A DNA stretch of 50,326 nt, taken from Lentisphaerota bacterium. Its GTDB lineage: Bacteria > Verrucomicrobiota > Kiritimatiellia > UBA8416 > VGWI01. The stretch covers positions 1 through 50,326 of the forward strand of contig VGWI01000009.1 of the NCBI GenBank assembly GCA_016873655.1, given 5' to 3'. Under the pieces are notes generated by a model. That model did no database searches, was not told the DNA's origin, and was given only the letters and a program-made list of their open reading frames with translations. Made by a program: the position numbers and the translations under genes. Below, piece by piece: positions 1 through 50,326 of the stretch; the first letter of the stretch is position 1, and each line of letters opens with the position of its first letter.

Positions 1-2
1 TG

Positions 3-473
3 ACATGCGCGGCGAAGGCTGATCGGGGCGGCGCCCAGCGCGCCGGGGCGGTTGGCCATGTTCTGCGCGCTTACGACACATTCTGCTCACTGGCGCATCA
101 CCCGCGCCTTCTCTCCGGGGCACTGCTCCTTTCGGCGGCCAACCATGCCTTTGCCCTTGCCGGCGCGTGGATGTTCACCAAGGCTGTCGGGGCCGCCCTC
201 CCGCCAATGGACTGCGCCACCGCGTTCCTTGTCATCAACGCCGTATCGGCGATACCTGTAACACCGGGAGGCCTTGGAACGCGGGAAACCGCCGCCGTCT
301 ACATGCTGGGCACAATGGGAGTTGAGCCGGCGCAGGCGGTTACAATCTCGCTCATGGTCTACGGATCAGCCACGCTCTGGAGCCTGGTCGGCGGCGCGGT
401 GTATCTGGTCTACTCGCACCGGCGCGGCCGCGTGAGGGACATGCCGGAAGCCACCGACGCACGCAGTCCATGA
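3..473 (+). CDS. Flippase-like integral membrane protein, C-terminal part (5' end outside window)
   Basis: The reading frame is open from the first bases to the TGA at 471-473, so about 156 C-terminal residues of a longer protein are present. The segment AIPVTPGGLGTRE followed by two hydrophobic stretches is typical of the C-terminus of the lysylphosphatidylglycerol synthase TM region / UPF0104 (YbhN, AglD-like) family. Members are polytopic inner-membrane proteins of about 300-350 residues linked to lipid flipping. The substrate cannot be told from this fragment. The charged tail after the last membrane segment should be cytoplasmic. The gene converges on the MurC-like ligase, and the stop codon lies 7 bp before a MITE-like element. 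Confidence 0.75.
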   Translation, partial: TCAAKADRGGAQRAGAVGHVLRAYDTFCSLAHHPRLLSGALLLSAANHAFALAGAWMFTKAVGAALPPMDCATAFLVINAVSAIPVTPGGLGTRETAAVYMLGTMGVEPAQAVTISLMVYGSATLWSLVGGAVYLVYSHRRGRVRDMPEATDARSP

Positions 474-480
474 ACTTGGG

Positions 481-662
481 CTAGCGCACATTATTCATGT
501 TCTTCGTCGCGAGAGAGCGCAGGGTGCGTCAGATCAACGGCTTGCCGAAGAGGGCCGGATGGCGGCGTGTTGACACACGCCAAAGTCGGCCATCAAGGTA
601 GGTCGCTGAGGTGACGTATCATGTGCACTCGTAGCAGAAGGTTCATGAATAATGTGCGCTAG
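481..662. mobile_element. MITE-like 182-bp element, copy 1
   Basis: The element has perfect 19-bp terminal inverted repeats, CTAGCGCACATTATTCATG at the left and its reverse complement at the right. The interior folds: a GGCGTGT/ACACGCC hairpin with a TGAC loop lies near the centre, inside an outer GGCCGA/TCGGCC pairing. A second copy at 39911-40092 has the same length and about 7 differences (about 96% identity). It encodes no transposase, so it would have to be mobilised in trans. CTAG at both ends could be part of the repeat or a 4-bp palindromic target duplication. The right-hand CTAG supplies the TAG stop of the MurC-like gene on the minus strand. Confidence 0.8.
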
Positions 663-1984
663 ATCCGCGCCGCGATACGGCGCAGGATTTCCCTGCACAG
701 GCTGGGCAGCCCGGGGTCGCGCGCGCCCATCACGAGCACAACGTCGCCGTCCCGCGCTTCGTCCGCGGCCATCGCCGCCGCAACTGCCGGCTCCGCGACG
801 CTCACGCGGTCCGCGCACGAAGCGGCCATGAGATCCATAACACATTCCGGCCGTATCGTGCGGTCCGCCGTTCCGCCGGCATCGTACACAGGAAGCAACC
901 AGATGCGGTCTTCCGGCCCGCACAGCCGCCCGAACACGGCGGCGAGATCCGCCTTCATCTTTGCAAGCGGCCCGAACCCGTGCGGGCGCCACAACGCAAA
1001 CACGCGGCGCCGCCCGGCCGCCGCGGTCTCCCATGCGGCGGCTATTTTGGCGGGATTATGGGCATAGTCGTCAATCACCAGAACACCGCGCTCCTCACCG
1101 ACCTTCTCGAGCCGGCGGTGTATCCCGCGGAAAGTTGCCAGCCCCGCCCTGACCGGCCCCGGCGCTATTCCGAGCCGCAGACACAGATGAACAGCCATGA
1201 ACGCGTTCTCTGCATTGTGCCGCCCGGGCACATGCACCTCATACTCCGCGCCGCCGATACTGACACTGCTCCCGAACGCCGTCCTGCCGAAACCGAACCC
1301 CTCGTACGGGTCCCCCCCGCCAGTGTCCCCCACCACGCCGGCCTTCACCTTCGCCCGGAACGCGGCAAAAAGCGCCCTGGTGTCCTCCATGTCGAAATGA
1401 TCGGCGGACATGTTCGTCACAACTGCCCATTCGGGATTGTAGTTGAGGAGCGAACGGTCGCTTTCGTCGGCTTCAATCACCCACCAGTCCGACTTGCCGC
1501 CGCGCATGTTGCCCATTCGTCCGGGCCCGCGCCAGTTCAGCACGCAGGCCCCGTTCACCACAGTGGGATCAAGACCGGCATGCTCCATTATGACGCCGAC
1601 CATGCCTGTGACCGTGCTCTTGCCCGAAGTGCCGGTCACCGCCACGCAGCGACGCCCCTCGCACAGGCGGGCAAGCATGACGGCCCGGTGCACTGTGGGA
1701 CACCCTTGCCGTCCGGCGGCGACCAGGTCAGGGTTGCCGCTTTCTATGGCCGTGCTGACGACCAGTTCCGCGCCGGGCCGCACCCCGCTTCCGTCCTGCG
1801 GGAATACGCGCACTCCCGCGCTCTTGAGCGCCGCGAGCACTTCGGCCGACTCGCCGGAATCGAGAAGCCGGTCCGATCCGCTCACGTCGTAGCCGGCATG
1901 CAGCAGCGCCTGCGCGAGCGGGCTCATTCCGACGCCAGCCACACCGACCAGATGCGCCTTCCGCTCAACCTTGCCTGAAATCAT
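659..1984 (-). CDS. MurC-like Mur ligase (UDP-N-acetylmuramate--L-alanine ligase family)
   Basis: This predicted 441-aa cytoplasmic ligase would join an amino acid to a UDP-MurNAc-type substrate using ATP. Seen in the sequence: an N-terminal Rossmann motif GVAGVGM (residues 14-20) followed by GYDVSGSD, the ATP P-loop GTSGKST (118-124), EADESD (171-176), VVTNMSADHFD (188-198), and a C-terminal domain with DDYAHNP and RPHGFGP. These resemble MurC more than Mpl or MurD/E/F. The start chosen is the ATG just before the nucleotide-binding motif; the frame stays open to 2134, but that extension is unlike Mur ligases. The gene stands alone, away from a division/cell-wall cluster, so it may be a paralogue. 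Its TAG stop is made by the end of the adjacent mobile element, so the native C-terminus may have been trimmed. Confidence 0.72.
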   Translation of the reverse strand: MISGKVERKAHLVGVAGVGMSPLAQALLHAGYDVSGSDRLLDSGESAEVLAALKSAGVRVFPQDGSGVRPGAELVVSTAIESGNPDLVAAGRQGCPTVHRAVMLARLCEGRRCVAVTGTSGKSTVTGMVGVIMEHAGLDPTVVNGACVLNWRGPGRMGNMRGGKSDWWVIEADESDRSLLNYNPEWAVVTNMSADHFDMEDTRALFAAFRAKVKAGVVGDTGGGDPYEGFGFGRTAFGSSVSIGGAEYEVHVPGRHNAENAFMAVHLCLRLGIAPGPVRAGLATFRGIHRRLEKVGEERGVLVIDDYAHNPAKIAAAWETAAAGRRRVFALWRPHGFGPLAKMKADLAAVFGRLCGPEDRIWLLPVYDAGGTADRTIRPECVMDLMAASCADRVSVAEPAVAAAMAADEARDGDVVLVMGARDPGLPSLCREILRRIAARI

Positions 1985-2058
1985 GTGCCGCCCCCGCCCC
2001 AGCCGTCCCTGACTCGCATAACCGCTGGATTCAGGTGCTGGAGTATGCATAATGAGCC

Positions 2059-3510
2059 GTGGTGAAACCAATGCTTTATCTTGCGGCCGCCTCAGCCGCG
2101 CTGTTCTTTGCCCTGCAACCGCCGGCGGCAGCACAGGAAAGCGTCCCGGCGCAGTCCGTCGTATATGTCATACCGGTCAACGGCATGATAGAGCGCGCGC
2201 TGGTCTACATGATCCGCCGCGGCATCCGCGAGGCAACCGAGAAGAACGCCAGGGCGATAATACTGGATATGGACACGCCGGGCGGACGTCTCGACGCCGC
2301 GGAGGACATAATACGCGCCGTCGCGGCCCTGCCCATCCCGACATACACCTACGTTAACCCGAACTCGATCTCGGCAGGCGCGATCATCGCCATGGCAACC
2401 GACCACATCTACATGGCGCCAGGCAGCAAGATCGGCGACGCCATGCCGATAATGCTTTCGTTCATCGGCGGACCGCAGGAAATGCCCAAGTCCATCGAGG
2501 AGAAATCCGTTTCCTACGTCGCGGGACTCATCCGCACCACGGCGCAGAGGAAGGGACACGACGCCCAGCTCGCCGAGGCGATGGTGAGGGGCAGCGTCGA
2601 ATACAGAATCGGCGAGGATACTATCAGCAAGGCCGGCGAATTACTGACACTCACGAACGTCGAGGCGGAGCGCATGGTTGACGACGGGAAGGGCGGCACG
2701 CGCTTCCTTCTCTCCGAGGGCACGCTCGCAGGGCTGCCCGACCTGGTCGAGCTCGCCGCCGGGCCGGGCGCAACGGTCGTGCGCATGAAACCGATGACCG
2801 AAGAACGTTTCGCACGCTGGATCGAAGCCATCTCGGCGCTGCTGCTGATCGGCGGCATCATCGGCATCTACATCGAATTCAAGACGCCGGGCTTCGGGCT
2901 CCCCGGCGCGACCGGGATCGCCTTGCTGGCGATCTGGTTCTGGGGCCACCACGTCGCCGGGCTTGCCGGCAGCGCGGAAATGCTCACATTCGTCCTCGGC
3001 GTGCTCCTGCTGGCAGTCGAGGTATTCCTGATCCCCGGCTTCGGCATAACCGGAGCCGCCGGCATCGCACTGATTGTGCTCTCCCTCTTCATGGCAATGA
3101 TCCCGCGCTACCCCGGCATTCCGCCGTTCAGACTGCAGCCTGCGGACTTCAACCACGCCCTGGCGACGCTCGGCATTTCTTTCTCGTGCGCGGGCGTGGC
3201 GGCACTGCTCCTCGCCCGCTACCTGCCTGAATCCCGCGTCGTGCGCCGCATCGCACTTGGCTCCTCGCTGGATGCGCGAGACGGCTACACCGCCTTCCCG
3301 CTCCAGCCCGGTCTGATCGGCCGGACCGGCGTCGCGGAGACGCCGCTCCGCCCGTCCGGCATCGGCCATTTCGGCGACGAAAGGGTGGATGTGATCACCG
3401 ACGGCACCTTCCTCGAGAAGGGCGAGCCGATTCGGGTTGTGGAGATTCACGGAAAACGTATAGTGGTCTCGCGCGCGCGGACAGAAAACCACCACTCGGC
3501 GGCAGGTTGA
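2059..3510 (+). CDS. Long NfeD protein: ClpP-class membrane serine protease with OB domain
   Basis: This 483-aa protein has a signal peptide (about residues 5-25), a periplasmic ClpP-class protease domain (30-235), several membrane segments (about 250-385) and a C-terminal NfeD OB-fold (about 415-475). In the protease domain, DTPGGRLDAAEDI and NSISAGA are visible, giving a Ser105 nucleophile and a probable Lys149 general base (EEKSVSY), the Ser-Lys dyad known from the archaeal homologue PH1510. Long NfeD proteins pair with SPFH/stomatin-like partners, and FloA lies two genes downstream. The start may be the GTG at 2059 or 2062 or the ATG at 2071; all keep the signal peptide. It is divergent from the MurC-like gene, with about 75 bp between them. 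Confidence 0.87.
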   Translation: MVKPMLYLAAASAALFFALQPPAAAQESVPAQSVVYVIPVNGMIERALVYMIRRGIREATEKNARAIILDMDTPGGRLDAAEDIIRAVAALPIPTYTYVNPNSISAGAIIAMATDHIYMAPGSKIGDAMPIMLSFIGGPQEMPKSIEEKSVSYVAGLIRTTAQRKGHDAQLAEAMVRGSVEYRIGEDTISKAGELLTLTNVEAERMVDDGKGGTRFLLSEGTLAGLPDLVELAAGPGATVVRMKPMTEERFARWIEAISALLLIGGIIGIYIEFKTPGFGLPGATGIALLAIWFWGHHVAGLAGSAEMLTFVLGVLLLAVEVFLIPGFGITGAAGIALIVLSLFMAMIPRYPGIPPFRLQPADFNHALATLGISFSCAGVAALLLARYLPESRVVRRIALGSSLDARDGYTAFPLQPGLIGRTGVAETPLRPSGIGHFGDERVDVITDGTFLEKGEPIRVVEIHGKRIVVSRARTENHHSAAG

Positions 3511-3523
3511 CCTGGAGTTCCAT

Positions 3524-3997
3524 ATGACAGTTGCGCATGTTTTCGCGGTCCTGCTCATCGCTGGGCTCTTCCTGATCGGCGCGGAGATATTCGTGCCCGG
3601 CGGCATACTCGGTGTCTTCGGCGGGGTATCCCTGCTTGCCGCGATCGTCGTTGGCTTCAAGGCGTTCCCGGGCTACGGTGTTCCAGTGGCGGTCGGCATC
3701 ACGCTTCTTGTCGCGCTGGCCATAGCGCTGTGGATGCGCGTCTTCCCCCATACGGCGCTGGGAAAGAAACTCACCGTCGCCCGCGACATGTCCGATGCAA
3801 AAGCGGCCGATCCCGACCTCGCCGGCCTTGTCGGGCAGCACGGCGCCACGATCACCGCCCTCAGGCCGGGCGGGTTCGCGGAGATTGACGGCCGCCGCAT
3901 GGATGTTGTAACTGAAGGGGCGATGGTGGAGTCCGGCAAGCAGGTCCGCGTCGTCGCGGTCCACGGCAACAGGATTGTCGTCGCGCCGGTTTCCTGA
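3524..3997 (+). CDS. Short NfeD-family membrane protein
   Basis: This 157-aa protein has about three N-terminal hydrophobic segments (residues 5-70) and a C-terminal NfeD OB-fold (about 95-157) containing GLVGQHGATITALRPGGFAEIDG and VRVVAVHGNRIVV. It lacks the protease domain of the preceding gene. Short NfeD proteins are known partners of flotillin-type SPFH proteins and are thought to help build membrane microdomains. It starts 13 bp after the long NfeD gene with a GGAG Shine-Dalgarno and precedes floA by 63 bp, so the three genes probably form one transcript. The C-terminal OB domain of the upstream gene is a paralogue of this one. Confidence 0.85.
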   Translation: MTVAHVFAVLLIAGLFLIGAEIFVPGGILGVFGGVSLLAAIVVGFKAFPGYGVPVAVGITLLVALAIALWMRVFPHTALGKKLTVARDMSDAKAADPDLAGLVGQHGATITALRPGGFAEIDGRRMDVVTEGAMVESGKQVRVVAVHGNRIVVAPVS

Positions 3998-4060
3998 ACA
4001 GGTTGAAGCGGCGGCTCCCGCCCGCCGCACGGTGAAGAGGATACGCAGAAGGAGGAAGAT

Positions 4061-5086
4061 ATGCCGCCGTTACTGGTTGTTGGGCTGGTTGTATTCGGGA
4101 TAGTCGTTCTCGTTTTCGCAGGCCTTTTCCTGAAGTTCATCGGCGTGTGGGTGCGCGCCCTCATGTCCGGGGCGAAAATATCGCTCTGGGCGCTTGTCGG
4201 AATGACGCTGCGCCGCGTTCCGCCGTCACTCATCGTTGACGCGCGAATCCGGGTCGTGAAGGCTGGCCTGATGCTCGACAGCGACTCGCTGGAAGCCCAC
4301 TACCTCGCCGGCGGCGACGTGATAAACGTCGTCAACGCGCTGATCGCGGCCGACAAGGCGGGGATAGACCTTTCGTTCCAGCGTGCCGCGGCCATCAACC
4401 TTGCCGGGCGCGATGTTCTCGACGCCGTGCAGACAAGCGTCAACCCGAAGGTCATTGACTGCCCGGATTCCAAGAAGACCCCCCTGGGCATGCTCGATGC
4501 CGTCGCAAAGGACGGCATCCGTTTGCTGGTCAAGGCCCGCGTAACGGTGCGCGCGAACCTCGCGCGCCTCGTCGGCGGCGCCGGTGAAGAAACGATAATC
4601 GCCCGCGTAGGCCAGGGCATCGTCAGCGCCATCGGGTCCTCGCCCAGCTACAAACACGTGCTGGAAAACCCCGACCAGATAAGCCGCAAGGTGCTCGAAA
4701 GCGGCCTCGACGCCCAGACCGGGTTCGAGATCGTGTCCATCGATATTGCCGACATCAGCGTGGCCGGCACCCAGGAAGCCGCCAACGTCGGCGCCATGCT
4801 CGAAACCGAGCGCGCCGAGGCGGACAAGAAGCTGCGCCAGGCGGAAGCCGAAGGCCGCCGCGCTATGGCCGTGGCGTTCGAGCAGGAAATGCGCGCCAAG
4901 GTACAGGAGATGCAGGCGAAGGTCGTGGAAGCGCAGGCGGAGGTCCCGCGCGCAATCTCCGAGGCGCTGCGTGAAGGCAATATCGGCATCATGGACCTCT
5001 ACAGGATGCAGAATATCGAGGCCGACACACGCATGCGCAAGTCGATCGCCGGCGAAGAAGGCGATGACAAACCCGGAACGCACTGA
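4061..5086 (+). CDS. floA: Flotillin-like protein FloA (SPFH/UPF0365 family)
   Basis: This 341-aa protein would scaffold membrane microdomains at the inner face of the cytoplasmic membrane. An N-terminal membrane hairpin (about residues 4-45) precedes the SPFH core. Family signatures include [71 protein letters not shown] and [12 protein letters not shown] charged C-terminal helix (about 245-310) is rich in AEA, QEM and KVQEM repeats and should be a coiled coil for oligomerisation. Length matches the family. A strong AGAAGGAGGAAG ribosome binding site precedes the ATG. It sits after two NfeD genes, the classical arrangement. Confidence 0.95.
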
Positions 5087-5115
5087 GATGCCGCAGGCGG
5101 CACGGGAGAGATGAC

Positions 5116-5685
5116 GTGATGGGCCAGCAAACAGTTGCGCTTGCCGATATCGGTGGAGCGTTCTGGCTGCTCATCATCGTCGTCTCGATCGTGGCGCAGA
5201 TCGTCAAGGCCGTCAGGCTTGCGGCAAAACAGCAGGGACCGCGACCGGAAGGCGAATCTTTCCCGGAAAGACCGTCCCCGCAGGTCGGAGAGCCGGTTGA
5301 GCCGTCGGAGGAGATACGCGAATTCCTCCGCCGGCTGTCCGGCGAACCGCCGGCACCGGCAAGCCCGCCGCCCCCGCGCCCCCCTCCTCCGCAGCAGGTG
5401 GTCGTAAAGGTCCGGCCTATGCCGGCACGCCCGAAAACGCCTGCGCCATCACCGGTGGTGCATCAGCCCGTCCCGCTCGTCTCCCTGGCAGCCCCGCCCC
5501 CGCCCGAACCGCCTGTCTTCATCGCCAAGGCAGCGTCGGCGAAACCGCGGAGGAGAGTCTCCGCCGCCGCACTGGCGCTGGCAGCCGACCTGAACACGCC
5601 GAGTACCGCACGGCGCGCAATCCTGATGCGCGAGGTCCTAGGACCCGCGCTGGCTCTGCGGCCGATGCGCCTGCCGCGCATCTGA
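5116..5685 (+). CDS. Proline-rich single-pass membrane protein of the floA operon
   Basis: I do not recognise a named family for this 189-aa protein. One hydrophobic segment (about residues 12-33) is followed by basic residues, a long low-complexity Pro/Ala region (about 55-150) with runs of PPP, and a compact basic tail. The tail, with DLNTPSTARRAILMREVLGPALALR, looks like a conserved short module, which I think recurs in FloA-linked genes of related bacteria. It starts 29 bp after floA with a GGGAGAG ribosome binding site, so it is probably co-transcribed. One untested idea is a membrane tether whose tail docks on FloA. Confidence 0.7.
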   Translation: MMGQQTVALADIGGAFWLLIIVVSIVAQIVKAVRLAAKQQGPRPEGESFPERPSPQVGEPVEPSEEIREFLRRLSGEPPAPASPPPPRPPPPQQVVVKVRPMPARPKTPAPSPVVHQPVPLVSLAAPPPPEPPVFIAKAASAKPRRRVSAAALALAADLNTPSTARRAILMREVLGPALALRPMRLPRI

Positions 5686-5748
5686 CGCGGCACCGCGCCG
5701 CGCCCCGGCGGCGGGCTTCCAGATTGAACTCGAACGCATGCCGGCGAG

Positions 5749-7152
5749 CTACGACGCGTTCGACGGCTGAGCGGGCCGCACGCCGCCAAGCGGCACTGAC
5801 AGGGTCCCGTTGAAGAACTCTATGATGTGGCCTCTCTCGATAAGCCATGTCAGCGGAGAGAGTATCTCCGAGGCGGCCGGAGAATCCTCCGGCTCGCCCG
5901 GCTTCAACGCCTCGACAAGCTTGCTCCGCGTGGAACCCGGGTTCTCGCTCAGGTAGCGCAGAACCCCGCCTATCGACTCCACCGCACGGTCGGGATCGAG
6001 CGCGGATGGCTGGGTGTGCGTCACGAAGCTGATGCCCTTCCCCGCCCTGAACACGTGCAGGCGCATGTGCTTCAACGCCGCGCGCAATGCAAACAGCACC
6101 GACCTCGGGAAGCGCGTCTCGCGCTGCCATGCCTGACCGACCTCGCGCCGAAGCGCCGAATCCTCGATCCCCTGCGCGACCACCGCCGGAAGCACCACCC
6201 GACGTGAAAAGGCAATCAATCCCGGCGCCGCGTTCTCGCGGAAGTAAGCCTCCGCCCGGGTTCTGTCCATCTGTTCAGCGCCGTCCTGTCCCTTGGGCAG
6301 ATACGTCTTCCGCACCTTGTTTTCGGACTTCCACTGCGCAACCAGCGCCTCGTCACGAACGGTCTCTATCCGCCTGCGGTATTCCTCAATCGGCATGGCG
6401 GGATACCTGGCGGCATGGACCTCGCGCACCTTTTCGGCATAGCTGTGATGGTTCGGCGGCCCAAGCAGAACCCCGCTCAGCCCGCACCTGGCAACACAGG
6501 GGAACTGGCCGGCCGGCTCGGGACTCTCTTCCTCTTTGACCTCAAAGAAGTCCGCCATGTGCTCGCGGAAGGCATGGACAATGATTGTCGACTCGTCGAG
6601 CGCAACCGTTCCGCAGACCTTGCACTGCACGATGTCAACGCCGCCCTGCCCCTTCGGCGACTCTATCTTCACCTGGTAATACTCGGGCTTTGACATGACC
6701 AGCGACGCCACTTCCAGCAGCGGATACGCTTTTCTGGAAGTGTGAATCTGCCTTGCGAGCGCCGCAAGCTGCCTGCGCTCGGGAAAGAAGGCGATCGAAA
6801 CCGGCGGCGGAGCCGCCATTTCCCTGCGATCGACCTCGGATCCCTCACGCAGGCGGCCCCCCCCGGAGCGCCGATCGTCACGGTCACGGCTTGGACGGGC
6901 ATCCCTGCGGCGCGGTCCGCCTTCGTCTCTGCGCCCGCGGGGAGGGTGGCCCCCACCTCGTCCTTCGCGGGGCGGCCGGTCACGCCTGCCGCCATCCCCG
7001 CCGTATCCCCGGTCTTCGCCGGATGCATAGTGATTCACGGACGGAGGCCTGCGAGCCCAGGCTGGAACGAAGTTCAGTTCCAGAACAAGATCCGAGGCCG
7101 ATGTGGCGCCGTCTTCTTCGTTCCGGCCAGCGCCGGATTCATCCAGACTCAT
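5749..7152 (-). CDS. Uncharacterised protein with Arg/Gly-rich region and C2H2-like zinc motif
   Basis: The function of this 467-aa protein is unknown. No signal peptide or membrane segment is visible, so it is probably cytoplasmic. Residues 45-110 are disordered and rich in Arg, Gly, Asp and Pro with RGG-like pieces, as in RNA-binding proteins. A C-x2-C-x12-H-x4-H motif follows (Cys177, Cys180, His193, His198), then a second Cys/His set (Cys219, Cys223, His235, His236). The C-terminal half is helical, with WLIERGHIIEFFNGTLSVP near the end resembling a winged-helix tail. A nucleic-acid role is inference from composition and the zinc-finger-like motif. It converges on the floA operon with a 63-bp gap. 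Confidence 0.7.
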   Translation of the reverse strand: MSLDESGAGRNEEDGATSASDLVLELNFVPAWARRPPSVNHYASGEDRGYGGDGGRRDRPPREGRGGGHPPRGRRDEGGPRRRDARPSRDRDDRRSGGGRLREGSEVDRREMAAPPPVSIAFFPERRQLAALARQIHTSRKAYPLLEVASLVMSKPEYYQVKIESPKGQGGVDIVQCKVCGTVALDESTIIVHAFREHMADFFEVKEEESPEPAGQFPCVARCGLSGVLLGPPNHHSYAEKVREVHAARYPAMPIEEYRRRIETVRDEALVAQWKSENKVRKTYLPKGQDGAEQMDRTRAEAYFRENAAPGLIAFSRRVVLPAVVAQGIEDSALRREVGQAWQRETRFPRSVLFALRAALKHMRLHVFRAGKGISFVTHTQPSALDPDRAVESIGGVLRYLSENPGSTRSKLVEALKPGEPEDSPAASEILSPLTWLIERGHIIEFFNGTLSVPLGGVRPAQPSNAS

Positions 7153-7237
7153 CTTTTACCGCCGTTCTGTCGGTTGCCGATCCGCTCACACTCCTTTGAA
7201 GGAGCAAGTGTCGGCGCCGATTTGTTCATCTCGTGAC

Positions 7238-7462
7238 TCAGGATACGCGAAACCATTCCGTAGTAACAGGCCGTGACGGCGCGGATTCGAGGCTGCACGG
7301 GTCGTGGCACGGCGAAAGGTGGCTCTTGCCTATCATGTGGGTGAAGCAGCCCTCGCGCGCAAGCCGGTCGAGAGCGGGAGTCGATGTCGCGCGGTTGACC
7401 GAACCGAGACAGTCGTACCTCATCTGATCGGGCATGAGCAGCAGGATGTTCGGTCGAGCCAA
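7238..7462 (-). pseudogene. Sulfatase gene remnant
   Basis: The 74-codon frame starts like a sulfatase: MARPNILLLMPDQMRYDCLG, then TPALDRLAREG. It jumps at once to FTHMIGKSHLSP, which matches the later GKxHL motif of the family. The stretch that should carry the CxPSR active-site cysteine is missing, so about 60-70 codons appear deleted. After the second motif the frame loses similarity and stops, and the rest of a normal protein of roughly 450-550 residues is absent. It is read here as a dead gene with an internal deletion and a lost 3' part. Confidence 0.75.
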
Positions 7463-8251
7463 GGCGCATTCACCCCGTTGAGATACCGCGGACGGGAATC
7501 AGGAGGGATTTCTCCCGGCCGCCGACGGCAAAAAACGCGTGCATGATAGGCCCTACCCGCCCCCGTGTAAAGCGTTCGACCGCAGTCAGCCCTTTCTTTT
7601 CCCCCGGCGGTTGCGTTCGCTGCGGACAGGGACTGCTCCGGCACATGCCGCATGCGGAGATGAACGCAGAACGGTTGGAGTCCGTCGGAACAAAAGTGGC
7701 TCAGGACAGCCGGGCTCCGGAAACGGACAGCAGCAGGCCGCTGGCGCCGACGCCACCGCAACGCCTCAGATGCGTGAATGACGCCGAACGAACAACGGCC
7801 ATCACATCAGGCGAGTTCGCCCACACCCTCGCGCTCGCGGACAAACTCGATGCGCTTCTTCTGAAGATAGACCGAGCGGTACTGCCTCCAGGGATGATTC
7901 GCCGGCGGCTTCCGGCGTCGCCCGCCGTCAGCCTCTCCATTCACCACGCCACTGTCACGACGTACATCAGCGCCCTGTAACGTCAGATCTCCAGTTCCTG
8001 CCATGAGTCTGACTCCGTGCTTAATCCGCCGGCCCCATTGCCCGCAGAAGTGTGCCTCATGGAGTTAGCACAGCACGTGCCAGACACACCGCAAACACCG
8101 CATGACACTGCGCAACAGCCTTCCGCCCAATCACATGCAAGGCGCCACCAACTCAACCGTAATGCCTCGACATACAAGCCGGATCGGACCGGCACAGCAC
8201 AACAGGCCGTTGGATGAATACTTCCGTATGCACTTGAAGGGCAGCGGCAGG
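7463..8251. other. Gene-poor stretch with degenerate coding traces
   Basis: About 790 bp hold no convincing gene on either strand. On the minus strand around 7807-7930 a short frame encodes KPPANHPWRQYRSVYLQ and ends soon after. The HPWR-type tail is reminiscent of the ends of some transposase-like ORFs, so decayed mobile DNA is possible, at low confidence. With the sulfatase remnant beside it, this region looks like an area of gene decay. Confidence 0.4.
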
Positions 8252-8752
8252 CTATTGAATCAGAAGCTGCTTGTCGCCCTGGTATTTTCTGATTTCGTCG
8301 GCTCTCTTGGCGTCCATCAGCCCGAGATCCTTTATCTTGAGGGCCTTCCCCGTCACCCGAACGCGCTTCTCGCGGTAAAGGCATCCAAGAACGCTTATAC
8401 GGTCCCATTCCGAAGTGACCTTGTAGAATCCGTCCCCGTTCAGGCTCTTCGCCGCGCGATAGCAGGCAATCCGCTCAAGCGGGTCGCTCACAAGAATACC
8501 CGGCAACAGAACGTCCACGGACACCTTGTCGCCGTCCAGCACGAACCACAGGAACTGCTTCGTGTATGCCTCGCCCGAGGCATCTCCGAGCGTCTCCAAA
8601 CCGTATTCGAGAGGACGGGACAGGACGGTCATGGACTCGTCACGCAAGCCGCCGGTCGAGTTGATGTGAGCGTTCTTCAACCCCGTCGCACAGCCGGATG
8701 CAAACATGACCGCAAGAAGCATGACCAATGCAGCAAACATACTCCCCTTCAT
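8252..8752 (-). CDS. Uncharacterised lipoprotein
   Basis: This 166-aa protein has a lipoprotein signal peptide: a basic start, a hydrophobic run and the lipobox FASGC with the modified Cys at residue 21. Asp is not at +2 (CAT follows), so export to the outer membrane is plausible. The mature part contains LGDASGEAY, LERIACYRAAKSLNGDGFYKV and a C-terminal YREKRVRVTGKALKIKDLG. That arrangement resembles small bacterial lipoproteins of unknown function that end in a strand with VxGKALxIKDLG. The ATG at 8752 was chosen because GGGAGGAG lies just upstream; the frame is open 18 codons further. Confidence 0.75.
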   Translation of the reverse strand: MKGSMFAALVMLLAVMFASGCATGLKNAHINSTGGLRDESMTVLSRPLEYGLETLGDASGEAYTKQFLWFVLDGDKVSVDVLLPGILVSDPLERIACYRAAKSLNGDGFYKVTSEWDRISVLGCLYREKRVRVTGKALKIKDLGLMDAKRADEIRKYQGDKQLLIQ

Positions 8753-8840
8753 CTTCACTCCTCCCTTCGTCAACATCCCCGCGTGTTGCTCCAGTTTCCG
8801 GAGCAACCATCAACTCGCTTCTTCTGCTTCAACAGGTTTG

Positions 8841-9200
8841 TCACGGCGCCCCGGCGCCGTCAGCCACCTCCTTCCCTTCCTGGCGCACTCCCAGACGGAG
8901 CTCGCGATTGGACTCAACCCCATACCCGCGGATGATGATCCTGTCAGGGTGGACCTCAACACGGCAGTACGCATTCCCGCCGGCCGCCACCAGGGAACCG
9001 TCCGGATGGAACGCCACACCGGCCAGCCATTCCGTGCCCGGTCGGCCAAGGCATGTCGCCGCTACCGGGGTCGCCGTGCCGGGCGCCGTCTTGTAATTGG
9101 CGCTATGCTCGCGGAAACGTGCAGCTTCCGCACGAAACACAGGTACGGCGGCAAGAAGCGCAAAGCACACCAGAACAGATACGGAATGTTTCGCGGACAT
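8841..9200 (-). CDS. Short secreted protein, possibly a truncated larger exoprotein
   Basis: This 119-aa frame starts with a clear signal peptide (about residues 1-27, ending FRAEA). It continues with TPVAATCLGRPGTEWLAGVAFHPDGSLVAAGG, the opening blade pattern of a beta-propeller or delta-60-type repeat. A full propeller would need several hundred residues, but the frame stops after one repeat, and I could not see the repeat resume in another frame before the lipoprotein gene 88 bp downstream. It is either a small secreted protein or the surviving 5' end of a deleted one. The ribosome binding site is weak. The frame stays open far upstream, but only as the antisense of the mannosidase gene. 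Confidence 0.5.
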   Translation of the reverse strand: MSAKHSVSVLVCFALLAAVPVFRAEAARFREHSANYKTAPGTATPVAATCLGRPGTEWLAGVAFHPDGSLVAAGGNAYCRVEVHPDRIIIRGYGVESNRELRLGVRQEGKEVADGAGAP

Positions 9201-9371
9201 CGTCGACTGACCATTCGCGCGAGGTCGGTTCACCGGGGCGTATACCGGCCTCGCTCTGGACATGTAGTCGCGTTTCCGATAAAAGCCAAGGCAAATCACG
9301 CCGCACGGACTGGACTCCCTGTTCGACTGAAGCACTGAGACTGATTTCCCGGAAGGAGAACATCTGAACAC

Positions 9372-12300
9372 ATGAGCAGTGACGCTGATATCAATGCGGT
9401 GGTGGCAAGGCGGCGGCGCAATGTAAGGGGCAAGTTCCGCGGCATCGCCTCCTTCGAAGAGCGTGCCCAGCTCAGGTTCGACGTGATCAAGGCGATGACC
9501 CACCGGAAACGCGTGCCGGCGCCAGAGTGGGAAATCCGCTACGCCCGCTACCTTGCCCCGGACAAGTACGAGTTCCTCGACGACTGGCGGCCCATCCCCG
9601 TCGGCGGCGCCTGGGGCGGCGAGGATATCACCGCTTTCTTCAGGCAGACCGTTACGATGCCCGACGAACTGGACGGCGAGAAGGTTGCGCTGAATATCTT
9701 CGTCGGCGGTGATTCCATGTTCCGCCTGAACGGCGAGCCGCATCACGGCATGGATATCTTCCGCGGCGAGGTGCCGCTCACCCCGAAGGCGAGGGCCGGC
9801 GAAACAATGCTCCTCGAGATCGAGTCCTATATGAACTTCCATGGCATCAGCGCGAAGCAGAACGAACTGCTTGCCTCGGACCTCGTCGCCATAGACCAGG
9901 AAGTGACCGACGCGTACTGGGACCTGTGGTGCGCGGCGAAAGTTCTCCAGATTCCCCAAATTGACGCGAAACTCAAGGACTACATCGAATCCAACCTGTG
10001 GGAAGCCATGTCGCTCGTGCCCCTCGGGGAGAACGACCCGGCAGTTGTCCGCGATGCCATTCTCGCCGCGCGGGAGGCGATCCGGAAAACCGTCTATTCG
10101 ACCGACCGCTTCAAGGGCGAAGGCTGCATGAACCTGGTAGGGCATTCGCACTTGGACGTGGTCTTCATGTGGCCCTACAAGGAGTTCGTCCGCAAGGTGG
10201 GCCGCACACACGCGACGATGCTGCGCCTCATGGAGGAATACCCGCAGTTCATCTTTGCCCAGAGCCAGGCAAAAATCTACGCGGATATGAAGACGCACCA
10301 CCCGGAAATCTTCGAGCAGGTGAAACAGCGCGTCGCGGAAGGGCGTTGGGAGCCGATCGGCGCCTTCTGGGTTGAACCGGACTGCAACCTGATCTCCGGC
10401 GAATCGTTCGTGCGCCAGATTATGCACGGGCAGCGCTTCTTTCAGGACAACTTCGGCATGACCAGCCGCACCTGCTGGCAGCCCGACGTCTTCGGCCTGA
10501 GCTGGGCCATGCCGCAGATACTCCGCCGCAGCGGCGTGGAATACTTCATCTCCAACAAGATGGTTTCGTGGAACGACACGAATCCGTGGACGATGAACAC
10601 GTTCTGGTGGGAAGGCACGGATGGGTCGCGCATCCTTGGCGTCGTCCCCCCGGGCCACTTCATCGGAACGGTCGATCCGGACGTCCTCGACAGGCAGTGG
10701 CGCGCCTTCTCCGACAGGGACACCATAGGCAGAACGCTTCACGTGTACGGCTGGGGCGACGGCGGGGGCGGCGTGGATCCGGAAATGATCGAGTCCGCGA
10801 AACGCTACGGCGATTTCCCCGGGCTCGTGAAAACGGAGTTCTCCACCGTTGAGTCGGCGCTCGACAAGATCGCCGAGAAGGCCGCGGCCGCCCGGCTGCC
10901 CGTGCTGCGCGACGAGATATACCTCGAGGCGCACCGCGGAACCTACACGCACCGCGCCCGGCTGAAGAAGCTGAACCGCCGGGCCGAGCTCCTCTACCGC
11001 GAGACCGAGATGCTTGCCGCGCTGGCCTGGACCGGCGGCGCCGAATACCCGGAGAAGGAACTCGACGCCGGATGGAAGGACCTTCTGACCACGCAGTCCC
11101 ACAATTCATTGCCCGGCACACACGTGCCGCCGGTTTACCAGGATCTCCTGCGCGATTACGACCGCATATACGCCGTGGCGGAGCAACTGCGCGACGAGTC
11201 CGTCGCGCAACTGCTGTCCGTGCAGCGGCGCGCCGACGCGGACTCGGTCGTGCTGTTCAACTCGCTGTCATTCGAACGCGCCGACACCGTCTGCCTGCCG
11301 GCTGACCTGGTCGCCGGCCGCGCCGTGACCGACGCGCGCGGCACGGTTCTGCCGCAGCAGGACGTGAAGTCGCTCGACGACAGCGCGCAGCGCCTGGTCC
11401 GTGGCCCGGCAGTGCCTGCCTGCGGGTTTTCGATACTGCGTTTCGGGAGTGGAAGGTCGCCGAAATCCTCCTCCGGCCTCCGCTCCGGCGACCACTGGAT
11501 CGAGAACGAGTTTCTTCACGCGGAGTTCAACGATGACGGCGAACTGGTCTCTCTCCTCGACCGGCAGCACGACCGCCAGGTGCTCGCGAACGGCGATGCC
11601 GGCAACAGGTTCCAGCTTTTCGAGGACACGCCCGGCGAGTACGACGCGTGGGATATCGTGGAAACCTACAGCGACCATCCCGTGCCCATACCCCCCGACG
11701 GCACTCTGAAGCTGGAGGAGAAAGGCCCGGTACGAGCTTCACTGCGTCTTGAGAAATCCTTCGGCTCGTCCCGCATGGTCCAGAGAATCTCGCTCTATGC
11801 CGGAAGCCCCTCGCTCTACTTCGAAACTGCGATAGACTGGGAGGAACGCCAGCGCCTTCTGAAGGTTGCATTCCCCGTGGCGGTTAACACCAGCCAGTGC
11901 GCGTACGACATGGCTTTCGGCCACATCGCGCGCGCAACACACCGCAACACATCCTTCGACCGCGCCAAGTTCGAGGTGCCCGCGCACCAGTGGATGGACC
12001 TGTCACAGGCCGACTACGGCGTCAGCCTGCTGAACGACTGCAAGTACGGGTGCGACGCGGCGGGCAAGGTCATGCGGCTGACGCTGCTGAAGGGCTCGAT
12101 ACATCCGGACCCTGAGGCCGATGTCGAACGCCACTTTTTCACCTACGCCATCTTCCCGCACCCGGGCGACTGGCGTCAGGCAGGGACCATGCGCGAGGCG
12201 ATGATGCTCAACCATCCCCACTTCGTCTTCCCCGCGAACATCCAGCCGCACAAACTGCCGGCCTCGCTCATCGAGTGCTCAGCGCCCAACGTGACGATAG

Positions 12301-12527
12301 AAGCCGTGAAGCGCAGCGAGGACGGCAAGAACCTCGTCATCCGCCTCGTCGAACGGCACAACGCGACGTCACCAGTCTCGCTCTCCGTGAGAGGCGAGGT
12401 CAAGCGCGCGTGGGCCTGCGATCTCATGGAGCGCAACGAGCGCAAGTTGGGAATCGAGGACGGAGCGGTACGGATGGAACTTGCCCCGTGCGAGATAGCC
12501 ACCGTTCGGCTGGATATGGCCGAGTAG
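9372..12527 (+). CDS. Alpha-mannosidase, glycoside hydrolase family 38
   Basis: This 1051-aa enzyme should cleave alpha-linked mannose. No signal peptide is seen, so a cytoplasmic role is likely. An N-terminal beta domain (about residues 60-170) precedes the GH38 catalytic barrel. Zinc ligands and catalytic residues are visible: HSHLD (His260, Asp262), WQPDVFG with the nucleophile Asp372, and QSHN (His577). An antiparallel middle helical region is followed by large C-terminal beta-sandwich domains to the end. Length is typical for bacterial GH38 enzymes of about 1000 residues. An AAGGAG lies about 14 nt before the ATG. No transporter or other glycosidase lies beside it, so the natural glycan cannot be inferred from context. 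Confidence 0.93.
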   Translation: MSSDADINAVVARRRRNVRGKFRGIASFEERAQLRFDVIKAMTHRKRVPAPEWEIRYARYLAPDKYEFLDDWRPIPVGGAWGGEDITAFFRQTVTMPDELDGEKVALNIFVGGDSMFRLNGEPHHGMDIFRGEVPLTPKARAGETMLLEIESYMNFHGISAKQNELLASDLVAIDQEVTDAYWDLWCAAKVLQIPQIDAKLKDYIESNLWEAMSLVPLGENDPAVVRDAILAAREAIRKTVYSTDRFKGEGCMNLVGHSHLDVVFMWPYKEFVRKVGRTHATMLRLMEEYPQFIFAQSQAKIYADMKTHHPEIFEQVKQRVAEGRWEPIGAFWVEPDCNLISGESFVRQIMHGQRFFQDNFGMTSRTCWQPDVFGLSWAMPQILRRSGVEYFISNKMVSWNDTNPWTMNTFWWEGTDGSRILGVVPPGHFIGTVDPDVLDRQWRAFSDRDTIGRTLHVYGWGDGGGGVDPEMIESAKRYGDFPGLVKTEFSTVESALDKIAEKAAAARLPVLRDEIYLEAHRGTYTHRARLKKLNRRAELLYRETEMLAALAWTGGAEYPEKELDAGWKDLLTTQSHNSLPGTHVPPVYQDLLRDYDRIYAVAEQLRDESVAQLLSVQRRADADSVVLFNSLSFERADTVCLPADLVAGRAVTDARGTVLPQQDVKSLDDSAQRLVRGPAVPACGFSILRFGSGRSPKSSSGLRSGDHWIENEFLHAEFNDDGELVSLLDRQHDRQVLANGDAGNRFQLFEDTPGEYDAWDIVETYSDHPVPIPPDGTLKLEEKGPVRASLRLEKSFGSSRMVQRISLYAGSPSLYFETAIDWEERQRLLKVAFPVAVNTSQCAYDMAFGHIARATHRNTSFDRAKFEVPAHQWMDLSQADYGVSLLNDCKYGCDAAGKVMRLTLLKGSIHPDPEADVERHFFTYAIFPHPGDWRQAGTMREAMMLNHPHFVFPANIQPHKLPASLIECSAPNVTIEAVKRSEDGKNLVIRLVERHNATSPVSLSVRGEVKRAWACDLMERNERKLGIEDGAVRMELAPCEIATVRLDMAE

Positions 12528-12875
12528 CCCCCTCACAACCGCATCCCTAATGGACAAATTCCGACACACTCCCTGTCTCAGCATCGGCCGAACGTGTCTC
12601 ATTACCGTGTCCGGAAGACACATGCCGACCACTGTCAGGGAGCCGTCGACGTAAAGCCGCCCTGCCGTAATAGGCTGAATTGAAGGAACATAGGGATCAG
12701 TATCTACCGCGCCGTGCTAACTGGCATGGAAGTAGCATATGAACACGGCGATGAAGAGAAGCACAAAGTACTGACTCCCGGGTGGCGTGGCGGAGAAATC
12801 GCCGCGTCACATTCCTCCCAACCAGGGCCGGTCACGCATCAGCGTGGCCGGCCCACCTTATATTGTCGTCCGGCG
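12528..12875. other. Intergenic stretch, no gene seen
   Basis: The roughly 350 bp between the mannosidase and the hairpin after the L,D-transpeptidase gene contain no frame with codon use or motifs like the neighbours. No clear promoter or poly-T terminator was found. The two flanking genes converge here. Confidence 0.5.
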
Positions 12876-12927
12876 GCTACAGGAAGAACAACCGCGCCTC
12901 TCCTGTAGCAGCGCCACGGAGGGGCGC
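12876..12927. repeat. REP-like inverted repeat after the L,D-transpeptidase gene
   Basis: A perfect 9-bp inverted pair (12876-12884 and 12901-12909) frames a 16-nt loop. The stretch 12903-12927 (CTGTAGCAGCGCC...GGGGCGC) matches 23 of 25 bases of an arm of the nested palindrome at 47331-47355, so it belongs to a dispersed repeat family. Its inner GCGCC/GGCGC pairing abuts the stop codon of the transpeptidase gene, and it may end transcription. Confidence 0.55.
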
Positions 12928-13902
12928 TTACTCGACTATGGTCACCTTCGTTCCGACGGGCAGCAGGAGGAACAGCTCCTCGACCTCCGGGTTGCGCATG
13001 CGGATGCAGCCGGCGCTTTCGGCCTTCCCGATGCTTTCCGGTTCCCATGTGCCGTGTATGCCGTAACCGCGCACATCGGGTGTTTCGCCAATGGCGCGAA
13101 GCGTCATCCAGCGCGTGCCGAGAATGTTCTCCGGATCGCCGTACTTCACCGCCTTGCCGTCCGGCCTCCACCAGGTCGGTTCCGGGATGCGCTCGGTTAT
13201 CTGGAAAGTGCCCACAGGCGTCTTGCCGAACTTGCCGGTGCCAACTTGGTAGCGCTTGAAGAACCTGTCCCCGATCCTCAGGATCATATCGTTGCGCGAC
13301 TTGGAGATCTCCACCACGATGCCGCCGGTGAAAACCCGCAGCACGTCCCCGGCTCGTATCCGGTCAGGTCTCGATATGTTGTTCGAAGCCTGCAGAAGTT
13401 CCACCGTTGTGTTGTTCTGCTTCGCGATCCTGTCGAGCGAGTCGCCGGTCTTCACAATGTACTCCAGCTTCTCCGGCATGCGCCGCTGGGTTGTGACAAG
13501 CAGCACATTGATCCGCCCGAGTCTCGATTCCACCTGCGCCCGCTCCGAGGAGCGCAGCAGTGAACCGTACAGTCCGTAGTAGATATCCCGCGCTTCGAGA
13601 AAACGTCCGGCTTTCTCCAGGTTCTCTCCGAGCAGAAGCGACTCCACAAGGTTGGCGGGAGGCTGGAGCGATTCCTGGCCGGCTTGAGTCACAGTGGCCG
13701 CGCCGGCGACATCCGCGGACACAACCGCTGGAGCTTCCGGGCTTCTCACGGACCGCACAGGCTCAGACGCTTCCACTTCGCGACGTCCCATGCCGAGTTT
13801 GGCGCCAACGACCGCGATGGCTATCAGAAGCACCACCACAAGCAACCACGGCCACCGCACCGGCCCCTTGAAATCGCTCATGTCTTGAATCTGCGTCGGC
13901 AT
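12928..13902 (-). CDS. LysM-containing L,D-transpeptidase (YkuD family)
   Basis: This 324-aa envelope protein would cross-link peptidoglycan or attach proteins to it. A single N-terminal membrane anchor (about residues 16-33) is followed by a variable linker, a helical TPR-like patch (about 83-140), one LysM domain (about 148-190) and a YkuD catalytic domain (about 195-324). The catalytic signature is intact: GYGIHGTWEP (His283) and SAGCIRM (Ser296, Cys299). The start could also be the ATG at 13881, which fits the membrane anchor equally well; the GTG at 13953 seems too far upstream. None has a strong ribosome binding site. Confidence 0.9.
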   Translation of the reverse strand: MPTQIQDMSDFKGPVRWPWLLVVVLLIAIAVVGAKLGMGRREVEASEPVRSVRSPEAPAVVSADVAGAATVTQAGQESLQPPANLVESLLLGENLEKAGRFLEARDIYYGLYGSLLRSSERAQVESRLGRINVLLVTTQRRMPEKLEYIVKTGDSLDRIAKQNNTTVELLQASNNISRPDRIRAGDVLRVFTGGIVVEISKSRNDMILRIGDRFFKRYQVGTGKFGKTPVGTFQITERIPEPTWWRPDGKAVKYGDPENILGTRWMTLRAIGETPDVRGYGIHGTWEPESIGKAESAGCIRMRNPEVEELFLLLPVGTKVTIVE

Positions 13903-14083
13903 CCTCGTATTCCCGTCTGCCCGACCGATAGCGACGCATCGCCGCCGATCCACCCGGCACGGTCGAGCACGTATTCAAAAGCCGGAGGAAACGAAAAAGA
14001 AGCCCCACACACTCGCGAGGCGGGCACCCGGAACACTCCCCCGCTTCAGCCCTGCTGTGTCGTGTCGGTCGTAGTGGTGGGAG

Positions 14084-15016
14084 TTACGGAGTTACGTTGA
14101 CACTCTCTTCAGCAGCGCCTCGAATGTCTCCTGTCTTGCCACCGTCCTCAACCCAAGTCCCGTTTATCACACGTCCACTGAGAGTGCCGTATACGAGATC
14201 GCCTGCCGGAGCCGTGTAGTATCCCTGCAACGCACCCGTGATCGTCACGTCAATACCGGCGGCGCTGGTCCCCTTGACCTGGAAGTTGGCGATCACGTCG
14301 CCGGAGGTGGTTCCAGTTGAGTCGCCACCTGCTGTCTGAACACCCCAAACCTGGCCCGAGAACGTGCTTCCCTGACTGTCGACTATCGTCAGAACATTTC
14401 CGTTCTGCGCTATAGTGAAAGCGAATATTGGCGCTCCGGTATTCCCCGGAGGAAGATCGTCAATGACGGGATCTGACGGACTGACGGTGTACGTCCAACT
14501 CAGGAAGACATTCACCGGTTCGAGAAAGCCAGGGCTATCCAGAAAGAGCGCCCAAGTGCCTGTCTCATAGTCTATCGTTCCAGTCGCGGTCTTGGTGGGC
14601 GCGTCTATTCCGACCAAGTTGAACCTGCCGCTCAGACCGCCACTTCCGTCGTCTCTGAATGAACCACCCGAAGAAGCGCCCTGCATGACAATTGTTACAG
14701 ACCCAGGCACTATGGGAAGTTTGGCCGTTGGAAAACCACCGGACAGTGACGTCTGAGTCGCCGGCAAGGAACCCGCCGGTTCATTCTGAACGGCCACTTC
14801 AGTCGGATCTTCATCGGTGGAGCCGCCTGGTGTGGGCTTACTCACAATGTATCCCCTCGGTCCCGTCCCGCGGTAGATGCCGGAGAAATTCACCCACGGC
14901 GCAACGTTGTCATTCCAGCTTTCTTCGTCGTCGGTCGCCTCCCATTCGCATCCGGCAAGAAAGACTGCAACCGGTACGAGCGCAAGCATGATGGCAAGAA
15001 GCTTCTTCATCGTCAT
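14084..15016 (-). CDS. Uncharacterised lipoprotein following the giant exoprotein gene
   Basis: This 310-aa protein has a lipoprotein signal peptide with a LAGC lipobox (Cys23) followed by acidic residues. The mature part is rich in Gly, Ser and Thr and in alternating beta-type segments, including WVNFSGIYRG, GLSGRFNLVG, TATGTIDYETGTWAL and IADFxVKGT-like strands. That suggests a beta-sandwich or barrel-like surface domain. No named family was recognised. GGAG precedes the ATG at 15016 by 4 nt; the ATG at 15010 is an alternative. It lies 121 bp downstream of the 3524-aa protein on the same strand and could share its expression. Confidence 0.7.
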   Translation of the reverse strand: MTMKKLLAIMLALVPVAVFLAGCEWEATDDEESWNDNVAPWVNFSGIYRGTGPRGYIVSKPTPGGSTDEDPTEVAVQNEPAGSLPATQTSLSGGFPTAKLPIVPGSVTIVMQGASSGGSFRDDGSGGLSGRFNLVGIDAPTKTATGTIDYETGTWALFLDSPGFLEPVNVFLSWTYTVSPSDPVIDDLPPGNTGAPIFAFTIAQNGNVLTIVDSQGSTFSGQVWGVQTAGGDSTGTTSGDVIANFQVKGTSAAGIDVTITGALQGYYTAPAGDLVYGTLSGRVINGTWVEDGGKTGDIRGAAEESVNVTP

Positions 15017-15093
15017 TTCACTCCGTTTTTCGGTCATACCCACGCGGCGAAAATAGACTTGCCCACACAGCCAGTCAAACGTTTTCGCGGAGC

Positions 15094-15112
15094 GGGCGGC
15101 ACCTCGCCGCCC
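15094..15112 (-). terminator. GC-rich hairpin downstream of the 3524-aa gene
   Basis: A GGGCGGC/GCCGCCC stem with a 5-nt loop lies 26 bp after the stop of the giant gene. On the minus strand it is followed by GCGAAAACG rather than a run of T, so it is not a classical intrinsic terminator. It could attenuate read-through into the lipoprotein gene. Confidence 0.3.
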
Positions 15113-15137
15113 CGCGCCGCAGGCCGTCTCTCAATCG

Positions 15138-18100
15138 TCAGAGCACTATTACCCTGTAGAACCTGAGCCCACCCGTGCCCGGGTTCCGCTCGGTATGGCT
15201 CAACCCGACTCCGGCGCCCGTCATGCGGCCGTTGGGCACGTTCAGCCATGTCCGCAGATCGGCGCTGAACTGCACCTGGTAGGCCACGCCGGGCTTCCCG
15301 TCCCACTCAAGTCTGAACACCTCCGGCGCTGACGGGTCGCAAGGCATGACCTTGATGAACCTGAGCACATCGGCCCCGCTCCTCGGATCCGTCTTGGTCC
15401 GCAGTATTTCCACGGCGTCTATTATCCCGTCGCCGTCGTAGTCGCCCAGAGCATTGCGGGCATCGAGGCCAAGCGCCACTTCAACGCCGTCTGCTATGCC
15501 GTCGCCGTCGGTGTCGGCAACGTGCGTCAGCAGGCCAAGCCGCAGCTCGTCGCCGTCAGACACCCCGTCGCCGTCGGTGTCGTATTTCAGCGGATCGGAG
15601 TCTATCCATGTATCCTCGTACTCCTGCAGGTTCGAGGCGCCGTCGCCGTCAGGATCCTGTCCGGCATCGTACCCGAGCGTCCCGCCTAGAGCACTGTACT
15701 CCCATCCGTCCGGCAGTCCGTCATCGTCCGTATCACGGTCGCGGATCACGATGCGTACGTCGTTCACCGCCACGCTGCCGGACCCTGTCAGGTGTATCGA
15801 GCGAGGCTGGTACTCCCAGTCTGTCTGGTACTGCACCGCGAAGCCGTACGGCTCGAAGAAATCAAGCGCCCTGTTGCCGTTCAGATCAAGGAACGCTCTC
15901 ACGTAGTGCACGCCGGTGTGCAGCCCCATAAGCTTGTACGCGCCCTTGCGGGTCGCAGGGTTGTTCGTATTGCACACATACCCGAACTCAACCTGGCTGT
16001 CCGGTCTGCCGCTGAACCCGGCGGATGTGAACGACTGGACTATGATGCGCAGGTCGTTCGTCAACCCCGGTCCGTAGCCGCGCGCGGTCTTGCCGAAGTA
16101 GTAGACGTCGCCCGTGATCATGGACTTGCCGCCTGCCTGCGGTTCCCTGACATTCAGGTTGAAGGACTGCTCCCGCCACGGCGACGGCGTAACGCCCGGT
16201 ATCTCCGCCCGCACACGAACACGGTATGTGCCGTTCGTCAGCTTGAACGATCTGTTCACGGTGTCGCCGCCATACACCGGCAGCTCGGCGCGATACGAAC
16301 CCGAGACCGATCGGTACGGGGCAGGAGCGACGCGGCTGGCGATCGCCGGCCCGTTGTTCGTTCTGGCCACCTCTATCCTGTAGGACGTCGCGCCGGCAAC
16401 CATGCTCCACTCTATCTCGTTTCTCGCATAGTCGTAGGTGAAGCCATGGCTGGTGATGAACGACGGCTGAGACAAGGTCACCAGGTCAACCAGCGAGAAC
16501 ATTCCCGTCTGAGGATGCGGGTTCAAGTACTTGTGGCCGCTGACATCCTCCTCGTACGAGATCGTAAGAACATACGTGCTGAACGGGGAAACACCGCTCA
16601 AGCCCATCACCCCGGCCGCCAGGTAGTCGCCTTCATGCAGGTAGTTCCTGGCGCGGTTGGCAATGTAACGATTGTTGATGATCGTCGTGGTTCCGCGCTT
16701 CAACGTCACATAGTAGCCGCTGGCGGTCGGGATCTGCGTCCATGTGAACCGCGGGTAGCCCTGCCTGAAGTCGGTCAACCCGATCTCCACGCTGTTGATG
16801 TCGCCCCAGCCGATCACAGGCTGCGGATCGGCGATTCCGGCTGGTTCGCCCGCGCCCGGCGTCGGGCTCCAGTCCCAGATGCCGTTGTTGTTCATGTCGA
16901 GGAACCCGAACACATAGTTCGTCCCCTCGATCATGTGGCCCGTTGTCAGGGCATCGACCGTCATCACGTCCTGATCCATCGTCAGCGTGCCCCAGGGCGT
17001 GCCGTCCATCGCCGGGGTGCCGTAGAAGTTCAGTCGAACCGTCGCGCCTCCTGCGAGGACATCCCTGATATCTGCGCCGCGCATGCCGAAGTACCGCGCC
17101 CTGACTTCAATGATCGGCATCGGGTAGTTGGTCGGACTGAGCGGATTGCTGCTGCGAACCCGTGCAGGCGGAATGAGATTCATGTCCGTCCAGTACCCCA
17201 TGTACTCGGCGTAGTTGCTCCAGCCGTCCTCGTCCGGGTCGAGATGGGCATCGTAGTACGCCGGATCGAGCCCGCGCTGGCCGGTTGTGGGCGCGTACCC
17301 GCGGTACATGATCTCCCAACCGTCCGGGATACGGTCGCCATCGTCATAGCGCTCTCCGGCCGTGCGGCCGTTCCCCGCGCCGTCAACGCCGCTGTCATAG
17401 TCAACAAACCCGTTGTTGTCGGTGTCGGCGACCCTCGGGTTCGACCTGCCGGGATATGCGTCGGTGTCCGCGTAGTACTCGTAAATGTTGTTCAACTCGT
17501 CACGGTCCACGTCGCCGTAGGGCCCGTTCTCGCCGCTCGGGTCGTACGGGTTCAGCCCGTTCCCGATCTCCCACCAGTCCGGCATCTGGTCGCCGTCGCT
17601 GTCGCGGTCGAGCGGCGGAGTGTCGAGAGAGAACACCGCGCCGTTCGGAATGGCGGCGGACGCCCACCCGGTGAGCCAGTCGGCATCAGTGCTGAAGTCC
17701 TCAGCAGAGAGACCGCCGTCATCAAACCTGAACTCGGCCCTGCCGGTTCCCTGGGCGCTGGCGTAAAGGGCCTGGATGCCGTCTATGTCGTCGGCCTGCA
17801 GGACCGGGTCTTCGTTCGACCCGCTGTAGAACGGAAACATGACCGCAGTAGGGTCGTCAGAGTGCCCCATTCCGAGACAGTGCCCGAACTCGTGGAGCGA
17901 GACGAAGCGCAGGTCTATTCCGGTGCCGGCGATGGTCCAGGTCTCGTCCTCGTCGTAGTAGCAGTCGCCGGCGATGGGCTCCGGGTTGATGTCGTTGGGG
18001 AAGTACCCGTACGCAAGGACGCCGAACGGCCCGTCAAATGCCCCTGCCGGGTCCATGCCGAACCCTATGTCAAACGAGTACTCCCGTCCGGGTGTCGCAG

Positions 18101-21100
18101 ACTCGGAGAAGTACAGCGCCGCGTACGTCGCCCACTTGGCAAGCTGGTCCGTCATTGACCGCCTGCACAGCGTGGCGTCGAGGTCCGGAGTCGTGTTGTA
18201 GAAGTAGTACGTAAGGTAAGCTTCGCCCAGCCCCGGGCCGTCCCACCCTTCGCCCACAAGCGCGTACGGGGCAACCTTGGTCCCGTTGATCCGCGCCTCA
18301 TGCGGGCAGTACCTCACGGGTCTGCCGTCGGTCAGCCACGACGGACACGGTATGATCCGCGCCACCGCATCGCGCGAGGCAAGGGCCTGGACCTGCGCGT
18401 CGGACGCGCTCGCCACCACGTACTTGCCCGCGATGAATCCCGTGCCGACAGCCTGCGCTCCGGCGCCCTGAACGGTCGAGACCGCCACGCCGGACTGGAT
18501 GTCGTCGTGGAACATGACGAGCACGTTTCTGGGCGGCTTCGAACCGGTAAAGCCCAGCTTGCCGGATATCTTGTCCTTCGCCTCCAGAGTGCCCGCCCAC
18601 CTGACACGTGAACCCACGCTCTGGAGCTGCGCAGGCGTCATCACGACCGTCCTGGTGTTGGGCGAGACGGCGTTCAACACCACGCCGCCGGCCTGCTGCA
18701 CGGCCGCAAAGTCTTCCTCCGGCTTGTCCGAATCGGCCTGGATCAGCATGTGGACGGACTGGTCTGAGGGCACTCCCGCCAGCGACTGGCTGATCCCGCG
18801 CACAGGGTTCAGATAGCGCGACTTCAGGCGCAGCCGTTCATTGGCGAAATCGGACGGCACGCCTTCGGGCGCATTGTACCGGTCGAATATCTCGTCGGCA
18901 GAACGCGCTCCGCGCCATATCCGGACTTCGTCAATCCAGCCGCGGAATCCGAGGATCACCGGGCCGGTCGAACGCCAGGCGCCTATCGTCACTTCGTCGT
19001 CGCCGTGCTCCTGCTTGAACCCGAACACGGTCGGCGGCACAAGCGAGGCATCGGTCCTGTACGCGGCAAGCTTGCCGTTCACGTACAGTGACAGGGTGAG
19101 ACTGGCCTGGTCGTACGTGCCGGCAAGATGCGACCACTTGTCAACCGGGATCAGCAACGGCGCCAGTCCGCCTGTAATCTCCGTCAGCCCGGTCCCGTTC
19201 ACACGCACTTCCTGTCCGTCCGATGCGCGGTAGCGTATGTACGGCCTGTTCGTGATTGCCGACTCGGCGACGAGTCCGAGCTCGTAATTGATTCCGTAGT
19301 CGGTCGGGTTCGCGGCGCCTTCCATGCGACGGCAGACGATCACGCCGCCGACCCCGCCCGCTTCCGGCTTAACCCACGCCTCGACCGTCCAAGTCGGCGC
19401 CATGAGCTTGTTCTGTGGCGGAACGATCACGCGCGCATTGCCGTTGAAGTACATCGAGCGCTGGACCCCCGGCTCGAGGGAATCGAGCGGATCGGTCCTG
19501 CCGCTCGGAGGCAGGCTCGTCGCCGGGCGGGTAAGGTTGAACACTGGATCGGTCGAGCCGGTCACTTCCTCCCAGTCCGACAGGCCGTCATCATCGCTGT
19601 CAGGCATGTGCGGCATCGTCCCGAGAGCGAACTCGGTCTTGTTGACGAGCCCGTCGGCATCGAGATCCTCGTCCGGATCGCGCCGGTCGTCGCCATCGGT
19701 GTTCGGGTCGGTCGGGTCGTTTTGAGTGTAGTACTCATAGAGGTTGGAGAGCCCGTCGTTGTCCAGGTCGCCGTCCGGCCCGTGATCCCCGTTCGGATCC
19801 CTCGGATCGAGGCCGAACCGCTCCTCCCAGGAGTCCGGCAGGCCGTCGAAGTCGCTGTCATAGGGATCGGTCCCGAGCGTGCCGTTGTCCCACATCTCCA
19901 CGTCCTCATCCGCCTCCGCCCAGCGCAGCGGCAGCAAGTCAGACAGGTGCGCGCCGGCATCGTCACGGAACGAGGAACTGGACAGACGGCCGAAACTTTC
20001 GGCGCCGTAGCGCGAGGCCGTGAAATAGCCGAAGACATACGGGTTTGCCGTGTTCGGGTACTGCAGGCCGTCGGGGTTCGGAACACGCGAGTCAACGGGC
20101 GGATCCAGCGGATTGTGAACCGCAAGGTTGTCTATCCACGGCACGTACAGGTAGTCAGTGTATATCCGCGACCTGTCGGAGGCGGAAGCCCACCACGGGA
20201 TCGTGTTCACTCCCATCGGCCTCCCGTTCAGCGTCTGGAAGCCGTCGGGGGAAACCGGCCCGTGGTCCGGATCCGGCAGGTCATCGAACGTGTAGGCGAA
20301 GAACAGCAGCGCGCCCTTCGCGCCCTGCCGAACCGTCTTGGCGTTGAACGTCTGCCGGCGGGTCCAGCGGGTTCTCATGGTCGAACGGATTTCCTCGCGC
20401 GTCCTCGGTCCGTCCCAGACGAGTACATTGTCAATCCAGCCCGTGAAGTACTCCCTGAGCACCGGCTGACCGAATACGTTGCAAGCGGGCCATCCCACGT
20501 AGAACGTGCCGCCGTCCACCACCCCGTTAGGGTTGTCGTCGCCGGCGCCAATGACCGCCGGCATCCCGAGCCCGAGAATGTAGCCGATTGCCGGGGCATT
20601 GCTGCTCTGTATGCCGCCGAACCAGCCGTTCCAGGGGATCTCGGACGACGGAGTAACCGACACAATTTCGCCGTCTACGTAGAGCTTGAGCAGACCGACG
20701 AAATGGCCGTCGGCCATGTACGACCCGTCGTAAGTGGTCGCGACGTGGTACCAGCGGTCGTTCAGGAACGAGCCGCCGGGCGATGCCTTGGCCTCGACGA
20801 ATTGGATGTCGGCGGCGCTGCCATGATACCCGGCGAACGGCCGCCCGTCTGGATCAATGCCCACCTTGTAGTTGGCGCGGTAGGCGGAGGGCCACCCCAT
20901 CACGTTGCCCTGCGGCACAATGCCGCCCTTTTCAGTCACGACCTGCGTGCGGCCGCTGCGGGAATTCTGCGGGCGCGCCCAGGCTTCAACCGTGAACGTC
21001 CTCAACTCGCGATAGTCGTCTAGAAAGTGCGAAACCCTCGTCCGGGCCGCGGCATTGCCGTTCAGGTAGAGCGCCCTGCGCTTGATGGGGCTCTGGCTCT

Positions 21101-24100
21101 CCAGCCAGTCAGTCACGCCCGGGCTTTGCGCCTGGTCGGTCAGTTCGGCCACATCGGACAGTCCGTCCGTATCCGTGTCGAACCCTTCGTGGTTCTCGAA
21201 GGAGAACGCATAGGTGGGCGGGGCGTCGAACAAGTAGAGCACCATTAGATCCCAATACCATTCCCACGCGCCGCCGGCGCAAGTGCACATGGGACCATGA
21301 CACCCGAAACGCATCCCGAGCCAGTAGTACAGGTTTACCCATGACTGGTCTGAGCTGGTGTCAGTTACCCAGTGCGGACTGGGGTCGGTATGGTAGTAGG
21401 GCGCGTCATACGGCGGACGCAGAAGATTCGGGGTCAGTTGTACCGACTCGAATATGTTCTGCAATTCGTCCTGGTCACCGTCATGGAAGTCGGTCCCGGA
21501 AATCCACGGATAGACCCGCATGTCCATGGACGCCAGCGCCTGCAAGTGTATCAGCAGACCGGGGAACGGAACAGGCTGAAACAGGACTTTGCTGGCAACA
21601 ACATCCAAGGTGCCCATCAGGGGGTCGAGCCCGTGGAAGGTCTCCCAGTAGTCGTCCATGTTGTCCCAGTCTGTATCCGGATCCCGCGGATCGGTGCCTG
21701 AGAACATCCAGACCACGGCCGGGAAAACCTCTGTGCCGGTGATGTAGTGCCACTCGACCCGGTTGAACGGCGGATCGGCGTAGTAGTTCGGGTCCCAGGT
21801 GTAGGGCTGACGGCCGCCCGGCCCCACATACCAGAGATTGCCGGAAAGCTCGTCATCGAAGAAATCGAACGGCTCATAGCCGTAGAGCCCCCGGCCCGGC
21901 GCCCACGCCATCGTGCCGTCGTTGTAAAGCCACTGCCAGTGATAGACAGCCCCCGCGAAGTACTCCTGATACGCCATCAGGCCGTCGCCATCGTAGTCTG
22001 CGTACATGTCGCCAGTCGTGCCGTCCTGGCCGCCGGCCCAATTCACCACCTCCGCGACGCCCTGGGCATTGATCTGCACATCGCCGGCGCCGGGATACTC
22101 CGCCTCCCAACCGTCGGGCAGGTAGTCCTTGTCGGTATCTGCCGTTGTGGGACACAGCCCGCCGCCGATGAACCATTCGTAGGTTATCTCGCCGGATATT
22201 TCATCGAAAATCGCTATGCCTGCGCCGTTGTTCTGCGTGAAATTGAAGTGGCCGCGCTCGGCGCTGTCGGAAGTCTGATCATAGTCGGTATCCCAGTCAT
22301 AGATGTCAGTCGGGAACCGTTTGTTCTGCCAGCCCGGCACCGCCGTCCTGGCCGCCATGATATTGGTGGAAGTGGCCCAGCTTTGGAACTCCTCGAAGTT
22401 GCTCAAACCATCAAACGGAGCGTCATAGTTCTCGTTTGCGTCAAGCGGATCCTGAGCGTCGAGGGCCATGTAGTATTCCCACCCGTCCCAGATGCCGTCG
22501 TCGTCGGAATCCAGTTTGAACGGATGCGTGGCCCTGTCATCCGGATCATCCTCGGTTATGGCGGCCAGACCTCGATCGCCTATCAGCTCCTCGTAGTTGA
22601 TGTAGGCCGCGGTGTTCGGGCCGGCAGGCCCATACCTGGTAAGGTACCCGTACCCCGTCCCCGGGTGGAACCCGTAGGTCAGGTACACATTGAAGTGCCG
22701 GTTGGATGGCAGCAGGGCGTCCTGGGCAAACCAGTCGCCATCGGGATTCTCGTTCCCGTCACGCGTGCCGTCGTTGTCGGTGTCGGCATCCCACGGATCA
22801 TACGCGAAGGCCATTTCCCATCCGTCCGGCATCTGGTCACGGTCCACATCCCAGTAGAACGGATGCGAACAACGCGGTCTCCCAGGGAACTCCTGCCTGA
22901 GTATCACTCCGTTCGACGTGCCGGCGAACGGAAGCCGCCACGCGGCATACTCCATCTCGTCCGTCAGCCACTTGCCCGATCCGCCGCTGACAGGATCGTA
23001 CATGACGTCGTAGTCAGGCCGACCTGCATCGGGCGGTGTCTTGTGAACCTGGGCGGGATTGTACCGCCGGTCCGCTATCCGCGCTGAACAATCGTAGTTG
23101 CCGTTCTGGAAAAACGATCCGTCGCCCCGGCCGAAGTACACATAGACTGAATCGGTATTCCGGTTGACGACCACAAAGTCGTCGAGCTGGTCGTTATTGA
23201 TCCGTCCGACCGCCACCCACATTGGGCTGTCGCCCACGTCAACCGTCGTGCCTGAGGCGAAAGACGCGTCATCCTTGCTGCCGAGAAGAACCGCCACCGT
23301 GTCGTTCAACTCGTTGACAACCACCAGATCCATCGTGTTGTTCGGCACGGGAAAGATGGCGTCGAACTGGCCCCTGGCCAGATGTCTTGGACCGGCGCCG
23401 ATCGGCAGCCCCTTGGTGAAGCCCGGCGTCAGGAACGACCCGTCGCCGTTTCCGTGCCTGCTGCGCACGTTGTTGTCGCCATATTCAACCCATGCGAGGT
23501 CGTTGTACATGTCGCCGCTGAATTCGCCGATCTCCACGGCCTTCGGCCTGCTGCCGACCCCGAACTCGGACTTGATCGCGAAAGTGCCTGTGCCGTTGTT
23601 CGTGATAACCGTTATCGAGTCGTTGCCCTCGTTGGCGACAACGAGGTCGAGGAGCACGCCGCCCAGCACCACCGTGTTGGTGGGCGCACGCAGGATTCCG
23701 GCCGCGATGTACGCCGGACGCCTGCCGGCGCCGATCGGGATCGTCTGCTGCAGCGTCAGGCCGCCAAGTCCGTCGCCCTGGAAGATGACCACGTTCCCGT
23801 TGGTGACGGACACGGCGACATCCATGGTGCCGTTCCGGTTGAAGTCGCCCACCGCCACGCATGAAGGGCCGTAACCGGCCGTGTAGTGGCTGACGTTGAA
23901 GCCGTTCCCGGCCCGCAAGAGCACCGAGATCGTGTTCGTCCCCATGTTGGCGGTAACGAGATCGCTGACGGCCCCGCCCGTAACAAGGTCCGCGCTTGCG
24001 ATCGCAACCGGCAGTCGGCCGACACCCCACTCGTCCCGCGGGTCCGGCGGGTTAAAGATGCCGTTGGCGCCGTTGCGTCCATAGAGGACCGACACCGAAT

Positions 24101-25712
24101 CGTGGCCGGCATTCGCTATGGCCAGATCCTGCGGACCGCCGTTGAAGTTCGCTATGACAACCGACATCGGCAAAGCGGCATTGACGCTACGGTACGGCAC
24201 AAAATGGTTCAGCGGATCGCCGACCGGGTCCCCGCCATGCACCGACTGCCACTCGTCCCACGAATACTCGTAGCCGTCGTCGAATCCGTCGCCCTGCACG
24301 CTGCCGCCGACTATTTCAGAGTCGATGGCGTCCGCAAAACTCTGGTCGCCGGTATCGGCCCAGTTGACCTGGTACCGGTACACGGGTTTCGTGATGCCGG
24401 CGACAGCTACGGCGGAGGTCCAGGTTCCGGGGACGATCGAATCGGGGCCCACGTACTCCTCGTAGGCCCTGAGACCGACGTCTGTCCGGTAACCCGTGGT
24501 AGTGTTCCAACGGAAATCCTGGTCGGCATTGTTGTCTCTGCCGTTTACACCTATCGCGCTGACAACGGCAGCGGCGTTTCGCTGGTCCCCGACACGGGCG
24601 CTGACGTTGGTGCCGCTGGGCAAGTGGTAGAACTCATACCCGTCATCCATGCCGTCGCCGTCGCTGTCGGCATTGATCGGGCTGGCTTCGAATAACGCGG
24701 CGCCGTTCGTGATCAGGACATGCGATATGATGTACTCCTGGATGTTGGCAAGGAGGTCGTTGTCGGGGTCTCCGAAAGCGCCGTTTACGCCGACCGCGCT
24801 GTTCGGATTGAGACCGAACTTGATCTCCCAGAGGTCGGGCAAACCGTCGCCGTCATTGTCAAGCTGGGAACTGCCGAACACTGCCTTGATCTTGCGGACC
24901 CCGTTCATGGTTACGCTGTTGGTTGTCGTGACCTTCCCGTCATCCCACGCGAGGAAATAGTTCCCGGCGATGGCATACGCAGTGAGGAATACCGACTCCC
25001 CGTTCGTGTACCAATCCTTGCTCGGATTGCGGGTGACGGCCCCGCCCCCCTCGATCTCGACAATCAGCTTGTACTCGTCCGTCCAGTTCCACTTGATCGT
25101 GGACGAATTGGTGATCGACAGGAGGTCGGTCTGATTGCCGCTCCCGGAAGGCGTGATGCTGCCAGTGCCTGTCCAGCCGCTGACAAGCGTCCTGTAGTTC
25201 ACCGGATCAATAGGCATTGGGAACGGCGAGGTGACGGTGAAACGCTGTTGGTCCCCGACATTGTAGTAGTTTATGCCGGACCCGGGCACCGGACTGCCAA
25301 CGGTTCCGGTCGTGTTGGTCGAAGTGACACGCACACCAACCAGGAACGTGGCCTTGATGTAGACATCGTTCGTGCCGCCATAGACGAAGAGAGTGCGCTT
25401 GTTTATCGGCTGACTGATCGTCCCGCCACCGTAGACCAGCTCCCATCGAAGGAACTTCGAGAGCGGCTTCTCCGCGGCCTCAATCCAGATATTGGGCGTA
25501 GTCACAACGAAAGGCAGATTCGAGGCATAGGTGCCGTAGTCCGTCACGTTCGTCGGCGCCACAATGTAACCCAGGCTGCCGTCACCCGGCTCAGGATAGA
25601 TATAGAGATTGTACGCCGCCTTCGCCTGCCCGGCTCCGAGGAGCAGCAGACCAAGAGCGGCAAGCCAGCCCAGCACAGATCCACCCGAGTGCGTCAACTT
25701 GCGCTTTGTCAT
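15138..25712 (-). CDS. Giant secreted multidomain protein with M10 (matrixin-like) protease, two LamG domains and calcium-binding repeats
   Basis: This 3524-aa protein starts at an ATG preceded by GGAAGAG and followed by a signal peptide (to about residue 32). In order: beta-repeat/Ig-like region (about 35-280); DxDxDG-L-P-D-x-W calcium repeats of thrombospondin type 3 style, recurring along the chain from about 285; FG-GAP/VCBS-like repeats (about 510-880); LamG domain (about 1540-1770); second LamG (about 2085-2280); two inhibitor/propeptide-like segments (about 2330-2460); metzincin protease with HEFGHCLGMGH (His2607, Glu2608, His2611, His2617) and a matrixin-like LAYGYFPN before it; further calcium repeats; and a C-terminal beta module ending FYRVIVL. 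It is probably exported or displayed, with calcium needed for folding. Substrate and adhesion target are unknown. Confidence 0.85.
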   Translation of the reverse strand: MTKRKLTHSGGSVLGWLAALGLLLLGAGQAKAAYNLYIYPEPGDGSLGYIVAPTNVTDYGTYASNLPFVVTTPNIWIEAAEKPLSKFLRWELVYGGGTISQPINKRTLFVYGGTNDVYIKATFLVGVRVTSTNTTGTVGSPVPGSGINYYNVGDQQRFTVTSPFPMPIDPVNYRTLVSGWTGTGSITPSGSGNQTDLLSITNSSTIKWNWTDEYKLIVEIEGGGAVTRNPSKDWYTNGESVFLTAYAIAGNYFLAWDDGKVTTTNSVTMNGVRKIKAVFGSSQLDNDGDGLPDLWEIKFGLNPNSAVGVNGAFGDPDNDLLANIQEYIISHVLITNGAALFEASPINADSDGDGMDDGYEFYHLPSGTNVSARVGDQRNAAAVVSAIGVNGRDNNADQDFRWNTTTGYRTDVGLRAYEEYVGPDSIVPGTWTSAVAVAGITKPVYRYQVNWADTGDQSFADAIDSEIVGGSVQGDGFDDGYEYSWDEWQSVHGGDPVGDPLNHFVPYRSVNAALPMSVVIANFNGGPQDLAIANAGHDSVSVLYGRNGANGIFNPPDPRDEWGVGRLPVAIASADLVTGGAVSDLVTANMGTNTISVLLRAGNGFNVSHYTAGYGPSCVAVGDFNRNGTMDVAVSVTNGNVVIFQGDGLGGLTLQQTIPIGAGRRPAYIAAGILRAPTNTVVLGGVLLDLVVANEGNDSITVITNNGTGTFAIKSEFGVGSRPKAVEIGEFSGDMYNDLAWVEYGDNNVRSRHGNGDGSFLTPGFTKGLPIGAGPRHLARGQFDAIFPVPNNTMDLVVVNELNDTVAVLLGSKDDASFASGTTVDVGDSPMWVAVGRINNDQLDDFVVVNRNTDSVYVYFGRGDGSFFQNGNYDCSARIADRRYNPAQVHKTPPDAGRPDYDVMYDPVSGGSGKWLTDEMEYAAWRLPFAGTSNGVILRQEFPGRPRCSHPFYWDVDRDQMPDGWEMAFAYDPWDADTDNDGTRDGNENPDGDWFAQDALLPSNRHFNVYLTYGFHPGTGYGYLTRYGPAGPNTAAYINYEELIGDRGLAAITEDDPDDRATHPFKLDSDDDGIWDGWEYYMALDAQDPLDANENYDAPFDGLSNFEEFQSWATSTNIMAARTAVPGWQNKRFPTDIYDWDTDYDQTSDSAERGHFNFTQNNGAGIAIFDEISGEITYEWFIGGGLCPTTADTDKDYLPDGWEAEYPGAGDVQINAQGVAEVVNWAGGQDGTTGDMYADYDGDGLMAYQEYFAGAVYHWQWLYNDGTMAWAPGRGLYGYEPFDFFDDELSGNLWYVGPGGRQPYTWDPNYYADPPFNRVEWHYITGTEVFPAVVWMFSGTDPRDPDTDWDNMDDYWETFHGLDPLMGTLDVVASKVLFQPVPFPGLLIHLQALASMDMRVYPWISGTDFHDGDQDELQNIFESVQLTPNLLRPPYDAPYYHTDPSPHWVTDTSSDQSWVNLYYWLGMRFGCHGPMCTCAGGAWEWYWDLMVLYLFDAPPTYAFSFENHEGFDTDTDGLSDVAELTDQAQSPGVTDWLESQSPIKRRALYLNGNAAARTRVSHFLDDYRELRTFTVEAWARPQNSRSGRTQVVTEKGGIVPQGNVMGWPSAYRANYKVGIDPDGRPFAGYHGSAADIQFVEAKASPGGSFLNDRWYHVATTYDGSYMADGHFVGLLKLYVDGEIVSVTPSSEIPWNGWFGGIQSSNAPAIGYILGLGMPAVIGAGDDNPNGVVDGGTFYVGWPACNVFGQPVLREYFTGWIDNVLVWDGPRTREEIRSTMRTRWTRRQTFNAKTVRQGAKGALLFFAYTFDDLPDPDHGPVSPDGFQTLNGRPMGVNTIPWWASASDRSRIYTDYLYVPWIDNLAVHNPLDPPVDSRVPNPDGLQYPNTANPYVFGYFTASRYGAESFGRLSSSSFRDDAGAHLSDLLPLRWAEADEDVEMWDNGTLGTDPYDSDFDGLPDSWEERFGLDPRDPNGDHGPDGDLDNDGLSNLYEYYTQNDPTDPNTDGDDRRDPDEDLDADGLVNKTEFALGTMPHMPDSDDDGLSDWEEVTGSTDPVFNLTRPATSLPPSGRTDPLDSLEPGVQRSMYFNGNARVIVPPQNKLMAPTWTVEAWVKPEAGGVGGVIVCRRMEGAANPTDYGINYELGLVAESAITNRPYIRYRASDGQEVRVNGTGLTEITGGLAPLLIPVDKWSHLAGTYDQASLTLSLYVNGKLAAYRTDASLVPPTVFGFKQEHGDDEVTIGAWRSTGPVILGFRGWIDEVRIWRGARSADEIFDRYNAPEGVPSDFANERLRLKSRYLNPVRGISQSLAGVPSDQSVHMLIQADSDKPEEDFAAVQQAGGVVLNAVSPNTRTVVMTPAQLQSVGSRVRWAGTLEAKDKISGKLGFTGSKPPRNVLVMFHDDIQSGVAVSTVQGAGAQAVGTGFIAGKYVVASASDAQVQALASRDAVARIIPCPSWLTDGRPVRYCPHEARINGTKVAPYALVGEGWDGPGLGEAYLTYYFYNTTPDLDATLCRRSMTDQLAKWATYAALYFSESATPGREYSFDIGFGMDPAGAFDGPFGVLAYGYFPNDINPEPIAGDCYYDEDETWTIAGTGIDLRFVSLHEFGHCLGMGHSDDPTAVMFPFYSGSNEDPVLQADDIDGIQALYASAQGTGRAEFRFDDGGLSAEDFSTDADWLTGWASAAIPNGAVFSLDTPPLDRDSDGDQMPDWWEIGNGLNPYDPSGENGPYGDVDRDELNNIYEYYADTDAYPGRSNPRVADTDNNGFVDYDSGVDGAGNGRTAGERYDDGDRIPDGWEIMYRGYAPTTGQRGLDPAYYDAHLDPDEDGWSNYAEYMGYWTDMNLIPPARVRSSNPLSPTNYPMPIIEVRARYFGMRGADIRDVLAGGATVRLNFYGTPAMDGTPWGTLTMDQDVMTVDALTTGHMIEGTNYVFGFLDMNNNGIWDWSPTPGAGEPAGIADPQPVIGWGDINSVEIGLTDFRQGYPRFTWTQIPTASGYYVTLKRGTTTIINNRYIANRARNYLHEGDYLAAGVMGLSGVSPFSTYVLTISYEEDVSGHKYLNPHPQTGMFSLVDLVTLSQPSFITSHGFTYDYARNEIEWSMVAGATSYRIEVARTNNGPAIASRVAPAPYRSVSGSYRAELPVYGGDTVNRSFKLTNGTYRVRVRAEIPGVTPSPWREQSFNLNVREPQAGGKSMITGDVYYFGKTARGYGPGLTNDLRIIVQSFTSAGFSGRPDSQVEFGYVCNTNNPATRKGAYKLMGLHTGVHYVRAFLDLNGNRALDFFEPYGFAVQYQTDWEYQPRSIHLTGSGSVAVNDVRIVIRDRDTDDDGLPDGWEYSALGGTLGYDAGQDPDGDGASNLQEYEDTWIDSDPLKYDTDGDGVSDGDELRLGLLTHVADTDGDGIADGVEVALGLDARNALGDYDGDGIIDAVEILRTKTDPRSGADVLRFIKVMPCDPSAPEVFRLEWDGKPGVAYQVQFSADLRTWLNVPNGRMTGAGVGLSHTERNPGTGGLRFYRVIVL

Positions 25713-25952
25713 ATCTCTTCCAATGCCTCCCGAGGCTTGATCATCCATCCATTCAACGATTGTCACACCACAAATCAACAACAGACATGGCAACATACAT
25801 GCCAGCACAGGCTGGGCTCCAGCAACATTCTGCCCTACAGTCTGTTACACGTACTCGCCCGCCATTTCTCCCGCGTACTGCATCACGGATTGCGCTCATG
25901 CAGCGCACATCCTGACGTCATGAATCCAACGAGTCCAGCTTCAAACGTGCGG

Positions 25953-26363
25953 TCATTCGGCAACGGCGCTCGTATCTTCGTCTGAACTTGTCCTGACCTT
26001 TGCCTGCAACTCTTTGAACTCCTTCTTGAGGGCATCGAACTTGGCCTGCATTTCTGCCAATTCCGGCGCCTTTCTTGCCAGGCGGGCCTCAAATTCCGCG
26101 CCCATGTTGCCGGCCTGCGCCAACGCACTCAGGTCCCTGTCCTGCTTGATCGCCCTGTCACGTATCTGGCTCATCCACTTGTTCAGTTCAATCATCTCGG
26201 CCAGTACCGTTCGCTGCCTGGCAAATGCGTCTGCAACTGAGTCGTCGGCCGGTGCGGAGACCGACTCGGCAGAACCGTCCGCAGCCACTTCCCCTGCCCC
26301 GCGAACGCCCGATGCCCCCGCCAACACAACGCCTGCGCACAAGATTGCCAGCAGCTTTTTCAC
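25953..26363 (-). CDS. Small secreted coiled-coil protein between the two giant genes
   Basis: This 136-aa protein has a signal peptide (about residues 1-23) and an Ala/Ser-rich spacer. A charged helix then runs almost to the end (about 42-125), with heptad-like spacing in LAEMIELNKWMSQIRDRA and ELAEMQAKFDALKKEFKELQAKV. It should form a periplasmic or surface coiled coil, in size and composition like Skp/OmpH-type chaperones or Lpp-like spacers, but without a recognised family. The start is a GTG with GGGAGAAC upstream, only 21 bp after the stop of the 3351-aa protease gene. Translational coupling to that gene is likely. Confidence 0.75.
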   Translation of the reverse strand: MKKLLAILCAGVVLAGASGVRGAGEVAADGSAESVSAPADDSVADAFARQRTVLAEMIELNKWMSQIRDRAIKQDRDLSALAQAGNMGAEFEARLARKAPELAEMQAKFDALKKEFKELQAKVRTSSDEDTSAVAE

Positions 26364-26384
26364 ATCGTTCTCCCGCCGTCTGTT

Positions 26385-29300
26385 CTACGGGTTCAGCCTC
26401 AGAACCCTGAAGAACTGGTTCGGCTCGCTCCTCGGAATCGTGTTTGTCCAGACGAATACCCCGTCGGCATGGACTGTCACCGAAGGCCCGTTCGACCATG
26501 GCACGTTGATCATGTCGCGCGTGAACTGGATCTGATAGATGCCGCCGGATACCGCGTTCCAGTTCAGAATATCCGGAACGCCCCCGACATCGCGGATGGC
26601 AAGCAGCCCCATCCCCGAGTCCACGGCATGGAAGCCCATGGCCGCCTCATCGCCGTCATCCACACCGTTGTTGTTTGTGTCCGCTTCCATCGGATTGGTC
26701 CTGATCCGGTATTCGCCGATGTTCAGGAGCCCGTCTCCGTCCGGGTCGTCGTCCCAGTCGTTCGGATCACTGCTGTTCAAACCGTTCAGGTCTTCCCAGA
26801 CATCGTCCATGCCGTCGCGATCGGAATCAATAATGACCCTCATCAACTGCACGCGCTCGTTGCGGGTATCCGCCACGTAGACAAGATTGTCGTCCGGGGC
26901 GGGAACCGCGCCCTGCGGGACCCTCAACTGCCCGGCCAGACTTCCCATGCTCCCGAAACTGCCCAGCAGCTTGGCCGTGCCGTAAGTGCGCATGTCGAAA
27001 ACCTGTATCCGGTGCGCGCCCGAGTCGGCAACGTATGCCCGGTTCGATACGCCGAACTGGATGTCGGACGGCAGCACGAAGTGGTTTGTTCCGCCGTCAA
27101 ATCCCCACAGCTCCGCCCCGCCGCTCATTGAATAGCACCCGATCCTGTTGCGGAAGGTGTCAACGGCGTACATCAGCCCGCTGCTGTCGACCCCGACGCC
27201 CTGCGGCCGGTCAAGCCCTCCTACCGACGCGTTGAGCACGTAACCCGCCCCGCTCGGCCTGTGGATCTGCACGCGGTTGTTATCCCTGTCGGCAACCATT
27301 ATCCAGCCGTTGTTCTTGAACACGGCAACCGCATACGGCGACCAGAACTGGTTCGCCCCGCTGCCGCGCGAGCCGCCTATCTGGGTCCTGAACGCAACCT
27401 TCGCCGTCGCATAGTCGGTCAGTCTGAATATGCTGATCCTGTGATTGCCGGTATCGGCGACAACGAGTTCCCTGCGCTTGGCGTCAAACGCCAGGCCTTG
27501 CGGGCTAATGAACTGGTTCGACGCGCTGCCGTTTGAACCGAACTTGTTCACCAGCGTCGTGAGCGCCCTGTTCCATACCTGGATCTGGTAGTTTGCCGTG
27601 TCAGCCACAAACACGAGGTTGCTGTAGATCGCCACCCGGCCCGGGCGGGAAAAGATCGAGGGCGGATCGGGATCGCCCACAACGCGCACCGGCGACCATG
27701 AGTTCGGTAGCGGCCCTATCGGGTCTCGCACCTCGTAGCCGAACCGGACCATGTACCCGTCAGGCACGGAGTCGTAGTCCCAGTCCCTCATCTCGCCAAG
27801 AGATCTTCCAGGATAGCCCGGCACACGGTTGACGACCCAGCGCACGAAGTCAGATGCCTCTGCAACCGTGAACGCCGTCGAGTAAAGCGGCGAATCGCCG
27901 TACACAACCGCGGCGGCGACGGAAGAGGCGTCCCATGCGCGAACGTAGACCTTCGTGCCCTTCTCCATGCCTTGCATGTCGAACGTCTGGCGGAACCTGC
28001 CGAAGTCGGGCTCGAGTTCATAACCGTGCCCGAACCGCCCGAACGGCAACCCGTCGGCCAGCGTCACAAGAACCTTGTCATCGCCGCCGGCCGAGCCGTC
28101 GTCGTTCGGCGCGTCAGCCGCGCCGTTGGTGCCAGCGCTGAGCACCTGGTACATGCAGGAGTCGCTTCCGCCATCCCCGCGCAGCGACCGGCCAAGCCAG
28201 TCGACAACGCCGTCGCTCGCCTCCACCGTGACTGCCGGCGGCCAGACGAGGAAACTGACCTGCAGCGGCACGTCCTGCCCGCTTGGGAGCGCGCCGACAA
28301 ACAACACCGTGGCCCTGACGTTCATGACGTCCACGATCTTCGGCGGCGCCGTCATCGTTATCGGCACAAACACGCCGCCTATCGGCGGAACACTGACCGG
28401 GCTGGCGGCGCCGACGCTGAGCCAGCTTATGTCCGTTGTCAGCGCGTCAAGAACCGCGTTGCGGAAGAGGTCGCGGAGCACGCCCGGATTCCGCCACTCG
28501 GCTCCGTCGCGGTTGCCCGTCCACAGCACCACGCTGCCGTTCCCCATCCTGCGCCGCATTATCTTCGAAGCCTCGCCTGTCTTGAGCAGCGCCACGGCCG
28601 CGAGGTTGGTATCGGGCCTGGCATCGTCGTAACGCTGACCGCTCACGACCACCTGATCGCCGGCATTGAGAGCGGCATACGGGCCCTGCAGGAGAGGATC
28701 GGGGACTGAGCCGGTGACGCCCTTCGTCGCAAGAGCCTGCTGGACGCCGGTCCTTGTCGAACCCACCATTGCGCTCAAGTTGACGTTGTCGGGGCTGCCC
28801 AGAAGGTTGGGGCCGGTCAGCAGCAGCACTCCGCCCGCCCTGACGTAGGCGTCAAGGACCAGCACCTCGTCATCAAGTATCTTCCTGCCCGTGCTCTCGG
28901 CGCCGGAAAGATCTGCGACGACAAGGCCGTACTGGGCGAGCAGAGTGCCGTTCAACGAGTGCGCGTGAACGAGGTTGTTTTCCAGCAGATCGCACCGCAC
29001 GCCCATTGCGCGAACGGTCCCTTCTATGCCGGTCAACTGCATCACGTCAGACAGCAGGGCCACCTTCGTCGGTTTGAGTTCCCTGATCCGGCTTACCCAC
29101 GGCGCGCTGCCCTCGTTGGCGAGTTCAACGGTGATGTTCGTGCTCATCCCGACAAGGACGCTGCCGGTCACGGCCGTCGGCAGAACCCGGCCGCTCGGAC
29201 GCATCATGCTGAAATCGAGCCGCACGTCCGACCCCGCCACGGGCGCGGCATTGAAATCGGTCACCGCGAAACTCGCCGCTCTCGCCCTTACCTGGTAAGA

Positions 29301-32300
29301 GCCCGGCTTGAGGCCGAGTATCCTGTAGCCCCCGTTGGCTGATGTGAGAAGGCTGCCCGCGGCAGGGCCGACATATTCCACCGTCGCGTCTGCAACACCG
29401 ATCCCGGAAACGGCGTCGTAAACCCGCCCGGTTATCGATTGCACACCCCCGATGCTTACCGAGAAAACGAGACCTGTCCACGGCCCCTTGAAGCCCTCGC
29501 TTACGTTCATCCGGAATACCACGTTCGTGGGCGCGGCGCCCGAGAATGCAACCCTGAGCGGGGTCGAGGGCTCAACCGTTTCCTGGCTGGCCGCGCCGTC
29601 AGTCCACCGCGGGTGCTGCAGTATCGTAACGCCGGCGGCGGCCGTGGCAACATGACCTGTCACAGGATCGAGATACCCGGTGCCGCGGTTGATGAGCTGG
29701 ATGTACAGGTTGACGGTTTCGCCGGGTTCGGCATAGCCGTCACGGTCGCCGACAACCGAGTCGTCCACCCTCACCCCCTCCACTGCAGGCGAAGGCGCCG
29801 GGACAACGTTCATGATTACGGACACGGAGTTGGTCCCGCCGCATCCGACGTCCGCCGTGATCTGAGCCTTGTGAGTGCCTGGCCGCGCAAGGCCGCGGTA
29901 ATTGAACGTGACCGTGACGTTCTTCTTCTGGCCCACGGCGAGGCTGAACGCCTCCTCGCTCAGTTTCAGCCAGTGAGCCTGCATCATCCTTGCCGCGCGA
30001 TAAGCGCTGAGATGCCCGCCGGTCGTCATGCGCCCTTCCAGCGACGGGTCCGGAATCGCGCTCGAGATGATTGCCGACTTCAGGACGCTCCACGAAGCCT
30101 TCGGCGCCATCGCCATGAGCAGCGCACCGACACCGGTAACGTGCGGCGTGGCCATCGAGGTCCCGTCAAGGAAGGCGTAGGAACCGCCGTAGGACCAGCT
30201 CGGATAGGTGCTCAGTATCTCAACCCCTGGAGCCGCGATGTCCACGCTCTTGTTGCCGTAGCATGAGAACGACGCAAGCAGGTCGTCGCGGTCGGTTGCT
30301 GCAACGGCGATTATGTTCTCGTTCGGGTACGAGGACGGGTAGTGCGGGATGGCATCGTTGTCGGTGCCGCTGTTGCCCGCCGCACACACCATCAGCAGGC
30401 CGTTGGTCTTCGCCTGCTCAAGCAGGTTGTACATCGAAATGCTGAACCCGCCGCCGCCCCAACTGTTGTTGGCGATCTTCACGCCCTTGTCCATCGCGTA
30501 TTCGATCGCGGCCATCGCGGCATCCAGGGAGCCGCCGTAGTCGCCGATGAACTTGAGCCCCATCACCTTCACATTCCAGCAGACGCCGGCGACACCGACG
30601 CCGTTGCTGCCCACCGCCCCGATCGTGCCTGCAACGTGGGTTCCATGGCCGTCCGTGTCCATCGGGTCGCCCGTAACCCCTCCGTATGGCAGCATCGAGA
30701 AATCGGCGCCGTGCACGTCATCAACGTAGCCGTTGCCGTCGTCGTCGCGCCCGTTGGACGCCTTATCCCTTCCCCATGCATCCAGGCCGGACTCGCCGGG
30801 ATTCACCCACATGTTCCCCGCGAGATCATCGTGGTTGTAGTCAACGCCCGTATCGATCACCGCCACAATCACGTTCGAGCAGCCGCGCGAGATCGCCCAC
30901 GCTTCCGGGGCGTCAATATCCGCGCCTGCCGTGCCGGAACTCTGGCCGAAGTTGTCCATACCCCACATGTAACCGTACTCGTACCACGTGTCGTTCGGCT
31001 CGACGCGCGAAGCGGAAAGCACCTCGTCCTTATAGACGCGATAGTTCGGCTCGACATACAGAACGTTGGGGTCTGCCTGCAGCCGCGCGGCAGTCTCGGC
31101 CAGGCTGGAGCCTCTGCCCACGCCCAGCACGGTCACCGGAACCGCCCGGAACCGGCGCAGCTCCCGCGCCCCGGCGGCGGCGGCCGTGCGCGCGACCGAC
31201 GCGGCGCCTGCAATCCCGTCCCTGTACCCGACAAGCAGCGTGCCAAGGTCCGCTTCCTTTTCGGTCAACGCGCTCCAGTTCACTGGCGCGACAACTGGCG
31301 CCGGCGGCGTGACAAACCCCTGCTCAAGCTGCGTGCCAAGCTTCACATCGAGAGTCTTCGCCGAGGCGTTCGACACGACCAGCGTCCTGAACGCCTCGCG
31401 CCCCTCGTCAACAGTCACATTGAAGGAGGCGGGCGATAGACTCAGGTCCGGCGAGATGCCGACGGTCAGGTCGAACGTGTTGCTCCATGCTCCGCCAGCA
31501 GGCGTTTCCTCGAACACGACTTTGAAGGGGATAACGTCGCCTTCAACCGCGGCCGGGGATATTTGTATCTGCGCGTTAACCACGCTGTCAGCCTGGGCGC
31601 CGGGCATGACGAACGCCGGGTAAACGGCAACCGGCTGCGTCACGGATGCCAGCGCGCTGGGCGTGCTGACGGTGCCGCGAAGCCCGTATGCCGTCCCGTA
31701 CCCCGTGTTCTTGACACGCATCGAGAGCCCTGCGGTCTCGTTCGGCTCAAGGTAACCGTCGCCGTCCTGGTCAAGAGTCTTTGCGCTGACAAACTCGATG
31801 AACGGGATGTTTGCCCCCACAACATTCACCTGCAACGCGACCATCAACGGGTCCGCGCCCACCTGGTTGCCGTCAACAGAGACGTACCCGTAGTAAACCC
31901 CGGTCTGCACCGCGCCGGCCTTAGCCGTAACCGTTACCGCCGAGGAGCCAAACGGCGCCGTCGTGATATTGGTCGGCGTCACGCTCACCGTCAGCCTGTC
32001 CACCGGCACCGCGGCCGAAACCGCAGCCTGGAGGTTGATCGTCGGGGGATTCGTCACGGCCGTGTTCCGGACCAGCAGCGTGGCGTTGCTGGCCGCGCCG
32101 CCCGGCTCAACGGTAATGATAAGCACATTCGTGCCGGTAGCAATGACAAGCGCATTCGTGTCGTGGACCGCGTAGGCCCGGCCAAGAGTGAAATCCACGC
32201 CGGCCGCGTCGGGCACGACAGTCACGTTTGTGGACGGGGAATACTCGCCGGCTTTCACGGCCATCACGCTGTACGAGGCGCCCGGGGCAACGCCGACTAT

Positions 32301-35300
32301 CGAGTAGGTCCCGTCGTCAAACGTCAGCGCGGACATCTCCGGCAGCAGCGGATGGCTGGCGCGCACGAGCGCGGAGGTGATCGCGACCCCGTACGTGTCC
32401 CGCACCGTGCCGCTGATTTCCGCGCTGTCCATCGTGATCATGACCGGAATGACCACTGTCCCTCCCACGTACTCGCCGTCCAGCACGATACCGCCGGAGA
32501 ACGCGCCGGGCAGGGCCGATGAACTCATCGTGATGGAAATCTGCAGGTTGGTGGTCGCGCCAGGAATCACCGTCACCCGGTTTGTCCCGCTCGAAACCGC
32601 TATCCCAAGGTCAGGCGAATACGAGTATGTCACCGCCTCGAACACCAGGTTCGTGTCGACAGGCGCCGGCCCGGTGTTGGAAACCGTGAGTCCGAAGTTC
32701 AGAACCTGGCCGCCGACCATGTTTGTCGCGATGGAAACCGGCGCTGCCACGGCAAACGCGCGCTTGAGAACAAAGTCAATGTTGTTCGCCGGCGCAAGGA
32801 CCGGCCGCGTCGCGGAGTCAAGATACTCGCCGGACTTGGACGCCTTCACCATGTAGGTCCGGCCACGCGCCATGCCGTTCATCACGTACCGGCCCGTCAC
32901 GTCAGTGGTCGCGTAAACGGTCGGGAACTGACCGGTCGTCACGGCCGTGACAGTCGCGCCCGCTATCCCCGTCCCGAGGGTGTTGCGCACCATGCCGGTC
33001 GCGCTGTCGTAGCTGCCGATCTGAAGCGTCAGCGACGACAGCCAGGAGTTGTGATCCCTGTCCATCATCGTGTGCAGGACCGGCGCTTCCGCGCCCTTCG
33101 GCGGAATGACGTTGGTGATGGAGACTGCGATCGGCGGGGCGCTTGTTCTGGAATCGCCGATGTTCATGGCGCCGTAGGACAGCACGTTGGTCGGCCCAAC
33201 GAGTTTCGTGTATTGAGACGGCAGAGCGACAATGGCGGAAAGGTTCGACCTGGCGGCCGCATCAACGTTGTAGACGATGAACTTCAGATTCACGGTTTCG
33301 CCTGCTTCCGGATAACCGTCGCCGTCGTTCACCTCCGGGTTGTTCGCAGTGGCATCATCGAACGGGCGGTCGAAGTCGAAAACCCATACCCCGGGCTTGA
33401 TGATCTCCGTCAATTCAACGTCGTCAACGTACCAGCCGGGCCCGATATCGCTCCATCCGCCGCTATAGGGCACGGCCTCGAGCCGGAACCTGATTCTAAT
33501 GACCCTGTCGGCAAATCGCGACAGGTCGTACTCGGCCATTTCCCAGCCGGCGGAGGCGCCGATGTAGTTGGTCTGTCCGGTCGCTTCGTTCGGAAGGTTG
33601 ATCCACCCGGCGCCACCGTCAACCTGCACCACGCAGAAATCGTACGGCACCCCGAATGGATTCCCCAACCCCATGCTGTACCAGTGGCGGAATCTCAGGC
33701 GCGGCAGCGAGCCGACACGTATCGGCTCCGACTCCAGCCAGGACTGCGTTACGTAGTCGTAATTCCCCGCAAGCGCCGTGCCCCAGCAGTTAAGGCCCGA
33801 ATAGGCGGATGGCGGCCCGTATGTCGGCACGCCGTACTCCCACTGCGTGCCGATCCCGCCCGGCTGCCACCGGCGCACGCCGTCTTCCATGTCATCGACT
33901 AACACGCTCCGCGCCCACAACGTGGAAAACTTCGGATAGTCCGCCGGGTCTGCGCTGGCCGTGTTGGCAGGCACGGTTGAAACGTTGCCGGCCGCGTCCT
34001 CCGACCGCACCGACGAGTAGTACACAGTCCTCTGCGTCAGACCGGTCACACGGACCCGGTGAGCCACCGGCCCGGGCCTGCCCCATCCGACTATCGCGTC
34101 CGATCCCTGCCACGGGTCTGTCATCGGAACGCTGGTGGCGCAGCGGGCGTGTTCGCTGGACGGTTCGTCCGTCGTCCACACGATGTAGGCGCTGGTGTCG
34201 CTGACATCCTCGACGTGTATCGCCGAAATGACGGGCGGCACGTCGTCAACCGGCGCATTGGTAACGATCGCGACCGGGGCGCCGGTCAGAAAATCGTTGT
34301 CCATGTACGTGAAGACCAGCATGTCGCCGTGCTCGGGATCGGGCTCAAGCAGCCCGGCGATCGAGAAAGTGTTTGTAAACAGCGGCCCGAAGCCCTGTAT
34401 CGCCAGGACAACCGTGTTGCTGGCCATGAGCGTGCCGGGATTGGCGATGGATACGAAGTCGCTGGAGTAACAACGCACCGCCACGTCAACGGAGGGCGGC
34501 AGCCCGTCGCCGTCGTCCACGCTGACCGACACCGTGGCGTCGGAGCGGTAGGCCAGACGGTCCAGGGACAACTCTGCCCTGGGCGCGTTCACCCCGACGG
34601 CGCGCCAGGCCGCGCTGACGCTCGGCACCCATGTCGGGTCCAGGTCCATCGCCGCCGATACCCAGGCAAGCCTCGCGCCCTGGTGGTCGGTGTCGGAGGT
34701 GAAGTAAACGGTGAGAGCGCGGTATGCGACCTTCTCCGCGTTGGCGATGCCGATGCCCGTAACGTTGTAGTTGATCCCTTCGTTATTGCCCGTGCCGCCT
34801 TCGCAAAGGAGGTAGAAAAAGAAGTTCTGCACGCCGGAGTTCTGGTGGACCCCGCCGTTGTCCATCGGCCCGCTGTACCAGAAGTTGCCGAGATAGCGTG
34901 TCGGCTGCTCGTTCCCCGCGCCGACGGTCGCCGCATTCGCCGGGTTGCGCATGTCGCGCAGGGCGGTGGAAGACAGCCAGCAATCCTCGCCCAACAGCCA
35001 ATCCGACCTGCCCCGTGAAACACCCGGATATGCCCCGCGGCCGTCGGGCTGCCCGTAGAACTCAACGCAGGCGCCGAAAATGTCGGAGAACGACTCGTTC
35101 AACGCGCCGGACTCGTAGGCGTAGGTAAGATTCGCACTGTACTCGGTGACGGCATGAGTGAACTCGTGACCCGCGACATCAAGTACTCCAAGCGCTGTGG
35201 CGGTAACGTTGTCGCCGTCGCCGAAACTGAAGTCGTAGCCGTTCCAGTACGCATTGACGTAGTTGATCCCGAGGTGAACGTTTGCCCGCGCCAGAGCCCC

Positions 35301-36440
35301 CGCGTCGTCAAAACTGTTCCGACCGTGAACGTTCATGAAGTAAGCCTGGACGGCGTCGAACCCGACGCCCAGCGACATCTCAGCCGGATCGCTGCTGCCC
35401 CACGCGTTGTTGTAGCGGAAGGCGTATGTGCCGTTGTCGGCGTATCCCGATGACGCCACGTTGTACACCTGCCAGCGCAAACCGGCGCTGTGCAGGTAAT
35501 AAATGCCTGTGTTCTCGCGCCAGCCGACCACGCTCCTGGACCCGCCACCCTCGCCCGCCAGCACGTTGCCGGTTATGGTCGAAGGACCGCCGTTGCTCGT
35601 CGGCGGGGCTATGTCGTGGATATCGTTGTAACGAAGCAGTACAGCCCCGTTGGAGGCGTCGATCCAGTAGCGCCACCGGCCCGCTCCGCTGCCTGTGTCG
35701 GCGTAGACGATGGTCAACGCATATGCAAGCCGCGGGGCCGCTCCACGCGCGTAGACGACGAGTTCCGGAGCCTTCTCGATCGAACCAGCGGGCTTGCCGA
35801 GCGCCACAAGATCCTGGAACGCCATACGCCCGGCATCCGCCGCTCCTATCCCGGGAACGACGTCAACGTCGATGTCCGGCACGTACTGGCCGTTTACCTC
35901 GTAGGCATTGCCATCCTTGTCGAAATGCACGATCAGGCCGCCGCCGACAACATCCAACCCCTCGTGCATCTGCTTCACGCGCACATGAGTGAAGCCCAGG
36001 GAGTCGGACTGGGCCTTGCCGGCCTTGAATTCCTTCTCCGCATCCTTGACGCGGAACACGGAAGAGAGGTTGTCCAGTACAGCTATGGCCTGCTCGCGAT
36101 TGGTCTTCGACCCGCGTCCGGCCAGCCCCTTGCCCCCGCCAAATACAGCGGGCTGCCTCAGGTCCACGCCGCGAACGGATGCGGGCGTGCCGAGCCTTGA
36201 ATGCCAGTCAACCCGCGCCCCGGCCTTGCCGCCCTTTGCGGCAGCCTTCATCTGGCCGGAGGAAGGCGTTCGCTTCTGCTGCGTTTGTTCGGACTGGAGC
36301 GACGGACCGTCCTTGAGCCTGGTTTCGCTCCGGAGAGCGAACGCACTTTGGGCGGCCATCGCCGCCGCGAGAATGAAAGGGAGATACGGAACGCTGCCGC
36401 GGAAGAAGCCGCGGCCGACGCAGCGGTTGTTTTTGGCCAT
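26385..36440 (-). CDS. Giant secreted protein carrying both an M4 metalloprotease and an S8 subtilisin-like protease
   Basis: The 3351-aa chain begins with a signal peptide (to about residue 35) after a GGAGGG site. In order: FTP/PepSY-type propeptide (about 75-260); M4 thermolysin domain with HEFTH (His425, Glu426, His429), NESFSD (Glu449) and GGVHQNSG (His532), all with thermolysin-like spacing; FnIII (about 733-840); MAM-like sandwich; carboxypeptidase-regulatory-like beta domains; I9-like propeptide (about 1760-1830); S8 domain with DTGVD (Asp1863), GHGTHVAG (His1932) and GTSMATPH (Ser2095); a glutamine-amidotransferase-like fold (about 2450-2640); NHL repeats (about 2946-3190); DxDxDG repeats; and a C-terminal beta module ending FFRVLRLNP. 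Both active sites look complete. It is probably extracellular and may digest protein or process partner proteins. Confidence 0.9.
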   Translation of the reverse strand: MAKNNRCVGRGFFRGSVPYLPFILAAAMAAQSAFALRSETRLKDGPSLQSEQTQQKRTPSSGQMKAAAKGGKAGARVDWHSRLGTPASVRGVDLRQPAVFGGGKGLAGRGSKTNREQAIAVLDNLSSVFRVKDAEKEFKAGKAQSDSLGFTHVRVKQMHEGLDVVGGGLIVHFDKDGNAYEVNGQYVPDIDVDVVPGIGAADAGRMAFQDLVALGKPAGSIEKAPELVVYARGAAPRLAYALTIVYADTGSGAGRWRYWIDASNGAVLLRYNDIHDIAPPTSNGGPSTITGNVLAGEGGGSRSVVGWRENTGIYYLHSAGLRWQVYNVASSGYADNGTYAFRYNNAWGSSDPAEMSLGVGFDAVQAYFMNVHGRNSFDDAGALARANVHLGINYVNAYWNGYDFSFGDGDNVTATALGVLDVAGHEFTHAVTEYSANLTYAYESGALNESFSDIFGACVEFYGQPDGRGAYPGVSRGRSDWLLGEDCWLSSTALRDMRNPANAATVGAGNEQPTRYLGNFWYSGPMDNGGVHQNSGVQNFFFYLLCEGGTGNNEGINYNVTGIGIANAEKVAYRALTVYFTSDTDHQGARLAWVSAAMDLDPTWVPSVSAAWRAVGVNAPRAELSLDRLAYRSDATVSVSVDDGDGLPPSVDVAVRCYSSDFVSIANPGTLMASNTVVLAIQGFGPLFTNTFSIAGLLEPDPEHGDMLVFTYMDNDFLTGAPVAIVTNAPVDDVPPVISAIHVEDVSDTSAYIVWTTDEPSSEHARCATSVPMTDPWQGSDAIVGWGRPGPVAHRVRVTGLTQRTVYYSSVRSEDAAGNVSTVPANTASADPADYPKFSTLWARSVLVDDMEDGVRRWQPGGIGTQWEYGVPTYGPPSAYSGLNCWGTALAGNYDYVTQSWLESEPIRVGSLPRLRFRHWYSMGLGNPFGVPYDFCVVQVDGGAGWINLPNEATGQTNYIGASAGWEMAEYDLSRFADRVIRIRFRLEAVPYSGGWSDIGPGWYVDDVELTEIIKPGVWVFDFDRPFDDATANNPEVNDGDGYPEAGETVNLKFIVYNVDAAARSNLSAIVALPSQYTKLVGPTNVLSYGAMNIGDSRTSAPPIAVSITNVIPPKGAEAPVLHTMMDRDHNSWLSSLTLQIGSYDSATGMVRNTLGTGIAGATVTAVTTGQFPTVYATTDVTGRYVMNGMARGRTYMVKASKSGEYLDSATRPVLAPANNIDFVLKRAFAVAAPVSIATNMVGGQVLNFGLTVSNTGPAPVDTNLVFEAVTYSYSPDLGIAVSSGTNRVTVIPGATTNLQISITMSSSALPGAFSGGIVLDGEYVGGTVVIPVMITMDSAEISGTVRDTYGVAITSALVRASHPLLPEMSALTFDDGTYSIVGVAPGASYSVMAVKAGEYSPSTNVTVVPDAAGVDFTLGRAYAVHDTNALVIATGTNVLIITVEPGGAASNATLLVRNTAVTNPPTINLQAAVSAAVPVDRLTVSVTPTNITTAPFGSSAVTVTAKAGAVQTGVYYGYVSVDGNQVGADPLMVALQVNVVGANIPFIEFVSAKTLDQDGDGYLEPNETAGLSMRVKNTGYGTAYGLRGTVSTPSALASVTQPVAVYPAFVMPGAQADSVVNAQIQISPAAVEGDVIPFKVVFEETPAGGAWSNTFDLTVGISPDLSLSPASFNVTVDEGREAFRTLVVSNASAKTLDVKLGTQLEQGFVTPPAPVVAPVNWSALTEKEADLGTLLVGYRDGIAGAASVARTAAAAGARELRRFRAVPVTVLGVGRGSSLAETAARLQADPNVLYVEPNYRVYKDEVLSASRVEPNDTWYEYGYMWGMDNFGQSSGTAGADIDAPEAWAISRGCSNVIVAVIDTGVDYNHDDLAGNMWVNPGESGLDAWGRDKASNGRDDDGNGYVDDVHGADFSMLPYGGVTGDPMDTDGHGTHVAGTIGAVGSNGVGVAGVCWNVKVMGLKFIGDYGGSLDAAMAAIEYAMDKGVKIANNSWGGGGFSISMYNLLEQAKTNGLLMVCAAGNSGTDNDAIPHYPSSYPNENIIAVAATDRDDLLASFSCYGNKSVDIAAPGVEILSTYPSWSYGGSYAFLDGTSMATPHVTGVGALLMAMAPKASWSVLKSAIISSAIPDPSLEGRMTTGGHLSAYRAARMMQAHWLKLSEEAFSLAVGQKKNVTVTFNYRGLARPGTHKAQITADVGCGGTNSVSVIMNVVPAPSPAVEGVRVDDSVVGDRDGYAEPGETVNLYIQLINRGTGYLDPVTGHVATAAAGVTILQHPRWTDGAASQETVEPSTPLRVAFSGAAPTNVVFRMNVSEGFKGPWTGLVFSVSIGGVQSITGRVYDAVSGIGVADATVEYVGPAAGSLLTSANGGYRILGLKPGSYQVRARAASFAVTDFNAAPVAGSDVRLDFSMMRPSGRVLPTAVTGSVLVGMSTNITVELANEGSAPWVSRIRELKPTKVALLSDVMQLTGIEGTVRAMGVRCDLLENNLVHAHSLNGTLLAQYGLVVADLSGAESTGRKILDDEVLVLDAYVRAGGVLLLTGPNLLGSPDNVNLSAMVGSTRTGVQQALATKGVTGSVPDPLLQGPYAALNAGDQVVVSGQRYDDARPDTNLAAVALLKTGEASKIMRRRMGNGSVVLWTGNRDGAEWRNPGVLRDLFRNAVLDALTTDISWLSVGAASPVSVPPIGGVFVPITMTAPPKIVDVMNVRATVLFVGALPSGQDVPLQVSFLVWPPAVTVEASDGVVDWLGRSLRGDGGSDSCMYQVLSAGTNGAADAPNDDGSAGGDDKVLVTLADGLPFGRFGHGYELEPDFGRFRQTFDMQGMEKGTKVYVRAWDASSVAAAVVYGDSPLYSTAFTVAEASDFVRWVVNRVPGYPGRSLGEMRDWDYDSVPDGYMVRFGYEVRDPIGPLPNSWSPVRVVGDPDPPSIFSRPGRVAIYSNLVFVADTANYQIQVWNRALTTLVNKFGSNGSASNQFISPQGLAFDAKRRELVVADTGNHRISIFRLTDYATAKVAFRTQIGGSRGSGANQFWSPYAVAVFKNNGWIMVADRDNNRVQIHRPSGAGYVLNASVGGLDRPQGVGVDSSGLMYAVDTFRNRIGCYSMSGGAELWGFDGGTNHFVLPSDIQFGVSNRAYVADSGAHRIQVFDMRTYGTAKLLGSFGSMGSLAGQLRVPQGAVPAPDDNLVYVADTRNERVQLMRVIIDSDRDGMDDVWEDLNGLNSSDPNDWDDDPDGDGLLNIGEYRIRTNPMEADTNNNGVDDGDEAAMGFHAVDSGMGLLAIRDVGGVPDILNWNAVSGGIYQIQFTRDMINVPWSNGPSVTVHADGVFVWTNTIPRSEPNQFFRVLRLNP

Positions 36441-36529
36441 TCGACACACCCTCCAACAGTCAATCCCGGCCATGCAAGACAAGGCAGGGAACAGAATCTC
36501 TTTCAACGGCTACGGAAAGAAGAGTCCGG

Positions 36530-37159
36530 TCAGGGAGTCGCCTGTATGCTTTCCCGCTCCTTCTCCCTGCGCAGCAGCAACGCCACACGTTCCCTCTCAA
36601 GCTCCCTGAGCTCGGCGGTGATCTTGGCCTTGGCCATCATCAGCTCGCCCTTGTCTTTGCGGGCCTTCATGACCTCTGCGTTGGCGTCCTGAAGCGCAAG
36701 GCGGCTGCTTACAAACTCCGCGTTCTGCTCAAGCCTGCCCTGGAGCTTCTCCCGCAGAAGCTTTATCTGGTCCTCCATCTCGGCAATCTGCCTGTTCAGC
36801 GCAACAACTTCCGCATCCGCGGAATCACTGTTCGCATGAACAAGCGACAGCATCTTCGCGGAATTCTCCCGCGCCATCTCGCGGAGCAAGCGCTCTTTCT
36901 GCTCAAATTCCTTGATCCGGCGATCCGTGTCGTCAGCCCTCGCCGCGGCTTCAGCCTTCTTGGCTTCAACCTCAGCCAGAAGCTGCTCAACACTCTTCTC
37001 CTCGCCTGGAACAACCCGGCCGGCGACAGAGTCGGCAGCAAGCAGAACCCCGTTCCCGGACACCACGGCGGACACCGTCAACACACATGCGGACAAGATA
37101 AGATTGCGCGGCAGCATGGCAGTGAATTTCCCCCTGTTAACACTTACTCCAGAATCCAT
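36530..37159 (-). CDS. Secreted coiled-coil protein upstream of the M4-S8 protease gene
   Basis: This 209-aa protein carries an extended signal peptide (hydrophobic core about residues 18-38, ending LLAADS). Its mature part is almost wholly charged helix with coiled-coil spacing, including VEQLLAEVEAKKAEAAARADDTDRRIKEFEQ split by short breaks, LNRQIAEMEDQIKLLREKL and ITAELRELERERVALLLRREKE. No family was recognised. The ATG at 37159 was chosen because GGAGG lies 6 nt upstream; the frame is open 14 codons more. It is first in the block, 89 bp before the M4-S8 giant. A chaperone or envelope spacer role is conjecture. Confidence 0.75.
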   Translation of the reverse strand: MDSGVSVNRGKFTAMLPRNLILSACVLTVSAVVSGNGVLLAADSVAGRVVPGEEKSVEQLLAEVEAKKAEAAARADDTDRRIKEFEQKERLLREMARENSAKMLSLVHANSDSADAEVVALNRQIAEMEDQIKLLREKLQGRLEQNAEFVSSRLALQDANAEVMKARKDKGELMMAKAKITAELRELERERVALLLRREKERESIQATP

Positions 37160-37520
37160 GAAACACCTCCAACTAGTCAACCTAAAACCTGCTTCTCGCA
37201 ACGTGTTAGAACAGACGAACCACCACCGCAGATGTCATCACACAACCCACCCCCGACAGCACTGCGGAAGAGCCACGTCAAACACGTCTGTTTCCACCGA
37301 CAGCAATAAAGATGTCCCATTCAGCGTGCCATTTCATCTCCCGCCCTGTAACATGCTGCATGCCAACACTTTCCACATTACCATCGTGTCCGCATGTCCA
37401 CCCGAAACCGTTTGACCTATGCTCTTGATATGCTCATACTGCGCTCATAGTTGACTGATAAGGGAATTGGGCCGGTTCATTCCGGCTGGTTCTCGAGAGA
37501 TGCCGTGGAGGCGCCCGGAA
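37160..37520. promoter_or_regulatory. Divergent control region between the exoprotein block and the sigma-54 activator
   Basis: This 360-bp region is AT-richer than its surroundings and must hold promoters for both directions. Rightward, a sigma-70-like promoter is proposed at 37412-37440. Leftward, the minus strand carries TGGCACG near 37330, which fits the -24 box of sigma-54 promoters, but the matching -12 TTGC box is not in place. A leftward promoter is therefore unassigned. Confidence 0.45.
37412..37440 (+). promoter_or_regulatory. Candidate sigma-70 promoter of the sigma-54 activator gene
   Basis: TTGACC (5 of 6 with the -35 consensus), a 17-bp spacer and CATACT (4 of 6 with the -10 consensus) lie about 80 bp before the chosen ATG. 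The match is by eye only. Confidence 0.35.
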
Positions 37521-39910
<2,390 letters not shown>

Positions 39911-39914
<4 letters not shown>

Positions 39915-40092
39915 CGCACATTATTCATGTTCTTCGTCGCGAGAGGGCGCAGGGTGCGTCAGATCAACGGCTTGCCGAGGAGGGCCGGATGGCGGCGTGT
40001 TGACACACGCCAAAGTCGGCCATCAAGGTAAGTCGATGAGATGACGTATCATGTGCACTCGCAGCAGAAGGTTCATGAATAATGCGCGCTAG
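39911..40092. mobile_element. MITE-like 182-bp element, copy 2
   Basis: Same length and organisation as the copy at 481-662, with about 7 substitutions and no indels. The terminal repeats here differ at one base (GCGCGCTAG at the right end). The left-hand CTAG supplies the TAG stop of the sigma-54 activator, so the original 3' end of that gene was probably altered. The element lies 168 bp before a tRNA gene. On the minus strand both copies keep a 19-codon frame starting MADFGVCQHAAIRPSS, with only synonymous change; this may be chance in so short a piece. Confidence 0.8.
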
Positions 40093-40260
40093 CTGCGGCG
40101 TCCGCCTGCCGGTTTGCGGGTGCTTTTCAGCGACGGCGGGGAGACGGAACACAGGCCCGGCCGCATGCAGTCAGGACCTCCCCCCTCGGTGTCCGCGTGG
40201 AGGGAAAATGGTCTTGCATTCCATTCCGATTCGGCTAACCTGCGCGCCTGCTGCAACCGG

Positions 40261-40335
40261 GCGAGCGTAGCTCAGTGGTAGAGCTCCACCTTGCCAAGGT
40301 GGATGTCGAGGGTTCGAATCCCTTCGCTCGCTCCA
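40261..40335 (+). tRNA. tRNA-Gly (GCC)
   Basis: Cloverleaf with acceptor GCGAGCG/CGCTCGC, anticodon stem CCACC/GGTGG around loop TTGCCAA (anticodon GCC), T-loop TTCGAAT, discriminator T and encoded CCA. Confidence 0.95.
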
Positions 40336-40414
40336 TTCCTTTCATGGATATGCCGGTTGCCGAAGAGGGGAACGCCAGCCCCCATGCACGGCCGTCGAGC
40401 CGGGCATACCGCGT

Positions 40415-40490
40415 GGAGGTGTAGCTCAATTGGCAGAGCAGCGGACTCTTAATCCGCGGGTTCAGGGTTCAAGTCCCTGCACCTCTACCA
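40415..40490 (+). tRNA. tRNA-Lys (CTT)
   Basis: Acceptor GGAGGTG pairs with CACCTCT with one G-T pair at the end. Anticodon stem GCGGA/TCCGC holds loop CTCTTAA (anticodon CTT); T-loop TTCAAGT; discriminator A and encoded CCA. It lies 79 bp after tRNA-Gly in the same direction. Confidence 0.92.
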
Positions 40491-40544
40491 ACCGTCACTG
40501 AGGCATTTCGCGAGCCGACATCTTGAACTTGCGGTAGAAGACTG

Positions 40545-40629
40545 TGGTGGGCGAGGCGGGACTCGAACCCGCAAGCCTTGCGGCACAGGATCCTAAGTCC
40601 TGCGTGTCTGCCAGTTCCACCACTCGCCC
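40545..40629 (-). tRNA. tRNA-Leu (TAG)
   Basis: Reverse strand: acceptor GGGCGAG/CTCGCCC, anticodon loop CTTAGGA (anticodon TAG), a long class II variable arm, T-loop TTCGAGT, discriminator A and encoded CCA. It faces the Gly and Lys genes. Confidence 0.93.
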
Positions 40630-40674
40630 AGCCGGAACAAGCCGGGCCGTGATCTCAGCCCGGCGTCAGCGGCA

Positions 40675-41832
40675 TCATAGAGACTTGACGAAGCGTTCGA
40701 AAGCCTCCGCCCCGGCGCGGATGTCCTCCATGCTGCATGCGTAGGAGAAACGGATGTTCCCGTCTGCGCCGAACGGGGCGCCGGGCACCGCGGCAACGCC
40801 TTCCTTCTCAAGAAGACCCGCGATGAAGTCACCGGAAGTCATGCCGAAGGACGAAATGTTGGGGAAGATGTAGAACGCGCCCATCGGCTTCACGCACTTC
40901 ACGCCTTTGACCGAGGAGAGTTTCCCGTGCAGATAGGTCCGCCTCTCGTCGAAAACCTTCACCATGTTCGCGGTGAAGTCCGGCGGCTGCTTCAACGCCT
41001 CGATCGCGCCGAACTGAGCGAATGTATTCGGGCCTGAAGTCGAGTGACTCTGCAGTGCCGTGACACCCTTGACCACTTCCGGCGGACCGGCGAAGTATCC
41101 AAGCCGCCAGCCGGTCATTGAGGCTGCTTTGCTGAACCCGTTGACGGTGATGGTCTTCTCGAAGATCTTCGGGGAAAGCTGCCGATTGCTCACATGCTTC
41201 GTGCCGTCGTACACGATGTTCTCGTATATCTCGTCGGAAACCACGTATATGCCTCGCGCGGCGATAACATCGGCCAGGGCGCGCAGTTCCTCGCCCGAGT
41301 AAACGCACCCCACCGGATTGGACGGGCTGTTGATGATCACGGCGCGTGTCTTCGGCGTAATCGCGGCCTCGAGCTGCGCCGGAGTCATCTTGTAGTCGTT
41401 CTCCTCGGCACATTCCACGAACACGGGCGTGCCACCCGAAATGCGAACCATCTCTGGGTAGCTCAGCCAGTACGGAGACGGAATTATCACTTCGTCGCCG
41501 GCGTCACAGATGGTCATGAAGATGTTGAAGAGCGAATGCTTGCCGCCGTTGCTTACGACAACCTGGTCTGGCCTGTAGTCGAGCCCGTTGTCGTTCTTCA
41601 ACTTTGACGCAATCGCCTTGCGCAGGTCCGGCACGCCGGCCACCGGCGCGTATTTCGTCTGCCCCTTCTTCAGGGCATCCCAGGCCGCGGCCTTGATGGC
41701 GTCAGGCGTATCGAAATCCGGCTCTCCCGCCGCAAACGACCACACCTTGCGGCCCGCGGCCCGCAGTTCCGCGCTCTTCGCCGTAATAGCCAGTGTTTCG
41801 GATGGTGCAATTCCCGCCACGCGCCTGTTCAT
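40675..41832 (-). CDS. Class I pyridoxal-phosphate aminotransferase, aspartate aminotransferase type
   Basis: This 385-aa cytoplasmic enzyme moves an amino group between an amino acid and a 2-oxo acid, most likely aspartate and 2-oxoglutarate. The AAGEPDFDTP start, SNGGKHSLFN, INSPSNPVGCVYS, VVSDEIYE and NGFSKAASMTGWRLGY are all present; Lys235 in the last motif binds the cofactor. The C-terminal GNIRFSYA carries the substrate-carboxylate Arg. The pattern fits the Thermus/Bacillus AspC subgroup (I-gamma), where some members also accept prephenate. The ATG overlaps the TGA of the nucleoside diphosphate kinase gene (ATGA), so the two are translationally coupled. Confidence 0.9.
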   Translation of the reverse strand: MNRRVAGIAPSETLAITAKSAELRAAGRKVWSFAAGEPDFDTPDAIKAAAWDALKKGQTKYAPVAGVPDLRKAIASKLKNDNGLDYRPDQVVVSNGGKHSLFNIFMTICDAGDEVIIPSPYWLSYPEMVRISGGTPVFVECAEENDYKMTPAQLEAAITPKTRAVIINSPSNPVGCVYSGEELRALADVIAARGIYVVSDEIYENIVYDGTKHVSNRQLSPKIFEKTITVNGFSKAASMTGWRLGYFAGPPEVVKGVTALQSHSTSGPNTFAQFGAIEALKQPPDFTANMVKVFDERRTYLHGKLSSVKGVKCVKPMGAFYIFPNISSFGMTSGDFIAGLLEKEGVAAVPGAPFGADGNIRFSYACSMEDIRAGAEAFERFVKSL

Positions 41833-43034
41833 CAGCCGGCCATCTCCTTGCCTTGCGACGCGCCGCCGCCGTTCCCGTAGTACTTCGCTATCGTGCCGCT
41901 CACTGAATCGTCCTGCGGCCGGACGATCCCGAGTTCCCGAACAGCGTTCTCCGGCGAGTCTGAAGCGTGCGCGGCGTTCACCATTATGTCGCGCCCATAC
42001 TCCCTCCGCACCGATCCGGGCCTCGCCTTGGTCGGGTCAGTCGTCCCGAGTATGTCGCGTATCTTGGACACCGCATTCTCACCTTCGTACACGAGAGCCA
42101 GGCACTCTTCGCGGGAAAGCGTAGCCTTCTCCCCGGCGCTGTGCTGCGACGGACGGAAACCCGTCATGAATTCGACGATGGACTCGAACTGCGTTTCAGC
42201 GAAGGCAGGCCCGATCCCCCTGCACAGTTCCCGGACGGGTCCTTCGGGAATCTGGAAGGCGAACTCGCGCGTAAGCGCATCGGACGCGCGCCTGAAGCCA
42301 ATCCCCTCGAATTTCTCCGCCAGGGCGTCTCGGACCGGCCCGTAGAATTCCTCCGCCTGCGCAACCGTCATCGAGAACTTCCGCGCGGCCACTATCCTTA
42401 GGTTCGAAGTGGAGAGCGTGTCGACTATGTGCCCCGCGCGCTGGCTGGGAATGCGGAAATTGTCGGGTTTCAGCAGCACGAGCGTCCGCTCCACCCCAGC
42501 GCCCACCGGCACATCCGCCGCCGTTGATATCATCCCGCCGTCATCCGCGGAATACCTTGCCCACAACTTAAGCGCCTCGCCGCAACGCTCGACACATGTT
42601 CCGACAAGCACGGCCGGCTCGAAGTAGCGAACGTCGCCGTGGTCGTCGAGAACGTAGTCACCGTAAGTGTCGCGCACGGTCTCGCCGCTTCCCCACCTGA
42701 GCGTTATGCTGCCCGTAACCCGCCATATCTTCTCAACCGCCTGCTCGCCTTCAAACAGCAGCAGCATCACGCGCCGCCGGCGCCCTGTCGTGGAATCGGG
42801 CGAATAGTTCCGCAGCACGTAGTCCGCGAGAAGGTCGCGCGTGGCCTGATTCTTCGGGTCAGAACGCCGTATCTGGTCGGCATACTCCTCGGCAAGTCCA
42901 TGCGACGGTCCGAACATCCGTGCGCCGACAAAGTGAAGATCAGTCCTGCCGCAATACCGCGCTATGACGCCGCCTGTCCGCGATTTCGCAATCGTGTAGG
43001 GGTTTATGAAGACAAAGGCGAGTTCCTGAGCCAT
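41832..43034 (-). CDS. Tandem two-domain nucleoside diphosphate kinase
   Basis: This 400-aa protein is about three times the usual 140-150 residues of this enzyme, which moves the terminal phosphate between nucleotides. The C-terminal domain (about residues 185-380) has ERTLVLLKPD with the substrate Lys and NAAHASDSPENAVRE with the phosphorylated His356, so it looks active. The N-terminal domain (about 1-175) starts ELAFVFINPYT, lacking the KPD lysine, and has DDHGDVRYFEPAV where NxxHxSDxxE is expected. It keeps a His but is degenerate, and both domains carry insertions. The start could also be the ATG at 43049. It is followed by an overlapping aminotransferase gene. Confidence 0.85.
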   Translation of the reverse strand: MAQELAFVFINPYTIAKSRTGGVIARYCGRTDLHFVGARMFGPSHGLAEEYADQIRRSDPKNQATRDLLADYVLRNYSPDSTTGRRRRVMLLLFEGEQAVEKIWRVTGSITLRWGSGETVRDTYGDYVLDDHGDVRYFEPAVLVGTCVERCGEALKLWARYSADDGGMISTAADVPVGAGVERTLVLLKPDNFRIPSQRAGHIVDTLSTSNLRIVAARKFSMTVAQAEEFYGPVRDALAEKFEGIGFRRASDALTREFAFQIPEGPVRELCRGIGPAFAETQFESIVEFMTGFRPSQHSAGEKATLSREECLALVYEGENAVSKIRDILGTTDPTKARPGSVRREYGRDIMVNAAHASDSPENAVRELGIVRPQDDSVSGTIAKYYGNGGGASQGKEMAG

Positions 43035-43230
43035 TGGGAAAATCACCATCCGGTTAGTACCGCCCCACGCCGGGCGGCGACTCGCGAGGATATAGAGAAA
43101 CATTCCCCGCTTGTATAGCCCAAACTGCCGACAGCCCAAACTGTCGCAGGAGCACAAATGCGGTTGGCACCGGCGGCGAGGTCCGGTAGATTCCATTCCA
43201 CGTTCCGGCGGACCCGGGGAGGACTGAGCA

Positions 43231-44205
43231 ATGGGCGAGTTCGCTGACAAGGCGAAAGCCGTTCTGGACCTTGAGATAGAGGGGCTCGAGAAGGTGCGCA
43301 ACCTGATCGGACCGGCCTTCGAGGCCGCTGTCGGCATCTTCCTTGAGGCACTGGCCGGCAAAGGCAAGATCGTCGTTACCGGCATCGGCAAGAACCTCCA
43401 TATCGGAGAGAAGATTTCCGCCTCCTTCGCCAGCACGGGCGCAACAAGCATCTTCCTGAACCCTACCCAGGCCCCGCACGGCGATCTCGGCGTGCTGAGC
43501 GAGGGGGATGTTCTCCTGGCAATAAGTTACTCGGGCGAGTCGGAGGAACTGCTGATGCTCATACCGATCGTCCGCCGCTTCGGCGTCCGAATAGTCTCCA
43601 TCACCGGCGCCCCGGACTCGCGCCTTGCCGGACTTAGCGACGTCTCGATCCCCGCCACCGTGGACCGCGAAGCCTGCCCGTTCAACATGGCCCCCACCGC
43701 CAGCACAACGGCCACGCTCGCCATCGGCGACGCTCTGGCGATGGTCCTCCTGGATGCCCGGGGATTCAGGAAGGAAGACTACGCCAAGCTTCACCCGGGC
43801 GGCACAATCGGGCGCTCACTACTGCTGAAGGCCGGCGATATCATGAGGTCCGGCGACAGGCTGGCCTCGCTGCACGCGGACGCAACCGTGAAGGAAGCCT
43901 TGCTGGCAATGACCAGTGCCCGTTCCGGCTCGGCCGTTATCGTCGATTCTGAAGGCACGCTCGCCGGCATCTTCACCGACGGCGACTTGCGCCGCCAGAT
44001 AGCGTCGGGCCACCAGGTGCTCGATCAGCCTGTCAGTGAGTTCATGACACGCAACCCGATCCGGGTGCGGGCCGACCAGCTTGCCGTCAGCGTCCTCAGC
44101 ATCTTCGAGACACACGCTGTGGATGACCTGCCCGTGGTCGACGGGGCGGACCGGCTGCTCGGCGCGATAGACATCCAGGACCTGCCAAAGTTCAAGGTGA
44201 TGTAG
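43231..44205 (+). CDS. kdsD: D-arabinose-5-phosphate isomerase (KdsD/KpsF type)
   Basis: This 324-aa cytoplasmic enzyme would convert D-ribulose 5-phosphate to D-arabinose 5-phosphate, the first step toward Kdo for lipopolysaccharide. An SIS sugar-isomerase domain (about residues 40-175) shows VVTGIGKN, TQAPHGDLG, ISYSGESEELL and TASTTATLAIGDALA. The linker KLHPGGTIGR leads to two CBS domains (about 205-324) with GIFTDGDLRRQ and DDLPVVDGADRLLGAIDIQDL. Length and order match the family. GGGAGGAC lies before the ATG. It implies a Kdo-containing outer membrane. It is divergent from the nucleoside diphosphate kinase gene. Confidence 0.93.
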   Translation: MGEFADKAKAVLDLEIEGLEKVRNLIGPAFEAAVGIFLEALAGKGKIVVTGIGKNLHIGEKISASFASTGATSIFLNPTQAPHGDLGVLSEGDVLLAISYSGESEELLMLIPIVRRFGVRIVSITGAPDSRLAGLSDVSIPATVDREACPFNMAPTASTTATLAIGDALAMVLLDARGFRKEDYAKLHPGGTIGRSLLLKAGDIMRSGDRLASLHADATVKEALLAMTSARSGSAVIVDSEGTLAGIFTDGDLRRQIASGHQVLDQPVSEFMTRNPIRVRADQLAVSVLSIFETHAVDDLPVVDGADRLLGAIDIQDLPKFKVM

Positions 44206-44281
44206 AAGCGCCGGCTCCAGGCTCCGCCTGACGATTGAGGGGCCGCCCCAGTCAATGTTACTTAACCTGAACCGGAAGAAT

Positions 44282-44358
44282 TGGCGGGAGCGACGGGACT
44301 CGAACCCGCAACAACCAGATCGACAATCTGGGACTCTAACCAATTGAGCTACGCCCCC
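44282..44358 (-). tRNA. tRNA-Asp (GTC)
   Basis: Reverse strand: acceptor GGGGGCG/CGCTCCC, anticodon stem CCAGA/TCTGG around loop TTGTCGA (anticodon GTC), T-loop TTCGAGT, discriminator G as expected for Asp, and encoded CCA. Confidence 0.94.
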
Positions 44359-44425
44359 GCGGAAAGAGTGGGCGGCATGTTACCCGCAACGCGCGCGAGT
44401 TCAAGCAAAATAAAGAAACCCGTCA

Positions 44426-46732
44426 TTACGCCGCGCCGGCCCGCGATCCGCCCCTGCCTGAACCAGCAACAACCGGATAGAAAACCGTCCTCGGCAGCAC
44501 GTTAACAACCAGCACCGCGAGCCCGACATTCATGCCGGTCTTGCTTGCGATGTCCATCCCGCCGGCCCCGCACGCGGTCAGAACCGCCAGCCCGAAGATC
44601 ATCCAAGCATCCAGAATGTAAGGCATCCTCGGTCTCGCCCATGCGCCGAAAATGCGGGGCCGGTTGTAGAACCAGTCGAACACGAAATGCTCCAGCAACG
44701 CCCCCTTCTCCCCGAACACCGGCATGATGTTCACCGCGCTGCGCGCCCATCTGCTGGCAATGAACCTCGAGAGCACTGGGAAGGCCGTCGCCATCTGCAG
44801 CGGGAAAGCCAGGTATCCGATGTACTTCACGAACGAAAGCGGCGCCGCAAGAACGTAGTCACGCCAGTCACGGTCCTTCAGCATCAGGTACACAACGTAC
44901 AGACCACGGCAGATCGAGCCCGGCGAGATCGGCACAAGCTGGAATGCCACGACCACCGCGGTGAACGCGGCAAGCGCGTTGTCCCAGCTTCGTTCTCCTG
45001 GACCGGCGGACAGCAATATCCTCAGCGCGATTGCCGTGCCGACGGCGCCGGAGACAAGCTGCGTGACCGGCAGCGTGGCAAAGTGAACCGCAACCGATTT
45101 CAGGTACTTGACGATGAAGGGATCCCTGATGCGCGACATGATCAGGTCGTGCTCATTCGGATCGAGGGACCCGTCCTCGCGCCCCGCCCGCACAATCCCC
45201 GCCAACCACTCAACCCGCGCGGCCTCGTCACGGCAAAACCGGAGCATGAACCGCCACCCGTCCCTCACTCTACCCCAAACATAGCCTGGTTCGGCGATCG
45301 CCCTGTGAAGAACAGGCGGCAACAGCCCCACAGTCAAACGCTGTGCCCAGAATGCGCCGGGGCGAGTGAGAAGCTGTTTCGTCCGCTCCTCACCGGTTCT
45401 CCCCGCACGGTGCCATCGCGCGAGACACGACGAGATCCCGGCCCGGGCAAAGACCCTGAAGTATGCGCGGCCGGTGATCAGCCTGAAGACGTGCCTTCTT
45501 GCCGGCGACGACATCCACGCCAACCGTATCAGACGCCCGGCGACAGGAAGAAGTCCCAGAGCCCAGAACAGCGCGCAACGGCACGGTCCTTCGGCAAGTC
45601 TTCGCGCCGACGCGTCGTCGGCAAGCCCTTCCAGCCGCCATGCCTCGGCCAGGCCCGCGCGAACGTCCGCGCGGAGAGCCCGGTCGGTGAACAGGCGCAG
45701 CCCCTGGTGCGCGAAGTCGGGCATCCGCCGCCGGTAGGCCGCGTCCAGTTCCAGCAGCCGGTCAACCATCGCCGGCGCTTCCGGCATTTCGCCGCGCCGC
45801 GCATTGAAGAACGTCCTCAGGCGCACGGCATCAAACCGGTCAAACTGGACAAGCGACCCGCGCCGCGCCCCTTGTGCGATCAGCACAAAGTCCGCGGGGC
45901 TCATGGGCAAGAAAGGCAACAGCGTCAGCCCGGCCCTGAAATCAACCGCGCAGAGACCGTCCGCCGGACCGGACCCGGCGCGCGTCCGCTTCAGCACGTT
46001 CGGCTGGCTCTTCATCGTCCACCACTCGTACTGCCGGGCCAGCTCCCACGCGCCCATCTGGTGGAGAAGCTGCACAAGACGCATCATGAACTGACGCTTC
46101 GCCACGTATTCCGGGCTGCCGGTATCTTCGGGCCGGACAGTGCGCCACCGGCGCCTCAGTCGCGGGCGCGTGTCCGGCTCGAGCCGCCAGGCCCGCCCCT
46201 CCACCCACTCTCGCACTTCGCCGAATGCACGCAGCTCGGAATCGAAGAACGAGGCGTACACCTCGGCCACGGCGCCGTCACGCCCGAACGCCCGACCTGC
46301 CGCCATCCCGACCAGCTTCTGCATCAGAAGTCCGGCGCGGCAGGACTGCTCGTTGAGCTGCGGACTGAACGGGGACTGAAATCCGATCGCGTAGAGCATA
46401 TCCCTGAACCGGCGCGAGAATCTGGAAGCCGGCAACTGGATCTTCACCGCGTACACCCCGCCTTCACGCAAGGCCGGAACACGGGAAGCGTCGCCGCGGA
46501 CGGACTCAAGCACGCACCGGTACACCTGCCCCGCAAACCCGCCGCCCACGAACTTCTGGACACGGAAAGCGGCGCCGAACCGGCCTTCCGGCCAGACCGC
46601 TGTGCAGTCCAGATTCAGGATATCTCCTGGCTCATACCGCCGGCGCCTGAACGGCAACTCCAGGCGGGCTGACCCGGCCTCCGCATCGAGCGTCCGGCAC
46701 AATTGAACCGAATACGACCCCAGGAACGACAT
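44426..46732 (-). CDS. Kinase-fold domain fused to a polytopic membrane domain, function unknown
   Basis: This 768-aa protein has an N-terminal domain like an ABC1/protein kinase: glycine loop VGGGFAGQVY (about residues 62-71), YAVKIQL with Lys97, QPNVL with Asn245 and AVDFRAG with Asp264 in the DFG position. The catalytic-loop Asp expected five residues before Asn245 is Met, so it may be a pseudokinase or use another residue. The second half has a hydrophobic patch around 395-410 and several membrane segments from about 535 to 755. GGAGGA precedes the ATG and overlaps the stop of the release-factor-like gene, suggesting coupling. I do not know a characterised homologue. Confidence 0.7.
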   Translation of the reverse strand: MSFLGSYSVQLCRTLDAEAGSARLELPFRRRRYEPGDILNLDCTAVWPEGRFGAAFRVQKFVGGGFAGQVYRCVLESVRGDASRVPALREGGVYAVKIQLPASRFSRRFRDMLYAIGFQSPFSPQLNEQSCRAGLLMQKLVGMAAGRAFGRDGAVAEVYASFFDSELRAFGEVREWVEGRAWRLEPDTRPRLRRRWRTVRPEDTGSPEYVAKRQFMMRLVQLLHQMGAWELARQYEWWTMKSQPNVLKRTRAGSGPADGLCAVDFRAGLTLLPFLPMSPADFVLIAQGARRGSLVQFDRFDAVRLRTFFNARRGEMPEAPAMVDRLLELDAAYRRRMPDFAHQGLRLFTDRALRADVRAGLAEAWRLEGLADDASARRLAEGPCRCALFWALGLLPVAGRLIRLAWMSSPARRHVFRLITGRAYFRVFARAGISSCLARWHRAGRTGEERTKQLLTRPGAFWAQRLTVGLLPPVLHRAIAEPGYVWGRVRDGWRFMLRFCRDEAARVEWLAGIVRAGREDGSLDPNEHDLIMSRIRDPFIVKYLKSVAVHFATLPVTQLVSGAVGTAIALRILLSAGPGERSWDNALAAFTAVVVAFQLVPISPGSICRGLYVVYLMLKDRDWRDYVLAAPLSFVKYIGYLAFPLQMATAFPVLSRFIASRWARSAVNIMPVFGEKGALLEHFVFDWFYNRPRIFGAWARPRMPYILDAWMIFGLAVLTACGAGGMDIASKTGMNVGLAVLVVNVLPRTVFYPVVAGSGRGGSRAGAA

Positions 46733-46737
46733 ACCGA

Positions 46738-47154
46738 TTATTCCTCCGGCCCCACAGCCTTGCGCGTGCGCTTGATATCCGCGCGCCGGCGCTTGCCTTC
46801 AAGCATTCTGCGCTTCTGACGCTCGCTACGGCGTCGTTTCCGCCTGCGAATCTTCTCTATCTCCGCGCGACGGCGGCTTGCGGCGCCGTCGCGCTTCTCC
46901 TCAAGCTTGTCGCAAAGCTCCCGCCGCGCAAGAAACCTGTTCAGCGACCGTGACCTCGCCCTCTGACACTTGATCTCAATGCCGCTCGGCTCGTGCTTCA
47001 GGTACACGCAGGACGACGTCTTGTTGATTTTCTGTCCGCCCGGCCCGGACCCGAGGATGAACTTCTCCACGAGGTCCGAGGCCTTCACGCCAAGCGCGGC
47101 AAGCCTCGCCTCGATCTCCTTTGCCTTCGAATCACCAACCGCCGCTTCGCTCAC
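46738..47154 (-). CDS. Release-factor-like protein with GGQ motif
   Basis: This 138-aa protein holds only the peptidyl-tRNA hydrolysis domain of class I release factors: GSGPGGQKINKTSSCVYLKH (GGQ at residues 39-41), GIEIKCQRARSRSLNR and then a very basic tail rich in Arg and Lys. It lacks codon-recognition domains, as in ArfB/YaeJ and C12orf65-type rescue factors, so freeing stalled ribosomes is the likely role. The GTG at 47154, preceded by AGGGGGG, was chosen; the frame is open to 47286, but that part has no family similarity. It is 5 bp upstream of the kinase-fold gene. Confidence 0.82.
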   Translation of the reverse strand: MSEAAVGDSKAKEIEARLAALGVKASDLVEKFILGSGPGGQKINKTSSCVYLKHEPSGIEIKCQRARSRSLNRFLARRELCDKLEEKRDGAASRRRAEIEKIRRRKRRRSERQKRRMLEGKRRRADIKRTRKAVGPEE

Positions 47155-47260
47155 CGGATCCCCCCCCTGCTCAGCGACTTCGCCGCAGACAACCCCGGTG
47201 GGCTCGCCCCGCCGCGGCTGCAGGAAGACGCCTGCCCTCATCCGTACCACACAGAGGAGG

Positions 47261-47435
47261 GTAACCGCCGATGAACGCCGACCCACACCGACAGATGCGG
47301 ACAGGATGCATTAGAAGCTGGCGTCTCCTTCTGTAGCCGCGCCACGCAGGGGCGCGCTCTTCGGGCAACGCGGCCCTGCGTGCCGCGGCTGCAGACAAAA
47401 CCCATCCGCGTCCATCGGCGTTCATCGGCGGTTAC
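47261..47435. repeat. Nested palindromic element
   Basis: The outer arms 47261-47281 and 47415-47435 are a perfect 21-bp inverted repeat built on GTAACCGCCGATGAACGCC. Inside, 47331-47351 and 47374-47394 form a second 21-bp inverted repeat with 2 mismatches and a 22-nt loop. The inner arm resembles the repeat at 12903-12927. No coding frame is present. It looks like a REP sequence inside, or co-opted by, a small foldback element. It fills most of the gap between the divergent release-factor-like and prephenate dehydratase genes. Confidence 0.75.
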
Positions 47436-47586
47436 GTTCTATTCCATTCCCCGCCCACCCACGCAACCCTGCAAGCTTCTTGGCCTCGCCGGCATGACGG
47501 CTCTTTTGGGGTTTGCCGCCAACGTGCGTGTTGCTAGACTTGCGCCTAATACCAGATGTACGCAAACATCGGGAGAAAAAACGGCA

Positions 47587-48414
47587 ATGTCTCTTGAAGT
47601 CGGATATCTCGGACCGATGGGCACCTACTCGCACCTCGTCGCCGAAAAGCGCTTCGGCCGGCGCGCGCGCCTTGTTCCTCTGCCGTCCGTTCTCGACGTC
47701 TGCTCGTTCGTCTCGCGGCACCCGCAACGCCGGGGAATCGTTCCGATAGAGAACTCGTCCGGCGGCGCGATATACGAGACCGTCGACATACTCCTTGCCA
47801 ACCGCCCCAGGATCGGCATCGAGGAGGAACTCTCTCTCAACGTCTCGCTCGCGCTGCTCGGCAGACGCGGCGAGAAAGTATCCGTCCTCTACTCGCATTT
47901 CGCGCCGCTTGAACACAGCCAGGTGTGGCTGAAGAAACACCTGCCAAAGGCAACGCACCGCGTCGTCGCAAGCACGGCCGCGGCCGCCGTTCACGCCGCG
48001 AGCGAAATGAACGCGGCCGCGCTCGGCAACAGGCGCCTTGCAAGAATGTACGGCCTCGACGTCCTGGCCTACCCGGTGCAGAGCGATGTGCCAAACCTGA
48101 CCGTCTTCTACGTAATCAACGGCGGGCGGGCGGCGTCCGGAACGCCCGAAAAGACAACCCTGGCGGTGAAACTCCCGAACACGCCGGGCAGCCTGTGCTC
48201 GTTCCTGGACAGGTTCCGGAACGAGGATGTCAACCTGTCGCGGCTTCTCTCAAGACCGATACGCGGATGTCCGCGGGAATACGCATTCCTGATAGACCTC
48301 GTCGGGGGCACAAGCGAACAGCACGTCAGGCGCGCAATGCGGGCTGCACGCAGAACCGTCGCCGAAATGAGAACCGTGGGATCCTACCCGACCCGCTCGC
48401 CATACTCTTCCTGA
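47587..48414 (+). CDS. pheA: Prephenate dehydratase
   Basis: This 275-aa stand-alone enzyme, with no chorismate mutase domain, would convert prephenate to phenylpyruvate in phenylalanine synthesis. The catalytic domain (about residues 4-178) has YLGPMGTYSH (9-15), VPIENSSGGAI and a C-terminal NLTVF. The usual TRF motif there is T172-V-F, with the Arg replaced. The ACT domain (about 188-270) has LPNTPGSL, but the effector motif ESRP reads LSRP (221-224), so feedback by phenylalanine may be changed. GGGAGAAA lies before the ATG. The frame is open upstream to 47380, but that part crosses the palindromic element and is not family-like. Confidence 0.85.
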   Translation: MSLEVGYLGPMGTYSHLVAEKRFGRRARLVPLPSVLDVCSFVSRHPQRRGIVPIENSSGGAIYETVDILLANRPRIGIEEELSLNVSLALLGRRGEKVSVLYSHFAPLEHSQVWLKKHLPKATHRVVASTAAAAVHAASEMNAAALGNRRLARMYGLDVLAYPVQSDVPNLTVFYVINGGRAASGTPEKTTLAVKLPNTPGSLCSFLDRFRNEDVNLSRLLSRPIRGCPREYAFLIDLVGGTSEQHVRRAMRAARRTVAEMRTVGSYPTRSPYSS

Positions 48415-48441
48415 AACGAGACCGGAACGCAGGCCGCAGAC

Positions 48442-48906
48442 CTACTGCTCGATGACGTAAATGTAGCCTTCGCTGCGCTGCCTGAACATTCCCGATGCCA
48501 GGCTGCCGTCGTCAAAACGCTTGTCTATCTTGGCCATGTCGTCGTCCGTCCTGTCGGGACGATACACCGAAACACCCGCCTTGACGCCAAACCGCTGGTA
48601 GTCCCAGTCCCACAGGCCGCCTATCGAGGTGCGTGCCGTCCAGTCCATCCTGGGCAGGTAACCGGCCATTTCCGGCGGGGGAACGCCAGGCACTTGATCT
48701 GCAGGATACGTGGCGTTCAACATGCTGTACTGCTCGAAGGACTGGACGGCAGTCCTAATATCGCTCACGAACTTCATGTCACGCGCACTCTTGCGCGACT
48801 TCTGAACGGACGGGATCGCTATGCCCGACAACAGCCCGATGATCGCCACAACGATCATCACGTCCAGCAGCGACAAACCAGCTCGCGGGTCACGCTTCAC
48901 GGCCAT
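48442..48906 (-). CDS. Type II secretion/type IV pilin-like protein (pseudopilin)
   Basis: This 154-aa protein has a short basic leader ending in Gly, the prepilin cleavage point, then LSLLDVMIVVAIIGLLSGIAIPS, the hydrophobic assembly helix. The usual Glu at +5 of the mature protein is Asp. The C-terminal domain (about residues 50-154) is small and acidic with YPADQVPGVPPPEMAGYLP and GGLWDWDYQRF, similar to GspG-like minor pilins. It should be cut by a prepilin peptidase and join a periplasmic pseudopilus; no such partner lies here. The ATG 48906 follows GGGG by 6 nt. Confidence 0.85.
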   Translation of the reverse strand: MAVKRDPRAGLSLLDVMIVVAIIGLLSGIAIPSVQKSRKSARDMKFVSDIRTAVQSFEQYSMLNATYPADQVPGVPPPEMAGYLPRMDWTARTSIGGLWDWDYQRFGVKAGVSVYRPDRTDDDMAKIDKRFDDGSLASGMFRQRSEGYIYVIEQ

Positions 48907-49321
48907 ATTGTACCCCGGCCCGTGAGATCCGCAAACACGTTTTTCGCTTTTCTGAGAATGGCGGAAAGAGAATCCATCGTGTATCCACACACCAATGTGT
49001 ATGCAGGAAAGCATATTCGGCCCCTCTTACACCTCCAGTGTAATACTGAGCATGGCTTGTGCCAGCACCCTTGGAACAATGGCTCTGCTTTGGACGGACG
49101 ACCGCGAGAAGCAGGCATCGTGCTCTCTGTCATCTCATAGGAATCCTGATCGTAATCGTAATCATCTGTTACAGAGAGGATTATGAGTAGGATTACGATT
49201 AGGATTACGAAGGGAAGTTCAAGAATCACAATCTCGCAAACTATTCCAAAACATCAGCAAATACGGGGTTTTGTGATCGTGAAACGTTGCCTGTGGGATG
49301 ACAGTGCATCATGCTCTTGAA
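48907..49321. other. Intergenic stretch with hairpin repeat
   Basis: This 415-bp region separates the pseudopilin from the glycosyltransferase gene. It is AT-richer than its surroundings and holds no convincing gene. The minus-strand frame across it encodes low-complexity Ile/Val and Asp/Tyr runs that come from the CGTAAT-type repeats. Promoters for both flanking genes should lie here, but none was clear by eye. Confidence 0.5.
49142..49206. repeat. CGTAAT-rich imperfect inverted repeat
   Basis: The arms 49142-49165 and 49183-49206 match at 21 of 24 positions with a 17-nt loop. Each arm is made of tandem ATCGTA/ATCCTA-like hexamers. It may be a hairpin at the 3' side of a lost gene or a dispersed repeat. 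Confidence 0.6.
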
Positions 49322-50326
49322 ATGCATCGCGCGTTCCAGCACTCTTCGCGAATGCACTCAAGTGTTGCCGGCAGGTGGCCGGCCCGATGGCGATGGACGA
49401 TACTCGCTCTCTTCGCGCTGATGTCGGCCGTGACCTGCCTGCAAGTTGTGGTCAAGGCGGCGGAGGGCCGGTCCGCCTTCGTCCGCTGGATGAGCGACAC
49501 GTCGTCTCTCGTTGAAGGCGAATCGATATACCAGGTCGGGGAAGAAGGATTCCCCACCCCACCCATCGTCGCGCTGCTGCTGCTTCCGCTGCACATGCTG
49601 GGACCCGTGTGGGGGGCTCTCGTCTGGTGGGCGCTGAAATGCCTCGCGATGGGCGTCATACTCAGGACCATCCTCGTCGCATCCGACTCTTCGGAGAACC
49701 CGCTGCCGCCATGGGCGTTTCTTGTGGTGGTCGCGCTTTCCGCCTACCCGCTGACAGGCGACATGACGCACGGCAACATGAACCTGATCACCGGCGCCCT
49801 CGTCGCCATCTCCCTGCTAGCGCTGCGCGACTCGAGGGATTTCCTGTCGGGATTCCTCGCCGGCGCGGCGGCTGTCTTCAAGGTGACTCCGGGCCTGTTC
49901 GGCCTGTACTTTCTCTACAAGCGCCGATGGGCGGCGTTGGCGGGGATGGCTGCAGCCGGTTTCGCCTTCTTCGTTCTCATCCCCGGAACAGCACTCGGAT
50001 TCCAGCAGGCCTTCAAGACGACTTCATCGTGGACGCGCCAGATGATCGTGCCGTTTGTCTCCGCCGCCGCGCCCGGCTACATGCAGGCGCGCCATGACAA
50101 CCAGTCGCTTACCGGAGCGGCCTACAGGCTGCTCCATGACACTCCCGCAATCCGCGTCAAGTCCATGGACTGGGAAGACGGCATAAGGGTCAACATCGCG
50201 GCACTGCCACACCGAACGGTCGCCGGCCTGCTCAGGGCTGCGTTCGTGGCCATCCTTGCCGCGGCCGCCATTTCCATGCGGGCGCCGGAACACGACCGAC
50301 GCAACATCGCGCACCTCGGCGAGTAT
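49322..50326 (+). CDS. GT87/DUF2029-type polytopic glycosyltransferase, N-terminal part (3' end outside window)
   Basis: The frame stays open from the ATG to the last base (335 codons). Repeated hydrophobic segments and the signature THGNMNLITGALVAISLLAL followed by FLAGAAAVFKVTPGLFGLYFLYKRRW match the DUF2029/GT87 family of polyprenol-phosphate-sugar-dependent mannosyl- or arabinosyltransferases. A catalytic Asp is expected in the first periplasmic loop; Asp residues around SDTSSLVEGESIY are candidates. It would sit in the inner membrane and add sugars on the outer face. The start is uncertain because the ribosome binding site is weak; an in-frame ATG 10 codons on is possible. Confidence 0.8.
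   Translation, partial: MHRAFQHSSRMHSSVAGRWPARWRWTILALFALMSAVTCLQVVVKAAEGRSAFVRWMSDTSSLVEGESIYQVGEEGFPTPPIVALLLLPLHMLGPVWGALVWWALKCLAMGVILRTILVASDSSENPLPPWAFLVVVALSAYPLTGDMTHGNMNLITGALVAISLLALRDSRDFLSGFLAGAAAVFKVTPGLFGLYFLYKRRWAALAGMAAAGFAFFVLIPGTALGFQQAFKTTSSWTRQMIVPFVSAAAPGYMQARHDNQSLTGAAYRLLHDTPAIRVKSMDWEDGIRVNIAALPHRTVAGLLRAAFVAILAAAAISMRAPEHDRRNIAHLGEY

Follow-up and report, generated by a model that had tools for sequence, protein, structure and literature searches.

Precursors of M4 peptidases are usually ~500-750 aa long, and secreted proteases of one organism are known in general to activate each other; to our knowledge, fusions of two mechanistically unrelated endopeptidases have hardly been described. 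On the subtilase (S8) side, a reference point is deseasin MCP-01, a collagen-degrading marine enzyme. It has one protease with C-terminal proprotein-convertase (P) and PKD domains (PMC11294657), and C-terminal domains of both M4 and S8 exoproteases are trimmed in stages (PMC3327674, PMC11294657). Secreted multidomain proteins of very great length, in which TSP3 and catalytic domains occur, are reported from PVC lineages (PMC12057145). In the open-access papers searched we found no description of an M4-S8 protein; within these papers, the protease families and the gigantism of the locus presented here are known, and it is their combination and the gene block around it that are undescribed.

The window analysed here, a 50,326-nt stretch of DNA, is an entire contig of a 3.08-Mb genome in 243 contigs, which is the sole member of its family among the genomes compared and probably belongs to Verrucomicrobiota, class Kiritimatiellia. 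The original prediction had recognized, within 26385-36440, a 3351-aa secreted chain with two complete, unrelated proteases. This interval is correct, but gene A (product P0001) lies on the minus strand; translation of the plus strand of 26385-36440 showed stops throughout. The frame is open upstream to a first TTG at 36506 (ORF 26385-36506(-), 3373 aa), and residue numbers from Pfam and alignments count from this TTG, so that 22 has to be subtracted to obtain the ATG-based numbering. Read by eye, the N-terminus has a basic n-region, then a hydrophobic core and then AFA/L, which clearly looks like a textbook Sec signal. Above the Pfam cut-off we detected FTP (3e-14), Peptidase_M4 (2e-23) and Peptidase_M4_C (1e-40), followed by Fervidolysin_NPro-like (6e-8), Peptidase_S8 (2.5e-56), three CarboxypepD_reg and NHL repeats. 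Together with the aligned catalytic residues, these matches bear out both the two complete proteases and the propeptide-like segment proposed for each of them (FTP for M4, Fervidolysin_NPro-like for S8). Of the domains said to join or follow them, CarboxypepD_reg and NHL held, and MAM and fn3 scored below the cut-off, although relatives keep the MAM-like stretch. The two protease domains lie 1238 residues apart. This genome carries a single M4 gene and, beyond the S8 of gene A, at least three more matches to S8.

Table 1. Features of gene A and its block in the window; residues count from the TTG unless ATG = 1 is given.
Feature	Position	Strand	Basis or remark
Gene A (M4 + S8 giant secreted protein, P0001)	26385..36440	-	ATG at 36440; 3351 aa
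Predicted Sec signal peptide (MAKNNRCVGRGFFRGSVPYLPFILAAAMAAQSAFA)	36336..36440	-	read by eye from translation, without a predictor
FTP prodomain of M4 protease	35883..36032	-	PF07504, residues 159-208
M4 (thermolysin) domain	34590..35519	-	PF01447 + PF02868; alignment to 5A3Y; motif positions
M4 HEFTH	35154-35168	-	residues 425-429 (ATG = 1)
M4 zinc ligand Glu	35094-35096	-	Glu449 (ATG = 1), in NESFSD
M4 catalytic His	34845-34847	-	His532 (ATG = 1), in NGGVHQNSG
FnIII/MAM-like stretch, common to S8-free relatives	33018..33911	-	30% identity to G051 gene A residues 1045-1333
Inserted S8 cassette	28275..33017	-	residues ~1164-2744; missing from three S8-free relatives
S8 prodomain (fervidolysin N-prodomain-like)	31044..31244	-	PF22148, residues 1755-1821
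Predicted S8 autocleavage region	30999..31007	-	residues 1834-1836; 3VV3 first residue aligned at about 1836
S8 (subtilisin) domain	30057..30878	-	PF00082, residues 1877-2150; alignments A2, A4 and to 3VV3
S8 Asp	30852-30854	-	Asp1863 (ATG = 1)
S8 His	30645-30647	-	His1932 (ATG = 1)
S8 Ser	30156-30158	-	Ser2095 (ATG = 1)
Carboxypeptidase-regulatory-like domain (best of three)	29205..29438	-	PF13620, residues 2357-2434
NHL repeats (beta-propeller)	27120..27614	-	PF01436 and ScyF NHL model
Conserved C-terminal third	26388..28232	-	34-36% identity to gene A of G051, G014, G073
Small coiled-coil protein (136 aa, secreted), encoded between A and B	25953..26363	-	
Gene B, 3556-aa secreted protein (FG-GAP, two LamG, TSP3 repeats, matrixin)	15138..25808	-	
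Matrixin (M10) domain of gene B	17760..18218	-	PF00413 E=2e-31; zinc motif HEFGHCLGMGH

The N-terminal zymogen has these sequence features of peptidase family M4: HExxH, the third zinc ligand Glu, the catalytic His, the FTP prodomain and a secretion signal. Peptidase_M4 covers residues 330-455 and Peptidase_M4_C residues 458-639 (TTG numbering), with scores of 84 bits (PF01447) and 139 bits (PF02868) that are above the curated threshold. The nearest solved structure is thermolysin (5A3Y), which aligned at E=4e-59 across the pro-region and the catalytic domain, and in this alignment the HEFTH motif, the Glu and the His were found exactly where they had been predicted. The M4 of gene A is 69% identical to that of two genomes of the same class, G104 and G093. 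For the S8 domain, PF00082 scored 192 bits with the Asp-His-Ser triad in order; the triad is invariant in the alignments of fused S8s, and its three residues again occupy the predicted positions when aligned to deseasin 3VV3. The S8 prodomain matched PF22148 with 33 bits against a cut-off of 21, and a low-confidence model of it shows the order beta-alpha-beta-beta-alpha-beta (pLDDT 46 for pro-S8, and 30 for the cassette region 2437-2745). In all the fused S8s compared, the prodomain precedes S8, ends in an EPNY-like motif and is followed by a PND-type start of the mature domain.

Because the S8 prodomain is internal, normal autocleavage would cut the giant chain in two, so that a polyprotein is expected and not a bifunctional enzyme that persists for long. 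We estimate a probability of roughly 60% that gene A, as read from its sequence, specifies an exported precursor from which two endopeptidases of different class arise by self-maturation. The M4 zymogen would strip its own N-terminal prodomain, and S8, judging from the domain order, homology and the 3VV3 alignment, would cut behind its own internal prodomain near residue 1835. With this second cut the chain would fall into two products, M4-FnIII/MAM-regulatory-domain and S8-regulatory-domain-NHL-TSP3, and such a two-protease polyprotein would supply both complementary extracellular proteases in equal amounts. Either product would keep its own binding or anchoring domains, and external protein would be degraded jointly with gene B; by analogy with MCP-01, an insoluble protein is a plausible substrate. 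The split products could stay bound via the prodomain, and the split might be delayed until after the attack on the substrate begins. The catalytic residues are kept in all M4+S8 relatives as far as contigs and frames reach.

The original prediction suggested that one of the proteases removes the prodomain of its partner, which would make the fusion a built-in activation cascade. Both zymogens are indeed supplied 1:1 in one chain, but M4 and S8 each have a prodomain of a self-processing family, so that cross-activation is not required, and close single-protease relatives of both halves occur without the partner; we regard the cascade as unlikely. Somewhat less likely still is a chain that stays intact at the surface, with the Ig-like, MAM, regulatory-like and NHL domains as a rigid spacer that places both active sites side by side on one substrate. 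The long conserved C-terminal third with its NHL and TSP3-like repeats would fit such an arrangement, as would the adjoining gene for a small secreted partner, which is lipoprotein-like in two genomes, whereas the internal S8 prodomain predicts a split and the linker differs among the fusions (FnIII/MAM/regulatory-like in the window, BACON/HYDIN Ig elsewhere).

How the precursor with two proteases was built can be followed in three relatives (G051, G014 and G073), in which gene A lacks S8 and encodes 1914-1971 aa. P0001 aligned with them in three blocks in the same order, with identities of 47-49% for the N-terminal zymogen, 30-33% for the MAM-like part and 34-36% for the C-terminal third, which comprises a leading region, the NHL propeller, TSP3-like repeats and a terminal beta domain. 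Residues 866-1163 and 2759-3373 of P0001 align to residues 1045-1333 and 1345-1971 of the G051 protein, and no counterpart of residues 1164-2758 was found in the alignment to gene A of G051, G014 or G073; the S8-free relatives have 12-45 residues in place of these ~1,600. On these alignments, gene A derives from an older M4-MAM-NHL-TSP3 giant that took up an S8 cassette of ~1,580 residues at a single site. The cassette, in which Ig-like and regulatory-like domains flank the S8 zymogen, is composed of, in order, beta-sandwich and carboxypeptidase-regulatory-like domains, the S8 prodomain, S8, a regulatory-like domain and an alpha/beta region. This last region (residues 2437-2745; window 28272-29198, minus strand) reads like a GATase-like domain and had no homologue among the loci compared. 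Since all four syntenic relatives are S8-free, we infer that the cassette was gained in the window gene and not lost in the relatives. Its GC content (0.643, against 0.626-0.637 in the rest of gene A) and its codon usage are like those of the remaining gene, so that it is not recent foreign DNA; neither measure showed a foreign composition. A four-sequence model of the C-terminal domain matched only genes A and B in the window genome. The M4 of gene A is closer to the M4s of the fused relatives and of a second M4 gene of G051 than to those of the S8-free genes, and a constraint grouping it with the S8-free gene A M4s was not rejected (p 0.25); gene A may be of mosaic origin.

A mistaken joining of two unrelated genes in a metagenome bin could also have produced such a chain. 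The window is one MAG contig, and none of the relatives compared joins M4 and the S8 cassette to an NHL tail in exactly this way. However, a single frame runs through the joins, the window contains no N, GC content and codon usage stay uniform throughout gene A, the sequences on either side of the cassette align to the same relatives in the same order, and M4+S8 chains are present in independent assemblies. The other S8 domains of the genome (L181, L182) are just 45-50% identical to that of gene A and therefore not its source. We consider a chimera very improbable, and an assembly join or frameshift between M4 and S8 is ruled out by the frame, the composition, the ordered flanks and the recurrence.

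M4+S8 chains were found in about 5 of the 27 M4-bearing genomes among 288 of the class Kiritimatiellia (the window genome G000, G104, G063, G093 and G079) and in 2 of the 15 M4-bearing genomes among 151 of Fibrobacterota (G545, 1725 aa; G637, 2100 aa), frequencies that rest on long frames only and are not full counts. No fusion was present in 40 long M4 frames of Bacteroidota (297 genomes, 68 with M4), in 20 of Planctomycetota (392 genomes, 39 with M4) or at the other Verrucomicrobiota M4 loci examined. These counts broadly agree with the earlier view that such fusions are rare, but not with uniqueness. Peptide patterns revealed no close relative of the whole protein among the genome contigs compared. 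M4 and S8 share one uninterrupted frame in G000, G104 (3000 aa), G063, G545 and G637, and both sets of catalytic motifs are intact in G104, G063, G079, G545 and G637. In G063 the frame (2703 aa) runs off the end of its contig and the N-terminal part lies in an adjacent frame, and the G093 contig ends just past the S8 prodomain, with the M4 motifs kept. G079 has two M4+S8 genes with broken frames, one of which has M4 and S8 in a common 1500-aa frame. Both of these (L172, 2117-9370; L173, 3549-10744) show several frame changes in a genome of few contigs, probably as a result of long-read errors and not of decay. The M4+S8 fusion is uncommon yet recurrent, and is no artefact.

In the approximately unbiased (AU) tests, one clade of all fused S8s was rejected (p-AU 2.6e-15), as was one clade of all fused M4s (p-AU 1.9e-4), and one ancient M4-S8 fusion behind all the cases is thereby ruled out. 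In the trees the fused S8s are split among several groups, and those of Fibrobacterota cluster with other Fibrobacterota S8s (99/95). Because the joint clades are rejected for both S8 and M4, the phylogenies indicate at least two origins of the pairing, that in Fibrobacterota being independent. A single origin within Kiritimatiellia was not rejected (S8 p 0.054, M4 p 0.23); in the best tree the window S8 stands apart from those of G104, G063 and G079, and a third origin, for the window gene, is suggested.

Gene A belongs to a conserved block (15138-36440) with relatives at L036/L186, L033/L184, L035/L185, L050/L179, L187 and L039. The order gene A, small secreted coiled-coil gene, gene B is common to the window, G051 (with two small genes between A and B), G014, G073 and G032, while G098 and G259 have the order small gene, B, A. 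The small-gene products have a common place, size, signal and coiled coil; no sequence similarity was detectable among those compared, and no Pfam or NCBIfam family matched the 136-aa protein of the window. The protease of gene B also varies: G032 has an S8 there, the window and G051 have M10, and gene B of G014 and G073 has neither of the two. Two S8 domains occur together in single frames of 2,300-3,800 aa in ~14 of 193 genomes of the class, by a hand count from the match list (G028:C5, G026:C19, G059:C51, G050:C146, G104:C2, G140:C95, G099:C259 and others). Judging from such frames and the variable gene B proteases, this group regularly makes giant secreted proteins with several proteases, the M4-S8 chain being one of them. 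Divergent from the block, 37467-39914 (+) encodes an 815-aa sigma-54-dependent regulator, which possibly acts on it. Further along, a 539-aa protein (41832-43451, minus strand) has two nucleoside-diphosphate-kinase-like halves; the N-terminal half looks degenerate, and the C-terminal half, interrupted by ~75 additional residues, retains the histidine of NAAH.

More generally, it is conceivable, at a little under even odds, that the block scaffolds of Kiritimatiellia gain and lose zymogen cassettes (M4, S8, M10), and that an internal subtilisin acts as a self-cutting hinge that turns a giant into a two-protease polyprotein, assembled more than once. The fusion in gene A can be placed on trees: its S8 insertion site is defined, relatives without S8 allow a comparison, and the pairing arose separately in a second phylum. 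From this fusion we predict that an internal prodomain lets a subtilase convert a giant protein into a polyprotein of two enzymes. The fusion also draws attention to a conserved, so far undescribed block of giant secreted-protein genes in a group that is mostly uncultured.

Compared with known systems, the M4 of gene A is like thermolysin (PDB 5A3Y) in its FTP prodomain and HExxH + Glu + His site; unlike thermolysin-family zymogens, it shares its 3351-aa chain with a second protease. Deseasin MCP-01 (PDB 3VV3) is the best structural relative of the S8 (E=2e-84, with the triad and the mature-start region aligned), but in gene A the S8 is internal, behind an M4 zymogen, and is followed by regulatory-like, NHL and TSP3-like parts. 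The other M4+S8 giants of Kiritimatiellia and Fibrobacterota share the order of gene A, with the M4 zymogen N-terminal and the S8 zymogen C-terminal; they differ in their BACON/HYDIN Ig-like linkers and the absence of an NHL tail, and the Fibrobacterota fusions also in an S8 of another subgroup. The giant genes of PVC bacteria resemble gene A as very long secreted multidomain proteins that combine TSP3 with catalytic domains, but those described (PMC12057145) are carbohydrate-binding or toxin-like; gene A carries paired proteases, of which the papers searched gave no example.
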